Below are positions 1 through 64,000 of a DNA stretch of 64,000 nt, one piece after another. This DNA is from Podochytrium sp. JEL0797 (taxonomy: Eukaryota; Chytridiomycota; Chytridiomycetes; Chytridiales; Chytriomycetaceae), in assembly GCA_027596195.1 (NCBI GenBank), contig JADGJG010000004.1:1-64000 (forward strand), given 5' to 3'. A program made the position numbers and the translations under genes. How positions within the stretch are numbered: the first letter of the stretch is position 1; each line of letters opens with the position of its first letter. Below the pieces are notes generated by a model. That model did no database searches. It had not been told where the DNA came from and saw nothing but the letters and a program-made list of their open reading frames with translations.

Positions 1-2
1 CG

Positions 3-1203
3 AACCGCTCCGTGTTTTTCCGCGGTTTCCTGTCTGACGCCATTGAGCAGTGAGTCTGAATTTGCTTTTGCGCTGTGAAAATTTTCTAATTTCTTTTTTT
101 TGTTTCTCAGCACGACCGTTGAAGAACCCGCCAAGCAAAATATTCCCAAACAAGTCACGATCCACCGCCACAAATTCCAGAGCCAAATGGCGCCCCTCTC
201 CCTCGCGTCCGTTGAGCGTCTCTCGTCCGTCCTTGTCTTTGCCATGGACGTGAGAAGCGGAAGCGTCGAGGATTTGCTGCACGGCTCCAAGTTTGGCGAA
301 GTCTGCTGGTGCGTATTGTATACTCAACATCCCCTTTAATTCCAACTCAAAACGCGTAAAAACATCCCAACCAGGATCTTCCCCGAATCGCGCGAACAAT
401 TCCGCCTCTCTGGCCAACTCCACCTGGTCATCTCACCCACCCACCCCCTCTCCACAACCCACCAAGTCGCGCCCCCCTTCGCCTCCACCTCGTCCTTCCC
501 CAAACTCGATTGGGAACAAGTGCGTAAAGACGTTTGGAGAAAAATCTCGTCCGTCCGCCGCGCTTCCTTCACTTGGCCCACGACCCACCACCAACACTAC
601 AACAATCACCATCATAACCACACGAGCCTCAAACACACTCCAGGTGCTGAAGCGGGCCTCACCATCCTGGGAGGACAAACCGCAACCGTCGTTCCCTCCC
701 CGCACGCTCTACAACCCGACCACCTCTTGACCCGCCTCGACCCCACCTCCTCCCCTTCCATGATCGACGACACCACCACAACCGTTCCCCCAGAACCTTC
801 CTACACAGCCGAACCCGACTCCACCACCCCCCAAGAAGAATCCTACATTGTCAACCCCAACAAGAGATTCAGCCTCGAAACCACCCCACACCTCACCACC
901 ATGGCATTCACCAACTTTTGCCTCCTCCTCCTCGACGTGGACGGCGCGGATCACGTTCAGATGCAATCGGCGCCGCATGCGAGGACCAAGTATAGACGTA
1001 CGGCTGCGGTTGTGGGGGGGGAGATGCATGTGCCAGGGGAGGTGGTCAACAATGTTGGGGGAGGGGAGGTCGTATTTAGTGTGGATGCCGTGATTGAGGA
1101 GGGGGTCAAGCGTCGTTCGACTGGGAGTGTGGGTGGGAGTTTGGACACGTTGGTGAAGAAGGTGGAGACGTGGAGTGTGACGGATGTGTTGACGCAGCAG
1201 TGA
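3..1203 (+). CDS. Alr4036-type pyridoxamine 5'-phosphate oxidase-like FMN-binding protein (5' partial)
   Basis: Exons by frame: <3-49, 111-308, 375-1203; both introns are GT...AG and the joins restore family motifs. Exon 1 reads NRSVFFRGF, exon 2 ends in a GEVCW block that joins to IFPESREQFRLSG, and exon 3 has a Trp-rich Arg/Trp-Pro block (FTWPTT near 590) and the hydrophobic strand NFCLLLLDVDGADHVQM near 910. These match the FMN-binding split barrel of the Alr4036 family of PNPO-like flavoproteins, which are soluble and of mostly unknown substrate. A low-complexity Thr/Pro/His insert (about 580-870) lengthens the protein. The N-terminus lies outside the window. The family is fairly sure; the reaction is not. 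Confidence 0.75.
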
Positions 1204-1326
1204 GTTTTCATGGAATGGGTGGGAGTGTGAGCGGATGTGGGATCTCGTTTTCCTTTGTATGATTTTGTTTTATAGCTTGAAAGTCGAATAAGAATTCAAA
1301 AATAATTCCGTCGTTGCAGGCGATTA

Positions 1327-1832
1327 TGGAGGGAGTGTGGGCGGGAGTTTGGAGGGGTTGGTGAAGAGGGAAAGAGGAAACCAACAGCAGCGACGATCAC
1401 GCAGAAGACCAGAACACAGTAGAAGACCCAAAAGTAACCCCACAAGAGTACAGAAAAATCAAGAAGAGGACCAAGAACAAAATAACGAAGACAGAGAAGC
1501 AAGTTCGCTGGATGGAGGCAAAAAAACCGGACCGGAAAACCAAAAAAAAGAGAGAAAGGAATATCGAACCAAATGACAGCGACAAAGAAAACAGAGAAAG
1601 CACACGAAATCATAAAGGGACAGAGAAAAGAAATGACGAAAGAAACTAGAACACATATTTATTTTGTTGCGTTGCGTTGTGTTGCTAATTTACTTCCCTT
1701 TGTTAGTTTATATTTCTTTTTGTATGCCAAACAAGTAGGCGGGTCGGAAACGAAATGTTTTTATTCTTGAAATAAAACGAGGCAATAACCTCTGAAAAAA
1801 ATGAGGGTGGACACTTGGAGTGTGACGGATGA
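1327..1832 (+). pseudogene. Split partial copy of the 3' end of the FMN-protein gene
   Basis: Bases 1327-1363 repeat the coding segment near 1126-1162 (gggagtttgga...ttggtgaagaag) and 1803-1832 repeat the segment that directly follows it, near 1158-1187 (gtggagacgtggagtgtgac). Between the two halves lie about 440 bp of purine-rich, AT-leaning sequence with no recognisable gene. The simplest reading is a tandem 3'-end duplicate later interrupted by an insertion. No terminal repeats or target duplication were evident. Confidence 0.6.
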
Positions 1833-1867
1833 GTTATGCGGTATCGACGCCAGAACGTTTTCACCGT

Positions 1868-2056
1868 CGCAGATTTGATATCCAAATGGGAACCAATGCT
1901 CGTTCTCCACCGCAACTGCGCTCCCAGCCGCCTCCAGTAACCAATCCAACTTATTGCCGCGCCCTCACAAACTCCTCCCTCGCCATTCAACTCAACCGCG
2001 GGAAATCATTCAAATATACATCCAACGTGTCCGTGGATCTATTTGGCCGTCATGTA
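1868..2056 (-). pseudogene. Truncated copy of the neighbouring glycosyltransferase-like gene (C-terminal part)
   Basis: The minus strand reads LLEAAGSAVAVENEHWFPFG, closely matching LLEAAGRVVAGEKGYWFPFG at the C-terminus of the intact gene at 2485-4198. At DNA level 1880-2056 aligns with about 2536-2732. The copy has no start, keeps only about 60 codons and stops at the inverted repeat at 2053. It has the same orientation as the parent, so a local tandem duplication is likely. Confidence 0.75.
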
Positions 2057-2099
2057 TGGGGCGAGGCCCTCGCCCCATACATCCTCGCGGCCCGCGAGG
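2053..2099. repeat. Two adjacent perfect inverted repeats
   Basis: Arms 2053-2066 and 2068-2081 (tgtatggggcgagg and its exact complement) are separated by one C. Directly after, arms 2083-2090 and 2092-2099 (cctcgcgg/ccgcgagg) are also separated by one C. They lie exactly where similarity of the glycosyltransferase fragment to its parent ends, so they may mark a rearrangement junction or the end of a small foldback element. Confidence 0.8.
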
Positions 2100-2484
2100 G
2101 GGATCAATCATAAACAGACTAAAAGGCGATACCGGATCCATCGACTCATTGAGGATTTCGAGTATCCCCTGGGTGAACCGCGGGTGGGCAATCACTTGGA
2201 ATAATCGAAGCTGTAGCTCCCAGATATATATTTTTTGGACTTCACTTGAAAAAAAGGAGCATCCCGAATGACGCATCTTCAAGGTTCGCTTGCCTTACAC
2301 CATATTCCTCGCCTGTGGGAATGAATGAATCCAGAACGCGTCGTTGGTGTCGTTGTATTCGATGATTTAAACGGGTGAAAAGCGAAAAACATCAGAATCG
2401 ATTCAGATAACTACGGAGGCAATAAACACATTAACAATCAATGCATGAGGACGTTTCGGTATTTAACATAGAATATGCAGTTTT

Positions 2485-4198
2485 TCAACACCACGGCGTC
2501 TTCACACCACCTTGATAATCCCTACAAGTCGCACTAAACCCAAATGGGAACCAATACCCCTTCTCCCCCGCCACCACCCTCCCCGCCGCCTCCAACAACC
2601 GATCCACCTTATTCCGACACGTCCAATGCCGCCGAGCCCTCACAAACGCCTCCTGCGCCATCCACCGCAACCGCGGCAAATCGTTCAAATACACGTCCAA
2701 CGTGTCTTGGATTTGTTTGGCCGTCATATCCGGGGTGAGGGGTATCATGACGTCGCGGAACATGTCTTCCATTTCGATGGGGACGTCGGCGGCCACGACG
2801 CAGCCAGACATGAAGGATTCCATGTATTTTCGGATGGCTTTTTTGACGAGGGAAGAGTCGAACATGCAGATTTGGGTTTGGCGGAGGGCGGCGGCGTAGT
2901 CGTGCTGGCCTTGTTTCTGTGGTGGGGAAGATGTGAGTGGAAGGCGGTTAGCGAAAAACTGAGTTCGGGATGCGAATCCCACACACGCGCGATGGGAAAT
3001 GGTGCATACCAGATGATGAACGACGGGATCGTCAGGCAAATATTCTCCCAACGTTTCGGATTCCACAATGGGTCCAGAATATTTGACCAAATAACCCGGG
3101 TGCTTGAACTCAGTCGCATTAATCTCTCCCGTTTTGATGGCCCATGAAATCGTGTTTCTCAATGGATACATGCTCCACACGCTTCCAAACAACTTGGCCA
3201 CATACGGTCTCGAGTCTTCCCACTCTTCCGTGTCTTTCATTCGCGCGGCGGGGTAAAACACGTCTTGGTTCGTGCAGAGTGGGTTATGGTAAATGAGGGG
3301 GAGTTGACGTGTTTCAGCAAGTTCTATTTCAAGAGCCAAAGAATCGTTGCTTTGGTTCTGCTCGCGGCCCAGGTTTTTGACGTTTTGAACAATCGTTTCG
3401 CGGTACAAGGAGGGTGTTGCCATGTCCATGATGATGCCTGCGTATCGAACACTCATGGCGTCGGCGTACGGGGGGAACTCTTTGAGGCAATTGTTCTCGT
3501 GACAGTCGCCTGAATGGAGATTAAAGAAAAATCTTCAGCGGACCCAGATACAGGCCAAGAAATGTGCCCCCCTTCTCCCACTCACCAATTTGACTAATGA
3601 CCACGGCTGTCTTTGACTCTACGCTCCAATGCGGACCGATCGTGAAAATGATATCAAACTCGACATCGGGAAAGGCTTGTTCAATGTTGGCAGTCATGCT
3701 CATTGCGTTGTCATATCCGGGATGTTCGAATCCCCACAAGAACATGTGGAGGCCGGGATGATCGACAGCAACGTCCAGCTCGTCGTAAAAGTGGCGGACA
3801 GTGGATTCGAGATAATGACCCTTCCGCGTGACATACAAAACGTTGAGCTTTCGCGGCGTGGCAACGAGTTGGTTGGGAACGAGTTCCCACTGGTTCGTGG
3901 TTGCGTTGCGTCTTCGCGGGAGGAGAAGCTGGCGCGGGATGGGTCTCCATTGGTAGTCAAAGTCGCATTCGCGTGGCTGTTCACGGAAGCAGAGTTCCTC
4001 GTGCGAGAGGGTCGAGAGGGGCGGTGAGTCATTTACAACAGCGGAATGCTCGTCGGAGACAGTTGCGATCAAAGTGGGTGATGATGAAGGTTTGGACGTG
4101 CGGGTTCCGACCAATAGAGCCGTGATCAAGTAATGCACACAGAGAAGCACTAGGAGGATGGAAAGGGATATGCGCAGGCGGGGCGGAACGATGGCCAT
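2485..4198 (-). CDS. Type II membrane protein, glycosyltransferase-like
   Basis: Exons 4198-3586 and 3509-2485; the intron joins SQIG to DCHENNC in frame and gives 545 residues. The ATG at 4198 (MAIVPPRL) has A at -3 and precedes a single hydrophobic anchor at about residues 7-28, with the rest lumenal, as in Golgi glycosyltransferases. The C-terminal third has RKYMESFMSGCVVAADVP, similar to the KxxEAhxxGCxVVxxDxP nucleotide-sugar site of group-1-like GT-B enzymes (CgeB/PF13524-like). The donor and acceptor are unknown. A C-terminal fragment copy lies just downstream at 1868-2056. Confidence 0.6.
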
Positions 4199-4599
4199 TG
4201 TCGTTTCGCTGGTGATCGATCGGCTTGTGAAAAAAAAATTGGTTTGCGCCTCCCGCAATGTTTGTCAACCCAGTGGTATCAATATCCGTACCAAAGCCGC
4301 TTTTCCTTCTCCTTTGCTTCCTATGTACGTATTAGCTCTTTCCGTTTTGATAACAAAAACCGATTCGAGTGCCTGTCAACGCGAGATAAGATTTCTTTTC
4401 GCCAAACGAAGGGTTTAACCAAGGGACAAATAGTCGTCTCACGAAACGAAACGAGCAGGTGGCGACAAAACTTCCGAGAAAGAAAAAAATTGTTCTGTAG
4501 AATCATGCGTCTTTCCCCTCTTTTCTAGGTAAACAAATGATAACGATAGGTAATTACTTTCTATTTTGAAATGATAAGATAATCGAGTTCATGACGACA
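4199..4599. other. Intergenic, no gene seen
   Basis: This 401-bp spacer holds the 5' flank of the glycosyltransferase-like gene and the 3' flank of the chitosanase gene. I see no supported ORF or repeat. Confidence 0.6.
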
Positions 4600-5711
4600 T
4601 CAACTACAGTTCGCCGTCACGGGAACATTCTGCCAAGTCCCTGAACCATCCTTCCAATAGCTCAAAAACGTGGCCTGGTCGTTCTTGAATTTCGGGTTCG
4701 AGCTCATGCTCTGGTACGCTTTTACGCGATACTGCGTGTTTGCATAAGCCCCACCCATGGCATTGAGCATTTTCGACCGTTGCATCAGCAAAGCAGCCAA
4801 CCATCTCGATTCGCTGACGGCCCGGTTGCTGGCTGGACTTCCGCCTGCGGACTTGGATGCGGCTGCCGCAAGAGTCGATGCTGTACTGGGACCGAGTTGG
4901 ATCGAAATGTCATACAACTGACCCATCGTCAGAGGATTCTTGATTCCATATTGACCAAACAGGGGTGTGATGGGCTCAAAGTAGGACGAAAACTGAATAT
5001 TCAATTGAGCCTGTTGGAACAAGGGGTCCGACGCGGAATTGGACCAATCAGTGCAAAAAGTTGCGAGACCCGCTGGAGTGTATTGGCCCCAGTTTCCTCC
5101 GCAGCTGGAGAGGCCGACGGCTTGGTCAAGGTAGGTCAAGTAGTTGCCGCAAAATGAATTTTGTTTCAAACTCGCGTATTCTCGGCACACGGTTTCGAGG
5201 CTTCCACTGCACGACGTGAATTGTATGAATCCAGCAGAGATTCCTTGTGCATCGTTAGTGGTGGAGCAGACGTTGAATCCGCTGGATAGAAAGAAATAAG
5301 GTGAGACGGTTGGGGTGTTGTGAGGGGAGTCAGAGGATGGGAGGGTCAGACGCGACAATTCAACTTACAGGTTCAGATTTGAAGTTTCAAAGAACGAAGT
5401 GATCTTGAGAATGATTTTGTATTGGCATTGTGTCATGAAGTTTGTGATTTGATCCGTCGATCGCGTTCCCAAGTCCCTTGCTTCGAGGAGTTCGTCTGTG
5501 GGCAAATATTCACCTCAGCCTCGTCAAATACAATTGTAGTAATACCTTCCGATACAGTTTGGTTTCCAGCTCGGGCTGCAAGTTGTTGTACGCCCACGTT
5601 ACCTCCAAAGTTTACGTTTTGATAGTTTATCGCTGAGGCTGCGGGCGCGATTGACTGGACTTGCTGGATCCACAGAGGCGCCAACACAGTCGTCAAGTAA
5701 AGCAGTTTCAT
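4600..5711 (-). CDS. Secreted GH46-type chitosanase
   Basis: Exons 5711-5546, 5495-5369 and 5281-4600; all joins are in frame and give 324 residues. An N-terminal signal peptide (MKLLYLTTVLAPLW...) is visible. After splicing the core reads ITSFFETSNLNLGFNVC then TTNDAQGISAGFIQF, which matches the GH46 signature in which the Glu of FEx is the general acid and the Asp of DGRGYTAG is the second catalytic residue; both are present here (E in FFET, D in NDAQG). The later blocks GQLYDISIQLG and ESRWLAALLMQR also fit. GH46 enzymes cut beta-1,4 links in chitosan, so the protein may remodel its own wall or feed on other fungi. Its paralogue lies 300 bp away in the same orientation. Confidence 0.8.
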
Positions 5712-6010
5712 TTTCTGTAACTGTTTGCGAGAGCAGATTCTGATATGATGCTCGCGTTCAGACAGGTAAATCTTTGTGAAAATCTCTTGTTGGCGCGCGT
5801 TGAACCTTTCCGTTGGATCATGAAGAAACGCGTAAGGTACGCGCGATACGTAAAATAGATTTAGGTCTCCAGATTTCGAGGAGACAGTTCTCCGACGCTG
5901 ACGCGATTTAATCTCTAAATTGGACGTTGGAAAAAAATTCGCGATAAAGAGTGGTACACAATAAAAGGGGAGGATTAATTTATTCTATCGAGTACTCAGA
6001 GAGGAAGAAA

Positions 6011-7169
6011 TCAAATCGTACAACGGAAAGTCTGCGCAACACCCTGAAACACGATCGATATCGCATCTCCCTCCAGATTTAAATTCTTTTCAATCTGCGC
6101 ATCACTCAACACACTGCGATTCACAAGATCCCAAACCGCATCCACGCGACCCGTCGCCGAATTGAATGGCGCACCCAACAGCTCCAAATAGGCTTTGCGT
6201 TGACCCACCAAAGCCATCAACCATCTGTCTTCCGAAATGGGCCTCAAGCTGCTAGCGGGACTGCCTCCCGCCCAACTGGTGGCCTTGAAGGCGATGGCCG
6301 ACAACGCTTCCTCTCCGAGCTGGGCTACGATATCAAACATTTGCATCTTAACGAGCGGCGCTCGAACAGCATACAGATCAAAATATTTCGTGATGGTGTT
6401 TCTAAAGTAGGTAATGCTGTGGATGGATTCCTGTGCTTTGATGAAGACGGGGTCCGTGTCCGCAGCAGTGGCCCAGTCTGCGCAAAAGGTTTCAAGGCCG
6501 GGAGAGATGAAGGCCTCCGCGCTAGTCGACTGACAGCGGTTTTCATGCACTGCGTCAATGAGGGGGCCTTTGAGGGCGCCTGTGGAGTCAAGAGACATGT
6601 ATTTGGAGCAGAATCCGCCGTTGGGGTGGAGGGATTCGTATTTCTTGCAGACTTGGAGAATGGAACCCGTGCAGGTTGTGAAGCTGGAGAATCCGGCTGT
6701 AATTCCTTGGCCGTTGTGGGTTGGTTCACAGCTTGCGAATTGGTTATAGCTAGTTTTCGGAGCAAATCAGGACGAGTCGGTGATCGGAAGGACAGAAAAA
6801 TCAACGTTACAATGACGCGCCAGAGTCTCCAGTATCAAAGAACGATGTCATTTGAAGCATCAGGTTGTATTGACAGTCGGTCATGTACGGTGTGATGTTG
6901 TTTTTGCTGTCGGTCACACCACGCGCGGACATATTGGGGCCGGCTAGTAAAAGAAAAGCGATCGGCGTGAAATGAGGTTTTTGAAAAATGGCTCGCTCAT
7001 CGCTGTTGCACTTACTGCTCAGCAACGCGTTCAAACCGGCTTGAACTTCATCAGGCTTGTCCAGAGTCGTTTCGTCACGCGATTCCATCCATTCCGGCTT
7101 TAAAGCGATTGCCAAAACGTTGGGAACATGCAGAAAGAGCAAACTTAAGGTGTGAGCGGGCAGCATCAT
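6011..7169 (-). CDS. GH46-type chitosanase paralogue with altered catalytic residues
   Basis: Exons 7169-7016, 6943-6811 and 6749-6011 give 341 residues with a signal peptide (MMLPAHTLSLLFLHVP...). Alignment by eye to the neighbour at 4600-5711: TSFFDTGDSG in place of TSFFETSNLN, and THNGQGITAGFSSF in place of TNDAQGISAGFIQF. The general-acid Glu is therefore Asp and the second catalytic Asp is Asn. The rest of the fold signature is kept (MQMFDIVAQLG, EDRWLMALVGQR), and the frame is intact. The donor of intron 2 (GTAACG) is weak. This may be an inactive chitosan-binding form or an enzyme with a new mechanism. Confidence 0.75.
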
Positions 7170-7246
7170 GTTCGACGACGGAGTTCGAGAGGTGTGAAAA
7201 TCAATGAAAATCTTTGAACCAACAGCGAGGCTTCGAACTCTATATC

Positions 7247-7545
7247 TCAGTTGACAAGGGTGGATAAAAGAATCGCCATCGTCAATACCGAACCACCCAC
7301 GCGTTGCACCTTTCCGGTGGGGATGAATCTCGCAAACAGCGCCTCGCACCACATTTGCATGCAGCCAAGCACGCCGTGGATTCCAAAGAAGGAAATGTTT
7401 TCGAACATGTGGTTGGAATATTGAGGAAACTGCAGGAACGCGATGCACTTCTGCATCCCAGATATCAATATCGAAAAAAAGTACAGTTCTCGAGGCCCAC
7501 CTTTGCATCTTCTTCGCGCGTCGCGGCAAGATACGGACGTGTTTT
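7247..7545 (-). pseudogene. C-terminal relic of a wax-synthase/MBOAT-like acyltransferase
   Basis: The minus strand reads GGPRELYFFSILISGMQK, then a loop, ENISFFGIHGVLGCMQ and a final hydrophobic helix before a stop at 7247. In plant and fungal wax-synthase-like proteins the C-terminus has the same order: a SGLxHE-like helix, an FFxxHG helix with an acidic residue, and a last helix. No upstream exons could be found; the sequence above 7545 is the unrelated duplicated block at 7512-7880. I read it as a truncated gene; the family call is from motif pattern only. Confidence 0.4.
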
Positions 7546-7880
7546 TTAAGAGGTGGCGAGAGATGGCTGAGCCTTTTTGTCATTCTCTCCGTTTCCTCTC
7601 GTTTCCTCACTCTGTTCATTAATATTTTTCGAGTGCGATAGAATGAAGTCGCCCACTGCGTTTTAGAAAACATGAATATGCGAGACACGTTCCCACCGCC
7701 CGTGCATGCCGGGGTGTTATATTCCATTCGGCGTTACCGCGTATCTTCATACGCAAGATTTATGACAAGAATTCAAAGCGTTAACATTCAACTGTATCAC
7801 AGGTTGAAGCTGGAGCTCCTTCAAGTCGCCGATCATAAGCTTCGGAACGCTGGCTGTTGGAGAACTCGAACCAAGCTCTG
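7512..7880 (+). repeat. Duplicated block, copy A
   Basis: This segment matches 11085-11480, including a shared MPRVAAKYGRV-like coding end, the stop context gatggctga and about 250 bp of 3' flank. The copy has lost the exons of the parent gene (10389-11163) and carries stops, so it is a 3'-end pseudogene copy. Confidence 0.65.
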
Positions 7881-7999
7881 AATTGCCACCACACACTGCC
7901 ATTAGCAAAATGGTCACCATTCCATTTCACAAACCGGTGCAATGCTAATTCTACGCTTTATTATCATACAAATTTATATATTTTGTCATTCTACGCGTT

Positions 8000-9017
8000 T
8001 CACTCTTTCCGCCTCCTCAGACAACCCATCCAAGTCTCTTTACACAACACCACCAAATCCCTCTTGAAATACACAATCAAACCTGGCGTCAACACCGCGT
8101 CAAAAGCAGCAAACAGAGTGGCCACATGATACACCACCTCCTCCTCGTCGTCACCCACAACTTCCATCAGATACCGGTACATCAGAAACGGAAGATAACA
8201 CACGAAGATACCCGCACTCATAGCAATACATCCCATCAACACTCTTGACGAAATCGTGCTCTGTTGCTCCTCCAACGCGACATCCACCAAAGCCATATCG
8301 GCCTGACCACTGTCATTACCCAGCCCCTCCACAACTCTCACGTGGGACAGAGCCGCTGGCATTGATTGGGACAAAAGCCTTTTGACGTGTAAATACGTGC
8401 GCGTGTAGCAGAAAATGATTCCACCGCAACACAACAGATAATAACTAGTCATCAGAGGTCTCCATAGTCGATACCTCAGTGGATTCGTTACTATATGGGG
8501 AGATATGACCCAAACCTCATCCTGGCAATATGATGAGTCTATCAACATTTTCAAGTTCGTACCACGGCCCAAGAAAGGATGGCGTTACCGAGCAAAGAAT
8601 CAGGGCAATGAAACCAATCGAAACGAGCGTCATTGTTCCATAAAGCAGCAGGTACTCTCTCACGCCCAACGCCTTGTCCTTGCAAATGGTGTAAAATCGA
8701 TCAAGCGCGAGCTGAACTGTGACACCCAGTTGAAGCGTGATCAAAACATCGTCGATACACGTGAGTGCTCTCTGATCCAGCACGGAATACTCCGTCACGA
8801 GCATGAAAGCGATTTGAACAGCGTTGTTGAGGGACCAGAGAAAACAAACGGCGAGCAGGATCGAAATGGTTCGGACGCAATGGGCGGGGGTTGTTTGCCG
8901 AGTTGGGTGGTTGATAAGAATCATGGTGATAAGTACGAAGGCGTTTGCGAGGGTTCCGAGGATCCAGATGGTGAGTTTGAGGATTCGGAGGTCGACAACG
9001 AGGGTTGTGGATAGCAT
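8000..9017 (-). CDS. Seven-transmembrane receptor, class A (rhodopsin-like) GPCR-like
   Basis: Exons 9017-8589 and 8521-8000 (67-nt intron, donor GTAACG) give 316 residues with seven hydrophobic helices. Signposts: GTLANAF in helix 1 (Asn1.50-like), DRFYTI at residues 106-111 after helix 3 (DRY variant), CYLPF in helix 6 (CWxP variant) and TPGLIVYF in helix 7 (NPxxY variant). The usual Asp of helix 2 is missing. The third cytoplasmic loop is about 60 residues and the tail is short and basic. Such receptors are rare in Dikarya but occur in zoosporic fungi; a sensory role in zoospores would be a guess. The intron is inferred because the two halves are in different frames. Confidence 0.65.
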
Positions 9018-10388
9018 GTTTTTTGTAAAGGTTCGCTATCTCCTTCTCCAAGGTTCAATAAAAATAGATGGGGAATTTACAAGATAACTTCAAGATTATT
9101 AACGGGTTGGTCTTCTTCCATTTCAAGACGAGTCGATCGAGATTAAGAAACCCTCAAACGCAGTGAACACCTAGAACAATCGGACAATTCGACAATTTGT
9201 TCCCCCATCCGCCGATAGGTATGATATTCGCCATTCATCAACTAAATGAAACCGCGCTCGTTAGAGCATCAAAGCCAACAAACTGTGTCCCTACCATCTC
9301 TGAACTAAACGTTCATTGAAATCCAAAGAATTGACGACTTCTACCTTCCCAGTTTTGAAGGCCATGGGCGACAGGGTCTGAGATATTTTAGAATGGTCTC
9401 AGTATTAAGTTATACACAGAGTGTAAGTAGTAGGCTGAAAGCGCAAACCTCGACGCGGAGCACAGAAAAGCAGCTATTGACCAGGTTCTCGCAATCGTAG
9501 CGATTTAATAAGTCGAGAATTATTTCTATTCGCTGGCATTTTCGTAGAATATTAGAGTCGTGAACGGCCAATGGAAATGAGGAATGAGGAATGCGCCAGA
9601 CCTGTGTTGATGACAAATTCCGAGCGAAACATAGATCCCCCGGCTCTTTTGAAGCCCATTCGCAGCTACGATTCTCAATCACCGACCTCTAAATCTTTGC
9701 GACGCATCGCTTTTCCAATTTTCCCCTTTGAGCATGCTTAAATACGAAAATTAGTTCGTTTCGACGCATTTCAGTTACGATTCTCATTGGCCGTACACTC
9801 AATCTTTGAGCCACACTACTTCGCCGCTTTCCGCAACTCTAAAAATACGAATGTAGAAATATGCTCTCTTACTAGGCCGAAAAGTGAAAATTCCAACCCC
9901 CCAGTTCGTTTGAACTCATTGGCGGTCACGATTCACAACCAAAGTCGTCTCAATTTTTGAGCCACACCAGTATGCCACTCTTAGTAGGGTTTTATATGCA
10001 ACAAAAGAGTTTAAGTGGTGGAAAAACAAAGATTCCAGACCCCCAAGATGAACGAGCGCCGAAAATGCGTTTCAAAATCATCTTTGAATTCCAGTCGAAT
10101 CAAGGCGTCTGAAAACAATCGCGTGGTGAAAATAATCGTCGTTCCATCTTGGCTTCTCCATCAGCTTGCTCTTGGTTTTGGGAACATCCCTAAACGTAAA
10201 TCCGCGAGCCATGAATTTATTATTCTCGACGCGCATGAACCGTTAACAAAGGTGAATGCAAAACACGTAATTGCAGGTTCCAATTTTTTTTCGGATCGGG
10301 AACCAAGACAAAAACCTGTCAAAACGCTTTATTTGCGCTGACAATTTTTTTGTTAGGACTTTTCGCAAACAAAAACCTGTCAAACGCG
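9018..10388. other. Gene-free stretch with degenerate tandem repeats at 9600-10060
   Basis: No supported gene. Three related units can be seen, with cores at 9664 (gctacgattctcaatc), 9774 (gttacgattctcattgg) and 9924 (gtcacgattcacaacc). Each is preceded by a ccccc-gttcgttt/gaacccatt-like block and followed by ctcaatctttgagccacac in the two later units. Spacing is irregular (110 and 150 bp), so these are decayed repeats. Confidence 0.5.
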
Positions 10389-11163
10389 ATGACAGACTCC
10401 GAGGCCTTTCCACCGACCAGAGGTAACTGCCAAAATGACCTAGATCTATAACCACTCACTAATCCATCGACTTGTCAATCTACAGGCATTAAGCGTAGAA
10501 ACTCCGAGCACGAACTTGACCAAAATATCACCGAAGTGTCCGCGCGCCACATGTCGGGACTTTCCACACCTCCACCCGCTACCAAAAGACTTCGCACGAG
10601 CCTTATCACGCCATTCCCTCTTGACACTGCCCCTCCCGCTGCTATGGACCTTGACGTTGCGGAGGACGCGCAGTCCGAAGTAGACGAGAACGTATGCCAC
10701 GACGAAAACGAGAACGGGGAGATAGACGCGAACGCTGAAACCGACGACGGCGACGAAGTGGACTACATGTTGACATTATCCCCGGATTCGAATCGAATCG
10801 CCGACGAGATCGCCACAATGCTTGACCTTGGACCTGTTGAATCGATGCTTGGACCCATCGACGCCTGTCAAAAAACGCCAAAACACCTCCGCTTACCGAT
10901 TAACTTTAACGGACAGTTGTACAAACCAGTATACCATGACATCAGGTTCGTTTTTGCGTTTGTTCGTTCTAATTCTTTATTGTTTGGATCAAACTTAATG
11001 AAATCCTTTTTTTTCACAATAATGCAGATTGCGCGGGGCCAGAATCGAATCCGACGGAAACAGCCCCCCAAGAAGGTCCTCGACGACGCCTGCCCTTCCA
11101 TCTATGCCGCGTGTTGCTGCAAAATACGGTCGTGTCCTTCAGGAGCTGCCGACAGATGGCTGA
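10389..11163 (+). CDS. Unrecognised acidic protein, probably nuclear
   Basis: Exons 10389-10422, 10486-10945 and 11028-11163 give 209 residues; all phases agree. The N-terminal half has basic stretches (GIKRRNSEH and PPATKRLRTS, the latter nuclear-localisation-like), then a strongly acidic segment (EDAQSEVDENVCHDENENGE) and a Ser/Pro/Arg-rich tail ending in VAAKYGRVLQELPTDG. No domain is recognised. The 3' end and following flank are present again at 7512-7880 and, more weakly, at 11735-11915. Confidence 0.5.
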
Positions 11164-11480
11164 GCTGTTTTTTGTGATTCTTCTCCGTGTCTTCTCTCGT
11201 TTTCTCTCGTTTCACTCGTTGATCAATTTTTTTTGAAGTGCAAAAGAATGAAGTCATCCCGAATGTAAAATCCGTTCCATGCGCGACGCCCGTGTTGTCG
11301 TCAAATGTGCTTTATTCCATTCAGCGCTACCGCATATCTTCGCAAACAAGATTTCTGGCAAGTATTCAAAGCGTTTCCGGCAGGCAGGATAAATGTTCGC
11401 CTTGTATCACAAGCCGCAAGTTTCCCGCTCCAGGCGCCGATCGCAAGCGATGGCGTCTGCAGGCACGTGCTTCTACCACT
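11085..11480 (+). repeat. Duplicated block, copy B (3' end and flank of the acidic-protein gene)
   Basis: This is the likely source copy because it carries the intact 3' end of the gene at 10389-11163. It aligns with 7512-7880 over the stop codon and through ttccattcagcgctaccgc and aagtattcaaagcgtt. Confidence 0.6.
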
Positions 11481-11734
11481 TATGACAGAATATCTCGCTC
11501 CCGTATTCCGTCAAGGCGAGTACAAGGCATGAATACCGCTCAAAGATCTTCGCTGAGGATATGTATGAGACGGCAATGCTTTTAGTCAAGTCGTTTGCAT
11601 ATAAAATAAGAAAAATGGAAAAGAAATGAGGGAACCCACAAGTATCGAACTCGTATATCCGATATTCCGATTTTCCGATCCAAAACGCGTTCAAATTTTT
11701 CTTAGGAGCGCCCGCCCCCACCACCAGTGGACGT

Positions 11735-11915
11735 CAACACGTTTGTGGTCTCACTCGGTGTTACAGAGTACCCCGTTCATGCACGATTTCTGGCAAGTTG
11801 TCAACATGAAACCGATGGCGTGTATGTTTCTGCAGAACGGACGCTCGTTAGCATGTAAATTCAAGCGACAGTTGGAGCCGTTTGGGTCGCCGATCGTAAG
11901 CCTCGCAGCGTGAAC
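11735..11915 (+). repeat. Duplicated block, copy C (partial)
   Basis: It shares cacgatttctggcaagt and gccgatcgtaagcc-type segments with 11345-11450 of copy B in the same order. It is shorter and more diverged than copy A. Confidence 0.45.
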
Positions 11916-11919
11916 CTCC

Positions 11920-12763
11920 GTGACCTTGTGTTTCCAAGCAGAAAGCTTCTATTAATTGACTGTCCAATAAACAACGATATACAATCTGTCCACACCTTGT
12001 GTTTCCAAGCAGAAAGCTTGCCTGAAAACACATCTCCACAAATTTCCTCCCATCACCCCGAAAAGACCCGAGGGGCAATTTCACCCAAGGACTTCCTCCC
12101 ATATTCCATAAAGTCCACGCTCCCCTTGAACAGGCCCATCCCATTCGAGAACTGCCAGTGTTTGTTCCTTCCCAATCCCTTCGTCATGATATCCGCCACA
12201 TTCACCGACGTATGCACCTTCTCCACCTTTTCACCATATCCCGCTGCATCATGTACTGAATATCCATATGACGCGTCGCGTGCCGGTCAGCTCCCTCTTG
12301 CGTGTTCCTCACTGCCCCCGCGTTGTCACACTTCACTACCGTCGCCCCCCATTGCGGGAATCCCAACCACTTTAAAACTCCCCGTCCCCACTCAGCCAAC
12401 TGGGCTCCACTCCCCAAAGACGTGGTCTCAGCCGCAACCGCCGAGTCCACCACGATCGATTGATTCTTCGAAACCGCCGAAATGACCGCACCCGCCAACA
12501 TCATCACGTTCCCCGTTCTCGACTTCCTCGTCACCTTGTTTCCCGCGAGGTCCGAATCAACAAACACCTCCAACTGCATGTCCGAACCCGCGTAGAAGTA
12601 GAGCTTCGTGTCAATGGATCCGTTTAGGTACTCGAGGAGGTATTGCGCCGCTTTCCAATGCACCATGTGCGGGCGCGACGCATATTCCGACAACCGTCCC
12701 AAAACCTGCAATATCTCCGGCCGCGTAATCACCATTGAGAGTGCCGCAGGATTCCCTAGTTAA
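11920..12763 (-). mobile_element. Dead Ty1/copia retrotransposon remnant (RNase H end of pol)
   Basis: The minus strand reads ITRPEILQVLGRLSEYASRP, then HWKAAQYLLEYLNGS and the RNase H core: FVDSDLAGN, AETTSLGSGAQLAEW and KCDNAGAV, which carry the Asp/Glu/Asp residues expected of the copia RNase H. A frameshift near 12225 separates this from the typical end VNVADIMTKGLGRNKHW. Gag, protease, integrase and reverse transcriptase are absent, and similarity starts abruptly near 12763, so the copy is 5'-truncated and inactive. The 26-bp direct repeat at 11923/11994 may be part of an LTR. Confidence 0.8.
11923..12019. repeat. 26-bp exact direct repeat
   Basis: The sequence starting accttgtgtttccaagcag occurs at 11923-11948 and again, identically, at 11994-12019, just 3' of the copia remnant. 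It could be LTR-internal or a local duplication. Confidence 0.85.
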
Positions 12764-13097
12764 CACGGTACGCGCCTTTTTTCACAACAAACTACTGACA
12801 ACGTACAACCCTCTCACCTCGAACCATCATCCGACTTGGACAGTCAACGCGATGTGAGAGCGCGCGCTAAAAGGCCGAGATTGAACGCGTCAGAAGCCGC
12901 AGCCAGTCCGCGCATCGCGACATTGACGCGTTTTGGAGCACGCTGGAAGATCGTTTCTGAATGGAGAGAATAATCGAATGCGGACTACGAGCGGACTTTC
13001 ACAAAATACATATCCAAAAGAATCATCGCTTGTTTTTAATTCTCCTTCCCTATTCTTCATTCCCTCATCATGCACCCGTGCTTGTTTAACCTGAGTT
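12764..13097. other. Spacer containing an orphan exon copy
   Basis: Apart from the exon copy at 12833-12975 described next, I see no gene here. Confidence 0.5.
12833..12975 (+). pseudogene. Copy of the last exon of the coiled-coil gene at 17049-20490
   Basis: The plus strand here matches the minus strand of 17046-17190: tccgacttggacag, gatgtgagagcgc, ccgagattgaacgcgtca, attgacgcgttttggagcac and a segment around cgtttctgaat. Small indels break the frame. It is inverted relative to its parent, 4 kb away, with uL2m and eIF5 lying between. Confidence 0.8.
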
Positions 13098-14645
13098 TTA
13101 CTTCTTGTTGGCCTTCCATCTGGGAGTCACAATGAACCATCTCTTTCTGCGCACCGTTTTCCATCCTTTTGTCAACCAGCCCCATGGAGTTCTTGGATGC
13201 TTGTTACCTGGGTTGGTGAATTGAAGAGTCAGTTTCGGGGGTTGATTGGTCGAGCTTTGAAGTGGTGTTTCCAAAACGCGCGACGCACTAACGCATGGCC
13301 TACTCATTGACGCTTGGCGTCAAGTCCTCGCTACACTCAGTTTCTGCCGCCTGTCGGCGGCATTCGCTCCACGACGCATTCCATGCCCGCGCTACGCGCA
13401 ACGCATTCCATGCACGCACTACGCGCGCGCACCGCCTCTCTTCGCTCGGCTCCACTCGACTCCACTTGGCCACGCTCCGCTCTGCTCGACAAACTCACCC
13501 TTCGAATTACTACCCCCTCCATGCGGATGATCACACGGATTCTGCGCAATCCCTCTTACACTCGGTCTGATGCCCTTCCTTCTCCTCGCCCCGGCCTTCC
13601 CCCAATTCGTATGATGATGGTCCTTGTTGCCGACAACACCCACAGTCGCAACACAATCCACACTCACGATGCGCACTTCCTTACTGGAGAGACGAATTTG
13701 GGCGAATCCCGTCGTCAAGTCGGTCGCAATGAGTTGGGCAGAGGTGCCCGCGCTTCGACAGACTTGCGCGGGTCCACCGACGCGGAGGCCGATGTTGTGG
13801 ATAAGCGTACCAACAGGAATATCCCTCAACAGCAAACAATTCCCGGGTTGAATCAACTGATTCCTCGCAATCCCAGCACTCTCGAGCCCTAAACCCTGAC
13901 GGTAACTATGCACAATGGACCCCGGCTCGGTACCTTGGCAATGAATCATGTAACTGAATTCGTTGGTCGACAGGTTGCGGAGGAGAGCGAGGTCTGCGGA
14001 TCGGTTGGGGTCGTATTCCAGACGGACGATTTGGTGTGGGCCTGGGGTGGAGCGGTGGAAGTCGATGGTGCGGACGCGGCGTTTGTGGCCGCCGCCTGTT
14101 TTGGGTTGATTGTTAGGGATTGGTGGAGTGTGGAGGAGAGTGGTTACCCTTGTGGCGCATTGTGATTCGGCCGGATTCGTTGCGGCCACCGGTGCTTCGT
14201 TTTCCGTAACTCAGACGGCGGATGCAGGAGCCCTGGAGAAAGAGTACAAGTTAGTGTATACACTTGATCAACCTCACTAAACAACCACACATATCACTAT
14301 CCTTACCTTGTGCAAATGGAATCGCGTGGCATGTCTCCTGTTCCTACACCCGGGGGAAACGGGCTTGTAGACCTTCATTCCATTCGAGACTTTCCAAAAC
14401 TTGTTTTCGAGCACATTCACTTGGGTCTCTGGGACGGGAAGGCCTTGCGACTTGAGCTTCTCGGTGAATTTGAAGTAGCGGCGCATTGGCTTGGACATGT
14501 TTTTGCGGAAGGTTTTGAAGCGTTTTTGGGAGGAGAGGAGGGGGTTTGCGAGCGAAGGGGTGCGCGTTTCGAGGGAGGCCAGCGAATTCGCTAGGAGGGT
14601 AACCCCGGGTGGGCGGAGCAGGGAGCGCTGGAGAAGCGAAAACAT
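13098..14645 (-). CDS. Mitochondrial large-subunit ribosomal protein uL2m
   Basis: Exons 14645-14307, 14232-14148, 14095-13499 and 13207-13098 give 376 residues. The joins yield the uL2 core: GRNESGRITMRHKGGGHKR, a central SH3-like barrel, VGTLIHNIGLRVGG, VRGIAQNPCDHPHGGG and the C-terminal HPRTPWGW followed by a basic tail. uL2 contacts the peptidyl-transferase centre. The roughly 130-residue Ser/Arg-rich N-terminal extension fits a mitochondrial presequence plus an added domain. It is divergent from eIF5, with 190 bp between the starts. Confidence 0.9.
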
Positions 14646-14835
14646 GGCCGTTTTTCAAGCGAAAAAAAGCAAACGGAAAAGGGGTCAATCTTGGTTACAT
14701 CGTTTTGGATTTCTTTGTTATTTTTTGAGTTTATTTTTATGTCTATAATGAAGGGATCCCTATAGTTGTACACAACGAGAACAAAGAACCAAAACCCAAT
14801 CAAAACACACTTGCAAAAAAAAACAAAAAAACAAC

Positions 14836-16334
14836 ATGTCCAACATGATCAACATCCGCTCGGATGTCAAGGACAAGTTCTACAGATACAAGATGCCAAA
14901 GGTAACCACCCACCCCTCCTAATGCGGTACTAACACACCCCACAGCTCATCTCCAAAATCGAAGGAAAGGGAAACGGCATCAAAACAGTCATCCCCAACA
15001 TCAGCGATGTGGCAAAGGCCCTGTCCCGTCCACCTTCCTACCCCACAAAGTGTATGTTGCTCTTCTCAAACATCCCTCGCTGACCCCCTTCGCAGTCTTT
15101 GGAATCGAGCTCGGTGCCCAGACCAAAATCGAAGAGAAGCTCGACAAGTACATTGTCAACGGAGCCCACGATGCCGAAAAGCTGCAGACTGTGCTGGATG
15201 GGTTCATCAACAAGTTTGTCTTGTGTCCCTCGTGCAAGAACCCAGAGACCGATTTGGTATGCAATTGGAGTGTTTTCGAATTTCGAGGGGCGATGGACGC
15301 TGGGAGAGAGCGTGTGTGGCTCGATTCGGTGTGGATTAGTGGATGAATTAGTGGACGGAGGAGGGCGATATCATCCTCTGATGTCGACAATGTCGAATCG
15401 CGGATTTTGGCAATTGAGGAGTTCAGAAACCTGCCCACAACTCTCCGAGGAGTCGCTTGGAACCCCAGCCAGCCGCGCTTCGCACCCACCGCACCCAAAC
15501 AACCTCCCATTTCCCTCCCCACTCTCTTACTCACACGAATCACCCCCCCGCCAGATCATCCAAAAAGACGAAACCATCACCCGCAACTGCAACGCCTGTG
15601 GAGCCAACCTCCCCGTCGACATGCGCCACAAACTCTGCGTCTTTATCATCAAACACCCACCCGCCATCTCGAACGCGACTGCCAAGTAAAAACACCCTCC
15701 CACCCTCCCCCTCCTTCCGTACTCACTCAACTTGTATTGGAATTGAAACAGAGCCCGCGCCGCCGCCGACAAAGCCACCAACCGTTCCATGAACCTCTCC
15801 GCCGCCGCCGGCGTCTCCTCCACCCCAACCGCCGAAGAAGAAGAATCCAACAACGATGCCGTCTTTGACGCCTTTGACGCCTTCGTAACCACCACCCTCG
15901 CGTCCAACGACCCCGAATCCGACATTGCTATTATTGACAAGGCGACTTCCCTTGGAATTAAGGACTCGAAAGCGATTGTGATTCTCGTCCAAATCATCTT
16001 CACTGCTGAAATGTTGCTGGCGAATCAGGTGCATCACCACGCTTCCCTCCTCCACTACTTTGTCAAGTCCTCGGAAAGGGGACAAAAAGCCCTCCTTGGA
16101 GGCATCGAAACCTTCCTCGGTGGGGATGGGAACGCTTTAATGAATCAAGCTGCTTTGGTGTTGAAGGCGTTTTATGATGAAGAGTTGTTGGAGGAGGAAG
16201 TTTGTTTGGCGTGGGGGGACAAAGTGAGTAAAAAGTATGTCGATCGGAAGGTGGCCAAGGAGGTGAGGGAGAAGAGTGAGCCGTTTTTGCATTGGTTGAA
16301 GACTGCGGAGGTTGGTGAGGAGGAGGATGAGTGA
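14836..16334 (+). CDS. TIF5: Translation initiation factor eIF5
   Basis: Exons 14836-14901, 14946-15051, 15096-15256, 15555-15685 and 15752-16334 give 348 residues. The N-terminal eIF2B/eIF5 domain begins [19 protein letters not shown], with the GAP-arginine region, and continues to [10 protein letters not shown]; the zinc site [11 protein letters not shown]...CNACGANL spans introns 3 and 4. A short acidic linker leads to a W2 (eIF5C) HEAT-type domain ending LHWLKTAE. eIF5 is the GTPase activator of eIF2 in the 43S complex. Intron 3 is unusually long at 298 nt. Confidence 0.92.
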
Positions 16335-17048
16335 ACTTGAGGGAGTGGAAGTGCGGGGTTGGATGTTGTTTTGAAGGGGAGAGATGCAACGGGATGATAA
16401 CGCAGGGAGTTTGTTGCGTGTTTTTATCAATACAATATTGCTGGATGAATTCAAAATTGTACTCCAGAGTGGTAGAATTGGTTCAAGGCGTGTTTGGCGT
16501 GCAGGAGACAAGGTGAAGAAAAAGTTCGTGGGCCATTGTGTGAGTGCTTCAGAATGCTCAAGGTTCGGGTGGTAACTACTGTGAAATGTCGTTTACGAAT
16601 TCGAATCTCAAAGGTTTGGGGGTACGCGTCGGAGCGGCACCCACTTGAGTGGCTGCTGTTGCAGTTGGGATGGCATTCTTTTAATCTCTTTTCCCTTTCT
16701 CTTCTTCTTTAAGTACGTTCGTGAGGCTGAAAAAAGGAGTCGATCAATTCGGCGATCCGTCGCTGACCGTGAAATTGTCAGAACAAAAAAAATGTGCCAA
16801 GATTGGAAATCGTCATAACCCCCTTGCATTCCTTGCTGCTTCCGCAAGCGGATATTCTGTCACAGCCTGCGGAATTTATGAACGCTCGATATATGGTCCC
16901 CACCGCCCAGACGACTCAGAGAAGGGAGCTCCCTCGACAGGGGCCTCTTGATGGATGACGAGTGGGCGGATCAGTGTCGGGTTGGACGCATGATGGAGGT
17001 TTAATTTTTTCACAATTTAAAAATAAATCAAATAAATAAAACAATTCT
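16335..17048. other. Spacer between eIF5 and the coiled-coil gene
   Basis: No supported gene. A 33-codon basic, coiled-coil-like reading (KYVREAEKRSRSIRRS) at about 16711-16800 looks like an exon relic but has no start or splice context. Confidence 0.4.
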
Positions 17049-20000
17049 CTATTCAGAAACGATATCGCTCCCGTCTTCCAGCGTGCTCAAAAACGCGTCA
17101 ATATTGTGATGCGCGGATCGACTGCGACTCTTGACGCGTTCAATCTCGGCTTGCAGCGCTCTCACATCGGGTTGGCTGTCCAAGTCGGAGGAAGGTACGT
17201 GGTGGGCGGATCTATAGTTCACGCAATATCTTTTCAGTGAAAGATTTTATTTTGCATTGAAAAGGGAGTTAATACCGTGTTGGTGCTTGGCGCAGGGATC
17301 CCGATTCGCGGTTCTCCTTGTATGACCTTTCGCGTTCGAGACGCTCGCGTTCCATGCAGAGACGATCAATCTGTCGTTCTGCAAAATAAAGGAAATCAAT
17401 ATCTTACTGCTCTTCAAGTAATAGCCGTACTCACGCAAATGCTTCTTTTCGACCACAGCCTCCTGCTCACTCTTCATTACCGCGTCCAACCGCCTCGTTA
17501 CGGCATCGCACTTATCCTCCACCCCTTTCAACACCTGCTTCACTTTCTGCGTGTTCCTCCGCTCTGCTTCGACTTCCAACACGACATCCTTCCTCGACTG
17601 TCCCGCCTCCGCAATTTCTTCCTCGAGTAACTTGATCTTTTCATGCCCACGCGTGATTTGAGCGCGCAGGTCGGATATGATGCCGTCGTATCGCGACGTG
17701 AGGGAAGCGGATTCGTGTTTCCATTGGGACGAGAGGGAGTGTTGGGTGGATGTGAGGGCGTGGAGTTCTTGGCAGGTTTTGGTGTGGGTGGAGGAGAGGG
17801 AGGAGAGTTTGGAGTGCAGTTCGGAGAGCTCTGTTTCATGCCTTTGCTGGATGCAGTGCAACTCGGATTCCTTTTGTTTGAGCTTTTGTGAGGTGGTTTC
17901 GTTAAGCTTTTCAGTGTCGTGTTCGAGTTGGGTGAGGTGGGTCATGGATTTGACTGCCGTTTCCTATATAGCCGTTTGAGAAGAAAGTCCGCGCAGATAT
18001 TAAAACGTCAATAACCTTGGCATCTTCGAGGTCTTTTTCGGCACGGCGCAAACGACGGTAAAAATCGTCGACTTGGAACACGAGTTCTTCTTTTTCTTTT
18101 TCGTGACGGTTCTGGTCGCGTGTGAGTTTTTGTTGTAACCTGCGTTGAGTTTTTAATTTTTCAGATCAATGTGAGGAGGAATAGCAGGGGTCACAAACGT
18201 ACGTTCCCAGTGTTTCGAGGTTATCACTCTTTTCCCGTTCCGCCGCACGCAACCTCCCAGCCACTTCTTCAATGATGCCGTTCAAACGTTCCACCTCGTC
18301 CGGGATATGTTTCATCATTTTCTCGAGTTCAGACTCGGCGGCGCGTTTTTCACGCATGGAACGTTCTGCTTGGGCCTTTTTGTTTCGTGTTTTGAATGGA
18401 GTCAACGATTTGGGTGATCTTTTCAACTTTGTGTGTGGCGAACTCACATGGGATTGGGATACTTTCGATTCAAGGTGCGCAATCTCGTCGCCGAGCTTTT
18501 TACGGTCTTGCAAATGCTGCGCTCGCATTCTAAATTGCACATTGTTAGCTGACAGGTTTTTGATAGATACACTCACGTTGCAATCTCCGCCTCCGCCTTT
18601 CCCTTCCACTTCTCCGCCGTCTCCCGATACTTCCCCTCCAACCGTTTCACCTCCTCCACCGCCTGGTGTTCCCTCAACGCGGCTTTATCGCGTTCCAGGA
18701 ACGCCTCGTGGGCTTTCTCTGTTGCGAGGGAGAGGTGGTGCGAGTGTGTCGATTCGGAGGCGAGGAGGTCCTGGTTTCTCTTTTCGAGGGTTTGGAGGAG
18801 GTGTTGGAGGTGTGTGAGGTTGGATTGGAGGGTGGTGGATTCGGTTTTGGTCTCGGTGATGGTGTTGGAGAGGTCTATATGATATCGGAAGTTAAGCGTG
18901 GTTTTACAACGATGCGAAAGGGTTTGAAGGGAACCTTCGTTTTCCAACTCCAATACGCGGATAGTGCTAATTAGTTCCCGCTCACGTCTGGCGCCCTCCT
19001 CTGACTCTTCCACATGCTCTTTATACTGTTCGGTGACCTGATCCAACGCGACTTTGAGTGCCGCGAAACGCGTCTGTTCGGACACGATCGTCTCGCGGGC
19101 GTGGGCGAGTTCGGAATCCAAACGAGCTGTTTCGTTGTTTGCAGACGCAAGATTTTCATGAAGTGTTGTGGCGTGAGAGTTTGCGGCTTCGAGTTGGGAT
19201 TCGACGGAGATTGTGGATTCGGTGAGTTCAGCGATTTTGGATTCAAGCGACGTTTCGGTGGTTCGGAGGGATGTAACTTATATACTAGTTAGAAAACAAG
19301 CTATAACTGTGCGTGTTGTGTGGGATGTGCTTACTTTCTTCTGATTGTTGTTCAATGATTTGGGAAAGTTGTTGAATCCCTTCGGCCCGCGTTTTGTTCT
19401 CTTCGACGAGAACGTCGTTTTCGGTGATAAGGATTTTGATCTTTTGTTGCAGTTTGATCCTGGACGAGGTGGGATCCCATAATCAACAACGCGTTGGTGC
19501 ATAAATGTGGGAGGCAAAAACGGAACAAACCAATCCTCCGAAGGCACCTTCACATAGTTCGCTTCCACCCGTTCAATCATGTCCATTTTTTCCACCAACT
19601 CTGAATTCTCGAGGCGCAATCGGTCAACGACTTCCGTGTGTTCTTGCTGCAGCGCTGCAAGAGATTTGGCTTGATGCGCTGTTTCGAGCTCGAGACGTGC
19701 GTTGCGCTGGGAGAGACGTGTGGTGTCGTGTTGGAGGATTTCTTTGGAGAACTATTTTTTGTTTCGATTTTAGTTGGATTTTTGTTGATCAAGGGAAGAC
19801 GGCTCAGGGCTCACCTCTAGCGTTCCCACTTTCTGCTCCAAATTCAAAATCTCGTGCAGACTCTTTTTGTACTCTTCCACATTGAATTCGGGGACAGGTG
19901 AATGTGATCGTGACGCCGCCATTCGCGTTGGAGACATTTTAAATGGCGGATCGTACTCGTACGGTTCCACGTGTCGAATCGGGGATTCAACTGGAACTTC

Positions 20001-20490
20001 ATATTTCTCAGCGTGTCGCATTTGAGGGGATTTTCGTGGTTCGGGGTGCTCGATCGGGTGGCGGGCGGGTGTGGAGGGTGCGGAGTAGGTTTCGGCGTGG
20101 CGCATTTTCGGGAGAGTGGGAAGCGGGGTGGGGTCTTCGGCGTGGTGGGGTTTAATGTGGTGGTGGTGTGTTGGAGAAGGTTGGGGAGGGGGTAGGTGGT
20201 GGTGGTATGGGTCATGGGATGGGGATCGGAATGATCTGGCGGGGGAGTGTTTGTCTGTGGGGCCACAGTTTTCAGAATTCAGAGTAGATCATTAAGGAGG
20301 ACTCACGAGACGCGTTACTGTTGTTGGCGCCTTCGAGTGCTCTCGCGAGACTCTGGGTCGAGTCGAATTCTCGGTTCGATGGAATTTTGAGATCCGACGC
20401 GTCCGTGGCGTGTGTTGCGTGTTTGGGACCAATGTGGTGTGCGCTGGCGAGGTCGTAGGAAGTTGGGCGCGAGAGGGACGTGGTGGACAT
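17049..20490 (-). CDS. Long coiled-coil protein, 12 exons
   Basis: Exons 20490-20307, 20254-19815, 19751-19531, 19459-19335, 19276-18935, 18874-18577, 18529-18448, 18375-18203, 18139-18016, 17963-17435, 17378-17276 and 17211-17049 join without phase conflict to 927 residues. The first about 200 residues are disordered, rich in Ser/Pro/His, with four MRHAE/RHVEPY-like repeats. The rest is almost continuous heptad coil (for example QQKIKILITENDVLVEENK). The C-terminus is a basic Arg/Ser patch and an acidic tail. The architecture resembles centrosomal or ciliary scaffold proteins, but I cannot name a family. Donors GTTTGT, GTTATT and GTTCCC are weak; the 60-nt intron at 18934-18875 keeps frame if retained. 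Confidence 0.7.
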
Positions 20491-20606
20491 GATTACAAAC
20501 CACGATGAAAAAATTGTCACGCTTTTTTTACAATCTGGGTTGTGAGTCAAATACCAGGCGCGATGAACGAATTTCTCCAAAACAGCAGACGGAAAGTTAA
20601 CGTAAA

Positions 20607-21119
20607 ATGAACGCACTTCCTCTCGAGTTGCGCATGCAGATTGCATCCTGGGTGCACCCTTGCGACATCTCTGCTCTCGGACAAACTGGGTCACTATTCA
20701 AGTTCCTCCTCACCGACACGCCATTCGCCGTCCACCATCTTAAACAGTATTGCAACTACCCGTTCGTGCTACCCGTCTGCCACTTGCCCTTGAATTACGT
20801 TGCCGCGCATGTGATTTTGTTTCAGTCCTTTTCCATGGTCGCAAGGTTCACGCTCACGAGTACACGAAGACGCAAGTTTGCCCTCCCGATTCTCGCGCGT
20901 GTCAAAAACACGGACATGTTTGATTTGATGCAGGCTGAGAACGGGTACGCTTTGAAATGGGGGTGTTCGTGGGGAGATGAGGGGGTTGTGATTCTGTTGT
21001 TGGGGGGTATGGGGTTGTTTGAGATGGTGGCTTCGCGCAATGTGGCGGAGGCGTTTGAGTTGTCGAAGCAGTTTGGGAGACGGAATGTTGTGCTGTTGTT
21101 GAATAAGTTGTTTGTGTGA
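20607..21119 (+). CDS. Small F-box-like protein
   Basis: Intronless, 170 residues. It starts with MNALPLELRMQIASWVHPCD followed by LGQTGSLFKFLL, an F-box-like helix pattern (LPxEhhxxIhxxhxxxDhxxL). The C-terminal half has weak ankyrin-like helices. F-box proteins link substrates to SCF ubiquitin ligases through Skp1. The start lies 117 bp from the divergent coiled-coil gene. Confidence 0.6.
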   Translation: MNALPLELRMQIASWVHPCDISALGQTGSLFKFLLTDTPFAVHHLKQYCNYPFVLPVCHLPLNYVAAHVILFQSFSMVARFTLTSTRRRKFALPILARVKNTDMFDLMQAENGYALKWGCSWGDEGVVILLLGGMGLFEMVASRNVAEAFELSKQFGRRNVVLLLNKLFV

Positions 21120-21253
21120 CGACGGCCGTGTGCGAGCTCGCACAACCCCCCTCCGTAATAAAAATTCAGCCGTGGAGAACGCGTTCAACATCCCTTTATC
21201 CTTTTTTGGAAAGTTCTCTTTTCTTGTCAGCACTCAACTTATTAACGATCAAA

Positions 21254-21745
21254 TGACCATAGTTGACTTGACCCAGCCGGATCACCTGCAGCAGCAAGAC
21301 CCCACAAGCAGCGAGTCTGACTCAGCAAATTGATACCGCACCGCGACACATTCTGCGGCAAGTCCTGCACGCTGTTCGACTGTCATCCTCACGCCGCCGC
21401 CAATTCCTTCTGTCCACGTTCCCCGAGGAGGACCCCTCGACCCACTGCACTGTGTGCCACGAGCTATTCGATCCCGTCTTCAACCACTCCAGGTTGTGCA
21501 AAGTGGAGTCAGAACCGGCCGACGACCAGGAGGACCGCCGCAACTGCTGCTGCGAGTGTTCCAGGTGCGACAGCTGGGTTTGCGAGTGCGGCAAGGTGAT
21601 TTGCGAGATGGACAACGAACACGTGTATTGCTCGATTTACAAGCACAAGGGCGCGACTGCCAGGACTGTGGATAAGTATGAAATTGACAGAAGCCGACAA
21701 TGCAAGGCGTGTTGCGAGATTGCAGGATGGACGTATGAGGAATGA
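21254..21745 (+). pseudogene. Broken copy of the Cys-rich protein gene
   Basis: It is homologous to 22810-23424 through QIDTAPRHIL, CxVCHELFDPVFNH and CCCECSRCDSWVCECGKV. The ATG at 21254 opens a Gln-rich frame that stops at 21331, while the homologous part lies in the +1 frame, so an indel separates the likely start from the Cys-rich domain. The domain itself is open from 21452 (97 codons), so a shorter product is possible. Confidence 0.6.
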
Positions 21746-21913
21746 TTGGGCGCTGTTGTTGAAATTTGCGCGTCGGTTCTGATCGAAAAAGAAGCACGAG
21801 TATTTGACGCGTTTCACATACTACAAACACTTAATCTGTCAAACAAATTACAATAAAAAGAGGAAGGAAAAGGAAGGAGAGAAAAAATAAACAAAATCAG
21901 CGGATGCAGGGCG

Positions 21914-22638
21914 CAGGGGCGGACCGCAGGCCAAAAAATCGCCAGGCCAATCCCGCCACCGGAGGCAACACCCCCCCCCCTCCCCCACCACCACCAAAGC
22001 CCTGTCCAAAATTTTGAGGAAATAATTTATTCGTTGTTGTCCTTTCCTGTTTTCAACTCATAGCTTATAGCCGAATCGAAAAAACCTGTCTTCGCCGTTT
22101 TTCCCCGATTTCAAAAAACTTCGAGAGAAAAATAAATACCCCCCCCTTAATTTTCTGCCCGCACGTGCCAGCCAACCCATGCACACCACCACCCTCGCGC
22201 TCCATCCCCTTCTCAATCACCGTGACTAATCAATACTCATTTAATTATTCCTTCCAAACCCCATCACTCAGAAGCCCATAGCGACAACGACACCATCAAT
22301 TTTTGGGCGTCCTCTTCTCAATTCAGATACCCGAATGACGAAGATACCGCCCCCTCTCCTCGTCTCGACGATCACGATCAAGAAGACTACTTTGCCTACG
22401 TCGGCGATGACGAGGAGTAAGGGTTGGATCTGCTGAGCAGATTGGCGAGGACCTGCGACGACGTTCGATTATAAAAGGGTCGAAGTGTGACTTTCACCTC
22501 TCCACGAAAGAAGTGCTATTTTTACAGTGCAACAAAAATATGGAGGGACCAAACACCCATCCCACCAGGCCTGCCTATACCTGAGTCCTGAAAATCACTA
22601 GGCCAACCCTATTTGGCTTAAGGGACGGTCCGCCCCTG
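21914..22638. mobile_element. Non-autonomous hAT-type DNA transposon (MITE), complete
   Basis: The element is 725 bp with perfect 13-bp terminal inverted repeats (caggggcggaccg at 21914-21926; exact complement at 22626-22638). It is flanked by an exact 8-bp target duplication gcagggcg (21906-21913 and 22639-22646). 8-bp duplications and CAGGGGCGG-type ends are characteristic of the hAT superfamily. There is no transposase. Inside, 22272-22421 reads as an acidic 3'-terminal exon (preceded by ctcag, ending GDDEE-stop), possibly captured from a gene or left from the transposase. Confidence 0.88.
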
Positions 22639-22809
22639 GCAGGGCGCGATCAACTGCCCGCTGCCAGATCCAACCGTGGTACCTTCATCTATAAGTGGAC
22701 CTCAACAAGCACACATGGATGTTCACACCACACATAAGCATTCACAATGACTCTTTCCGGCCAACTTAAGGATCCGTGATACCAAATTTTATAAAAAAAC
22801 TAACGCGCA

Positions 22810-23424
22810 ATGAATCAATTCAACGAAGATGAAATGTACATCGCTCTGAACCAGCCTTACTACCCGCAGCAGCAGCAGCAGCAAGACCAGCAGCACCAGC
22901 AGCCCCCAAGCCGCGAGGCCTCCGAAAACGCGCGTCTGATAGAACAAATTGATACCGCACCGCATCACATTCTGCAGCAAGTCCTGCACGCGGTGCGCTT
23001 GTCTTCTTCGGGTCGCCGCCAATTTCTTGCGGCTGCGTTCCCCGACGAGAACCCTTCGTCGCACTGCGTTGTGTGCCACCAGCAATTCGACCCGGCCTTC
23101 AACCACGCCACGGCGTGCAAAATGGAGGCAGAACCGGCGGACGACCAGACGTGCCGCCGCAACTGCTACTGCGAGTGTTCCAGCTGCGACAGCTGGGTTT
23201 GTCGGTGTGGCAAAGTGGTTTGTGAGTTTGAGGAAGACGAACACCAATATTGCTCGATTGACGCGCACAAGAGCGCGACCGCTAGCACTGTGCAGAAGTA
23301 TTCATACGAAAGTGACAGTGGCGGCGAATGCAAGGCGTGTTGCCAGATTGCGGGATGGCCGTATGAGGCGGAGGGTGACGGGGGGGATGTCGTTCCGCCA
23401 TTTAAGTATGTGCTCGAGTACTGA
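22810..23424 (+). CDS. Cys-rich putative zinc-binding protein, unrecognised family
   Basis: Intronless, 204 residues. The N-terminus is Gln-rich (CAG repeats); then a helical segment IDTAPHHILQQVLHAVRL and a Cys-rich core with CVVCHQQF, CRRNCYCECSSCDSWVCRCG, a CSIDAH and a final ECKACCQIAGW. The spacing suggests two or three bound metals. A broken paralogue lies 1 kb upstream, across the hAT element. AATAAA-like signals follow near 23478. The function is unknown. Confidence 0.65.
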   Translation: MNQFNEDEMYIALNQPYYPQQQQQQDQQHQQPPSREASENARLIEQIDTAPHHILQQVLHAVRLSSSGRRQFLAAAFPDENPSSHCVVCHQQFDPAFNHATACKMEAEPADDQTCRRNCYCECSSCDSWVCRCGKVVCEFEEDEHQYCSIDAHKSATASTVQKYSYESDSGGECKACCQIAGWPYEAEGDGGDVVPPFKYVLEY

Positions 23425-23905
23425 TTCCTCTTTTTTGCTGTGAACTCTTGCACGGAATATGAACAATTTTTTAACATAATAAACCTTTAAATTCAAATGA
23501 AGTCGCCAACACGAGTTGTCCGAGAATTGCTTGGATTTTTCACACCTGGAAAATTGAATCTTAACACCAGGAAGGGGGGGACGGAATCGCCCTCCTTAGA
23601 CAGAGTGTAGTGTATAAAGTAGTTCGGCGGGTGACTCCTCGTCAGCCGCCTCCGCCCCCTTGTCCTCCGAAACCGCTTCCAGCTCGACCAATTGAACGAA
23701 AAAGTGCAGATAAAGATTACTTAATTGCCTTTTTAATTTCCTCTATCCATGGAAAAAGTATAGCGTTTTCTTTTCCTGTTTTGTAATCGGCAGTCATCAA
23801 AGAGTCAGAATTGCCGTCGTGTTTCGAACCCTTTCCCACGAGCTGAGAAATCAAATTGAAAATTTCACTTGGCAACTCCCGCAACGGAAGAAAGAAACAA
23901 CGCAA
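23425..23905. other. Intergenic
   Basis: This is the 3' flank of the Cys-rich gene and 5' flank of the first array member. A GTG at 23819 opens the array frame 29 codons early, but the ATG at 23906 is preferred. Confidence 0.5.
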
Positions 23906-24799
23906 ATGATACCGCCACTTTCGACTGAACGGCGCCGCTCGTTCTCGGCCACCTCGGTCACCTCCACTCGCAGCCACTTCTTCAAACGGATGTTTAAGCT
24001 CTTGACTGGCCGCAACAATGACTTGGCGGGCGAGGCACCGCAGCGCTCACCGGGTGTTTCTCCGGACGAGATCAGTGCCTTGGGCAGCACTTCTTCCATG
24101 GACCCATTGTCCACCCACAAAGAGTCGCTGGGTCGCCCCGCCAAAGTGGCTCCCGAGAGTGGAGATGCGGAGGAGGGTGGAGATTTTACGAGTGGAACCC
24201 ACGCGACCTCCCAAGCCAACCTTCTCAAAACAAACCTCGAGTCCATCCAACGCGACCTCGAACACGTTGCCGAGCACCAGCAACTGCGCATCATGGAAAT
24301 GTCTACGGAAATGTCGAGCAAAATTATTTTGAACCCCAACCCAACCGGCCTGTCACCAGCCCCGAGCATCAAACACCGTTCCAAGAGTGTTTCTAGCGTT
24401 TTTAGCGTGGAATCGACTCCGAAACTCTCTACCTCCAGTTCCCACTTTTCAACTCCCGAATCCACATCCCTCCGGAGCGCCATGTCTCTTCCAAGTCTCG
24501 ACTCTCGAACTGAACACGAATACCTGCTTTTACTCGAAGAACAAGGCCGCTCCCCGCTTCCGATACGAAACGGACTCTTTCGTCCACAAACTGCTTCCTT
24601 AAGTCCCACCCCGCGAATTCACCTTTCCAAAAAGATGCTCGAGGACAGTGAAAAGTCCGTGTTGGCGGTTCATCTTGGGGACGGGTATCCGGATGCCAGT
24701 GCTCTTTTGGTGGATTCGCAAAGTGGGCGTTTGTTGTTGCCCAGTGAAGCCAAGACTCTGGGTCTTGGGCGTGGTGGTTGTGACGACACCAATGTTTAG
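23906..24799 (+). CDS. Tandem family member 1 (GYPDxS family)
   Basis: Intronless, 297 residues. Family blocks in order: basic N-terminal RRRSF...FKRMFKLLTGR; LLKTNLESIQRDLEHVAEH; a Ser-rich linker; EHEYLLLLEEQGRSPLP; and the C-terminal signature LSKKMLEDSEKSVLAVHLGD then GYPDASALLVDSQSG and LLLPSE. It has no signal peptide or membrane helix and is mostly low complexity with many Ser/Thr-Pro sites. No known domain is recognised. Confidence 0.7.
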   Translation: MIPPLSTERRRSFSATSVTSTRSHFFKRMFKLLTGRNNDLAGEAPQRSPGVSPDEISALGSTSSMDPLSTHKESLGRPAKVAPESGDAEEGGDFTSGTHATSQANLLKTNLESIQRDLEHVAEHQQLRIMEMSTEMSSKIILNPNPTGLSPAPSIKHRSKSVSSVFSVESTPKLSTSSSHFSTPESTSLRSAMSLPSLDSRTEHEYLLLLEEQGRSPLPIRNGLFRPQTASLSPTPRIHLSKKMLEDSEKSVLAVHLGDGYPDASALLVDSQSGRLLLPSEAKTLGLGRGGCDDTNV

Positions 24800-25200
24800 C
24801 TGCTCTATTTTTTTCAATGTTCCTTTTGGCATTTTGTTTTTTGCATTTTAGACTTTAATAATACAGATTGACTCGGGAGAAAGATTCAATCGTAAAAAAG
24901 TGCGCTAGGTTCCCAAAACTCTGAGTGGTGCACATGGTGCTTAAAGTTAATAACGGGGACCTACCTTTCATCCTCCTTTGAGACCTCCCAAATAAACCAA
25001 CCAGATGACTAATTTCAATTAATGAAATAATTTTGTTCATTTATCGCACTCGTTTCCACTCCTTCCTTCCTGGAAGAAGAAAGTCTTCTATCGACGCTTC
25101 TTATTGCTACTTGTTTGCCAGACCAGCTTGGTTCACGGTGTCTTATCTATTAATTCATGTTCGTAATTGTTGTCGATGAATGAAAAGTTCATGAAAATTC

Positions 25201-26067
25201 ATGCCGAACACACCAACTTCCAGCCAACGGCGGCGACGCAGCCTCAACATGTCCAAAGTGCTCAGCTTTCTGACTGGACGCAAATCTTCGTCCAACGACA
25301 GCGAATCCGCGAGCCCCACCTCCATTCTTGATTCACTATCCCCGATCCATTCCATGCCGACTATTCCCAAGTTCTCCTCCTCTTCCTCGAGCGAATCCTC
25401 TGGTGGCTCCTCCTCCGCTTCCTCGCGGCACCACAAACTCACGTCCACCTCGTCCGACACCTCCCATCAAAGATTGACCGAACGCATCCTACCGACCATC
25501 AAGAGCGTTCCTTCCTCTCCTCATCCTTCTATTCCACCCATTGAATCCCTCATCGCCCCACGTCCCATCACCCCTCGTAAAAACGCTCCACCGCCACCCT
25601 TCTCGCCGAGCTCGGCACCCTCCCTGACCAAAAAGGCCAGCACACGATCCCTCCGCAACACGGGCCGCCGCAGTCAGTCCTCCAACAGAACCAGCGGCAG
25701 TGCACCCGAATCTACCGACGGCAGCACACCTGAGGAATCCACGCGCTCCTCGCCCAGTCATACCCTCGCCAAAAGGTCCGTGAGCGTCGATGCGCAGGAA
25801 GCTGAACGCGAGTATCTTGCCTTGTTGGAGGACCAGCGTGGACGAATTAGACCTCTGATGGCTGCTGCGGATGGAAAGTTGTCCAAGGAGTTGGTGGAGG
25901 AGGCAGGAAAGAGTTTGTTGACGATGCGGTTGGGGGAGGGATATCCTGATACGAGTCTGTTGTTGGTGGGGTGTGGGGTCAATTTGTTTTTGCGTAGTGA
26001 GTGGGATGGGGTGTGGGGGGGTGGGGTGATTCGAGATGATGGGGGACGGAAGGATTCGGATCATTGA
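25201..26067 (+). CDS. Tandem family member 2 (GYPDxS family)
   Basis: Intronless, 288 residues, ATG at 25201. It has RRRRSLNMSKVLSFLTGRKS at the N-terminus, a Pro-rich KNAPPPPFSPSSAPS block, SVDAQEAEREYLALLEDQ and KELVEEAGKSLLTMRLGEGY-PDTSLLLV. Downstream of LLLV the usual LLLPSE end is replaced by a Gly-rich tail. Nucleotide identity with member 3 is very high from about 25575 to 25970, so these two are a recent duplication or are being homogenised. Confidence 0.7.
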   Translation: MPNTPTSSQRRRRSLNMSKVLSFLTGRKSSSNDSESASPTSILDSLSPIHSMPTIPKFSSSSSSESSGGSSSASSRHHKLTSTSSDTSHQRLTERILPTIKSVPSSPHPSIPPIESLIAPRPITPRKNAPPPPFSPSSAPSLTKKASTRSLRNTGRRSQSSNRTSGSAPESTDGSTPEESTRSSPSHTLAKRSVSVDAQEAEREYLALLEDQRGRIRPLMAAADGKLSKELVEEAGKSLLTMRLGEGYPDTSLLLVGCGVNLFLRSEWDGVWGGGVIRDDGGRKDSDH

Positions 26068-26454
26068 TTTCAGCGCTTTTAAACATATAAATAATAACCT
26101 AATTTATTAAAAGTTAGATTAAGACTGGTAGCGCTGATTCATTGAAATTGACTCGCGTAACAATGGGGGAATTTCCTGCTAATTCGACGCCACTTGCACC
26201 CAGCCGATTCATATTGCCTTATTTATAACAGCGAAAAAGAATAGGATGATTTATTTAGAGTTGTGCCTCGTGAGAGGGTGTGGGGTACTGAAACGCGGGG
26301 AATATTTTTTCCACAATTGAGCTCAATCAATTCATCAATAAACTTATTGAGGAGTAAATGTATATATACAGTAATAGCGTACTTTCTTCAATCCGTGGAA
26401 CAAAAAGCACTCTGCTCTAATAAATTGGCACTTGTGCGACCTCACGAGGGTGAT

Positions 26455-27090
26455 ATGCAGAACGAAACCAAGGCGACGACCTCTGGTCAACGGCGACGCA
26501 GCCTCAACATGTCTCAAGTGCTCAACTTCCTGACTGGACGCAAATCTTCGTCCAACGACAGTGAATCCGAGCTTCCGTCCTCCTCCACCATTACCCCCCT
26601 ACATCGAACGCCCGAACACGCAGTTCCTGCACCACGCATCGAGCCCCTCGTCGCCCCGCGATCTATCCTCCCCCGCAAAAACGCTCCACCGCCACCCTTC
26701 TCGCCGAGCTCGGCACCCTCCCTCACCAAAAAGGCCAGCACACGATCCCTCCGCAATACTGGCCGCCGCAGTCAATCCTCCAACAGGACAAGCAGCAGTG
26801 GACCTGAATCCACAGACGGGAGTACTCCAGGGGAATCCACGCGTTCATCACCCAGTCATTCCCTCGCCAACCGATCCGTGAGTGTCGATGCGCAAGAAGC
26901 TGAACGAGAGTATCTTGCCCTCTTGGAGGAACAGAGTGGCCGGATTCGACCCCTCAAGGCCGCTGCGGATGGAAAATTGTCCAAGGAGTTGGTGGAGGAG
27001 GCAGGAAAGAGTTTGTTGACGATGCGGTTGGGGGAGGGATATCCTGATACGAGTCTGTTGCAGGTGGGCAGAGCAATTTCAAATGATTGA
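26455..27090 (+). CDS. Tandem family member 3 (GYPDxS family), C-terminally shortened
   Basis: Intronless, 211 residues from the ATG at 26455; the frame is open upstream to 26263 but without a better start. It shares almost all blocks with member 2 (RRRSLNMSQVLNFLTGRKS, KNAPPPPFSPSSAPS, EAEREYLALLEEQ, GEGYPDTSLLQV). It stops soon after the signature, lacking the LLLPSE end, and lacks about 60 residues of the Ser-rich linker. Confidence 0.65.
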   Translation: MQNETKATTSGQRRRSLNMSQVLNFLTGRKSSSNDSESELPSSSTITPLHRTPEHAVPAPRIEPLVAPRSILPRKNAPPPPFSPSSAPSLTKKASTRSLRNTGRRSQSSNRTSSSGPESTDGSTPGESTRSSPSHSLANRSVSVDAQEAEREYLALLEEQSGRIRPLKAAADGKLSKELVEEAGKSLLTMRLGEGYPDTSLLQVGRAISND

Positions 27091-28038
27091 ACTGAAGTTT
27101 GCAATTCTTGATGGGAAACAAAAACGATGGCGCCAAAAGGCGAGACAACCTGCTTTTTTTTGGATCAGAAAAGGTGGATGAATGCCAACCCATCCCGCGT
27201 GATGTCATTTCACTTTCAGAAACGCGCTCACAGGGGCAGGGGAGGAGGGGGGAAGTTGGAGGGGAGGGGGTGAAGGGGTGGTCAGTTTGGAACAGAAAGA
27301 ACGCCACTTGACAGGAAACTGAAGCGGCACCAGCAGCATCATGAATGGACTTCTTTTTGGAACGAAAGCAATTAAAGATGTGTGTGAAATTTTCAAGGGG
27401 GTGTAGGAAAAACAAACGGTTGCCTTGTCAACCGAAAACTCCCATCTCACTTCTCGTCAAGCCATGCCGCCGTAAAAAAGGGCGGCCCCGCCTTTCTACA
27501 ACGGCTAATCCTCACTTTCGTTCTTAAAACCCGCCGGTTTCACCATTGTGTGAATGTCGAGGAAGATGGGGGGCATATTTCTGCATGAATAAAATACGGC
27601 GGGCCTCTTCCAAATGCATTGTTCCATCCGCGTCTGGGGCTTCAAACAATGGCGATTCTGACATTCTTGAAACTCTCCCACCTGGCCAGCGGGGGGATTT
27701 CAGTTTTGACTGGCGAGCCTGCGAACGTTGGTGATTCATGCAACACCGGGTCAAATCCGCGAGGAAGGGGGAGAGAGGGGTAGATTTGAGATTCCCGTGT
27801 ATTACGCATGGATTCAGTTCTTACAGATAAAGAATTTTGGTTAGTCTCAAGCGAATGACAAAGTAGCCGCCTTAACTATTGATTGGATGAAAAGAAGGGT
27901 CGAAATTCTATTTTTTTTCATTATCAAATTCATTGGCGCATTGCATTTGACAGAGAACGTTCCCAGACACATTCCCCTCACACGACTGCTCCATCAACGC
28001 TACAGCAGTAGTGTTTTCTGAAAGGGAATTCGTTTTTC
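27091..28038. other. Intergenic, 948 bp, no gene seen
   Basis: No supported gene, repeat or family remnant. ORFs here are short, lack family motifs and overlap on both strands. Confidence 0.5.
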
Positions 28039-29109
28039 ATGTCGACTCGAACACCGACGGTGGCAAGCCGAGACACCACACTCACATCCCTCAGAAAGAC
28101 CTTCAAAGATCTGATGTCCAAACTCAGCATATCCCCGAAAGCGAAACTGCCCTCGGAGGCACAGCCACCCGTCACCACCGCGTCTCCTCCTCCACCGAAA
28201 CCGCGGCGCGACCTTCCCGACATCACTTCGACCTCACTCGACCTCCGTCGCAGCGCGTCTGCCTCTGCCTCTGCCTCTGACTCGCGGTCCTCTGTGTCTG
28301 TGGAAGCGATGCCGCGCTTCGACGACGACGGGTTCCCCATCGCACCGCCGCGCCTCGACATTCTGAAGGCGAATTTGAAGTCGATTCAGAAGGAGATGAA
28401 GTCGATTGCGAATAAGCAGCAGCGCAAGATTTCGTTGGAGGAACGAGACGTTGTTTTTTCGTTGGTGCCACAGTCTTCGGATGCGATAAGAATCAAGGCA
28501 AACCACCGCAAAAGCTCCTCAACTGCTCCTCCAGAAACACGAGCTCCGTCCATCGACTCGAGTACCCACGAATCCGCCAGCTCCCACACAAGCTCCGCAC
28601 GTCTCGTCAAACGCTCCAAACACGTCAACGTCAAAGCAGAGCAAGAATATTTGGCCCTTCTTGCCCACTTGGGCATGATCCCGAAACCGTTGCCGAACCG
28701 GTCGGCCGTTCTGAGATCTCCTTCATCCATCTTGGACGGAACAACGACCCCACCCATTAGTGTGGCACGTGCGTCTCCAGTAGCCCCCATGCTCCCGATA
28801 CTAGATCCAGTTGAATCCATATCTGAAATCAGCTCTCCGAGTGCCATCATACCCCCCATCCCACCGAAACGATGGAAGGGCGACGATCAGTCCACGTCTC
28901 CATCCATCCACTCGCCAAAGGCCTCACCAATCCGTTTCTCAAAACAGATGATGGAGGAGACGCAAAAGAGTGTGCTGTCGATGCAGTTGGGTGATGGGTA
29001 TCCTGATACGAGTGCGTTGGTTGTAGATGGTCAGGGGAGACTATTGTTGCCGAGTGAGAGGAGGAGGAATGTGAGCACTAGAAAGGCGACTCCACCGCTT
29101 TTAATATAA
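28039..29109 (+). CDS. Tandem family member 4 (GYPDxS family)
   Basis: Intronless, 356 residues. It has LTSLRKTFKDLMSKLS at the N-terminus, DILKANLKSIQKEMKSIANK (matching member 1), KAEQEYLALLAHLG, and the C-terminal IRFSKQMMEETQKSVLSMQL, GDGYPDTSALVVDGQGRLLL, PSE. It is closer to member 1 than to 2 and 3, so the array has two subfamilies arranged 1-2-3-4. Confidence 0.7.
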   Translation: MSTRTPTVASRDTTLTSLRKTFKDLMSKLSISPKAKLPSEAQPPVTTASPPPPKPRRDLPDITSTSLDLRRSASASASASDSRSSVSVEAMPRFDDDGFPIAPPRLDILKANLKSIQKEMKSIANKQQRKISLEERDVVFSLVPQSSDAIRIKANHRKSSSTAPPETRAPSIDSSTHESASSHTSSARLVKRSKHVNVKAEQEYLALLAHLGMIPKPLPNRSAVLRSPSSILDGTTTPPISVARASPVAPMLPILDPVESISEISSPSAIIPPIPPKRWKGDDQSTSPSIHSPKASPIRFSKQMMEETQKSVLSMQLGDGYPDTSALVVDGQGRLLLPSERRRNVSTRKATPPLLI

Positions 29110-29546
29110 ATAAATTAATCGGATGGAGTTTAAAAAAATTAACATCCAGCGCGTAATCTGGCAACCTTCCCGCGTTGACGGCAACCTTTCACTCCAAAGT
29201 GTTGACCAAAAGCCTTTTTTGATGATGTGGAGGACGGAGAGATCGAAGCGAATAGGTAGGTTGGATACAAAATGGGGATGAGCTTCGAAATCCGCAGCGA
29301 AACCGCGAACCCGAGCACGCGACGCGACTTGATGACCGCGTTTGTTCATTCCGATAAAGGAGACAGAAGTATGTGGTCATTTTTTGCGGACATAAATAAA
29401 CGCATTATATAAAAACACGCGATAAAAAAGAACACGAAAACCAATTGTTTTTTTTGGACAATAAACAGTATCACTACACGAGCAGAGAGAGCACCCCAAC
29501 ACCTCCCCATCCCTTCGAAAAACAAAGAAAGCCAAACACCCCCTCT
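29110..29546. other. Intergenic, convergent 3' ends
   Basis: This 437-bp spacer lies between the last array gene and the 3' end of EPL1; AT-rich, no gene seen. Confidence 0.5.
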
Positions 29547-32500
29547 CTACCCATTCAACGCACCCAACATTCCCCCCTCCCCACCACCACCACCAACCCC
29601 CGCACCCCCACCCTCCCCCTTCACCTGCTGCTGCTGCTGCTGCTGAACCTGCATCTGCTGCTGCAACTGCGCCTGCGCCTGAATCTGCTGCATCTGCAAC
29701 TGCATAAACTGCTGCTGAGTCACCTGCTGCTGCTGATGCTGCTGCAACTTTTGCCGCATCAACATGTTGTAATTAAACTGCTGCAACTGATGCTGCGTCA
29801 CTGTAGTCCCATTCGGGAACGAGTACGTCCCATTCCCATTCGGAGTCGGAATCACCATCCCCGCCGCCGCAGCCGCAAGCTGTTGCTGAGCACTCGCATT
29901 CCCAGCCGCACTCCCCACCGCCGCCGGCGCCGGCGCCGCCGCCACACCCCCTCCCGCAGCAGCAGCCCCCTGCGATGCCACAAGCGCAACCCGTAACCGA
30001 TGCTGCTGATTCACAAAATGCTGCTGCATCTGCGGACTCATTGGCTGCGGTTGACTCTGCATCGTCTGTTGCAACTGTCTCATCATCATCACAATCTGCG
30101 CTTGCGACGGGATCGGTTGTTGTTGTTGTTGCTGCCGGGACGCGGCGGCGATCATTTGTTGTTGTTGGTGTTGGAGGTATGCCATTTGAGCGGCGGGGGA
30201 TGCGTTGGGTGGGATGCCGCCTCCTGCACTGGGAACGAGAGCGGCGGGGCCTACGGCGGGGGACTGGCTGCCTCCAGGGACGGGCTCCCCCGCAGCCAAA
30301 GCAGCCGCCGCCGCAGCTGCCTTCTGCTGGTTCTGCACCGCCTCCTTCTTGCTCTCTTCCAACATGTTGCGGAGCCGTTGTTCCTTCTCGGAGAGCACGG
30401 GGAGTGGTTTCTTTGGCGGTTTCGTTGCGGACGCTTTCTTTTTCGGCGCGGCCGCCGCCGCGGCGGGTGTAGCGGGATCTCCACCAGGAAGCACAGGGAC
30501 AACAGCCCCACCCATCCCTGCACGAACAATTTCGTATTGAATGAGTGGCGGTGGTCGTGGAACAGACGCGTCGAATGGAGCGCAAGGTTTCGGGTTCAAT
30601 TGATCCGGGTAGGTTGGTTTCGTGAGGAGGTGGTTGATGTCGTCCGAGTTTGGGGAGAGGTGGAAGGACCGGAATGCCATGTTGCTGATGGATGGGGGGT
30701 GGAGAGCGTTAGCGCGGCGTGCAATGCAACAAATAAAACAAAACTCAACTGAATCGTATCCTCCATCTCCACAGCCACTCCACCCACTTCCTCATCCCAC
30801 TCTTCCAGTCCCAATTTTCTCCGTACGTCGTCCCCGGGCCTCCGCAAGAGATCGAAGCGCCGCCGGTCAAAACACAACCTCCCACCGCGTCCAATCCTTC
30901 GCCGCGCGTACGGTATTGTCGTTGGTGGAGGTGATAAAGGAGCTTTGGAAGTGCAAATGGGTTTGGTGGGAGTCACAAGAGATGCTGAAGAGGATGCTGG
31001 AGGGGGGACGGAGGAACTAGATAAGGTGGTGGAGAGGTGAGAGAAAGGATTTGACTGCGCGGGAGGAGTCGGGAGAGAAGAGGGGTAGAGGGTTGATGCA
31101 GAGAGTTCGGGCTGCCAGAATTGGGAGCCGGGGGGTCCGGAGGGAGGGATGTATGGGTTCTTTTGTTGATCATGTCAGTCAACACACAACATGCAAATAC
31201 ACACGGCAAACGGGTTACCTCAGTCAAATCAACGTATCCAGCCGTTTCGTCTTCAATCCGCCGTTTTTTGATTTGCTCGAGAATCTTGGTGTCCTCCGAC
31301 ACGGGTCCTTCACCAGGAGATTTGAGTTCCAACATATTTTCCATGCTCGGATTGCGGAGTTTGATTTTGATGGCAGAAGGTCTGTGAAAGTAGACATTGC
31401 GCGTGTGAGATAAAAATCGCACTCAAGACTATCGAAAAAAACAAACCTAGTCTCCTCCCTCCTCTTCCTCTTCTTATTCTCATCCGCCACACTCCCGCCA
31501 CTCCCTTCCACGACCCCAAACGCCCGCTTCAACCTCCGTACCAAACACCGCTTCTCGAAAAACGCCGTATCCATCGCCAACAACTCCCGTCGCGTTTCCT
31601 CGCGCGCACCAACGTGATCCAACAAGTCCCGCACGGCGAGTAAATCCGCATGCAACTTTTTGAGTTTGTCCAAGGAGGCATTGTCAACCCGTTTCGTGTG
31701 CTTCCGGTTCGGCCGCAGATCGCGTTTCCGGAAACAAATGTACGGGTCCGCGTCGTCTTGCTTAGGGTTGTGCGACAACTCGTCGACACGGAGTGGGGGG
31801 TGGATGGGTCGACCCGGGTTCATGTTGGTGGTTTGGAAGCGGGGGGTATCGTATCGGCGGTGGGACCAGTGGGAGAATACTTTGGAGAAGGAGAGGGCCG
31901 GGAGGGCGAGGGTGGGTTCGTTGAGGAGGATCCAGGAGATGGATTCTTGTTCGGTTGGGTTGGATCCGATTCCGAGCTGGTTTGGGAATTTTTGGGTTAG
32001 ATGCGATGATGTAAGGAGATGATGCATCGGTGATGCACTGATTTCACTTGCTCGCTTCGCTCGCTCTTCTTTCTACACGGCCTTCGCACGTGATTTGCTC
32101 GTTCTTTTCTTCCTTCCATGCGCTGCGCGCGTCGCGCACCATGAGCCGTGAGCCGTGAGATCTTGCTCGCTACGCTCGCTCGAAACTCTCACTCTCGCTC
32201 AGACAATCCGACTCACCCTCTCATTCCCAAACCGCTCCAACACAGACATGCACTCCTCAAACTGATCCTCATTCAAGACGACTTCCGCCTCCCCTTCATC
32301 CACGACCATCGCGTCCACCTCTCCTTGCCCTACCTGCCCCTGCTTCGCGGCCTTCGCGTCCACCTCCCGCTTCCACTCTTCCAAAAACGCGTCATCCACA
32401 AGATCCAAGCAATACGAGGATCCAACGTAATCGTCCATTTGGGCACTGAATTTGACATAATGCTTGGGAATCACATAATCATGCGTGTAGTAGCGGTCGT

Positions 32501-32829
32501 AGTCGGTAAATTTCTGGGAAGCATCGGGAACGGGAATGTTGACGGATTTGTTGGAGGTTCCGGCGTGGTTTGCGTCAAGGGCAGCTCGTAAGTGATGTTC
32601 CTAATGGTTATTTTAATTTATTTGTTTTTTCATTTTTTGTTTGTGTGTGGGCTGAACCACGGAAGGAAAGGAAGGGGTGACTCACATCCTCCTCCTCCTT
32701 GTCCACACCAGTTTTGATGTTTTTGACAGTTTTCGCCAGCGACACATTCTCGTCCAGGTCCTCGCACTCGCTGAAGCGAAAGACGGCGAATTTGCGCTTG
32801 AAATCGACTTTGCGCGAGCGAAGCGCCAT
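29547..32829 (-). CDS. EPL1: Enhancer of polycomb-like protein 1 (NuA4 subunit)
   Basis: Exons 32829-32686, 32600-32217, 31976-31447, 31381-31219, 31159-30750 and 30684-29547 give 922 residues with consistent phases. The N-terminal EPcA domain starts MALRSRKVDFKRKFAVFR; VNIPVPDASQKFTDYDRYY and HYVKFSAQMDDYVGSSYCLD follow. The hallmark DADPYICFRKRDLRPNRK and a helical RRTDNxSLxKL-type block (KRVDNASLDKLKKLHADL) are in exon 3. Exon 5 has RRRIGRGGRLCFDRR, and exon 6 is a Gln/Ala-rich tail of about 370 residues. EPL1 bridges the Piccolo histone acetyltransferase module to NuA4. Intron 2 (240 nt) is full of gctcgct-type repeats. Confidence 0.88.
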
Positions 32830-32860
32830 TTGTAATCAAACTAAAAACAATTCGCTAAAA

Positions 32861-33436
32861 ATGCGGGGACAGTTGGGCCGTGTTCTGCAGTGCGGTGCGA
32901 GCAAGGTTCAGTTGGTCTCCGCGGGTTTGGACAGTGCCGGAAGGGTGGTGTCAGGGGGCGGGTGGCTGGATTGTCCCAGGTGCAAAATGTGGAAAAAATG
33001 CAAAAATCACATTCAAACAACCAATGCCCTTTCTTTTCTTTTCAATGTACTCCATTATTAGCGTATCAGTACGAGGTTGTGTGAGTGTGCTCTGTTTTAA
33101 TCGATTAGTAGAAGAATGAACAAAAATCGCGAAACAGAAAAATTTTCACCTGGGGCCATGCCACTCGAAGAAACAACATCTGGAATCTCCCTCGTGTGGA
33201 GGCCAGAGAGGCTTCGGATGATCACCAGCGAGATGCCGACATGTCTGGTTAGACGTCTTGGCGGTGGAGACGAGTTGGGGAAGATTGGAGGCATTCGAAA
33301 CACTCGGATGGCTCCTTGTCAACACACGTTGGTTGTCGCGAGGAAGGTGGCGGAACTGCGGTTGGACATGATCGTGGTGGGTTGGTGGTGCGGTATTAAA
33401 GGGTACCCTCGCACTTTGTGGCTGGGGATGAAGTGA
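32861..33436 (+). other. Uncertain small ORFs divergent from EPL1
   Basis: An ATG at 32861, 31 bp from the EPL1 start, opens 66 codons (MRGQLGRVLQCGASKVQLVS...) and a second ORF of 106 codons runs 33116-33436. Neither shows a known motif, and I could not join them by splicing. They may be a short spliced gene or non-coding. The rest of the spacer to 33555 holds nothing else. Confidence 0.25.
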
Positions 33437-33555
33437 TTCCGGGGAAGAAAAAAATTCGGGCTCTTCTCTGACTTTCACCTCACGTGATTTGTGAGGGACT
33501 TGCGACGTGATCGCCCGCGTTTTTCTGTCACATATATCCATAACGCAATGCAAAT

Positions 33556-34389
33556 TCAATAATCATACTCCTCCTCATTCACACTCCCCTTCCCCTCCCA
33601 CACATCCATCCATTCCTTCCGCGACCTCCGTTTCCCCTCCCCCTCCAATTCCTCACCCCCAACCTCATCAAAATACCGCTCCTGCGCCTCCCGCATCACA
33701 TCCTCATAATCATCCAACCCTTCATCCCCATCCACCGCTTCGTAATCGAAAAATTCGGATTCAAGGCCATCCAGAAACCGTTCCTTCATGATGCGCATCA
33801 ATTCTTGCCTCATTTCGAGTCTCGTTTCCGGGGAATTCGATTCTTGGTTGGAATAGTTGATCTGGGAAGCCACTCGTTCAATCGACACGGACTCCAGCGA
33901 CGCATCGATGCGTTTTTGAATAACCCTCCGCCGCCTCGCATCTTCATAAAATTGCCTCCCTTCTTCGTCATCCGAATCAAACTCTTGCACAGGCTCCTCG
34001 TCTTCGTCCCCATCCCCGCCGTGTTCCACCTCCGCACTCCGCCCAAACCCATTCACTCGCTCCACAAACTCCCTCTCATCGATATCATAATACATCCTTT
34101 CCACAAGCGTCACAGACCCTGCGAACGGGGCGCTTCGTTCCACGGGGGGTGTGAGTTGAGTGATGTAGTGGTCGAAAAGGTGGGGGCATCTTTGGCGGAT
34201 GGAGGCGTCGCTGAAAAAGGAGTCTGGGTCGAGTGAGGTGCTGGTCTGGGTCGGGTGTGAGGGGTTGGAGGGGGCGAAGAGGCGGGTGAGGTGGGCGAAA
34301 CGGCGGTTTCGTTTGGTTTGTTCGTCGGGTGGATTCATTATTTTTTTCGAATTCCAACTGAGAGGAGAAACAGAATGGAAGTCATTCAT
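33556..34389 (-). CDS. CCDC97 homologue
   Basis: Intronless, 277 residues (an internal Met at 34338 is an alternative start). The C-terminal half shows the CCDC97 pattern: RQRCPHLFDHYITQLT in the middle and MKERFLDGLESEFFDYEAVD then DEGLDDYEDVMREAQERYFD, matching the family signature MxxRFLxGxDxxFFDYxxVD...YDD. CCDC97 proteins associate with the SF3B part of the spliceosome. A long acidic stretch (GGDGDEDEEPVQEFDSDDEE) lies between. Confidence 0.75.
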   Translation of the reverse strand: MNDFHSVSPLSWNSKKIMNPPDEQTKRNRRFAHLTRLFAPSNPSHPTQTSTSLDPDSFFSDASIRQRCPHLFDHYITQLTPPVERSAPFAGSVTLVERMYYDIDEREFVERVNGFGRSAEVEHGGDGDEDEEPVQEFDSDDEEGRQFYEDARRRRVIQKRIDASLESVSIERVASQINYSNQESNSPETRLEMRQELMRIMKERFLDGLESEFFDYEAVDGDEGLDDYEDVMREAQERYFDEVGGEELEGEGKRRSRKEWMDVWEGKGSVNEEEYDY

Positions 34390-36237
34390 TATTTAGAATA
34401 GACATAATACCTTCTTTATGATGTGGGGGTGGATGCTGCGATGGATGCTTGATTTAGGAGCAAAAATCCGCCGCTTCAAAGCAAAAATCCGCCAGGTGGA
34501 TCCATACCGAGGCTGTGGCCGTGGGTTTCAAAAAGCTGTAGTTATCGAGTAGCGCACTGAGTTTTCGCGCCACAGCGTAAGCAAGACATGAGTGCCGATC
34601 ATGCATCATTCGTATCACGGATTTGGGACCTCCCCTCGGCCATCGCCCACTTTTGCCCATAATTCATTCGGTCCACGCTCCATCTCGGAATCAAGGAAAT
34701 CCAAAACGCGTCTCCTCAAAGCGGCGATTCTGCTCGGTGTGCAAGTGCGGTTACGAGATGAGCCGCGTCGGAGGCTCAAGAAACGCGCGAGAGTTGGATG
34801 GATTGGCGACGGAGAAAGTGACAGTGGACCTCGCGTTGCAGCCGGGTGAGCAGAACCTTTCGCGAATCCAGCGAAAGAATCGCGTTGATTATTTTGGACT
34901 CGCTGTTTCGCTAGACGATGGAGGGAGGTGGAGAAGCAGCTCAATTTGGATGTCGAGATGATCAAGGGGGGTGGGTGCGGTAATCCTGAGGTGGATGATG
35001 AAAATGCTTGCGTTGGGCTGTCAGACGACGCGAAAAAGGAATGAGTAGTTTAGAAAACCGAAACGCCAAAAACATGTCCGCCCAAACCCCTGGAAATAAT
35101 CGGACAGGCGCACAGCAACAATTCCGGTCTGGTTCGAGCTCGCTGGTTCTCAGTTGACGCGTGGTACACTACTTTTGTGCCCAAGAATCAGACCTCAATT
35201 ACTGTTCCGACTGTCCTCTCTAACGGGCTGTTGGGCTTGGCAGACTCCATCCAAGTATCCTGGGTCATTCTCCAACCCTCCCTTTCATCTCCTTGCACAT
35301 CGTATTCAGGCGGACTTCAGGACTCCAGATCCAGCGCGATATCAGAGTTTGATATTCGCGGCTTGGATCCCTCCCTGCTGTTTCCGGCCGATTCAATGCG
35401 AAGAAACTGCTAAGAATCCTTCCGCTCTTTGACATGCGCACAGCAACTCTTCCGGTCTGATTCTACCCAGTTGACGCGTTGTCACTACCTTTGTGGCCTT
35501 TATTGCTGTTGCGGCTGTCCTCCAATTTCTAAGCTGTTGGGCTTGACAGATTCCATTCAATTCCATGTGCTTCAGTCTTCTTTCCATCGTTTTCGACTCT
35601 CCTCTTTCCTCCTATTTCTCTCCATCTGTGATTATTTGTTTATGAGTGTGCGGTGGGGGATACAGGGGGGCCGAGTTTACCGGTGCGTAGGAGGCTGCGG
35701 GAGGTTGTGGGCACCATGGGAAGGAGAATCAGGGACGCGAGGTGAGGGGATGTATCGTGAGGTGGATGTGGAGGCGACAAGGTATCAGGCGTGACGCGAC
35801 GGCAAAGAAGAATGAGTAGAACCGAAGCTTCAAAAAAAATAGAAAGCTGGATAATCGTTAAGCTCGCTAATAAATTAAGAATTTTTTTTATTGACGGTGA
35901 ATAACCACGGCCTGAGGTAGCGGCGAACGTCAACTCCATGGCGGGTCGGAGATGAAAAAGAAAAAGATGAATACGCGGCTTATGCGAGGCTTCGATACTG
36001 ACGAGTTATGGATTCAGCGAGTAATTTGATTGAGTGACGGTTTTTCCTAAAAACCTTTCATTTCTTATTTCAATTTCCTATATTTCTAAGAACTTTCGGG
36101 TTTGCTCAGAGCTCGGCATGCACCTTCAAATTTTCCGATATTCCTCATCACCGTGTCATCACCGCCCGATCCTCCCCAGCCGCCACCGGGAAAACAAAAA
36201 AAATCTCCCATCCAATCTCTCCGCCTTCTGATCCATC
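34390..36237. other. Decayed gene region with a tandem duplication (35107-35600)
   Basis: 34590-35040 has fragments in three frames that look coding (RLKKRARVGWIGDGE; REVEKQLNLDVEMI) but no continuous gene. 35107-35290 and 35437-35590 are imperfect direct copies of one segment (gcgcacagcaac, ttccggtctg, cagttgacgcg, ctgttgggcttg). The first copy keeps an open frame to 35413 with Ser/Thr/Val-rich text but no Met at a sensible place. 35600-36237 holds no gene apart from the 5' flank of the carbonic anhydrase. Confidence 0.45.
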
Positions 36238-37391
36238 ATGCTTTCGCAATCCACATCTCCGGCCCCGTCCATCCACGACCCCACACACATTGATACCCTT
36301 GCCGAACTCCTCAACAACAACCGCGAATGGGCATCGAGCATGCGGGCCGCAAACCCGGGCTTGCTTGAGCGTCTGGCCAAGCAGCAGACGCCCGAAATCT
36401 TGTGGATCGGTATGGTATTTCATTCGATTCCCCTATCTGACTCTCGTCGGGGAAAGGACGGGACCCCCGCCGTTGTTTTTGGAGATGCCCCGCTTCTGAC
36501 AGAATTTCGCAGGTTGCTCCGATTCCCGAGTCCCTGCGGAATTCGTCTGTGGGCTGGGACCTGGCGATCTTTTCGTGCACCGCAACATCGCCAACGTTGT
36601 GACTCACACGGATCTTTCGTGTCTCTCGGTGATTCAATACGCCGTCGATGTTCTGAAAGTCAAACACATTATCATTTGCGGTGAGTGGGAGTGTATGCGT
36701 GTGGATTCGATTTGGGTCATGTGCGTGCGTGGATTCCGTGTGGGGTGTGCTTGTGGATTCGATGCCCTGTTTCCAGCGTTATCTTCCTCCTCCCGGAAAA
36801 ATTACAACTGACGAATGTGGAATAGGCCACTACCAATGCGGAGGCTGCTCCTCAGCCATGTCGCAGAAACAATACGGACTGATTGATAACTGGTGAACCA
36901 TTTTTGATTGCTTTCGATCGCAAGCGCGACCCCTTATATTTTGATTCCGCCAGGTTGCGAAACATCAAGGATATTTACAATGGAAACAAGGATCGATTGC
37001 AAGGACTTACTCTGGAAGAACAAGGGAATGCGCTGGTCGAGTTGAATGTTGCAAAGTCAGTTCTGAATGTGTGCCACACCACCATTGTTCAGGTATTTCG
37101 ATTCTCTTCCATCATTACAGTATGGGAAATGGCGTTAAATTATCAATCTAGAATGCATGGGACCGCGGGCAGGAACTGTCGGTCCATGGCTGGGTGTATC
37201 AACTCGAAGACGGCTTGATTCAGGACTTGAAGCTCTGCGTCAACAAAAAGAACGAAGTCGACGAAATCTATTCATACGTGACAGCCGATCTGACCAAGAC
37301 GGCCAAGCAGCGCACGGCATCCAAAACGCCGTCTAAAACGCGCAAAGCGGCCGAGTTTCCTGCGGTCGTTGTGCCTGATTCGGCGTTGTGA
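36238..37391 (+). CDS. Beta-class carbonic anhydrase
   Basis: Exons 36238-36409, 36513-36680, 36826-36892, 36954-37092 and 37152-37391 give 261 residues. Zinc ligands are visible: Cys of [18 protein letters not shown], and His and Cys of HYQCGGCS; the Asp/Arg dyad of CSDSR is kept. [20 protein letters not shown] and [10 protein letters not shown] complete the fold. It interconverts CO2 and bicarbonate and is probably cytosolic, since there is no clear presequence. A basic Lys/Thr tail follows the domain. Confidence 0.92.
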
Positions 37392-37466
37392 AACTTTTCA
37401 GTTATTGGAATAGAAATGTACAATTTATTGTCGATGTATTGAATGGAGAAATAATTGGGGAGAATT

Positions 37467-38051
37467 TCAACCCTTGGACGAGAGTTTCGTCAGACTGCTC
37501 ACATCCATGGATCGTGAACCAGAACTCTCAATAATTTCAATAGAAATATTCACGTCCGAAATCGCGGGAACGCTAGGGATACTCATTCGATCCAATTCAC
37601 GTTCATCTGACACGTGACTCGCGTCTTCCAAGCTCGGCCGCACCCCAAAGTCGCCCCCGTTCACGAGATGTTGCTGTACATGATGAAGCGGCAGATTATC
37701 CTCTGAGGAAGTAACTGACCCGTTGGTGGATGCGGCATCGTAGTCCGTTCGGGTGCGGTAACTTGGGGAATGAACGCCGAGCCAATGCAAAACGCTGAAG
37801 TTGTTTTCTGCGCGATGCGCGAGACGCTGGCGAATCTGGTCCTCGGGTGAGTTGGCCACGTATTTCGGTAACGGGTCGTCTTCGATGGAAGGCGGGCGGA
37901 TGTATCGCAGGGCTTCGGCATGTTCGCGGAGGAACTCGTCGTCTTGTTGGCGGAACCGGCGCATGAGGTAGATAAGGAAGGAGATTCCCGCGATGAGAAG
38001 GAGAGTGATGCCCGCGAAAAAGATGAATTGGAGCTCGAGATCCAACATCAT
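37467..38051 (-). CDS. Single-pass membrane protein, unrecognised
   Basis: 194 residues from tandem ATGs at 38051. One hydrophobic helix (FIFFAGITLLLIAGISFLIY, about residues 8-27) is followed by MRRFRQQ, so by the positive-inside rule the rest is cytoplasmic. The tail is Ser/Asp-rich without known domains. It is convergent with the carbonic anhydrase, with 75 bp between stops. Confidence 0.5.
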   Translation of the reverse strand: MMLDLELQFIFFAGITLLLIAGISFLIYLMRRFRQQDDEFLREHAEALRYIRPPSIEDDPLPKYVANSPEDQIRQRLAHRAENNFSVLHWLGVHSPSYRTRTDYDAASTNGSVTSSEDNLPLHHVQQHLVNGGDFGVRPSLEDASHVSDERELDRMSIPSVPAISDVNISIEIIESSGSRSMDVSSLTKLSSKG

Positions 38052-38204
38052 TCCGATTTCTTTTTGATCGATTACAATCGATTGCTTGGTCAAAAGCTTG
38101 TGAAGATGGATCAAACACAACACCAGCGTTTTAATATTCTATGCCTCATCATAACTCCATTATTTACTTTAATCACTCCCACCCTCGCTCACCGACCTCT
38201 CCTC

Positions 38205-38460
38205 TTTCGCTGAACCGCCACCGCCACTCAAAGGCCAAATCGCAGTAATAATATCTCCAAACCCAGCCGACACAGTCCGCGAACGCGTGGATCCCGAGCC
38301 CACAGTCTTCCAATACGGATGATCCAGCGGCAGGTCACCCAACCCTCCCGATTCGTCCACTGCCCTCGGCAACCGTTTTCCAGAATTGGTGGTGCGGAGG
38401 TGGGGTGAATCATTGGGGATCGATTTCACCTTCCAGCTGGTTGAAATTTGGGTAAGGGAG
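38205..38460 (-). pseudogene. Copy of the 3' end of the DHPFWK coiled-coil gene
   Basis: It reads DLPLDHPYWKTVGSGSTRSR and IWPLSGGGGSAKE on the minus strand and aligns with 39990-40275, the 3' end of the gene at 39981-42646. It has no upstream exons. Both ends run into unrelated sequence. Confidence 0.7.
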
Positions 38461-38567
38461 TGGGGGGAGGGGTGCTTGGCGACTGGTGTTGTTGGGCTGC
38501 TTTGTATATTTAAAAAAAGGGGGGGGGGCTGATTTTGGGAGAAATCTAGCGCCGGAAAAACGAATCC

Positions 38568-39530
38568 ATGAAATTAATCGACTTCAGCTCACAAGAAAAT
38601 TGCAGAAGAACTTCCACATTTGATGTCAAAATTCAAGAAGGTTTGAAAACTTCGCGCGCGTCGCTTGCCTGTGATGAATCACCAAACATTCGACAATCGG
38701 CGCCAGCAAGAACTGCCGAGCCAGATTCTCAATCTTCGTCAACGCCTCGAAACAACGACCGACACTGTATGCGTCGAGAGAGACAAGTTTTTTGCGCCAG
38801 TGAAGCGAGATGGGCGGCTAAGAATGCAGAACTCGTGGCGCGTTGCACAGCACGTTTTAACAATGATCAAAGCTTCAACTCAAAGCTTCAAATTGATGAT
38901 AGCGACGAGGGAGCTGGGGATGGGCTGTCGGAGGTTCTGGTGGAGGACATAGATATCAGTCTGGAATGGCCCGCGTCCCACGAAAGAAGACGACGAACCT
39001 TTTCTTGAATTCGCCGCGACCCAGAGGTTTGAGACGCGTTTGGTTGAATTGCCCTTTCAATCGCAGACGAGAGTTTGCATCTTCACTTTGAAGTGAAAAC
39101 GGTCAAGAGCCGAGTCCACACGCTGGAGGAGGAAAATGGGCGTTTGATGACTGGGCGCGTTCGTGAGTTGGAGGAGGAGTTGGAGCAGCTTCGAAACAGG
39201 CCAGCGTCAATTTCTGTTGTGTCCATGCAGCAGTTCTCTAGCGCACTTGCGCCAGAACTTGTTGTGGAAGTGAATTTAGTGAACCCGTGTGGCTGTACCG
39301 GTCGTTGCAGCCGTTCCGATGCATGCCACTGATAAACTCGAGGCTGCATCTGGTCACCACGAAACCAGTCAACCGACTCACAAACGTCATCATGAGTAAG
39401 AATCAGTTCTCGTCCCAGTATCCGAATCTACCGCAAGTTCATTCAGTGGCAAGCTCAGCGACAGGAAGCATGGCGAAACCAAAACGCGTCAAAATTGATG
39501 ATTCCAAGCCACATTAATCAGCCACTCGTA
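38568..39530 (+). pseudogene. Relic of a dispersed coiled-coil gene family (copy 1)
   Basis: Coil-type segments appear in changing frames: ILNLRQRLETTTDTVCVERD (38728 on), KSRVHTLEEENGRLM and VRELEEELEQLRNRPAS (39105-39205). The block 39040-39160 is near-identical to 47740-47865, and 39150-39280 matches the minus strand of 54190-54400. No continuous gene could be built. Confidence 0.55.
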
Positions 39531-39980
39531 TGGAGACATTTGAAGAACAGCCAGCATTAGTGCGCGATGATTCATTTGACAAGTCCACAATGAAATCGGT
39601 GTGAACGAGGATGCTGTAAAAGTGGAGGAGCAGCTAATCAACGCGTCCTCCGATTCTGTGGACTCTATTTCCACTGCTACTGTCGAAGAACCTGCTGTGG
39701 CTGCACCTGAGGCGTCTGAACTGGAATCCGCCTGCTGAGACCTCAAACCATCCGTTTATACGGCATTTGTTAAAAGGAGATCAGATAATAAATATAATAC
39801 GTACGTTCCACACATTCAATTCTCATCCCTCCCCAGGGGAAAAAATAAACACATAAATAAGGGTTTCGAGAAGAAACTTATAGGTAGTCATAGACCAAAA
39901 AAAAAATCGAACAAATAACCAGTCCTTTAAATATTATACGCGTGCATCCTAAATACAATAAGTATTATGATCATTTCCCT

Positions 39981-42646
39981 CTACTCTTTCGCGGCCCCAC
40001 CGCCGCTCAACGGCCAAATCGCACCAACAATATCTCCCAACCCACCCGAAACAGTCCGCGAACGCGTAGGAGTACTCGACCCCGAGCCCACAGTCTTCCA
40101 ATATGGATGATCCAACGGCGGATCACTCAACCCTCCCAATTCGTTCACTCCTCTTTCCTCGGCGGCCGTTTTCCAGAATGGGTGGTCTTGAGGTGGGTTG
40201 AATAGCTGGGAGTCGATTTCATCTTCTTCTGACTGGTTGGAATCGGGTTGAGGGAGTGATGAGAGGTGTTTGGCTACTGGAGTTGTTGGTGCCGTCGGGT
40301 TGCTCGGTAAACGCGACAGTTCCGAATCACGTGTCGAAGAAGAACTCGATAAATTCGGCATCGGCGGTGCAGTGGCAGACTTTGCAAAAATGAGGAACGG
40401 GCTCGACGACATTCGATATAAATCTCCGTTCGGCGTGGATTTCCAAAAAGGATGGTCGGGTGGAGGGTTGAAAATAGTTGGATCCATAGCTTCTTGATCT
40501 TGGCTGGCAGGTTGGGAGCGACGTGGTTGTTGTATTGGAATCGAAGTTGACGAAGTTGACGAAGGACTCGTAGGATCGACCGTCCGAATGGAGCTCGCCT
40601 CCCGTTGAACCATCGATCCTCGAGTGAATCCAGACACTCTCGAAGGCGAACTCGATAAATTCGGCATCGGAGGTGTATCCGTACCTCTTCCGGGTGACTT
40701 GGAGAATACCAAGGCTGGGTTCGAAAACATTCGAGTCAGTTGTCGCTGAATCAATCCCAGCCCCATCGTCGCGTCTTCCTCCTTTCCAAATTCAGGCCGA
40801 GTCTGAGAAGAGTCTCTCTTTGATCCCGTAGACGAGCTGCGAGATTTCGGCACCCGCCGCGTCTCATGGTCCAAAGCCTTGTTGCTCATAACATCGAAAT
40901 ACGCCAAGGACAAGTCATTCGTACTCCGTTTGAGGTCACATACTTCACGCAACAGCATTTGAACGAGATTGACCATGGGTTTCACGATCGTGACGATTTC
41001 TTCTGATTGTGGGGTCCGAGTCGGAGACGCGTGGATGGCGAAACGCGAGCTGAGGGTTTGGATATCGGTCTCAATGTTGGTGAGAACGCTGTGGGAGAGG
41101 CGGGTGAGTTCGGTGAGGTCGAAAGCGCGGCGGAGGCGGCCTGCGTTGTTATTGATGGGATGAGTTTCGGAAGTCTGGAATGTGGAAGGAGGAAATGGGT
41201 ATTTTACGATTGATGCTGACAGTGTCGGTGGAAGCCAGTCGTGAATGGATGGAAAGTGCCGTTGTGTGCAGTGAACGAATCAGAATTTGTGTCGTGGATT
41301 GCGAGAGGTTCGTTGACGATGCGATGCTTGACCTTCTACTGGCTCCTGCACCCGAACCAACACCTTCGAGATGCTTCTCCGAGTTCGAAGTGGTGGGAGA
41401 ATGAGGGATACCCCCTCGTTCCCATCGCTCCGCTTCACCGAGAATATCCACGCCTGACGGCAACTGACGCATGAACCCCTTCTTGAGAATCGGAGATGTT
41501 GGAGTCACGTCACTTATCACGCTGTCCCCAAACTCGCTTTCCAAATTACCCATTTGAACCATTTCAGCCGACTCGCCCAGTTCGACCGCCAACGACGTAT
41601 CCGCCAACATCTCAGCACTGTGCATTCCACCATCACCGAAATGTTCTAACTCTTCCACTGTACTTCGCAGTGCGAGAATCTCAACCTCAGAAGCTGCAAG
41701 GAGGTCTTTGAGCTCGTTCGCTTCCAGAGTCAATTTGGCGTTGGACGAAGAGAGTTCGCGGACCAAAGAGATCATGATATCAGGGGGTTGAGACTGCTTC
41801 TCCAAAGTACTCCCACGTGAGGCGGATGCATTGACTGTTTGAATCGACTTGGTTGTGGCGGTTTGGATGTTTTGGAGGGCGAGCAGATCTTCGTTCATGC
41901 GATGCACTTGCAGCTCAAGTTCCGTTTTTTGGGCGTGCGTTTGTTTGAGCTGCTTTTTGAGGGCGCGTAGCTGTTTTGCGTCTTCGGAGGCCGTATTTGA
42001 TAAGGGGTGTTGCTGCTGGTAGATCACATTCGACGAGGGGGTGGAGGAACGCGAGCCGCACTTTTCCAGAGCTGTTTGGAGGTTTGAGATGCGAGATTCC
42101 GCGGCTCGCAGGTGGTCCGTGAGGTTGATGGATTTCTGATATTGGGGTAAATTGTCAGATTTTCGTTATCATCCAGATTCCATTTCCATACCTGTGTCAG
42201 ATGGGATATTTCCATCCGTGACTCCGAAAGAGAATATTCTTTCGTAGCGTTCGAATTGGCCAGAGATTCGCACTGATTGACAGGTCAGGTAACACTCCAT
42301 CACCCCAAAGAAGCAAAACACACCTGGCTTCGCATAGCTTCCATTTCAGCATGGGAAACATCGAGTAAATGGAGCAAGAGGAGGCCGCAATCTGAGGGTA
42401 TCCAAGCGAGTTCAATCAGAAACGCTTAGACGTTTGGATCACTCGGAGTATACCGGAAGCAATACGGAGACAGGAGTCTCGTTCCATCAATAGAGATTCG
42501 ATTCCATCATGGCCATGGGTTTCGATTGCATTGGGAGTGAGGGGTTGTTCTGGCAGGAGGTTCAAATGAGTCAGGGCTTGTTTACGAGCTCGTTCGGAGT
42601 TAACGTACGAAGTACGATACGGTTCCAGAATGATTCGTCCCGGCAT
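39981..42646 (-). CDS. Coiled-coil protein with C-terminal DHPFWK repeats
   Basis: Exons 42646-42454, 42391-42324, 42272-42192, 42135-41208 and 41140-39981 give 809 residues. The N-terminus starts MPGRIILEPYRTSYVNSERA. LLLLHLLDVSHAEMEAMRSQ then about 200 residues of coiled coil (LRALKKQLKQTHAQKTELEL) follow, a Ser-rich region, a helical block RLRRAFDLTELTRLSHSVLT, and MLLREVCDLKRSTNDLSLAY. The last about 200 residues are disordered with repeated FNPPPDHPFWKS / FNPPQDHPFWKT / DPPLDHPYWKT motifs and two PPMPNLSSS blocks. No family is recognised. The last intron was chosen to restore frame (67 nt, AATAAC branch-like site). Confidence 0.6.
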
Positions 42647-42764
42647 CGATCGAGAAGTTCCAAAGGTTGCATGCGTTGGCCAGAATGCGAGAAGGAGACT
42701 ATTTCCAGGTACAAATTTTCCGCACTTCGATTTTCACAGATCTCCGACAACGCGTTTCGATGCT

Positions 42765-44774
42765 TTATTTTTTCCTGCCCTTGCTCACGTCTTCCATCAC
42801 TTCTTTTTTAAAATTCACCCAATTGTGGCGTTCAATATACAGTTTCTGAATGCACGCAGTGTTTTCAAATTCTGCCTCCAGCTGCAATTGTCCATCCGCA
42901 ATTGTCCTCACGAGCTCGGGAAACGCAATCAGGGTTTTCGAAAATGCATGTCGATTGATAGCTATGTACTTTACCCTCGATGCTGACGTGATGGAGAATT
43001 TGGACCTCAAATCACTTGTGTCCATCACAGTTTGAATCAGCGCCACTTGCGCCGGCGTCCCAACACTTGCGAGAGCCGCTGCTGCCCCGTAATAGCCTCC
43101 CTCGATGTATCCAACATGAACCAGGTTTGTGACAATGTTCATGCCGTGGTGTGTGTTGATCTTGGAGTCGGGGGTGGGTGGGTGTGGGTGCAAGTTGAAT
43201 CGATCGTTAAAGCTGGAGGTTTTGACTTTGGTGAACTGGATGCATTTCGAAAGAGAGCATTTGCCTTCGCTGCTCTTTCATGTTAAAAGAGGATCGCTCG
43301 CAAGAATGCCTCACCAAAACAAATAGACGAAGGGAGGCACACCACCTTCCGATAGAATATGCGAGTTTGCAGGTACTTCAATCAGCTGTGATGTGAATGC
43401 CAAATGATTAACAGCCTCACGACCGAGCCTCGCAAAAAACGGAATCCTCGCAATATACTGAAACCGCTCCTTCATTGTCTGAATCGCTTCCGACTTCAGC
43501 ACATCTTCAAAATCTTCACGGGAAATCCACAAGAGTTCCGTATCTTTGCTCGTGATTACAGTCGCGTGGCGGCGAACGTTGGGACCCCCCATCAACGCCA
43601 ATTCACCAAACGTCTGACCGGCTTCCAGAACTGAAACGAGACTATTCGTTTTTTCAAGCTGAACGTAAATCTCGACTTGTCCTGTCAGGATGAAATAAAA
43701 GTTGCTTGCAACGTGGCCTTGTTTAAGAATCGTTGTTGCCGACCAAAACTTGGAATATTCAACTTTGCGGCCGAGCTCCTGCTTCCTCAGTTGGCTATAA
43801 CTTGAATATCCTGGCAAAGCTTTCATCATCACTTCAAGCAGCTGCAAATCGGCATTTGTGCGTTTCTCTGGCGGTTTCATGACCACTGCGACGATTCTCT
43901 CACCTCCACCCACTTTCGCGGCTTTGAACGCGGCCAGGTTGAACTTGAACCGCTCAGTTGATTCCTCATGCGTACTTTGGCTTGTGTGAATCGCATTTAA
44001 TATACGTGTGTTTTGGAGTTGTTTGACGCTGCGGACCACGTGGATCACTTGGCGAATGGCTTGCTTCCATCGGTTGAATGCTCGAGTCGGATTCTTTGGA
44101 GCTCGATGCTCGACTTTTGGTGGAGATACAGGAAGTTCTCCGGGTGAAGCCACCCAGCTTTTGCGTGATTTGAGAACATCGTGATGTAAGATTGCTTCGT
44201 CGATTTCTTGTGCGAAGCTGATACGTGATTTCAAACGTGTGGTGTGGATTGGACCCAAACGCGTTGGCCGGCGTGACGTTTTCGATGGAGGAATTGTGGT
44301 TGATTCGGGAACAGGTTGGAGACGTGAAGTGGGACAACGTGAATCATGAAATGGAGTAGTCGAATGTTGAACAGTTTCAACCGATTTTTGACCAAGTTGG
44401 CGACGCAAAATGGAATAATGAGAATCTATCGGAGTAATCGTTCCCTTAGAATTTGGTTGAAAGTTGAGGGAGCCATATATGGGATTCGGTTGGTGCTTCA
44501 GAGTTTTGAGGTCAATGAGTGATTTGCTCGCCAGTTTCACGTTGGAGTTAATCTTCACGCCACTGCTCGGGGCTGGGTTCTTTGAAATCATTGCATTGAA
44601 AAGCGCAAGTTGCTTGGAATATATTCTCCTTCTTGCGTCCGATGAGGGAGTCGTGTTGGTGAAATTTTTGCCGTCCAAGAGAATCATTGATTTTGATTTT
44701 TGGGAAGGAGTTCCGTTGGAAGCTGTGACTCCATTATTGAGATTCGTGATTGATGGGAGGGTGACGGAGCTCAT
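42765..44774 (-). CDS. Protein with two tandem cyclic-nucleotide-binding-like domains (copy A)
   Basis: Exons 44774-43315 and 43269-42765 give 654 residues. The first about 290 residues are basic and disordered. The first CNB domain has FWSATTILKQGHVASNFYFI and the phosphate-binding-cassette-like FGELALMGGPNVRRHATVIT. The second starts FARLGREAVNHLAFTSQLIE and continues across the intron with GGYYGAAAALASVG, which lacks the GE...R of a functional cassette. It is not fused to a kinase or channel. The promoter and first 60 per cent of the gene are duplicated, inverted, at 59921-61593. Confidence 0.75.
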
Positions 44775-45292
44775 TTCCAGTATGGTTCTTTGTTGCGAAG
44801 AACAGGGAACCGCCCATTGTTCGCATTCATCATTTCATAATTAAACCTGACGAGCCAATTATTACTACATTTCTAACCGCTAATTATATCGCGATTATAA
44901 AAGCAACGAATGTTCATTTTTCACTACTATTTTTTTATTTTTCTATTTTTTTGGGGATAAGATTCATGAGAAGAGAAGAAAAGAAGAGAAACTTCCAACA
45001 CAACCACAGTCCATCAACATTCGCCACTAACCCCACTACCCATTTAGAACCAGAAACTGGCCCATATCAGACGATTCCAACACTGGCAGATCCAAGAAGG
45101 ACCTATTAGAGCCGGAACGACTTGACAAGGTAGAGAGGCTGACCGAGAACCACAGGTGGGACCAAGGAAGCCCCAGGCACGTTACTCGGATAGTGGCGAT
45201 TGCTGACGTGTAAGACTGCGTTGCGAAACCTGACCCCAACAAAAACCCCCCGGTTCACGCCGACCCCAAACTATTCCGCCAGAAATCACTTC
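43685..45292. repeat. Source arm of a large inverted duplication
   Basis: The minus strand from 45292 to about 43685 matches the plus strand of 59921-61593: about 515 bp of 5' flank plus the 5' part of the CNB gene. Landmarks are gttcacgccgacccc (45253), ggatagtggcgattgctgac (45188), gacttgacaagg (45119) and the gene start at 44774. Confidence 0.8.
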
Positions 45293-46512
45293 CTCCAGTA
45301 GCCCGATTGAGAGATTTGGAGTCAGACTCAGTAGCGCGTGCTCTGGGAAGAAGACCTGACAATTTTGTGTGAGATTCCCTAATAATGCATTCAATCAAAT
45401 AATATTACCTTGAGGCACACCAGCAGGACGAGAACCGGCAGCAGAGACGACCACTGAATTGTAAAACGTTCAAACCACGTGCAATGAGGTGAAGGTCCCG
45501 GGCTATTTAGAAGAAGAAGACCATTGGTTTGAATTCGTCGCGGCCCTTCCCTTACGGGGGAAGTCTCTCGAGAACGTAATCATTTTTTCGAGTTAAATTC
45601 AACGTGGGATCACTTGCAGGGTGAATTCTCACCATTCAACTCCGCGAACATATCTTGACTGCGATGAATCAATGTCGATCCAGGTCTCCATTCTACGTCA
45701 ACGCCTCGAAACAACAACCAAAAAGCTCAGCCGTGTGCATGTGTGGAGATAAGAAAGTTGTTTGCACATGCGGCCGATAATTCGATCTTTTATTCCAAAT
45801 GAAAGCTCTCTTCCAAAGCCCGACTCGAGGTCGAATTCCCGAACAATTATCACTGCACATTCTGGGAATCACTCGAATTCCCCTCTCATTCTATTTCCAT
45901 TTGAGAGAAATTCCACTCTCGCAGCAAAGTCCTTCCCCTATCGCCCCTACATGCCTGCCCCAGTATCAATTTTTTATTTCTTTTGATGAGGTTTGTCAGA
46001 AATTTTCCATTGCCAAATCCGAACGCGTCGATCAGCTTCAAGACGCGTGTTTCGCGCGCATTTACCATACGTCATTGACGGAGTTAGAACCTACGCTGTT
46101 TGTCGATCAAAAATGGCAGCTGGATATGGTCGAGGAACCAGCCTCTTCTACTGGTGCTGTGGATCCCAAATCGCGTTCCATGCCGTTTTCAAAAGTATTC
46201 TTCCGTTCTTGACTCACCAGTGTGGGGCCCTGTCCGGGGGGTGTAAGTTGAACTATTTTGACGCGTCTTTTTATGTTCGTGTTCACTGATTGTGTTCTTT
46301 TTCCAAACCATGTCGAAAAAATGTAAAATACACCATCCATCGGGCGCAATTAATATTCTATATTGATGTTATGGAATAAAAATAATTCTTTCATGCATTC
46401 AGCTGCGTATTGTCGGCGAAACGAAATTCTAAAGGGTGCGCACGTTGTGGTTGGCAATATTTGCCAAAAAATGAAGTCACAATTTCCTGCAGACATATTT
46501 AAGGAATACGCG
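45293..46512. other. Decayed region with coiled-coil family fragments (copy 2)
   Basis: 45690-45722 (ctacgtcaacgcctcgaaac) repeats 38735-38765 and 45520-45545 resembles 39003-39025, so part of the same relic family lies here on the plus strand. An ORF at 45799-46212 (137 codons, including SERVDQLQDACFARIYHTSL) has no family match. Nothing else is supported. Confidence 0.4.
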
Positions 46513-48272
46513 AATGCCAAATAAGACGCGGAGGAGAGATCGACTGGAGACAAAGATTGCCGTAAAAAAGGCTGCCTCCAAGAAACCGCTTGGAGTTGCT
46601 CCAGCCAATCCTGCGCCAGCAATTCAGAATTGATCGCCTCACGTGTACCGTTTCAATCAATGCCCGTCAGGACCCGACTCCTTTCATTACTTCTACTTCT
46701 GCTTCAGCTTCGAAATCTCATAAAAAGTTGTAACTCTGTTATCCTTTAGTTTCGTTGATTCCTTCATTTACGACCAATCCAACCGACCTCGTGTCCGTCG
46801 TCGGAGAATTCAACAATCGTCGCCCCTTCATGCAGACGCCACGGCACACCACATATCTCCCACACGTATTTTCGCCGATACTGCTAAGCAAAATGACTTT
46901 GTGAGTGAAGAAACGCACCTCTCCTCCCTCCCTCTCCTTCCCAAACCGAAATAACATGAAGAATAAATAATTATCAAACAATTTTCGGTTTCTCTGCATT
47001 ATTCGACGGCGGGGAGGGAGGATCCGAATATGAAAATATTAATTTTAACGGCTCCTTCGAGTTTTTCTCTTTCCCCTTCTTTTCTTCCATTTAAATATCC
47101 TTCGTTTTGTTATATTTCCGAGGGGCCACTGATTTTAGACAACCCGGCTTCAACACAAGCTCCAAAAAGCCATCGAAAAACTCACGAACCAACGCGCCCA
47201 GATTGACAAGCACCAGAGGGAGTATTTTCTTGAGCTCAATCGTATGAAGGAGGAAGTTTCCAGGGTGATAAGTTCTGAGGAGTCAATGCGCAGGACATGT
47301 GTCGCAAGAGGTGAAGTGTTTGAAACAGCAGCTGGGGGGTGATTGGATGGAGTATAATAGTGAGCTTTTAATGGAGAGGGACATTATCCACATGTTGGAG
47401 AAGTTGCACGATGAGGCCGAGAAGGGAAAGACTACTGCTGTTGAGTTGCAGGTAAAGTTATGCTGATTGCATTAGTGGCAATTGTATGAATTTCGAAGCA
47501 GCTGAACACTTTTACTCAATGCAGAAGAGAAACCTTGAGCAAGCCGCATCAGCAGCAAACATTTCGGGGCTGGAGAATCAAATCCACGCGCTTGAGAAGC
47601 AGTGAGTTGACTCGAAATGAAATATAATTTCGCTCCTCACACCCCCTTCACATAGTAACCGCGACCTGGTCTCCCAAAACTATAGCTTACACTTCCAAGT
47701 TACACCATTTAGAGGTATTTTTCATTTTCTGTTGGAGGGGTTTGCTACGCGTTTTGTTGAATTGCCCTTTCAATCGCAGGCGAGAATTCGAATCTTCGCG
47801 TTCAATTCGATGCGCTCAAGAACCGAGTCCACACGCTGGAGGAGGAAAATGGGCGTTTAGTGAACTGAGCTTCGCAAATTATCAGCGTGGGGTTTTTTAC
47901 TGGTTTGAGAGCTGACTGTCGCCAATTGTATTCCAGGTTGTTGACCCTGTAGAGCACCAACTCCTCAAAGACCAAATCTCCATCTTTACGGTCAAATTCA
48001 ACTCGATCGAAAGCGTGTTTGCGGAAGAGAAGGCGAAACTGGTCAACGCCATGATTGCACTGGAAGCCCAACTGGCGAATGCTACTTTGGAGAGAGACTC
48101 GGTACAGGCAGATTCGGAAACGTTGCTGAAGGAGATTGAGAAGTTGAAGGCTTCGTCTCAATTTTTTTGTACTAAGGTAAACGATTTCTTTCATTCTCCA
48201 GTTATCGTTGAAAGAATTGCGGTGTCAGAACCGGAATCTGCGCTCGCAGACCCCCAGAAATCAGATGCTTGA
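46513..48272 (+). CDS. Coiled-coil protein, multi-exon (copy 3, likely intact; 5' end unsure)
   Basis: Phase-consistent exons: about 46748-46909, 47145-47238, 47290-47451, 47525-47602, 47661-47702, 47778-47860, 47937-48174 and a last part to about 48272 or just beyond. They read TTRLQHKLQKAIEKLTNQRA, VKCLKQQLGGDWMEYNSELL, MERDIIHMLEKLHDEAEKGK, ISGLENQIHALEK, NRVHTLEEENGRLV and KFNSIESVFAEEKAKLVNAM, i.e. near-continuous heptads. The start may be MPNKTRRRDRLETKIA at 46513, but the first introns are uncertain. Other family copies are at 38568-39530 and 53500-55142. Function unknown. Confidence 0.45.
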
Positions 48273-48529
48273 GCCCACATACATATATTACTTAAGTATT
48301 CCTGTTATGATTGAATAATCGAAAATATTCATTTTACCCCGCGATGCATTAATGAATAATTATTCTTTTCATCTTTAAAAGAAAAGTTTGAAATGCAAAT
48401 CGCGTGGTGTATTGGAAATGCATAGTCCAACAGCGGGTTCGTCTCTCTTCATTGATAAACTTCGAAAACCATTCCATATCTGAACTCCCCCGCGTCAATC
48501 GATCAAAAAAAAATCAAAAATCCTACTTT

Positions 48530-51295
48530 TTATATCGACTTGGTCTCCTTAATCGCCCTCAAAACCTCCCTCATAATCCCCTTCTTAAAATTCTTCCACT
48601 CATTCCTCGCCAAATACAACCCCTGAATCGTCCCCCAATCGCGAACCACGTTCCGCACCCCCGCATACTCGATGGCGATTTGTTTCACAAGTTCAGGGTG
48701 GTACACTAGCTCCTTTGAGAAGGTGTGTTTGCTGATGGAGATGTATTTGAGGCGAGAGGAGGAGACGAGGGAGAAGATGGATTTGGCGCCCTCCATTACG
48801 TCAAAGTAGTTTGCGATCGTGGTTATTTGGTTGGGGGTACCGATGGAAGCGAGGCAGGAGGCTGCGCCAATAAGATCGCCTGCGTAGAGTTTCGAGAGGC
48901 GTAGGATTTCGGTGATGACCGTGGAGCCATGTGGGGTTGGGGTTGAGGGGGGCAGGGGGTGCGGGTGGAGAGTATATTTTTGGGAGCGAGAGGTGGAGGG
49001 GAGTTTTGTGAACTGGAAGCAGCGGATGATTTTGCATTCTCCTTCGCTGGTGGGGGGTTTTTTGGGTTGTGAGTAGAGAAATGGGAGGGGTGAGTTTTGG
49101 TTACCAGAGTAAGTATACGTGTGGAGAGACGTCTCCTTCCGTTACTAAAAGTGTATCAGTGGGTACTTGCACAGTTTGGGAAGTGAGTGCAAGTTGGTGG
49201 ATCGAATCCGGACCGAGTTGTTTGAACAGTGGGTGTGCAGAGATGAAGCGCTTTCGTTCCTCCATTTCCACAACGGCTTGACCTTTCAGAACGTGTTCGA
49301 AATCATCTCTCGATATCCAGAGAAGCTCCGTGTCCTAAAACCAAAACATGAGACGCGCGCGATGCCATCAACGCGGCATTAACTAACCTTTGTTGTCACC
49401 ACCGTCGCCGTCCTTCGACTATTCGCCACCATCAACCCCACCTCCCCAAACAACTTCCCCGGGCCCATATACCCAATCCACCGATTCTTGCCCTCCTGAT
49501 TCAACTTCAACACCTCACACTCCCCACTCATGATATAATAAAATCGCATCGCAAAGTGGTTCTGTTTAATCACAGTGCGGCCTGCACCGAACCGCTCGTA
49601 GCCGAGTACGCGGCCGAGGTCCTTGCGCACGGATTCACTGTATTTGGAGAATCCGGGGAGTCCGCGAACCAGCTCTTGGAGGGCTTTACAGTCTTCGAGT
49701 GTGCGGGATTCAGGGAGCTTTTCCAACGCGATTCGCATGCGGGAACTTCCACCCGCTTGTGCGTCGATTCGATACGTGTCGAGGTGGAACCCGATCCCAC
49801 CAACGCCTTTTCCACCCTCTGCAGAACGGATGCGGGCTATTGAGGCGGGGTTGATAGAGGCGGTGATGGGGAGGGATCCGATTGCGCGGGTCGAGCGGAT
49901 CATTCCTGTTACTTTTGTGATAGCAAAGAGCCACCTTTGGCGGGCGCGGTGGGAACGTTCTTGGGAGCGGAGGGTGGAGATGAGGTGGGCTGTTGCGAGG
50001 GATTTTCGGCGGGTGGTGGGGGGTTTGGTTTTGGTTTTGGTTGGTGTGGTGGTAATGAGTGGGGTGGATTTTGTGAGGGCTAAGTCGACGGAGGCGTCGT
50101 GGTTTGAAAAGGCTTCTTTGAGAATGTGGGCGGAGAAAGAGGAGCGGTGTGGGATTTGGGTGGGGAATAGGAGTTTGGGGGTGTTGTGTTGAGACCAGGA
50201 GCTTCGACGGGATTGCGGGATTGCCCCGCGAGGGTCGGTGGGGTCTTCGACGGCGGGTATTTTGAGGGGGGGTTTTTTGAAGGAGATGGAGCGGCGGCGG
50301 TAGGTTTCGTATTCGGCGGTTTCTGAAAAAAGTGAGCTGGGGCGACGTAGAGCCGAGGAATCGAGTTTGGTAAAATATTGCGTGAGTGGACGTGTGGCTA
50401 CGGATGCGCGGAACGAATATCTCCTCTGAGCATATTCTGGGTCACTTCCGGGTTCAAGGATGCTCGAGGAATAGGAATCCGCGCTGTGCATTGAGTCGAA
50501 TGATTGTTGGACCGTTTCGGTGCTTTCGTTTTGGAATTGTAACTTGGCGAGGTTTGAGGAAGGTGTTTTGGTGAGTTTGCGGATGGGTTCTGGTGGGGGT
50601 GGGTTGGAGGGAGTGCGGGGGATACTGACGGCGCTGCGGGACGCGTCTTTGCCGCGGGAGAGAAAGACGGCGCTGCCACTCTTGTGAAAGTTTGGCTTGC
50701 TTCCGCTTGCGTTCTTTAAGAGACTTCTTTCCGAAGTGGACATGACGCGTGAACTGTTGTGTAAATTTCGCGTGCTCCCACTTTCGAAGCGTGCACCCTC
50801 GTTGTTTAAATTTCGCGTGCTCCCACTTTCTTTTCTAAAGAGATTCCTTTCGGAGATGGCTGTAGCTGAGACCGCGGGTGAAATATCCGGGCGTGATATT
50901 TTAATACTGGGTGCTCGTGCAGCAGCGGCCCCTAGATTCGTTACACTCGACCCCAAACGCGTTTGCAAATCCGGAAATAAACCCAACCGATTCCTCTCGT
51001 CAAGATGGGGCTCCACCACCACTGAAACGCTCTTTCCAGACTCGAGTGCCGCACTGAGGTTGTGGATACTGTTGCTTTGGCTGCTGGCGATAAAACTGTT
51101 GAGTTTCGTCACGGAGGAAGCGTATAATGACTTTTGGGACAAGGCGCGATTAGTGGAGGGGAAAATCAATATCGATTCCATGTCTGCAATAGATTTTGCT
51201 GATGAAATGATTCGTGGGCGCGGTGGAGGATCGGGGGAGTCGAGTGGGGTGTTTCCGGGTCCTTCTGAGATGTGGATATCGATGAGGGAGGTCAT
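48530..51295 (-). CDS. Protein with two tandem cyclic-nucleotide-binding-like domains (copy B)
   Basis: Exons 51295-49388, 49334-49105 and 49046-48530 give 884 residues. The N-terminal about 480 residues are Ser-rich with repeated ESGSTRNL(N/H)N motifs. CNB1 has GAGRTVIKQNHFAMRFYYIM and FGEVGLMVANSRRTATVVTT, close to the FGExALx...RxAT cassette. CNB2 starts FKQLGPDSIHQLALTSQTVQ and has DLIGAASCLASIG. The final intron is at the same position and phase as in copy A, so the two genes share an ancestor; copy A lacks the intron after VTTK. Confidence 0.75.
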
Positions 51296-51441
51296 GTTGT
51301 TGTGACAGGACTGGGTGATTAATCTGTTAGGTGCAAGAGACGTTGTTTGTAAATCGAATGTAAATCAGTTGTGGATCAACGCGATCGACCCTTGGTTGCG
51401 ATTTTCTCATCGTGTCCGCCAAAGAAAAAACACAAAAACCA

Positions 51442-53430
51442 ATGGACCTCGACAGCACCTGGCCCAACCGCTTCCGGCACCCCGACGTCTTCCTCACACG
51501 CTCAGGCCCGCTCGCACCAGACGCATTCAGCGCCAGCGAAGAACTCCAAACGTTTGTGCACAGCGATGACCTCAAGATCCTCGTGATTGGCGCAGGGGGT
51601 TTGGGATGCGAGTTGCTCAAGAACCTGGCGCTGATGGGGTTTACGGATATTCATGTCATTGATATGGATACGATTGATACGAGTAATTTGAATAGGCAGT
51701 TTTTGTTTCGGTAACGAGTGGTTGCTTGGTTGTTACACCTGTGGTGATCACGCCCCCACTCACCACTCATTCACATACTGTGTATTAGATACAAAGACGT
51801 TGGAAAAAGCAAAGCCGAAGTCGCTGCCGAATTCATCATGTCGCGTGTCGAAGGATGCACCGTCACGCCCTTCTTTGGAAAAATCCAGGACAAGGACGAA
51901 GAATATTATGAACAGTTTTCAATTGTCATTTGCGGATTGGATAGTGTCGAAGCGAGGCGGTGGTGAGGCTTTTTTTTGGGGGGGTTTTATTTGTTCTGAC
52001 GCGTGAGGAGGTAGGATCAATGCGACTATTGTGGGGATGTATGACCCGGAAGATCCGAGCACGTTGAAGCCGATTGTGGATGGAGGAACGGAAGGTGCGT
52101 GGAATTGTTTGGGCGGTTTCGATATTCCGTCTGATTCCTATATTCTCCCCGCACACGAAACCAGGATTCAAGGGACAATCGCGTGTCATTATTCCAAAGC
52201 AAACGGCGTGTTATGAGTGTTCGTTGGATATGCAAACGAAACCCGTCACGTTTCCGGTTCGTTTTGTCTTGTTTTTTGCGTCGTTGCACCAGTCCCTCGA
52301 AATCAAACAACGCGTCGTCCACCTCCTAAACCCGGCTTTCCATCACCAACACCGCAGATTTGTACCATCGCAAACACCCCCCGCCTCCCCGAACACTGTA
52401 TCCAATACGCCTCTCTCCTCCTCTGGCCCAAATCCTATCTTGAGACTAAAATCGACGGTGATGATCCAGATCATATCGACTGGTTGTTTGGGGAAGCCCA
52501 GAAACGGGCGGAGGAGTTTGGGATTCGTGGGGTTACAAGGGTGTTGACGATGGGGGTTGTCAAGAATATTATTCCCGCGATTGCGAGTACGAATGCGATT
52601 GTTGCTGGTGTGTGTTTGAGTGTGTGAGCGAAGTGCGCGTGCGAGTGTTTGTGCGGGCGCGTAGCGCCAACGCACGCGCAGCGGCGTTTACTGGACGAGC
52701 GAGCGCGATTCGCGCGGCAGCATGGCGGAGCGAAGCGCTCACGCACGCTGCACGTGCGTGTGTTTGTGCGGGCGCGTAGCGCACGCGCGTGCGCAGCGTG
52801 CGGAAAGAACGAGTGAGGCGAGACGGATTCGCGCGGAAGCACTCGTTGAATGCGCAGCAAAGCTGCGCGTTAGAGTGAACGAAGAAGTTGGTGGGAATTG
52901 CGTCTCGCGAACACACGCGCGCTGCGCGCGCGTAAAGAACGAATGAGACGAGACCGAGCGTGCAGTATGCGTTCTCATCATCACGTCAACCAAACGACTC
53001 ACTCAAAACACACACCACAGCCGCCACCGCCAACGAAGTCTTCAAACTCGCCTCCTTGTGCTCCCCAACCGTCGACAACTACATGATGTACGTTGGCGAC
53101 GAAGGCCTCTACACGCACACCTTCTCACTCGAAAAGAAACCCGATTGCCCCGTTTGCGGGAGCGAACCCATCACGTTCACTGTCCCCCGCTCTTGGACCG
53201 TGCAAGATTTGATAGATGAGTTGATGGTGCGGCCTGGGATGCAGATCAAGAAACCGAGTTTGAGGGGGGTGGAGAGGAGTTTATATATGCAGGCGCCGAG
53301 GGCGTTGGAGGAGGCGACGAGGGGGAATTTGGGGAGGAAGGTTGTTGAGTTGGTGGGGGAGGGGGAGACTGTGGTTGTGACAGATGTGGGGTTGCCGATT
53401 AGTTTGCAGTTGGTTGTGCGGTTTGAGTGA
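51442..53430 (+). CDS. UBA3: NEDD8-activating enzyme E1 catalytic subunit UBA3
   Basis: Exons 51442-51710, 51789-51962, 52015-52094, 52165-52256, 52358-52607 and 53021-53430 give 424 residues. ATP site: [20 protein letters not shown] with the downstream [35 protein letters not shown] carries the catalytic Cys (EHC). Zinc cysteines: CYEC and [36 protein letters not shown] and a C-terminal ubiquitin-fold domain complete the match. With its APPBP1/ULA1 partner it adenylates NEDD8. The ATG at 51442 ([11 protein letters not shown]) is chosen; 51412 is only a GTG. Intron 5 is 413 nt and GC-rich with internal repeats. Confidence 0.93.
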
Positions 53431-53499
53431 ATATTTTGTGTGAATGGTGTGTTTTCGTTACATTCTCACCAGAAGCGAAAGAAACCGCATACCTCAGTA

Positions 53500-55142
53500 A
53501 ACAATAATTCAGATGAAGCCTTCAACTTCTCAATCTCCTTCAGCGACGTTTTCCAAAGTCACAGTCACCAGGTGGGCTTCCAGCGCATTCTTTTCCTCCA
53601 CAAGCTTCGTCTTCTCGTCTGCAAGCACTCTTTCGATCGAGTTGGAACTGGCATTGAACTCCGAGATTTGGTTGTTGAGCGCGCCCTCTTCCATTAAAAA
53701 ATTTGCGACTGAAAAAATTGAAGGCAATTTAACAAACGGCCAAACCCAAAAAACGAAACGCTGTAAAAATACCTCTCAATGGTCCAACTTGAGAGTGGAG
53801 GTTGGAGTTTTGGGCAGCGAGCTCGCGGTTTCTAAAGAATTTGAAGTCGGTGAGTAAAGCGAAATCAGAATACATTTGAGGTCAACTCACTTTCCATTGA
53901 GCACGTGGAGCTAGTACTCCAGCTCCGAAATTCTCGCCGCGGATGCTGTTTACTCGAACATTCTCTCCCGTTGTTCCTTTTCCATCTCGGTGCGCTGGGC
54001 TGCGAGTTCTTTGAAAGAGTATATCTGCACACACCATGTCAGCTGTCCACAAAATGCACCACAACTAAGAAAGAGGTTCTTATAAGAGGGGGATTATGAG
54101 GGAGGTTTTGAAGGGATTAAGGACACCAAGTCGATATAACAAAAAATTAGTTACCATAAATTGCTTAGGTGTGCTTCCTACCTCTGCAGTGTCCACCGAA
54201 TCCACCATTTGAGAAGTCGCTGTCGATTCTCAGAAACAGGTTGGACTTCCACAGCCAGTGCTGGCGCAAGTGCGCTAGAGTACTGTGCAGAAATGCTAAT
54301 AGACGCGGACGCAGGCCTGTTTCAGAGCTTGTCCAACTCCTCCTCCAACACGCGAACGCGTTCCGTCAATTCGTTGACTTTGCTGTTGGTCTTCTTGTGT
54401 TGATCAACCATTCCTCGCATTTTGTTCTTGGCGTTCGTGAGTGTGTCCTTGAGTTTGATTCTTGCTGTTTCGAGTTCGTGGGCGACCTGTTTTCGTTCCT
54501 GCGGCCATATTGTCTCGAGAGAAAATTGTTCGTGACAATGGCGACGACCAAACGACGCGCTACCCCCCACGGCACGCCAAAACACGTCTGCAAAAACGGC
54601 TTGAAAATCAGATGATACGGACGACTCGCCCTTGAAGGATTTGATGAATCAGTCGCACCCGTCGTGTTTTGAAGTCGAGTGAAACTTGCCGCAATACTTC
54701 GAAATGAGACGCTGCAACAGAATCTGCACCTCAATCAGATTCAAGGTATAGACTAAACCGAGCATAGCTTATCCTTCCTCTTCCTTCTCTTAAAGTAGGG
54801 GTGTTGGGAGAAGTTGGGGAGGCTGTCGACCTGTCAGTACGCGCGTCCATTTTCAACTTTCGAGTTCGGAAAGACAGTTCTTGACGTTCAAGCTGCTTTA
54901 CGTGACCGCAAAATGAGACATTTCCGAGTCGGTGATACGCGAAACGCCAGCGAACTTCGGCAGGAGGCGCTAACTCTGACCCGTTCACTCACCATCATCA
55001 GCTCAGCAGAATCTGCGTAAAGAATATGCATGGCCGAATATAATCGAATATCTCGCTCTCTGGCGAGCCGCGTCTGCGCCGGAGAAATCGGAGCCAGAAG
55101 TGACGTGACAGAAACAAATAATGAGGCGACAATCCCATACAA
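53500..55142 (-). pseudogene. Coiled-coil family member with a nonsense change (copy 4)
   Basis: Minus-strand coil segments in order: LARERDIRLYSAMHILYADS (exon ending at a GTGAGT), QLERQELSFRTRKLKMDA, LNLIEVQILLQRLISKYCGK, ETARIKLKDTLTNAKNKMRG and TERVRVLEEELDKL followed by TGA. At the same place copy 1 has CGA (QLRNRPAS), so the stop looks like a C-to-T change in a CpG. Similarity continues beyond the stop to about 54190. The part near 53530-53727 matches the KAKLVNAMIALEAQL segment of copy 3. Confidence 0.5.
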
Positions 55143-56086
55143 GTCGCTTGGTCAGAAGCAACCCTCAATATGAGTTCGAATCGCTTACTAAATTGATTTT
55201 CTTATTTATTCGTGGGGTGTTTGAGTGTTTGGGATCGAACAAGGGGACTGATTCATCAAAATGGCGGCCAGCACGAATTCTTCCAATTATTCGAATAAAC
55301 GAGATTTGACTGTTTCTGCCCTTTGAATTCTTGCTGAGGTCGTTTTCGTTCAAAATCAGGCTGGCGGGACCAAACTTGAACCGGAAAGCGAATACAAGGG
55401 CCGGAACGCACCCACTAGCAGATTTAGATTCGTACAGAGATGCGCCGTTGGTTCGAGAGAGATGTATGGATGTTTCGCAGTGTGCTGCTTCGAATTGCGA
55501 GGGCTTCCACCCACAAATGAATCCGCGGGTCTCGTTGCGGCAGATCACAGCGAGTGGGAGCACATGCGAGGATTCCAGGTATTTGATGGATGTGTGTCCG
55601 ATTGTGTCCGTTGTGTTTCTAAGGAGCCGGGTCAGTTTTCTGGAAGGGAACGCCAAACAAAGCCACAAAACAACCACACAGAATCGCATACTTCCCCAAG
55701 TGTATCCCATGTAGTTCAAGCGCGAGTATCCGTAGGATGTCCATTGGCTTCGTGCTGGTGGGATGTCGAATCAAACTGCGAACTGCGAATTTCGGATTTT
55801 ATTTCCTGTCCAAAAAACAGCCATGTCCAGCGAGGTACGACTTCCCCCCCAATCCCCAATCCCCCATACTCCTTCCCTTACGCGTTTTGTCTGGAGTTTG
55901 TGCATTCGCAGCATGCAGAAATGCACCGCCAATGCACAAAGCGGACTGCGTCTTTGTTTGGCTCTGTTTTGAAGTTTGTTTGGGGGCGTGCGATATGTTT
56001 GGCGCGAAGCAACAGCATGAGTAACTGCTGATTCCGAGCGATTTTCGTGTTCCTCCTCTTCCTCACAACGTCTTGCGTTTTTTCAG
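55143..56086. other. Region of unresolved ORFs
   Basis: Overlapping ORFs occur on both strands (minus 55165-55719; plus 55331-55714; plus 55462-56031). The plus frame 55331-55714 has a Cys-rich text (CMDVSQCAASNCEGFHPQMN) that could be a secreted-protein fragment, but there is no start or splice support. The first exon of the next gene may lie here. Confidence 0.3.
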
Positions 56087-59000
56087 AGTTTGACACCTAA
56101 CACGCCAAAACAAAAATCAACACAGTTTACTCGCTCATTGCGCCAGTACCCCGCAACTCGTTCCGTGGCCCCCAAGTCCACTGCACAAAAACCCGCCACG
56201 AACACCAAAAGGAATCCGTCGGAAACCCCGTTCTCCCTCCGCAAAGAGCTCTCTCCGCGCTCAAAAGACCCCCTACCTGCCGTCAAACAAAATGCCTCGG
56301 GTCCGGCTCCGCGTTCTCGTGCTGCAGCTTCATTGGTTATCGCGTCTGATTCTGCGTCCCGTTCGGCATCTGTCTCCCAAAGTAATTTTTTTTGATGCGA
56401 CGAGATACTTTGAATCACCGTGAGCTTTGAATCTCATCCTCCAATCATATGAACAGGTGCTCCGCCTTCTCATCCCGCACGTATCTCGGCGGCCAGCTCG
56501 AGGGTTAGTCAAAAAAAGGTCACTCCAGCCCCCCTTCCTGCCATCAAGCCCAAGCCGGCCAAAAAAGAAACTGCTTCTGTCCAAGGACACGTCGCTCGCA
56601 CTCGTTCAGCTCTTGCCGGTCAAAATAAGGTCGCGTCGGCCGTGGCGAGCAACGAAATCAAACAAGAAAAGGGTGTGTCGCGTCCTGAAGTCCTCCTTTC
56701 CACCATCAAGCGCAATCCTCGCACTCCATCCACCCTTGCCGCCGTTGAAGGTGCAAAACTATATTCTGCTTCAGGTCCGGCGACGCGTTCACGTAAAGCT
56801 GAAGCTCAAGGGGGGGTCAAACCCAGCGAAAAGGCCCTTCAAGACAAGAAATCTGAACCGACGCTGCCTGCTGATGGTAATTTCAATTGTCATCATGATG
56901 CGAATCTAACCTTCAAACTATATGAACAGGTGCTCTCTCGGCTCGTCCTTCTTGTCCCACTCGTACTTCATCGGCTGCCCCTAGACTTGATCAAAACAAG
57001 TCCGCACTAGCCTCGGCCTGCACAGAAGCCTCGCAAGAAACGGCTGAGCCTCGCGCAGAAGCCCCCCTTCTTGCAACCAAACGCAAGCCATCTGAAAGAA
57101 ACTCCATTTCGTTCGAAGGACATATCCCTGGCACTTTCTCCGCCCCAGCCACCGCTAAAAGGCCAAAAGTAATTCGTGCTGGACCCATCACACGTTCTCG
57201 CGTAATTCCCCTGCCGGAAACCAGCACTGCGACTCGTGTTCTCGAGAAAGCTCCGCCAAAAAATGTTCCCATAGCAAGCGCTCAAACGACCATCTCTTCT
57301 TCGTCTGGCTCACAGAAATCCGCGTCGTCCAAGCCTGTCGTGAAATCTGCATCCAAAGCTTCGTCTGACACTCCTCCTTTTTCCCTGACTAGTCCTTCGG
57401 ATTCTGTTATGCGACACTCTCGTTTAACTCGCATCTCCTCGACTTGCTGTGCTTCCGACCCCAAATCTCGCGCTTCTACCATGGTTCCCTCAGATTCTAT
57501 GTCTCAAGAGCAGAGTGTTTCGACCGTTATTACTCAAAAAGCCCGGACAAAAATCTCTCCCATGACTGCAACTCCCGCTGATGGTATGTTCAAATCGCGC
57601 TTTCTTTGACGCTGAAATCTGAACCAAAAAAATCCATAAACAGTGCCGCGCGAGGTTATGGCCCGCAAACCCATACCGCAAGAAGCCGTACCGCAAGAAG
57701 CCAAATTCCATGGAACTCAAGCTGGTTCTACTGCACTTCCTTGCATAGTTTCCCACCTGGGATTGAGTGATTCAACTGATTTCGAGAATGCTGGATCGAA
57801 TATCCCATCCTTGGCTACCAACTGCGCTGGTTCAGCCATATTGTCCTCGGCTTGCACTCAAAAATTCGCTTTGCCCGGTACTGCCGAGAAAGTCTTTCAA
57901 AATGTCTTCTCCGAAGCTGATGTAGCTGAGCCTCAAGAAACGGAAACCCCGCCCGCCAGCGTCTCTGCTCGAAATTTGATCGAAAATTCCGATGCACCTT
58001 CTACACGTTCTCACGTTGTTCCTGAACCAGAAACCAGTGCTTTGACTGGCGTTATCAAGCAAGCTGCATCAAAAATCGAGTCTATGGCTGGTACCCGCGC
58101 TGGTTCGACCACCTCCTTGACGACTTTCTCCCAAGAGCCCGCTCCATCACGTGCCACCACGACAACCATGCCAAACACGTTGTCCTCAGCAGCCTCTGCC
58201 TCTCATATTCATGCCACATTGCCTCCCTTCCATTTGGACCCCCACTTCAGTTTTTCGTTCTTCTCGGTGGTTGAAGGAGTTCCTAAAAAGAACCTCAAAA
58301 AGCGCGCACTGAAGGTCAGGAATTGCGAGCAGTACCCGTCGAAAAAACTGCGAATCGCCTCTCCAGCACCAACAGATTTATCCTCGGCTATAATTACAGC
58401 AACGGAAAACTCAGAGCAGACCAACTCACGCATCCAATTGAAACGCAAAGCTGCTCAAACTTCTGCCATCATTATTGAGACTTCCCAGCCCCCATCTCCA
58501 AAGTTCTACTTAGACCCGGACTTCAAATTCACATTTTCCTCTGCGGTTGATGGAGTCGCTCTGCCCAAAAAACGCAGAATCATGAAAAGCCCAGTTTCTA
58601 CATCTTCAACCGGTAGCACTGAGAGCCCTCAGTGTACAGTCCCTGCAAAGTTCATCCTCGACCCCAACTTCAGATTCACATTTGTGACTGTCATTGACTA
58701 TTCTGAAAAACACACACTCAACTTGGCGAACCAAGCCCCTCCAAATCGCCGTGCTACATTGTTACGTCCCTCCCTCACTCTACTGAGATGCTCAGTTTCC
58801 CAATATTCAACTGGCAGCACTCAGAATCCTCACGCAGTCGCCCCAAAGTTTGACCACAACTCAGCAGTCCCCTCGTCCTCAGAAATCAGTGTTGCACAAC
58901 AAATCTCGCAGCAAATCCACTCTCTTGCTCTTCGGAAACGTTCAGTTCCCCAACCTTCAACTAGTGGCACTGAAAACCCTCAGTTTATCTCTCCAAAGTT

Positions 59001-59487
59001 TGGCCTGGACCCCAAATTTGAGGCTGTGGTTGACATTTCACAAAAACACCCGCTCAACGTCGAGCAGAACCCCTCCAAAAAGCTCCGAGTTGCAACATCA
59101 AAACCATCAAAACCACAGCAAACTACCTCAAGCGTTCAATTGAGAACCCCAAGTCCACGGATCGGGTCTAGGCGAAGATTGTGGCCAAACGCGGGCCCTT
59201 GTATCACGCCACCCAAAATCAAAGAACTCAGGCGAAATTCTGAAATCCGTATGCAGCAGCCCGACATGATCTTCTTCAAGAAGCTCTCGGCTTGGGAGAA
59301 GGCCGTCGCAGCTGGATCAACAGCCCCACGTCCAACATTTTACTCGCCACCACCCAAGTCCACGGAGCCGGAACAGCCGAAAATTACTTTTGCCTGTGGA
59401 GCAAAAAGCTGGAAGGAGCTGGAGGAGAAACAAGAGCGCCGTCGTTGGCAAGAAATGCAACGACTTGCGGGGCTCACTAACTTGTAA
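56087..59487 (+). CDS. Large low-complexity protein with repeated LDPxFxFTF motif (5' exon not found)
   Basis: Exons 56087-56381, 56457-56876, 56930-57583 and 57644-59487 are phase-consistent and encode at least 1070 residues. No ATG is in frame in the first exon, so an upstream exon is missing. The N-terminal two-thirds are basic and Ser/Ala/Pro-rich. The C-terminal part repeats FHLDPHFSFSFFSVVEG, FYLDPDFKFTFSSAVDG, FILDPNFRFTFVTVID and FGLDPKFEAVVD, each followed by a basic KK/SKKLR patch, and ends ITFACGAKSWKELEEKQERR. The style recalls spindle or chromatin-binding proteins (TPX2-like), but no TPX2 domain is visible. Introns 1 and 2 end alike (atatgaacag|gtgct), suggesting exon duplication. 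Confidence 0.55.
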
Positions 59488-59548
59488 ACTGCAGTGGCAG
59501 CATGGAGGGAGGGGGAAAGGTGTGTGGGCGTGTGTTTTGGGGCAGTCA

Positions 59549-60190
59549 AACAGTTGGGGTCGGCGTGAACCGGGGGGTTCTTGTTGGGGTTGAAGTGTGC
59601 AGACAGTTTCCGGATCCATCAAACCACCACTATCAAGTGACGCGTATGTGACCTCATTGGTTCCACCCGCGTTCGCTTGTCGTTACCAAGTACCTTTGTC
59701 AAGCGTTCCAACGCCCACAGGTCCTCCTTGGACTTGCCGGTGTTGCAACCTTGTGAGCCAGCTTCATGCAGCCAGGAGATCTCCTTGATCTCTCCACTGG
59801 AGTAGTTGGTTCTTAATGGGTATTTGGTCAGTGGTGTGGTGGATTTGGAAACTGTGGTGGCGCGCTTTTGGGGCTGGGGTCGGTGTTTACCGGTGGGTTA
59901 TTGGCTGGGGTCGTGGTTTGTGGTGGAATGGTTTGGGGTCGGTGTGAACCGGGGGGTTCCTGTTGGGGTCAGGTTCCGCAACGCAGTCGTACACGTCAGC
60001 AATCGCCACTATCCGAGTATCGTGCCTGGGGCCTCCTTGGTCCCACCCGTGGTGCTCGGTCAGCCTCTCTGCCTTGTCAAGTCGTTTCGTCTCTCACAGG
60101 TCCTTCTTGGATCTGCCAGTGTTTGGAACGTCTGATATGGGCCAGTTTCTACAAGTGAAATTGGTTCTAAATGGGTATTGGGGTTAGTGG
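59549..60190 (+). repeat. Two tandem units of about 370 bp
   Basis: Unit 1 (59549 on) and unit 2 (59935 on) share gtcggcgtgaaccggggggt / gtcggtgtgaaccggggggt, then ttggtcccaccc-type, gtcaag, acaggtcctccttgga / acaggtccttcttgga, and gttcttaatgggtat / gttctaaatgggtat. A third copy, inverted, is the 5' flank of CNB gene A (45036-45292). Confidence 0.7.
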
Positions 60191-60436
60191 TACATGTTGA
60201 CAGGCTGTGATTGCGTTGGAAATTTCTCTTATTATTTTTCTCTTCTCATGAAATCTTATCCCCAAAAAACAGAAAAATAAAAAAATAGTAGTGAAAAATG
60301 AATGCATAGTCATTGCTTCTCTAAACGCTCGATCAGAAAAGCAGTACCGATTTTCTGTGTGAGGTTTAATCATGAAATTATGAATTTGAACAATGGGCGG
60401 TTCCCTGTTCCTGGTAACAAAAAACCAAACTGGAAA

Positions 60437-61593
60437 TGAGCTCTGTCACCCTCCCATCAATCACGAATCTCAATAATGGAGTCGCACTGCCATCCGAACT
60501 CCTTCCCAAAAATCAACCTCAAAGATTCCCTTCAACGTAAAAGATCTCGCAAACACTAATCTCTTAACGGACGCAGGAACAAGCAAATATTCTAAGCAGA
60601 TTGAGAATTTCAACGAAATGATTTCAAAGTACCCGGCATGTAGCACTGACGTGAAGATAAACCAACAACGCGAAGCTGGCGAGCAAATCACTCGTCACCA
60701 TCAAAACTCTGAAGCCCAAACCGACTCCAATGTCTGTCTCCCTCAACTTCCACCCCAGCCCCAAGGGAACAAATGCTGTAATGGATTCACATCACAAATC
60801 GGCCGAAACTGTTCTACGTTTCAAAACTCCGCCAAATCATTCACGTTGTTCACACTTCGCGCCGCCAACTTGGTCACAAATTGGTCGAAACCGTTCAATA
60901 TTTGACTTCTCCATCGCATGATTCACGTTGCTCCACTTCACGTCTCCTACCTGTTCCCGAATCTGCCAAAAACGGTTCAGCGTTCAATTTCTCCTTCCAA
61001 AACTTCGCGCAGACCAACGCGTTTGAGTCCAATCCATACCACACGTTTGACATCACGTCTCAGCTTTGCACAAGAAATCGACAAAGCAATATTCCATCAC
61101 AATGTTCTCTAATCACGCACAAGCTGGGTGGCTTCCCCTGGAGAACTTTCTGCACCTCCACCAATAGCTGAGCATACGGGCTCCAAAGGATCTGACTCAA
61201 GCAATCGACCGATGGAAGCAAGCGATTCGCCAGGTGATCCACGTGGTCCGCAGCGTCAAGCAACTCCAAACACACGTATAATAAATGCGATTCACACAAG
61301 CCAAAGTACGCATGAGGAGTCGGCGGAGAGGTTCAATTTCAACCTGGCCGCATTCAAGGCCGCGAAAGTGGGTGGGGGTGAGAGAATCGTCGCTGTGGTC
61401 ATGAAACCGCCAGGGAAACGCACAAATTCCGATTTGCAGCTACTTGAAGTGGTGATGAAAGCGTTGCCAGGATATTCAAGCTACAACCAACTGAGGAAGC
61501 AGGAGCTCGGCCGCAAAGTTGAATATTCCAAGTTTTGGTCGGCAACAACGATTCTCAAACAAGGCCACGTTGCTTATTTCATCCTTACAATTC
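60437..61593 (+). pseudogene. Inverted partial copy of CNB gene A, broken
   Basis: It begins with the same MSSVTLPSITNLNNGV start as the gene at 42765-44774, then carries stops and frameshifts. From about 61282 it is again open (HTSQSTHEESAERFNFNLAA, KALPGYSSYNQLRKQELGRK, FWSATTILKQGHVA), loses nine bases and ends at about 61593 inside the first CNB domain. The phosphate cassette is absent. From 61128 the frame stays open through to the SNF5 start codon and its first exon. Confidence 0.8.
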
Positions 61594-61673
61594 ACGAGCG
61601 CCAGTTGAGATTCCAGCATATTCTTGTCCTCCCTCTCCCGACCAATGAAATATTTAGTTGGAGAAAAAAAAAC

Positions 61674-63689
61674 ATGGACACGAGCGAAGTGGCGAGTCAT
61701 CTTCCGATTGTTGGGTTCAAGTTTTCGGCGTTGCCTCAGCCGCCTTTGGTTTCGTTGACGGGGTAAGACCTGACCTGGTTGGTTGAGTTTCCCTCCTTAA
61801 CCTTCCTTGGTCCTCTTCAGATCGCCCGTCAACGACGTTCTCCCCGTGGTCCTCGTCCCCATCAAACTGGTCTCCCCCTCTTCCTTCCTCATAACGTCGT
61901 AACCTGAACCAACTCTCCCAAAAAGGACTTTGACGTTGAAACACACGGCTTCCGCCTTCGAGACCAGTTCCACTGGAACCTCAACGAACAGCGAATCACA
62001 ACAGAAATGTACGCACAACAACTTGTTGCGGATTTCAGGTTGCATCCGCAGGTGGCCACGCCGGAAATTGCAAAGTGCGTATTCGAAGTGAATTTCCTCG
62101 AATACATTCTAACAATGCCTTGCGGGTTCTAGAGCCATCAAGGAACAGATTGACGAATTCGTCGACATTTCGTACATGCGTCCACCGCCCTTATCGCAAG
62201 GCCACCTCCCCCCCGTCTCACTTCCCGCCCACCCTCTCCCCGCAAACGTAATTCCACCACCAGAAATTCAACTCGACCACGACAATCTCCGCGTTTTCTT
62301 GAAAATTGATGTATCCATTGGAGGGGTGACCGTGATGGATAATGTGGAGTGGGATTTGAATTGTGCGCGGAATTTGGACGTGGAAGCGTTTGCGGGGTGT
62401 GTTTGTGAGGAGGTTGGGTTGACGGGGGAGTTTCGGTGAGGTTTTATTTTGGGTTTGGGGGAGGGGTGAGGGAACGGAGGGGGGGATTGGAATGTGCGCT
62501 CGAGTTTTTTCGAGTGGGGGTGCGCGTTCGGGTGCGTCGATAAGAAGCTAGGCGTGCAAAACACGCGCGTTGGAGTGCGTGGGCAGGTTTTGGGTTGAGA
62601 GCGAGAGAAAGAACGCGTTGTGTGTTTCGCTTCAGGCTGAAGTGAGCAAGTTGCGCGTTTGAGCGAGGAAAAATGCTTTTATGTGTCGAGAATCGGCGAA
62701 CCTTCTTCTTCACGCTTCCCCTCCCTCAATTTCTAAAATCATACACAAATCACAGCGTCGCCATCGCCCACCAACTCCGCGAACAAATCCAAATGTACCA
62801 CCGCACACTCACTCTCCTCGAACATCCGTTTGACGACTCTGAAATTCAGGACGAGGATTTATGGTTCAACCATTTCCTACCGACGCTGAAGGAGGCGAAG
62901 CGGCCAAAAGACCAGCATTCGTTTTGTGGACCGACTGTGTTGACGGGGGCGATGCCGAGTACGGCGCCGGCGAGTATTGATGAGAAGGTGGGGATTTGTT
63001 TTAAGGAATTGAGAGAGACGGGCCGGTGTGTGCGCGTCAGTGGGATGCGTCAGACGCGCCTCGCCCGATCTCTGTCTCGAGTCCACTCAGCCGCCCCCCC
63101 CCCCCCCCCCCGACATTCACTAAATACCTCCTCACAGACAGCCGCGCAACGAAAACGCCGATCCGGGACAACCCGTACCCGAGGCCGGAACCTCCTCCCC
63201 GACCGCGAAGTCGCACGGTACTGGTCCACTGCGCTGCCCATGTGGAAAAACGGGGTCAAACTGCCACCTATCCTGTCCAACCCTCTTGGTACCACCGGTG
63301 GGCCGGGAACCCCGGGTCAATTGAGTTCACTTCTCGGAAAACGACGAACGCGCCACGACGCCGCAATGGAGAGTCTCGAAGAGGAAATGATGGAGAGTGT
63401 GAAGGAGCAGGGGTTGGCGATGGAGGTTGTTGCGGAGACGTTTATGGGGCAGTTGGGGGTTACGAAACAGCAGAAAGCGAAGGGGTGGGTTTGTGGGGGG
63501 TGTGGAGGGAAGGTGTGGGAGACGAGGGTTGTTAGGGGTGGTGCGGGTGGGAAGGGGGAGATGTGTGATGAATGTGTCGTGGAGATGGAGAGGGGGGGGA
63601 AGGTTGGGAAGAAGGGGAAGGCGGGAGGGGAAAAGAGGTGGTTTGTGTATCCTGAGGTTGTGGATGCGACATCTGATCGGGATTCATGA
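61674..63689 (+). CDS. SNF5: SNF5/SMARCB1-type chromatin-remodelling subunit with GATA-like finger
   Basis: Exons 61674-61762, 61821-61869, 61926-62074, 62133-62435, 62756-63029 and 63138-63689 give 471 residues. Snf5 repeat 1: VLVPIKL joined to ETHGFRLRDQFHWNLNE and ITTEMYAQQLVADFRL; repeat 2: FLKIDVSIGGVTVMDNVEWD, then VAIAHQLREQIQMYHRTL. The C-terminus has CGGC-x20-CDEC, a GATA-type spacing seen in some fungal Snf5 proteins, but without the TPLWR core. It is a core subunit of SWI/SNF or RSC complexes. Donor 2 (GTCTCC) is weak. The last intron (63030-63137, with 18 C in a row) is a multiple of three and could be retained. Confidence 0.88.
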
Positions 63690-63827
63690 GGAGTGAATAG
63701 AAATGCTTGTTATTGAGCAACAGAATACGCGTTGGAGTGAGGTTCGTTTACCGAAAATGAATCACACCAAACGCGTTGTTTGTTTTTTTTTTGAGATCGC
63801 GCAACCCAAAAAAAAACCCCAAAAAAC

Positions 63828-64000
63828 ATGGCTTCAGTTGTTCTCGGTGCCCAATGGGGCGACGAAGGCAAAGGAAAACTCGTCGATGTTCTTGCCCAAA
63901 CCGCCGATTTGTGCTGCAGAGCGGCGGGGGGGAACAATGCGGGTATGATTGTTCTATCTTGTTTTATCACTGCTGATCTCGTTTGATCACTCATAATCAA
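63828..64000 (+). CDS. ADE12: Adenylosuccinate synthetase, first exon (3' partial)
   Basis: Exon 63828-63942 (38 codons plus one base), then a GTATGA donor and intron to the window end. It reads [20 protein letters not shown], the N-terminal GTP-binding loop with the catalytic Asp of WGDEGKGK, then [11 protein letters not shown] as in the family. It catalyses IMP + Asp to adenylosuccinate in AMP synthesis. The promoter lies in the 138 bp after SNF5. Confidence 0.92.

Follow-up and report, generated by a model that had tools for sequence, protein, structure and literature searches.

The window analyzed here, a stretch of 64,000 nucleotides, comes from Podochytrium sp. JEL0797 (Chytriomycetaceae). 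It contains four genes, M1 to M4 (Table 1), each of which is an intact open frame from ATG to stop on the + strand. A sequence-only reading had described them as a tandem array of same-strand paralogues, and this was borne out by the intact frames and by a six-frame search of the organism's own assembly (24.4 Mb, 995 contigs). With M4 as the query, M1, M2, and M3 were found, all within the array (E of the best piece 4.2e-11, 4.1e-5, and 3.1e-4, respectively). M2 found M3 at E 4.0e-76, and the weakest best piece among the members was that of M1 to M3 (E 1.7e-3). As judged from these sequence matches, the paralogy of M1-M4 exceeds chance. The four members look like real genes maintained by selection.

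Table 1. Members of the array and their features (positions in the window)
Feature	Positions	Strand	Description and evidence
M1	23906..24799	+	297 aa, full architecture; ORF; near copy P0012 has identical start
M1 basic amphipathic N-terminal helix FFKRMFKLL	23978..24004	+	uncorrected shuffle p 0.028 for a hydrophobic moment of 0.51
M1 four-heptad coiled coil	24221..24295	+	heptad pattern; block mean pLDDT up to 94
M1 EYLLLLEEQGR helix	24512..24565	+	alignment; model helix, block mean pLDDT 82
M1 C-terminal module LGDGYPDASALLV...GRLLLPSE	24620..24766	+	alignment; model
M2	25201..26067	+	288 aa, without coiled coil, LLLPSE altered to LFLRSE; ORF and pattern search
M2 basic N-terminal block LNMSKVLSFLTGRK	25243..25284	+	alignment; amphipathicity p 0.77
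M2 Pro-rich block RKNAPPPPFSP...	25576..25695	+	DNA repeat with M3
M2 EYLALLEDQRGR block	25804..25857	+	alignment
M2 C-terminal module	25876..26022	+	alignment
M2 side of probable gene-conversion tract	25879..25968	+	permutation p 0.003
M3	26455..27090	+	211 aa, without coiled coil, stops before RLLLPSE; ORF and pattern search
M3 basic N-terminal block LNMSQVLNFLTGRK	26503..26544	+	alignment
M3 Pro-rich block	26674..26793	+	DNA repeat with M2
M3 EYLALLEEQSGR block	26902..26955	+	alignment
M3 truncated C-terminal module	26974..27087	+	alignment; probable conversion tract 26977-27066
M4	28039..29109	+	356 aa, full architecture, Pro-rich linkers; ORF; deposited as HDU98_007532, N-terminus differing
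M4 amphipathic N-terminal helix LRKTFKDLMSKL	28090..28125	+	uncorrected shuffle p 0.006 for a hydrophobic moment of 0.57
M4 coiled coil	28360..28434	+	heptad pattern
M4 EYLALLAHLG block	28639..28692	+	alignment
M4 C-terminal module LGDGYPDTSALVV...GRLLLPSE	28933..29079	+	alignment

All four open frames agree with the claim that the members are intronless, a claim about frames rather than transcripts. The reservation concerns M4: its deposited model (P0001) begins with MTK in place of MSTRTPTVASRDTTLTSLR, and this alternative N-terminus could be a spliced first exon. A near copy of M4 (P0002) agrees with the unspliced frame. That nearly every conserved neighbor is split was not confirmed: at least one, a CCD97-like gene at 33556-34389 and the only neighbor in which introns were considered, is unsplit over its domain, with profile positions 11-196 of 197 inside one open frame.

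Second copies have been deposited for two members from the same strain. P0012 is 93% identical to M1 over 100% of its length and lies on a 5.4-kb contig; P0002 is a partial copy, 83% identical over 67% of M4, on a 1.6-kb contig. The own-genome searches found neither of them in the 24.4 Mb assembly, and they represent either a second haplotype or a second array. A DNA search with positions 20000-33000 listed no second array copy, by a method that skips common words and left the window itself unlisted too. Transposon-borne copies are not supported, convincing members being confined to the array in the own-genome searches. Outside the array, M1 matched C90 (E 0.39), whereas M2 matched C294 (E 2.5e-4, 31% identity, three internal stops), C230 (E 0.36), and C209 (E 0.81); these were taken as Ser-rich chance matches.

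Block architecture of the encoded proteins

In M1 and M4 the predicted order of blocks is the same: the N-terminal helix, basic and amphipathic, precedes a coiled coil of four heptads, and next come an EYLxLL helix and a C-terminal module that contains GYPD and RLLLPSE. Disordered linkers rich in Ser, Thr, and Pro lie between these blocks. The alignment and the structure models support the earlier picture of short conserved blocks flanking disordered linkers. Two AlphaFold2 runs agree on the order of five helices, with block means of pLDDT above 90 for the long helix and about 81-82 for the EY helix. The N-terminal helix of M1 is present in the model at low to middling confidence. The C-terminal module (block pLDDT about 51-76 in the two models) is modeled in M1 as a helix, a two-residue strand pair, and a short helix, at middling confidence. 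The two models differ in the hairpin: one shows just a single bridge, the other the two-residue strand pair.

The blocks are distributed unevenly among the members. The four-heptad coiled coil and the RLLLPSE tail are both found in M1 and M4, and neither is intact in M2 or M3. The extra LKxNLxSIQ helix ascribed to M1 and M4 was located there, and was missing from M2 and M3, by pattern search and alignment; the LLLPSE ending held for M1 and M4, is altered in M2, and is absent from M3. Of the basic N-terminal block said to be shared by all, M4 lacks the RRRS/LTGR form and carries a version of its own (RKTFKDLMSKL).

Of 17 sequences, 15 contain the heptad pattern (the misses are M2 and M3), compared with 5 of 34000 shuffles. 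This pattern had been composed after viewing the alignment, and several of the 17 are near copies or alternative models of one gene. The pattern LG[DE]GYP[DN]x[ST]xL, composed in the same way, is present in all four window members and in 16 of 17 sequences overall; the miss is the partial protein P0002. N-terminal amphipathicity was assessed in 11 sequences, six of the 17 having been dropped as near copies or alternative models. The uncorrected shuffle p was below 0.05 in six and 0.054-0.082 in three, and M2 and M3 did not exceed shuffles (p 0.72-0.77). Six close pairs were compared, and their internal gap columns, 96 in total, are confined to linkers. Summed substitutions were 27/524 in blocks and 130/1275 in linkers; this difference is significant in one of the six pairs taken singly, and the blocks had been picked for being conserved. 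The EY block is poorly preserved in the alignment in Chytriomyces.

In the manner of a taxonomically restricted family, these proteins gave no clear match to any known domain in Pfam, PDB sequences, or Foldseek, and the description of the family as unrecognized stands: nothing in Pfam scored below E 0.009, and nothing among PDB sequences below E 0.01. Among 13 full-length members, RhlB (best E 0.0091), BAT2_N (0.015), DUF4545 (0.034), and MenC_N (0.046) were each matched by one, and the syntaxin-6 N-terminal domain by two (best E 0.086); all were taken as chance or generic-helix matches. The remaining Pfam matches of full-length members were weaker than that of syntaxin-6. Curated Pfam cut-offs were given for the first full-length member only. 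In the PDB, a splicing-factor 3A1/SF1 chain reached E 0.012 with a 4-sequence profile and was unlisted with a 13-sequence profile, whose best matches, Gcf1p (0.068) and apolipophorin (0.42), again seem to be due to chance or generic helices. Matches of the C-terminal block to 2o34 (0.51), a DUF2807 protein (1.4), and histone H2B (1.4, via RLLLPGE), like that of the splicing-factor chain, were attributed to chance or generic helices.

Selection and gene conversion in M2 and M3

The Pro-rich block common to M2 and M3, with nearly identical DNA, was recovered by DNA comparison; a 388-base match at 100% in that comparison stemmed from slices that overlapped and was disregarded. Furthermore, the two genes share a 30-codon tract without silent differences, in which all 28 degenerate same-residue codons are identical. 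This supports the proposed duplication with gene conversion; the tract probably arose by conversion. The dN/dS ratio between M2 and M3 is 0.28 (bootstrap 0.18-0.38), 0.17 in the conserved half, and 0.08 over codons 126-226 of M2 (101 codons). The overall ratio lies away from 1, and known domains gave no clear match, which leaves the sequence-only reading unrefuted on both counts; the dN/dS values indicate that M2 and M3 are under purifying selection relative to each other.

These values bear on the possibility that only M1, or M1 together with M4, is still working, while M2 and M3 are degenerating toward pseudogenes. This may be the case, but is less likely than not: the coiled coil is missing from both, M3 stops before RLLLPSE, the version in M2 is altered, and gene conversion can mask divergence. 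Against it, both frames are intact, and the ratios are 0.28 overall and 0.08 in the region above.

Possible function of the family

The explanation that we put forward, tentatively, is that the members are small, mostly disordered adaptors, so far seen in Chytriomycetaceae only, which act as membrane-tethered dimers docking a partner, M2 and M3 being shortened variants. A putative docking or scaffold role is plausible. The predicted basic N-terminal helix would hold the protein on an anionic membrane, and the predicted four-heptad coiled coil would mediate dimerization. The predicted C-terminal helix/hairpin/helix module, together with the EYLxLL helix, might dock the partner. The Ser/Thr/Pro-rich linkers would determine how far it extends, and they may carry phosphorylation. 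Because M2 and M3 have no coiled coil and their hairpin is altered or missing, they might act as competitors or modulators of M1 and M4. Since there is no homologue of known function, we infer membrane binding, dimerization, and docking alike.

A more specific version is unlikely: that in a family specific to Chytriomycetaceae, tandem duplicates shed the dimerization helix and the docking hairpin, stayed subject to both purifying selection and gene conversion, and became monomeric antagonists of the parent proteins, perhaps in rhizoid or zoospore morphogenesis. Should the coil-less copies indeed antagonize the full-length members, the array would illustrate in compact form how regulation can evolve when a dimerization helix is lost.

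Alternatively, the proteins could be scaffolds that bind SH3 domains through their Pro-rich linkers, as the working part, and serve to control polarity or actin. M4 has four class II SH3-type matches, two of them overlapping, against 0.7 expected, a count reached by none of 300 shuffles, and KNAPPPP occurs in both M2 and M3. However, a single low p is weak because 11 motif types were tried in 11 sequences, and the KNAPPPP-type counts are not above shuffles (p 0.06 in M2 and 0.21 in M3). SH3-type matches are zero in M1 and P0012; P0002 retains PIAPPR without PPKPRR; and in the other genera the number of matches ranges from 0 to 3, with no evident site in common. An SH3 scaffold is improbable.

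The fold of AbrB/MraZ swapped-hairpin proteins has two β-hairpins around a helix. The C-terminal module of the window proteins has the GRLxLPxE look of their motif, as does its succession of a hairpin, Pro, and a helix. It is most improbable that the members are nuclear or chromatin-associated proteins whose GRLLLPSE hairpin-helix is a derived element of this kind: the weak MraZ match (best Pfam E 0.13) is not significant and was seen in one of eight C-terminal blocks, MraZ is outside the 15 Pfam families listed for full-length proteins, and the proteins, for which the model shows one hairpin at best, end too early for the second.

Comparison with known proteins and relatives

Two other known systems were compared. 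The start of the GoLoco motif resembles EYLALLEEQxGR. The D/E-Q-R triad at the usual spacing is missing from the window proteins, and GoLoco is outside the 15 Pfam families that the search with 13 members listed up to E 10, under filters that drop most matches above E 0.1. With an E limit of 10, Foldseek listed no match for one model and a single one for the other; the latter (E 9.7) covered 21 columns in which the M1 model aligns with the plectin repeats of periplakin, and no significant sequence or fold match to this repeat was found.

Nothing on the family appears in the titles and abstract beginnings among the literature matches listed, and the papers text-searched carry no mention of BCR33DRAFT, BDR26DRAFT, HDU98, or JEL0797. 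"Podochytrium sp" is named in one of them, a review of chytrids on diatoms (PMC10643281). The family is undescribed, yet of an ordinary sort, with tandem duplication and an apparent restriction to one lineage.

Siphonaria, Obelidium, Rhizoclosmatium, and Chytriomyces have homologues, and searches of low recall turned up none elsewhere. Recall is judged low because the searches omit each other's relatives: the second lists none of the Podochytrium M1 proteins that the third found, and the third, which returned six proteins, lacks most relatives listed by the second. The first and third searches scored just the 7992 candidates sharing most words. The absence outside Chytriomycetaceae is weak evidence for restriction of the family. 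In a tree of 15 proteins, which left out P0001 and P0013 (alternative models of M4 and M1), few of the forks that separate the genera, or that separate M1, M2/M3, and M4 from one another, are well supported. A single clade of the six Podochytrium rows is neither supported nor rejected, because the one-clade test gave p 0.20; expansion inside Podochytrium is plausible.

The homologues carry the blocks in identical order in the alignment. The hypothetical protein BDR26DRAFT_856474 of Obelidium matches in block order and motifs, the window members being 28-36% identical to it, and the same order and motifs are seen in the uncharacterized hypothetical proteins BCR33DRAFT_770074 (Rhizoclosmatium), HDU78_010972 (Chytriomyces), and HDU68_010499 (Siphonaria). 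Over the last 108 residues of the Siphonaria protein, identity to other genera is 37-65%, and to M4, which covers half of that stretch, 48%. The analysis provides an anatomy and the motif LGxGYPDTSxLL...GRLLLPSE for proteins that databases call hypothetical in an early-diverging fungal group. Among the matches of this low-recall search, each species record of other Chytriomycetaceae yielded one protein or two, and the four-gene array with the coil-less M2/M3 type is seen in Podochytrium only.

The four-gene array and its surroundings

M1, M2, M3 and M4, the four tandem paralogues of the unnamed family, are all ATG-to-stop frames on the same strand, and their common blocks align across the four. 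When M4, M1 and M2 were used as queries in searches of their own genome, each recovered other members, with best pieces ranging from E 4.0e-76 (M2 to M3) down to 1.7e-3 (M1 to M3). The array described in the sequence-only reading is real, and the resemblance is beyond chance. Among the matches listed for these three queries in the assembly (24.4 Mb), no convincing copy beyond M1–M4 was found; another contig (C294) gave a Ser-rich match with three stops (E 2.5e-4). The CCD97-like neighbour is also open over nearly its whole domain, and the intron contrast with split neighbours proposed in the same reading was not confirmed.

Features of the window
Feature	Position	Strand	Description
GH46 match	6014-6766	-	Glycosyl hydrolase family 46, E 8.1e-16
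Cys-rich tandem pair	21299-21742 and 22810-23424		immediately upstream of the array
Dispersed repeats	21914-22638		short; between the Cys-rich copies
M1	23906-24799	+	ATG-to-stop frame, 297 aa
M2	25201-26067	+	ATG-to-stop frame, 288 aa
M3	26455-27090	+	ATG-to-stop frame, 211 aa
M4	28039-29109	+	ATG-to-stop frame, 356 aa
CCD97-like neighbour	33556-34389		open frame
Cyclic-nucleotide-binding domains	43314-44834 and 49382-51364	-	two frames

The start of M1 is backed by the deposited sequence P0012, and that of M4, as used here, by P0002, whose beginning resembles the unspliced frame. The deposited HDU98_007532 (Podochytrium sp. JEL0797) is identical to M4 over 95% of M4's length and differs from our frame at its N-terminus. 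P0012 (a near copy of M1, 93%) and P0002 (a partial near copy of M4, 83%) come from small contigs of the same strain. They were not found in the searched assembly and may represent either a second haplotype or a second array.

The Cys-rich pair consists of an intact 204-aa frame, which has no Pfam match, and a copy 66–68% identical over about 150 residues; only these two copies are among the matches listed in the assembly. The repeats between them show 70–95% identity to six other contigs. The locus seems to be prone to tandem duplication. Family 46 glycosyl hydrolases are chitosanases.

Conserved blocks and predicted structure

In most of thirteen aligned sequences, a basic amphipathic helix (LKGFLxKL type) is followed by a helix with coiled-coil-type 4-3 spacing (LxxxLxxIxxxLxxIxxxQ), then by an EYLxLLEEQGR helix, which is poorly kept in Chytriomyces, and finally by the C-terminal block (SKKLLEExEKxVLxxxLGEGYPDTSxLLVGEGGRLLLPSE). 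The coiled-coil block is missing from M2 and M3; M3 stops before RLLLPSE, for which M2 has LFLRSE. The heptad pattern, drawn up after inspection of the alignment, occurs in 15 of 17 sequences, some of them close duplicates or alternative models of a single gene, versus 5 of 34000 shuffles. Across six close pairs, each of the 96 internal gap columns lies in a linker, and the summed differences are 27/524 in blocks versus 130/1275 in linkers (significant singly in one pair); because the blocks were picked for being conserved, this comparison serves as an illustration of the contrast.

AlphaFold2 models of two query sequences contain five helices in identical order. Block-mean confidence is above 90 for the long helix, about 81–82 for the EY helix and about 51–76 for the C-terminal module; the hairpin of this module is scarcely formed. 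Residues with pLDDT below 50 number 199 of 329 in one model and 151 of 297 in the other.

Divergence of M2 and M3

M2 and M3 are identical at 167 of 209 aligned residues. The Ka/Ks check proposed earlier gave a ratio of 0.28 (NG86; dN 0.142, dS 0.515; bootstrap 0.18–0.38), falling to 0.17 (0.07–0.33) from M2 codon 126 onward and to 0.08 (0.03–0.18) over codons 126–226. M2 and M3 are under purifying selection. In the thirty codons after codon 226, all 28 same-residue degenerate codons are identical; when the silent differences were permuted 20000 times, 0.3% of the permutations reached such a run. This tract fits gene conversion, which is the simplest reading; selection on DNA or uneven mutation might also have produced it.

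By thirds of the gene, third-position C is 0.49, 0.48 and 0.08 in M2 and 0.41, 0.47 and 0.14 in M3, while G is 0.20, 0.15 and 0.51, and 0.21, 0.13 and 0.42, respectively. Third-position C also drops in M1 (to 0.24) and M4 (to 0.18), with little rise in G.

Relatives and possible function

Podochytrium is a genus within Chytriomycetaceae (Chytridiales). Residues 193–300 of a Siphonaria protein, used as query (62 candidates, E up to 10), matched ten proteins: two from Siphonaria, one from Obelidium, three each from Rhizoclosmatium and Chytriomyces, and M4. A profile search returned six, of which P0012 and a shorter model of M1 were new. Neither search gave a homologue from outside Chytriomycetaceae; their recall is low, so that restriction to this family and copy number in other genera cannot be inferred from them. 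In the tree, the splits among M1, M2/M3 and M4 are compatible with an origin within Podochytrium or earlier (p-AU 0.20 for a single Podochytrium clade).

The data themselves establish the family, its blocks, the selection and a tract compatible with conversion. Judging from the anatomy, the leading candidate mechanism is a dimeric adaptor that would be tethered to a membrane and would dock through its C-terminal module, M2 and M3 possibly acting as shortened modulators. M4 has four SH3-type matches versus 0.7 expected from composition, but two of the four overlap, the scan covered many motifs, and the matches are not consistently kept.

The searches made here turned up neither a functionally characterised homologue nor a significantly matching solved structure; resemblances to AbrB/MraZ, the plectin repeat, GoLoco and H2B were not significant. 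M1–M4 belong to a family of disordered coiled-coil proteins that is undescribed, apparently lineage-restricted and duplicated in tandem; as a family it is new as far as these searches reach, and it is ordinary in kind.
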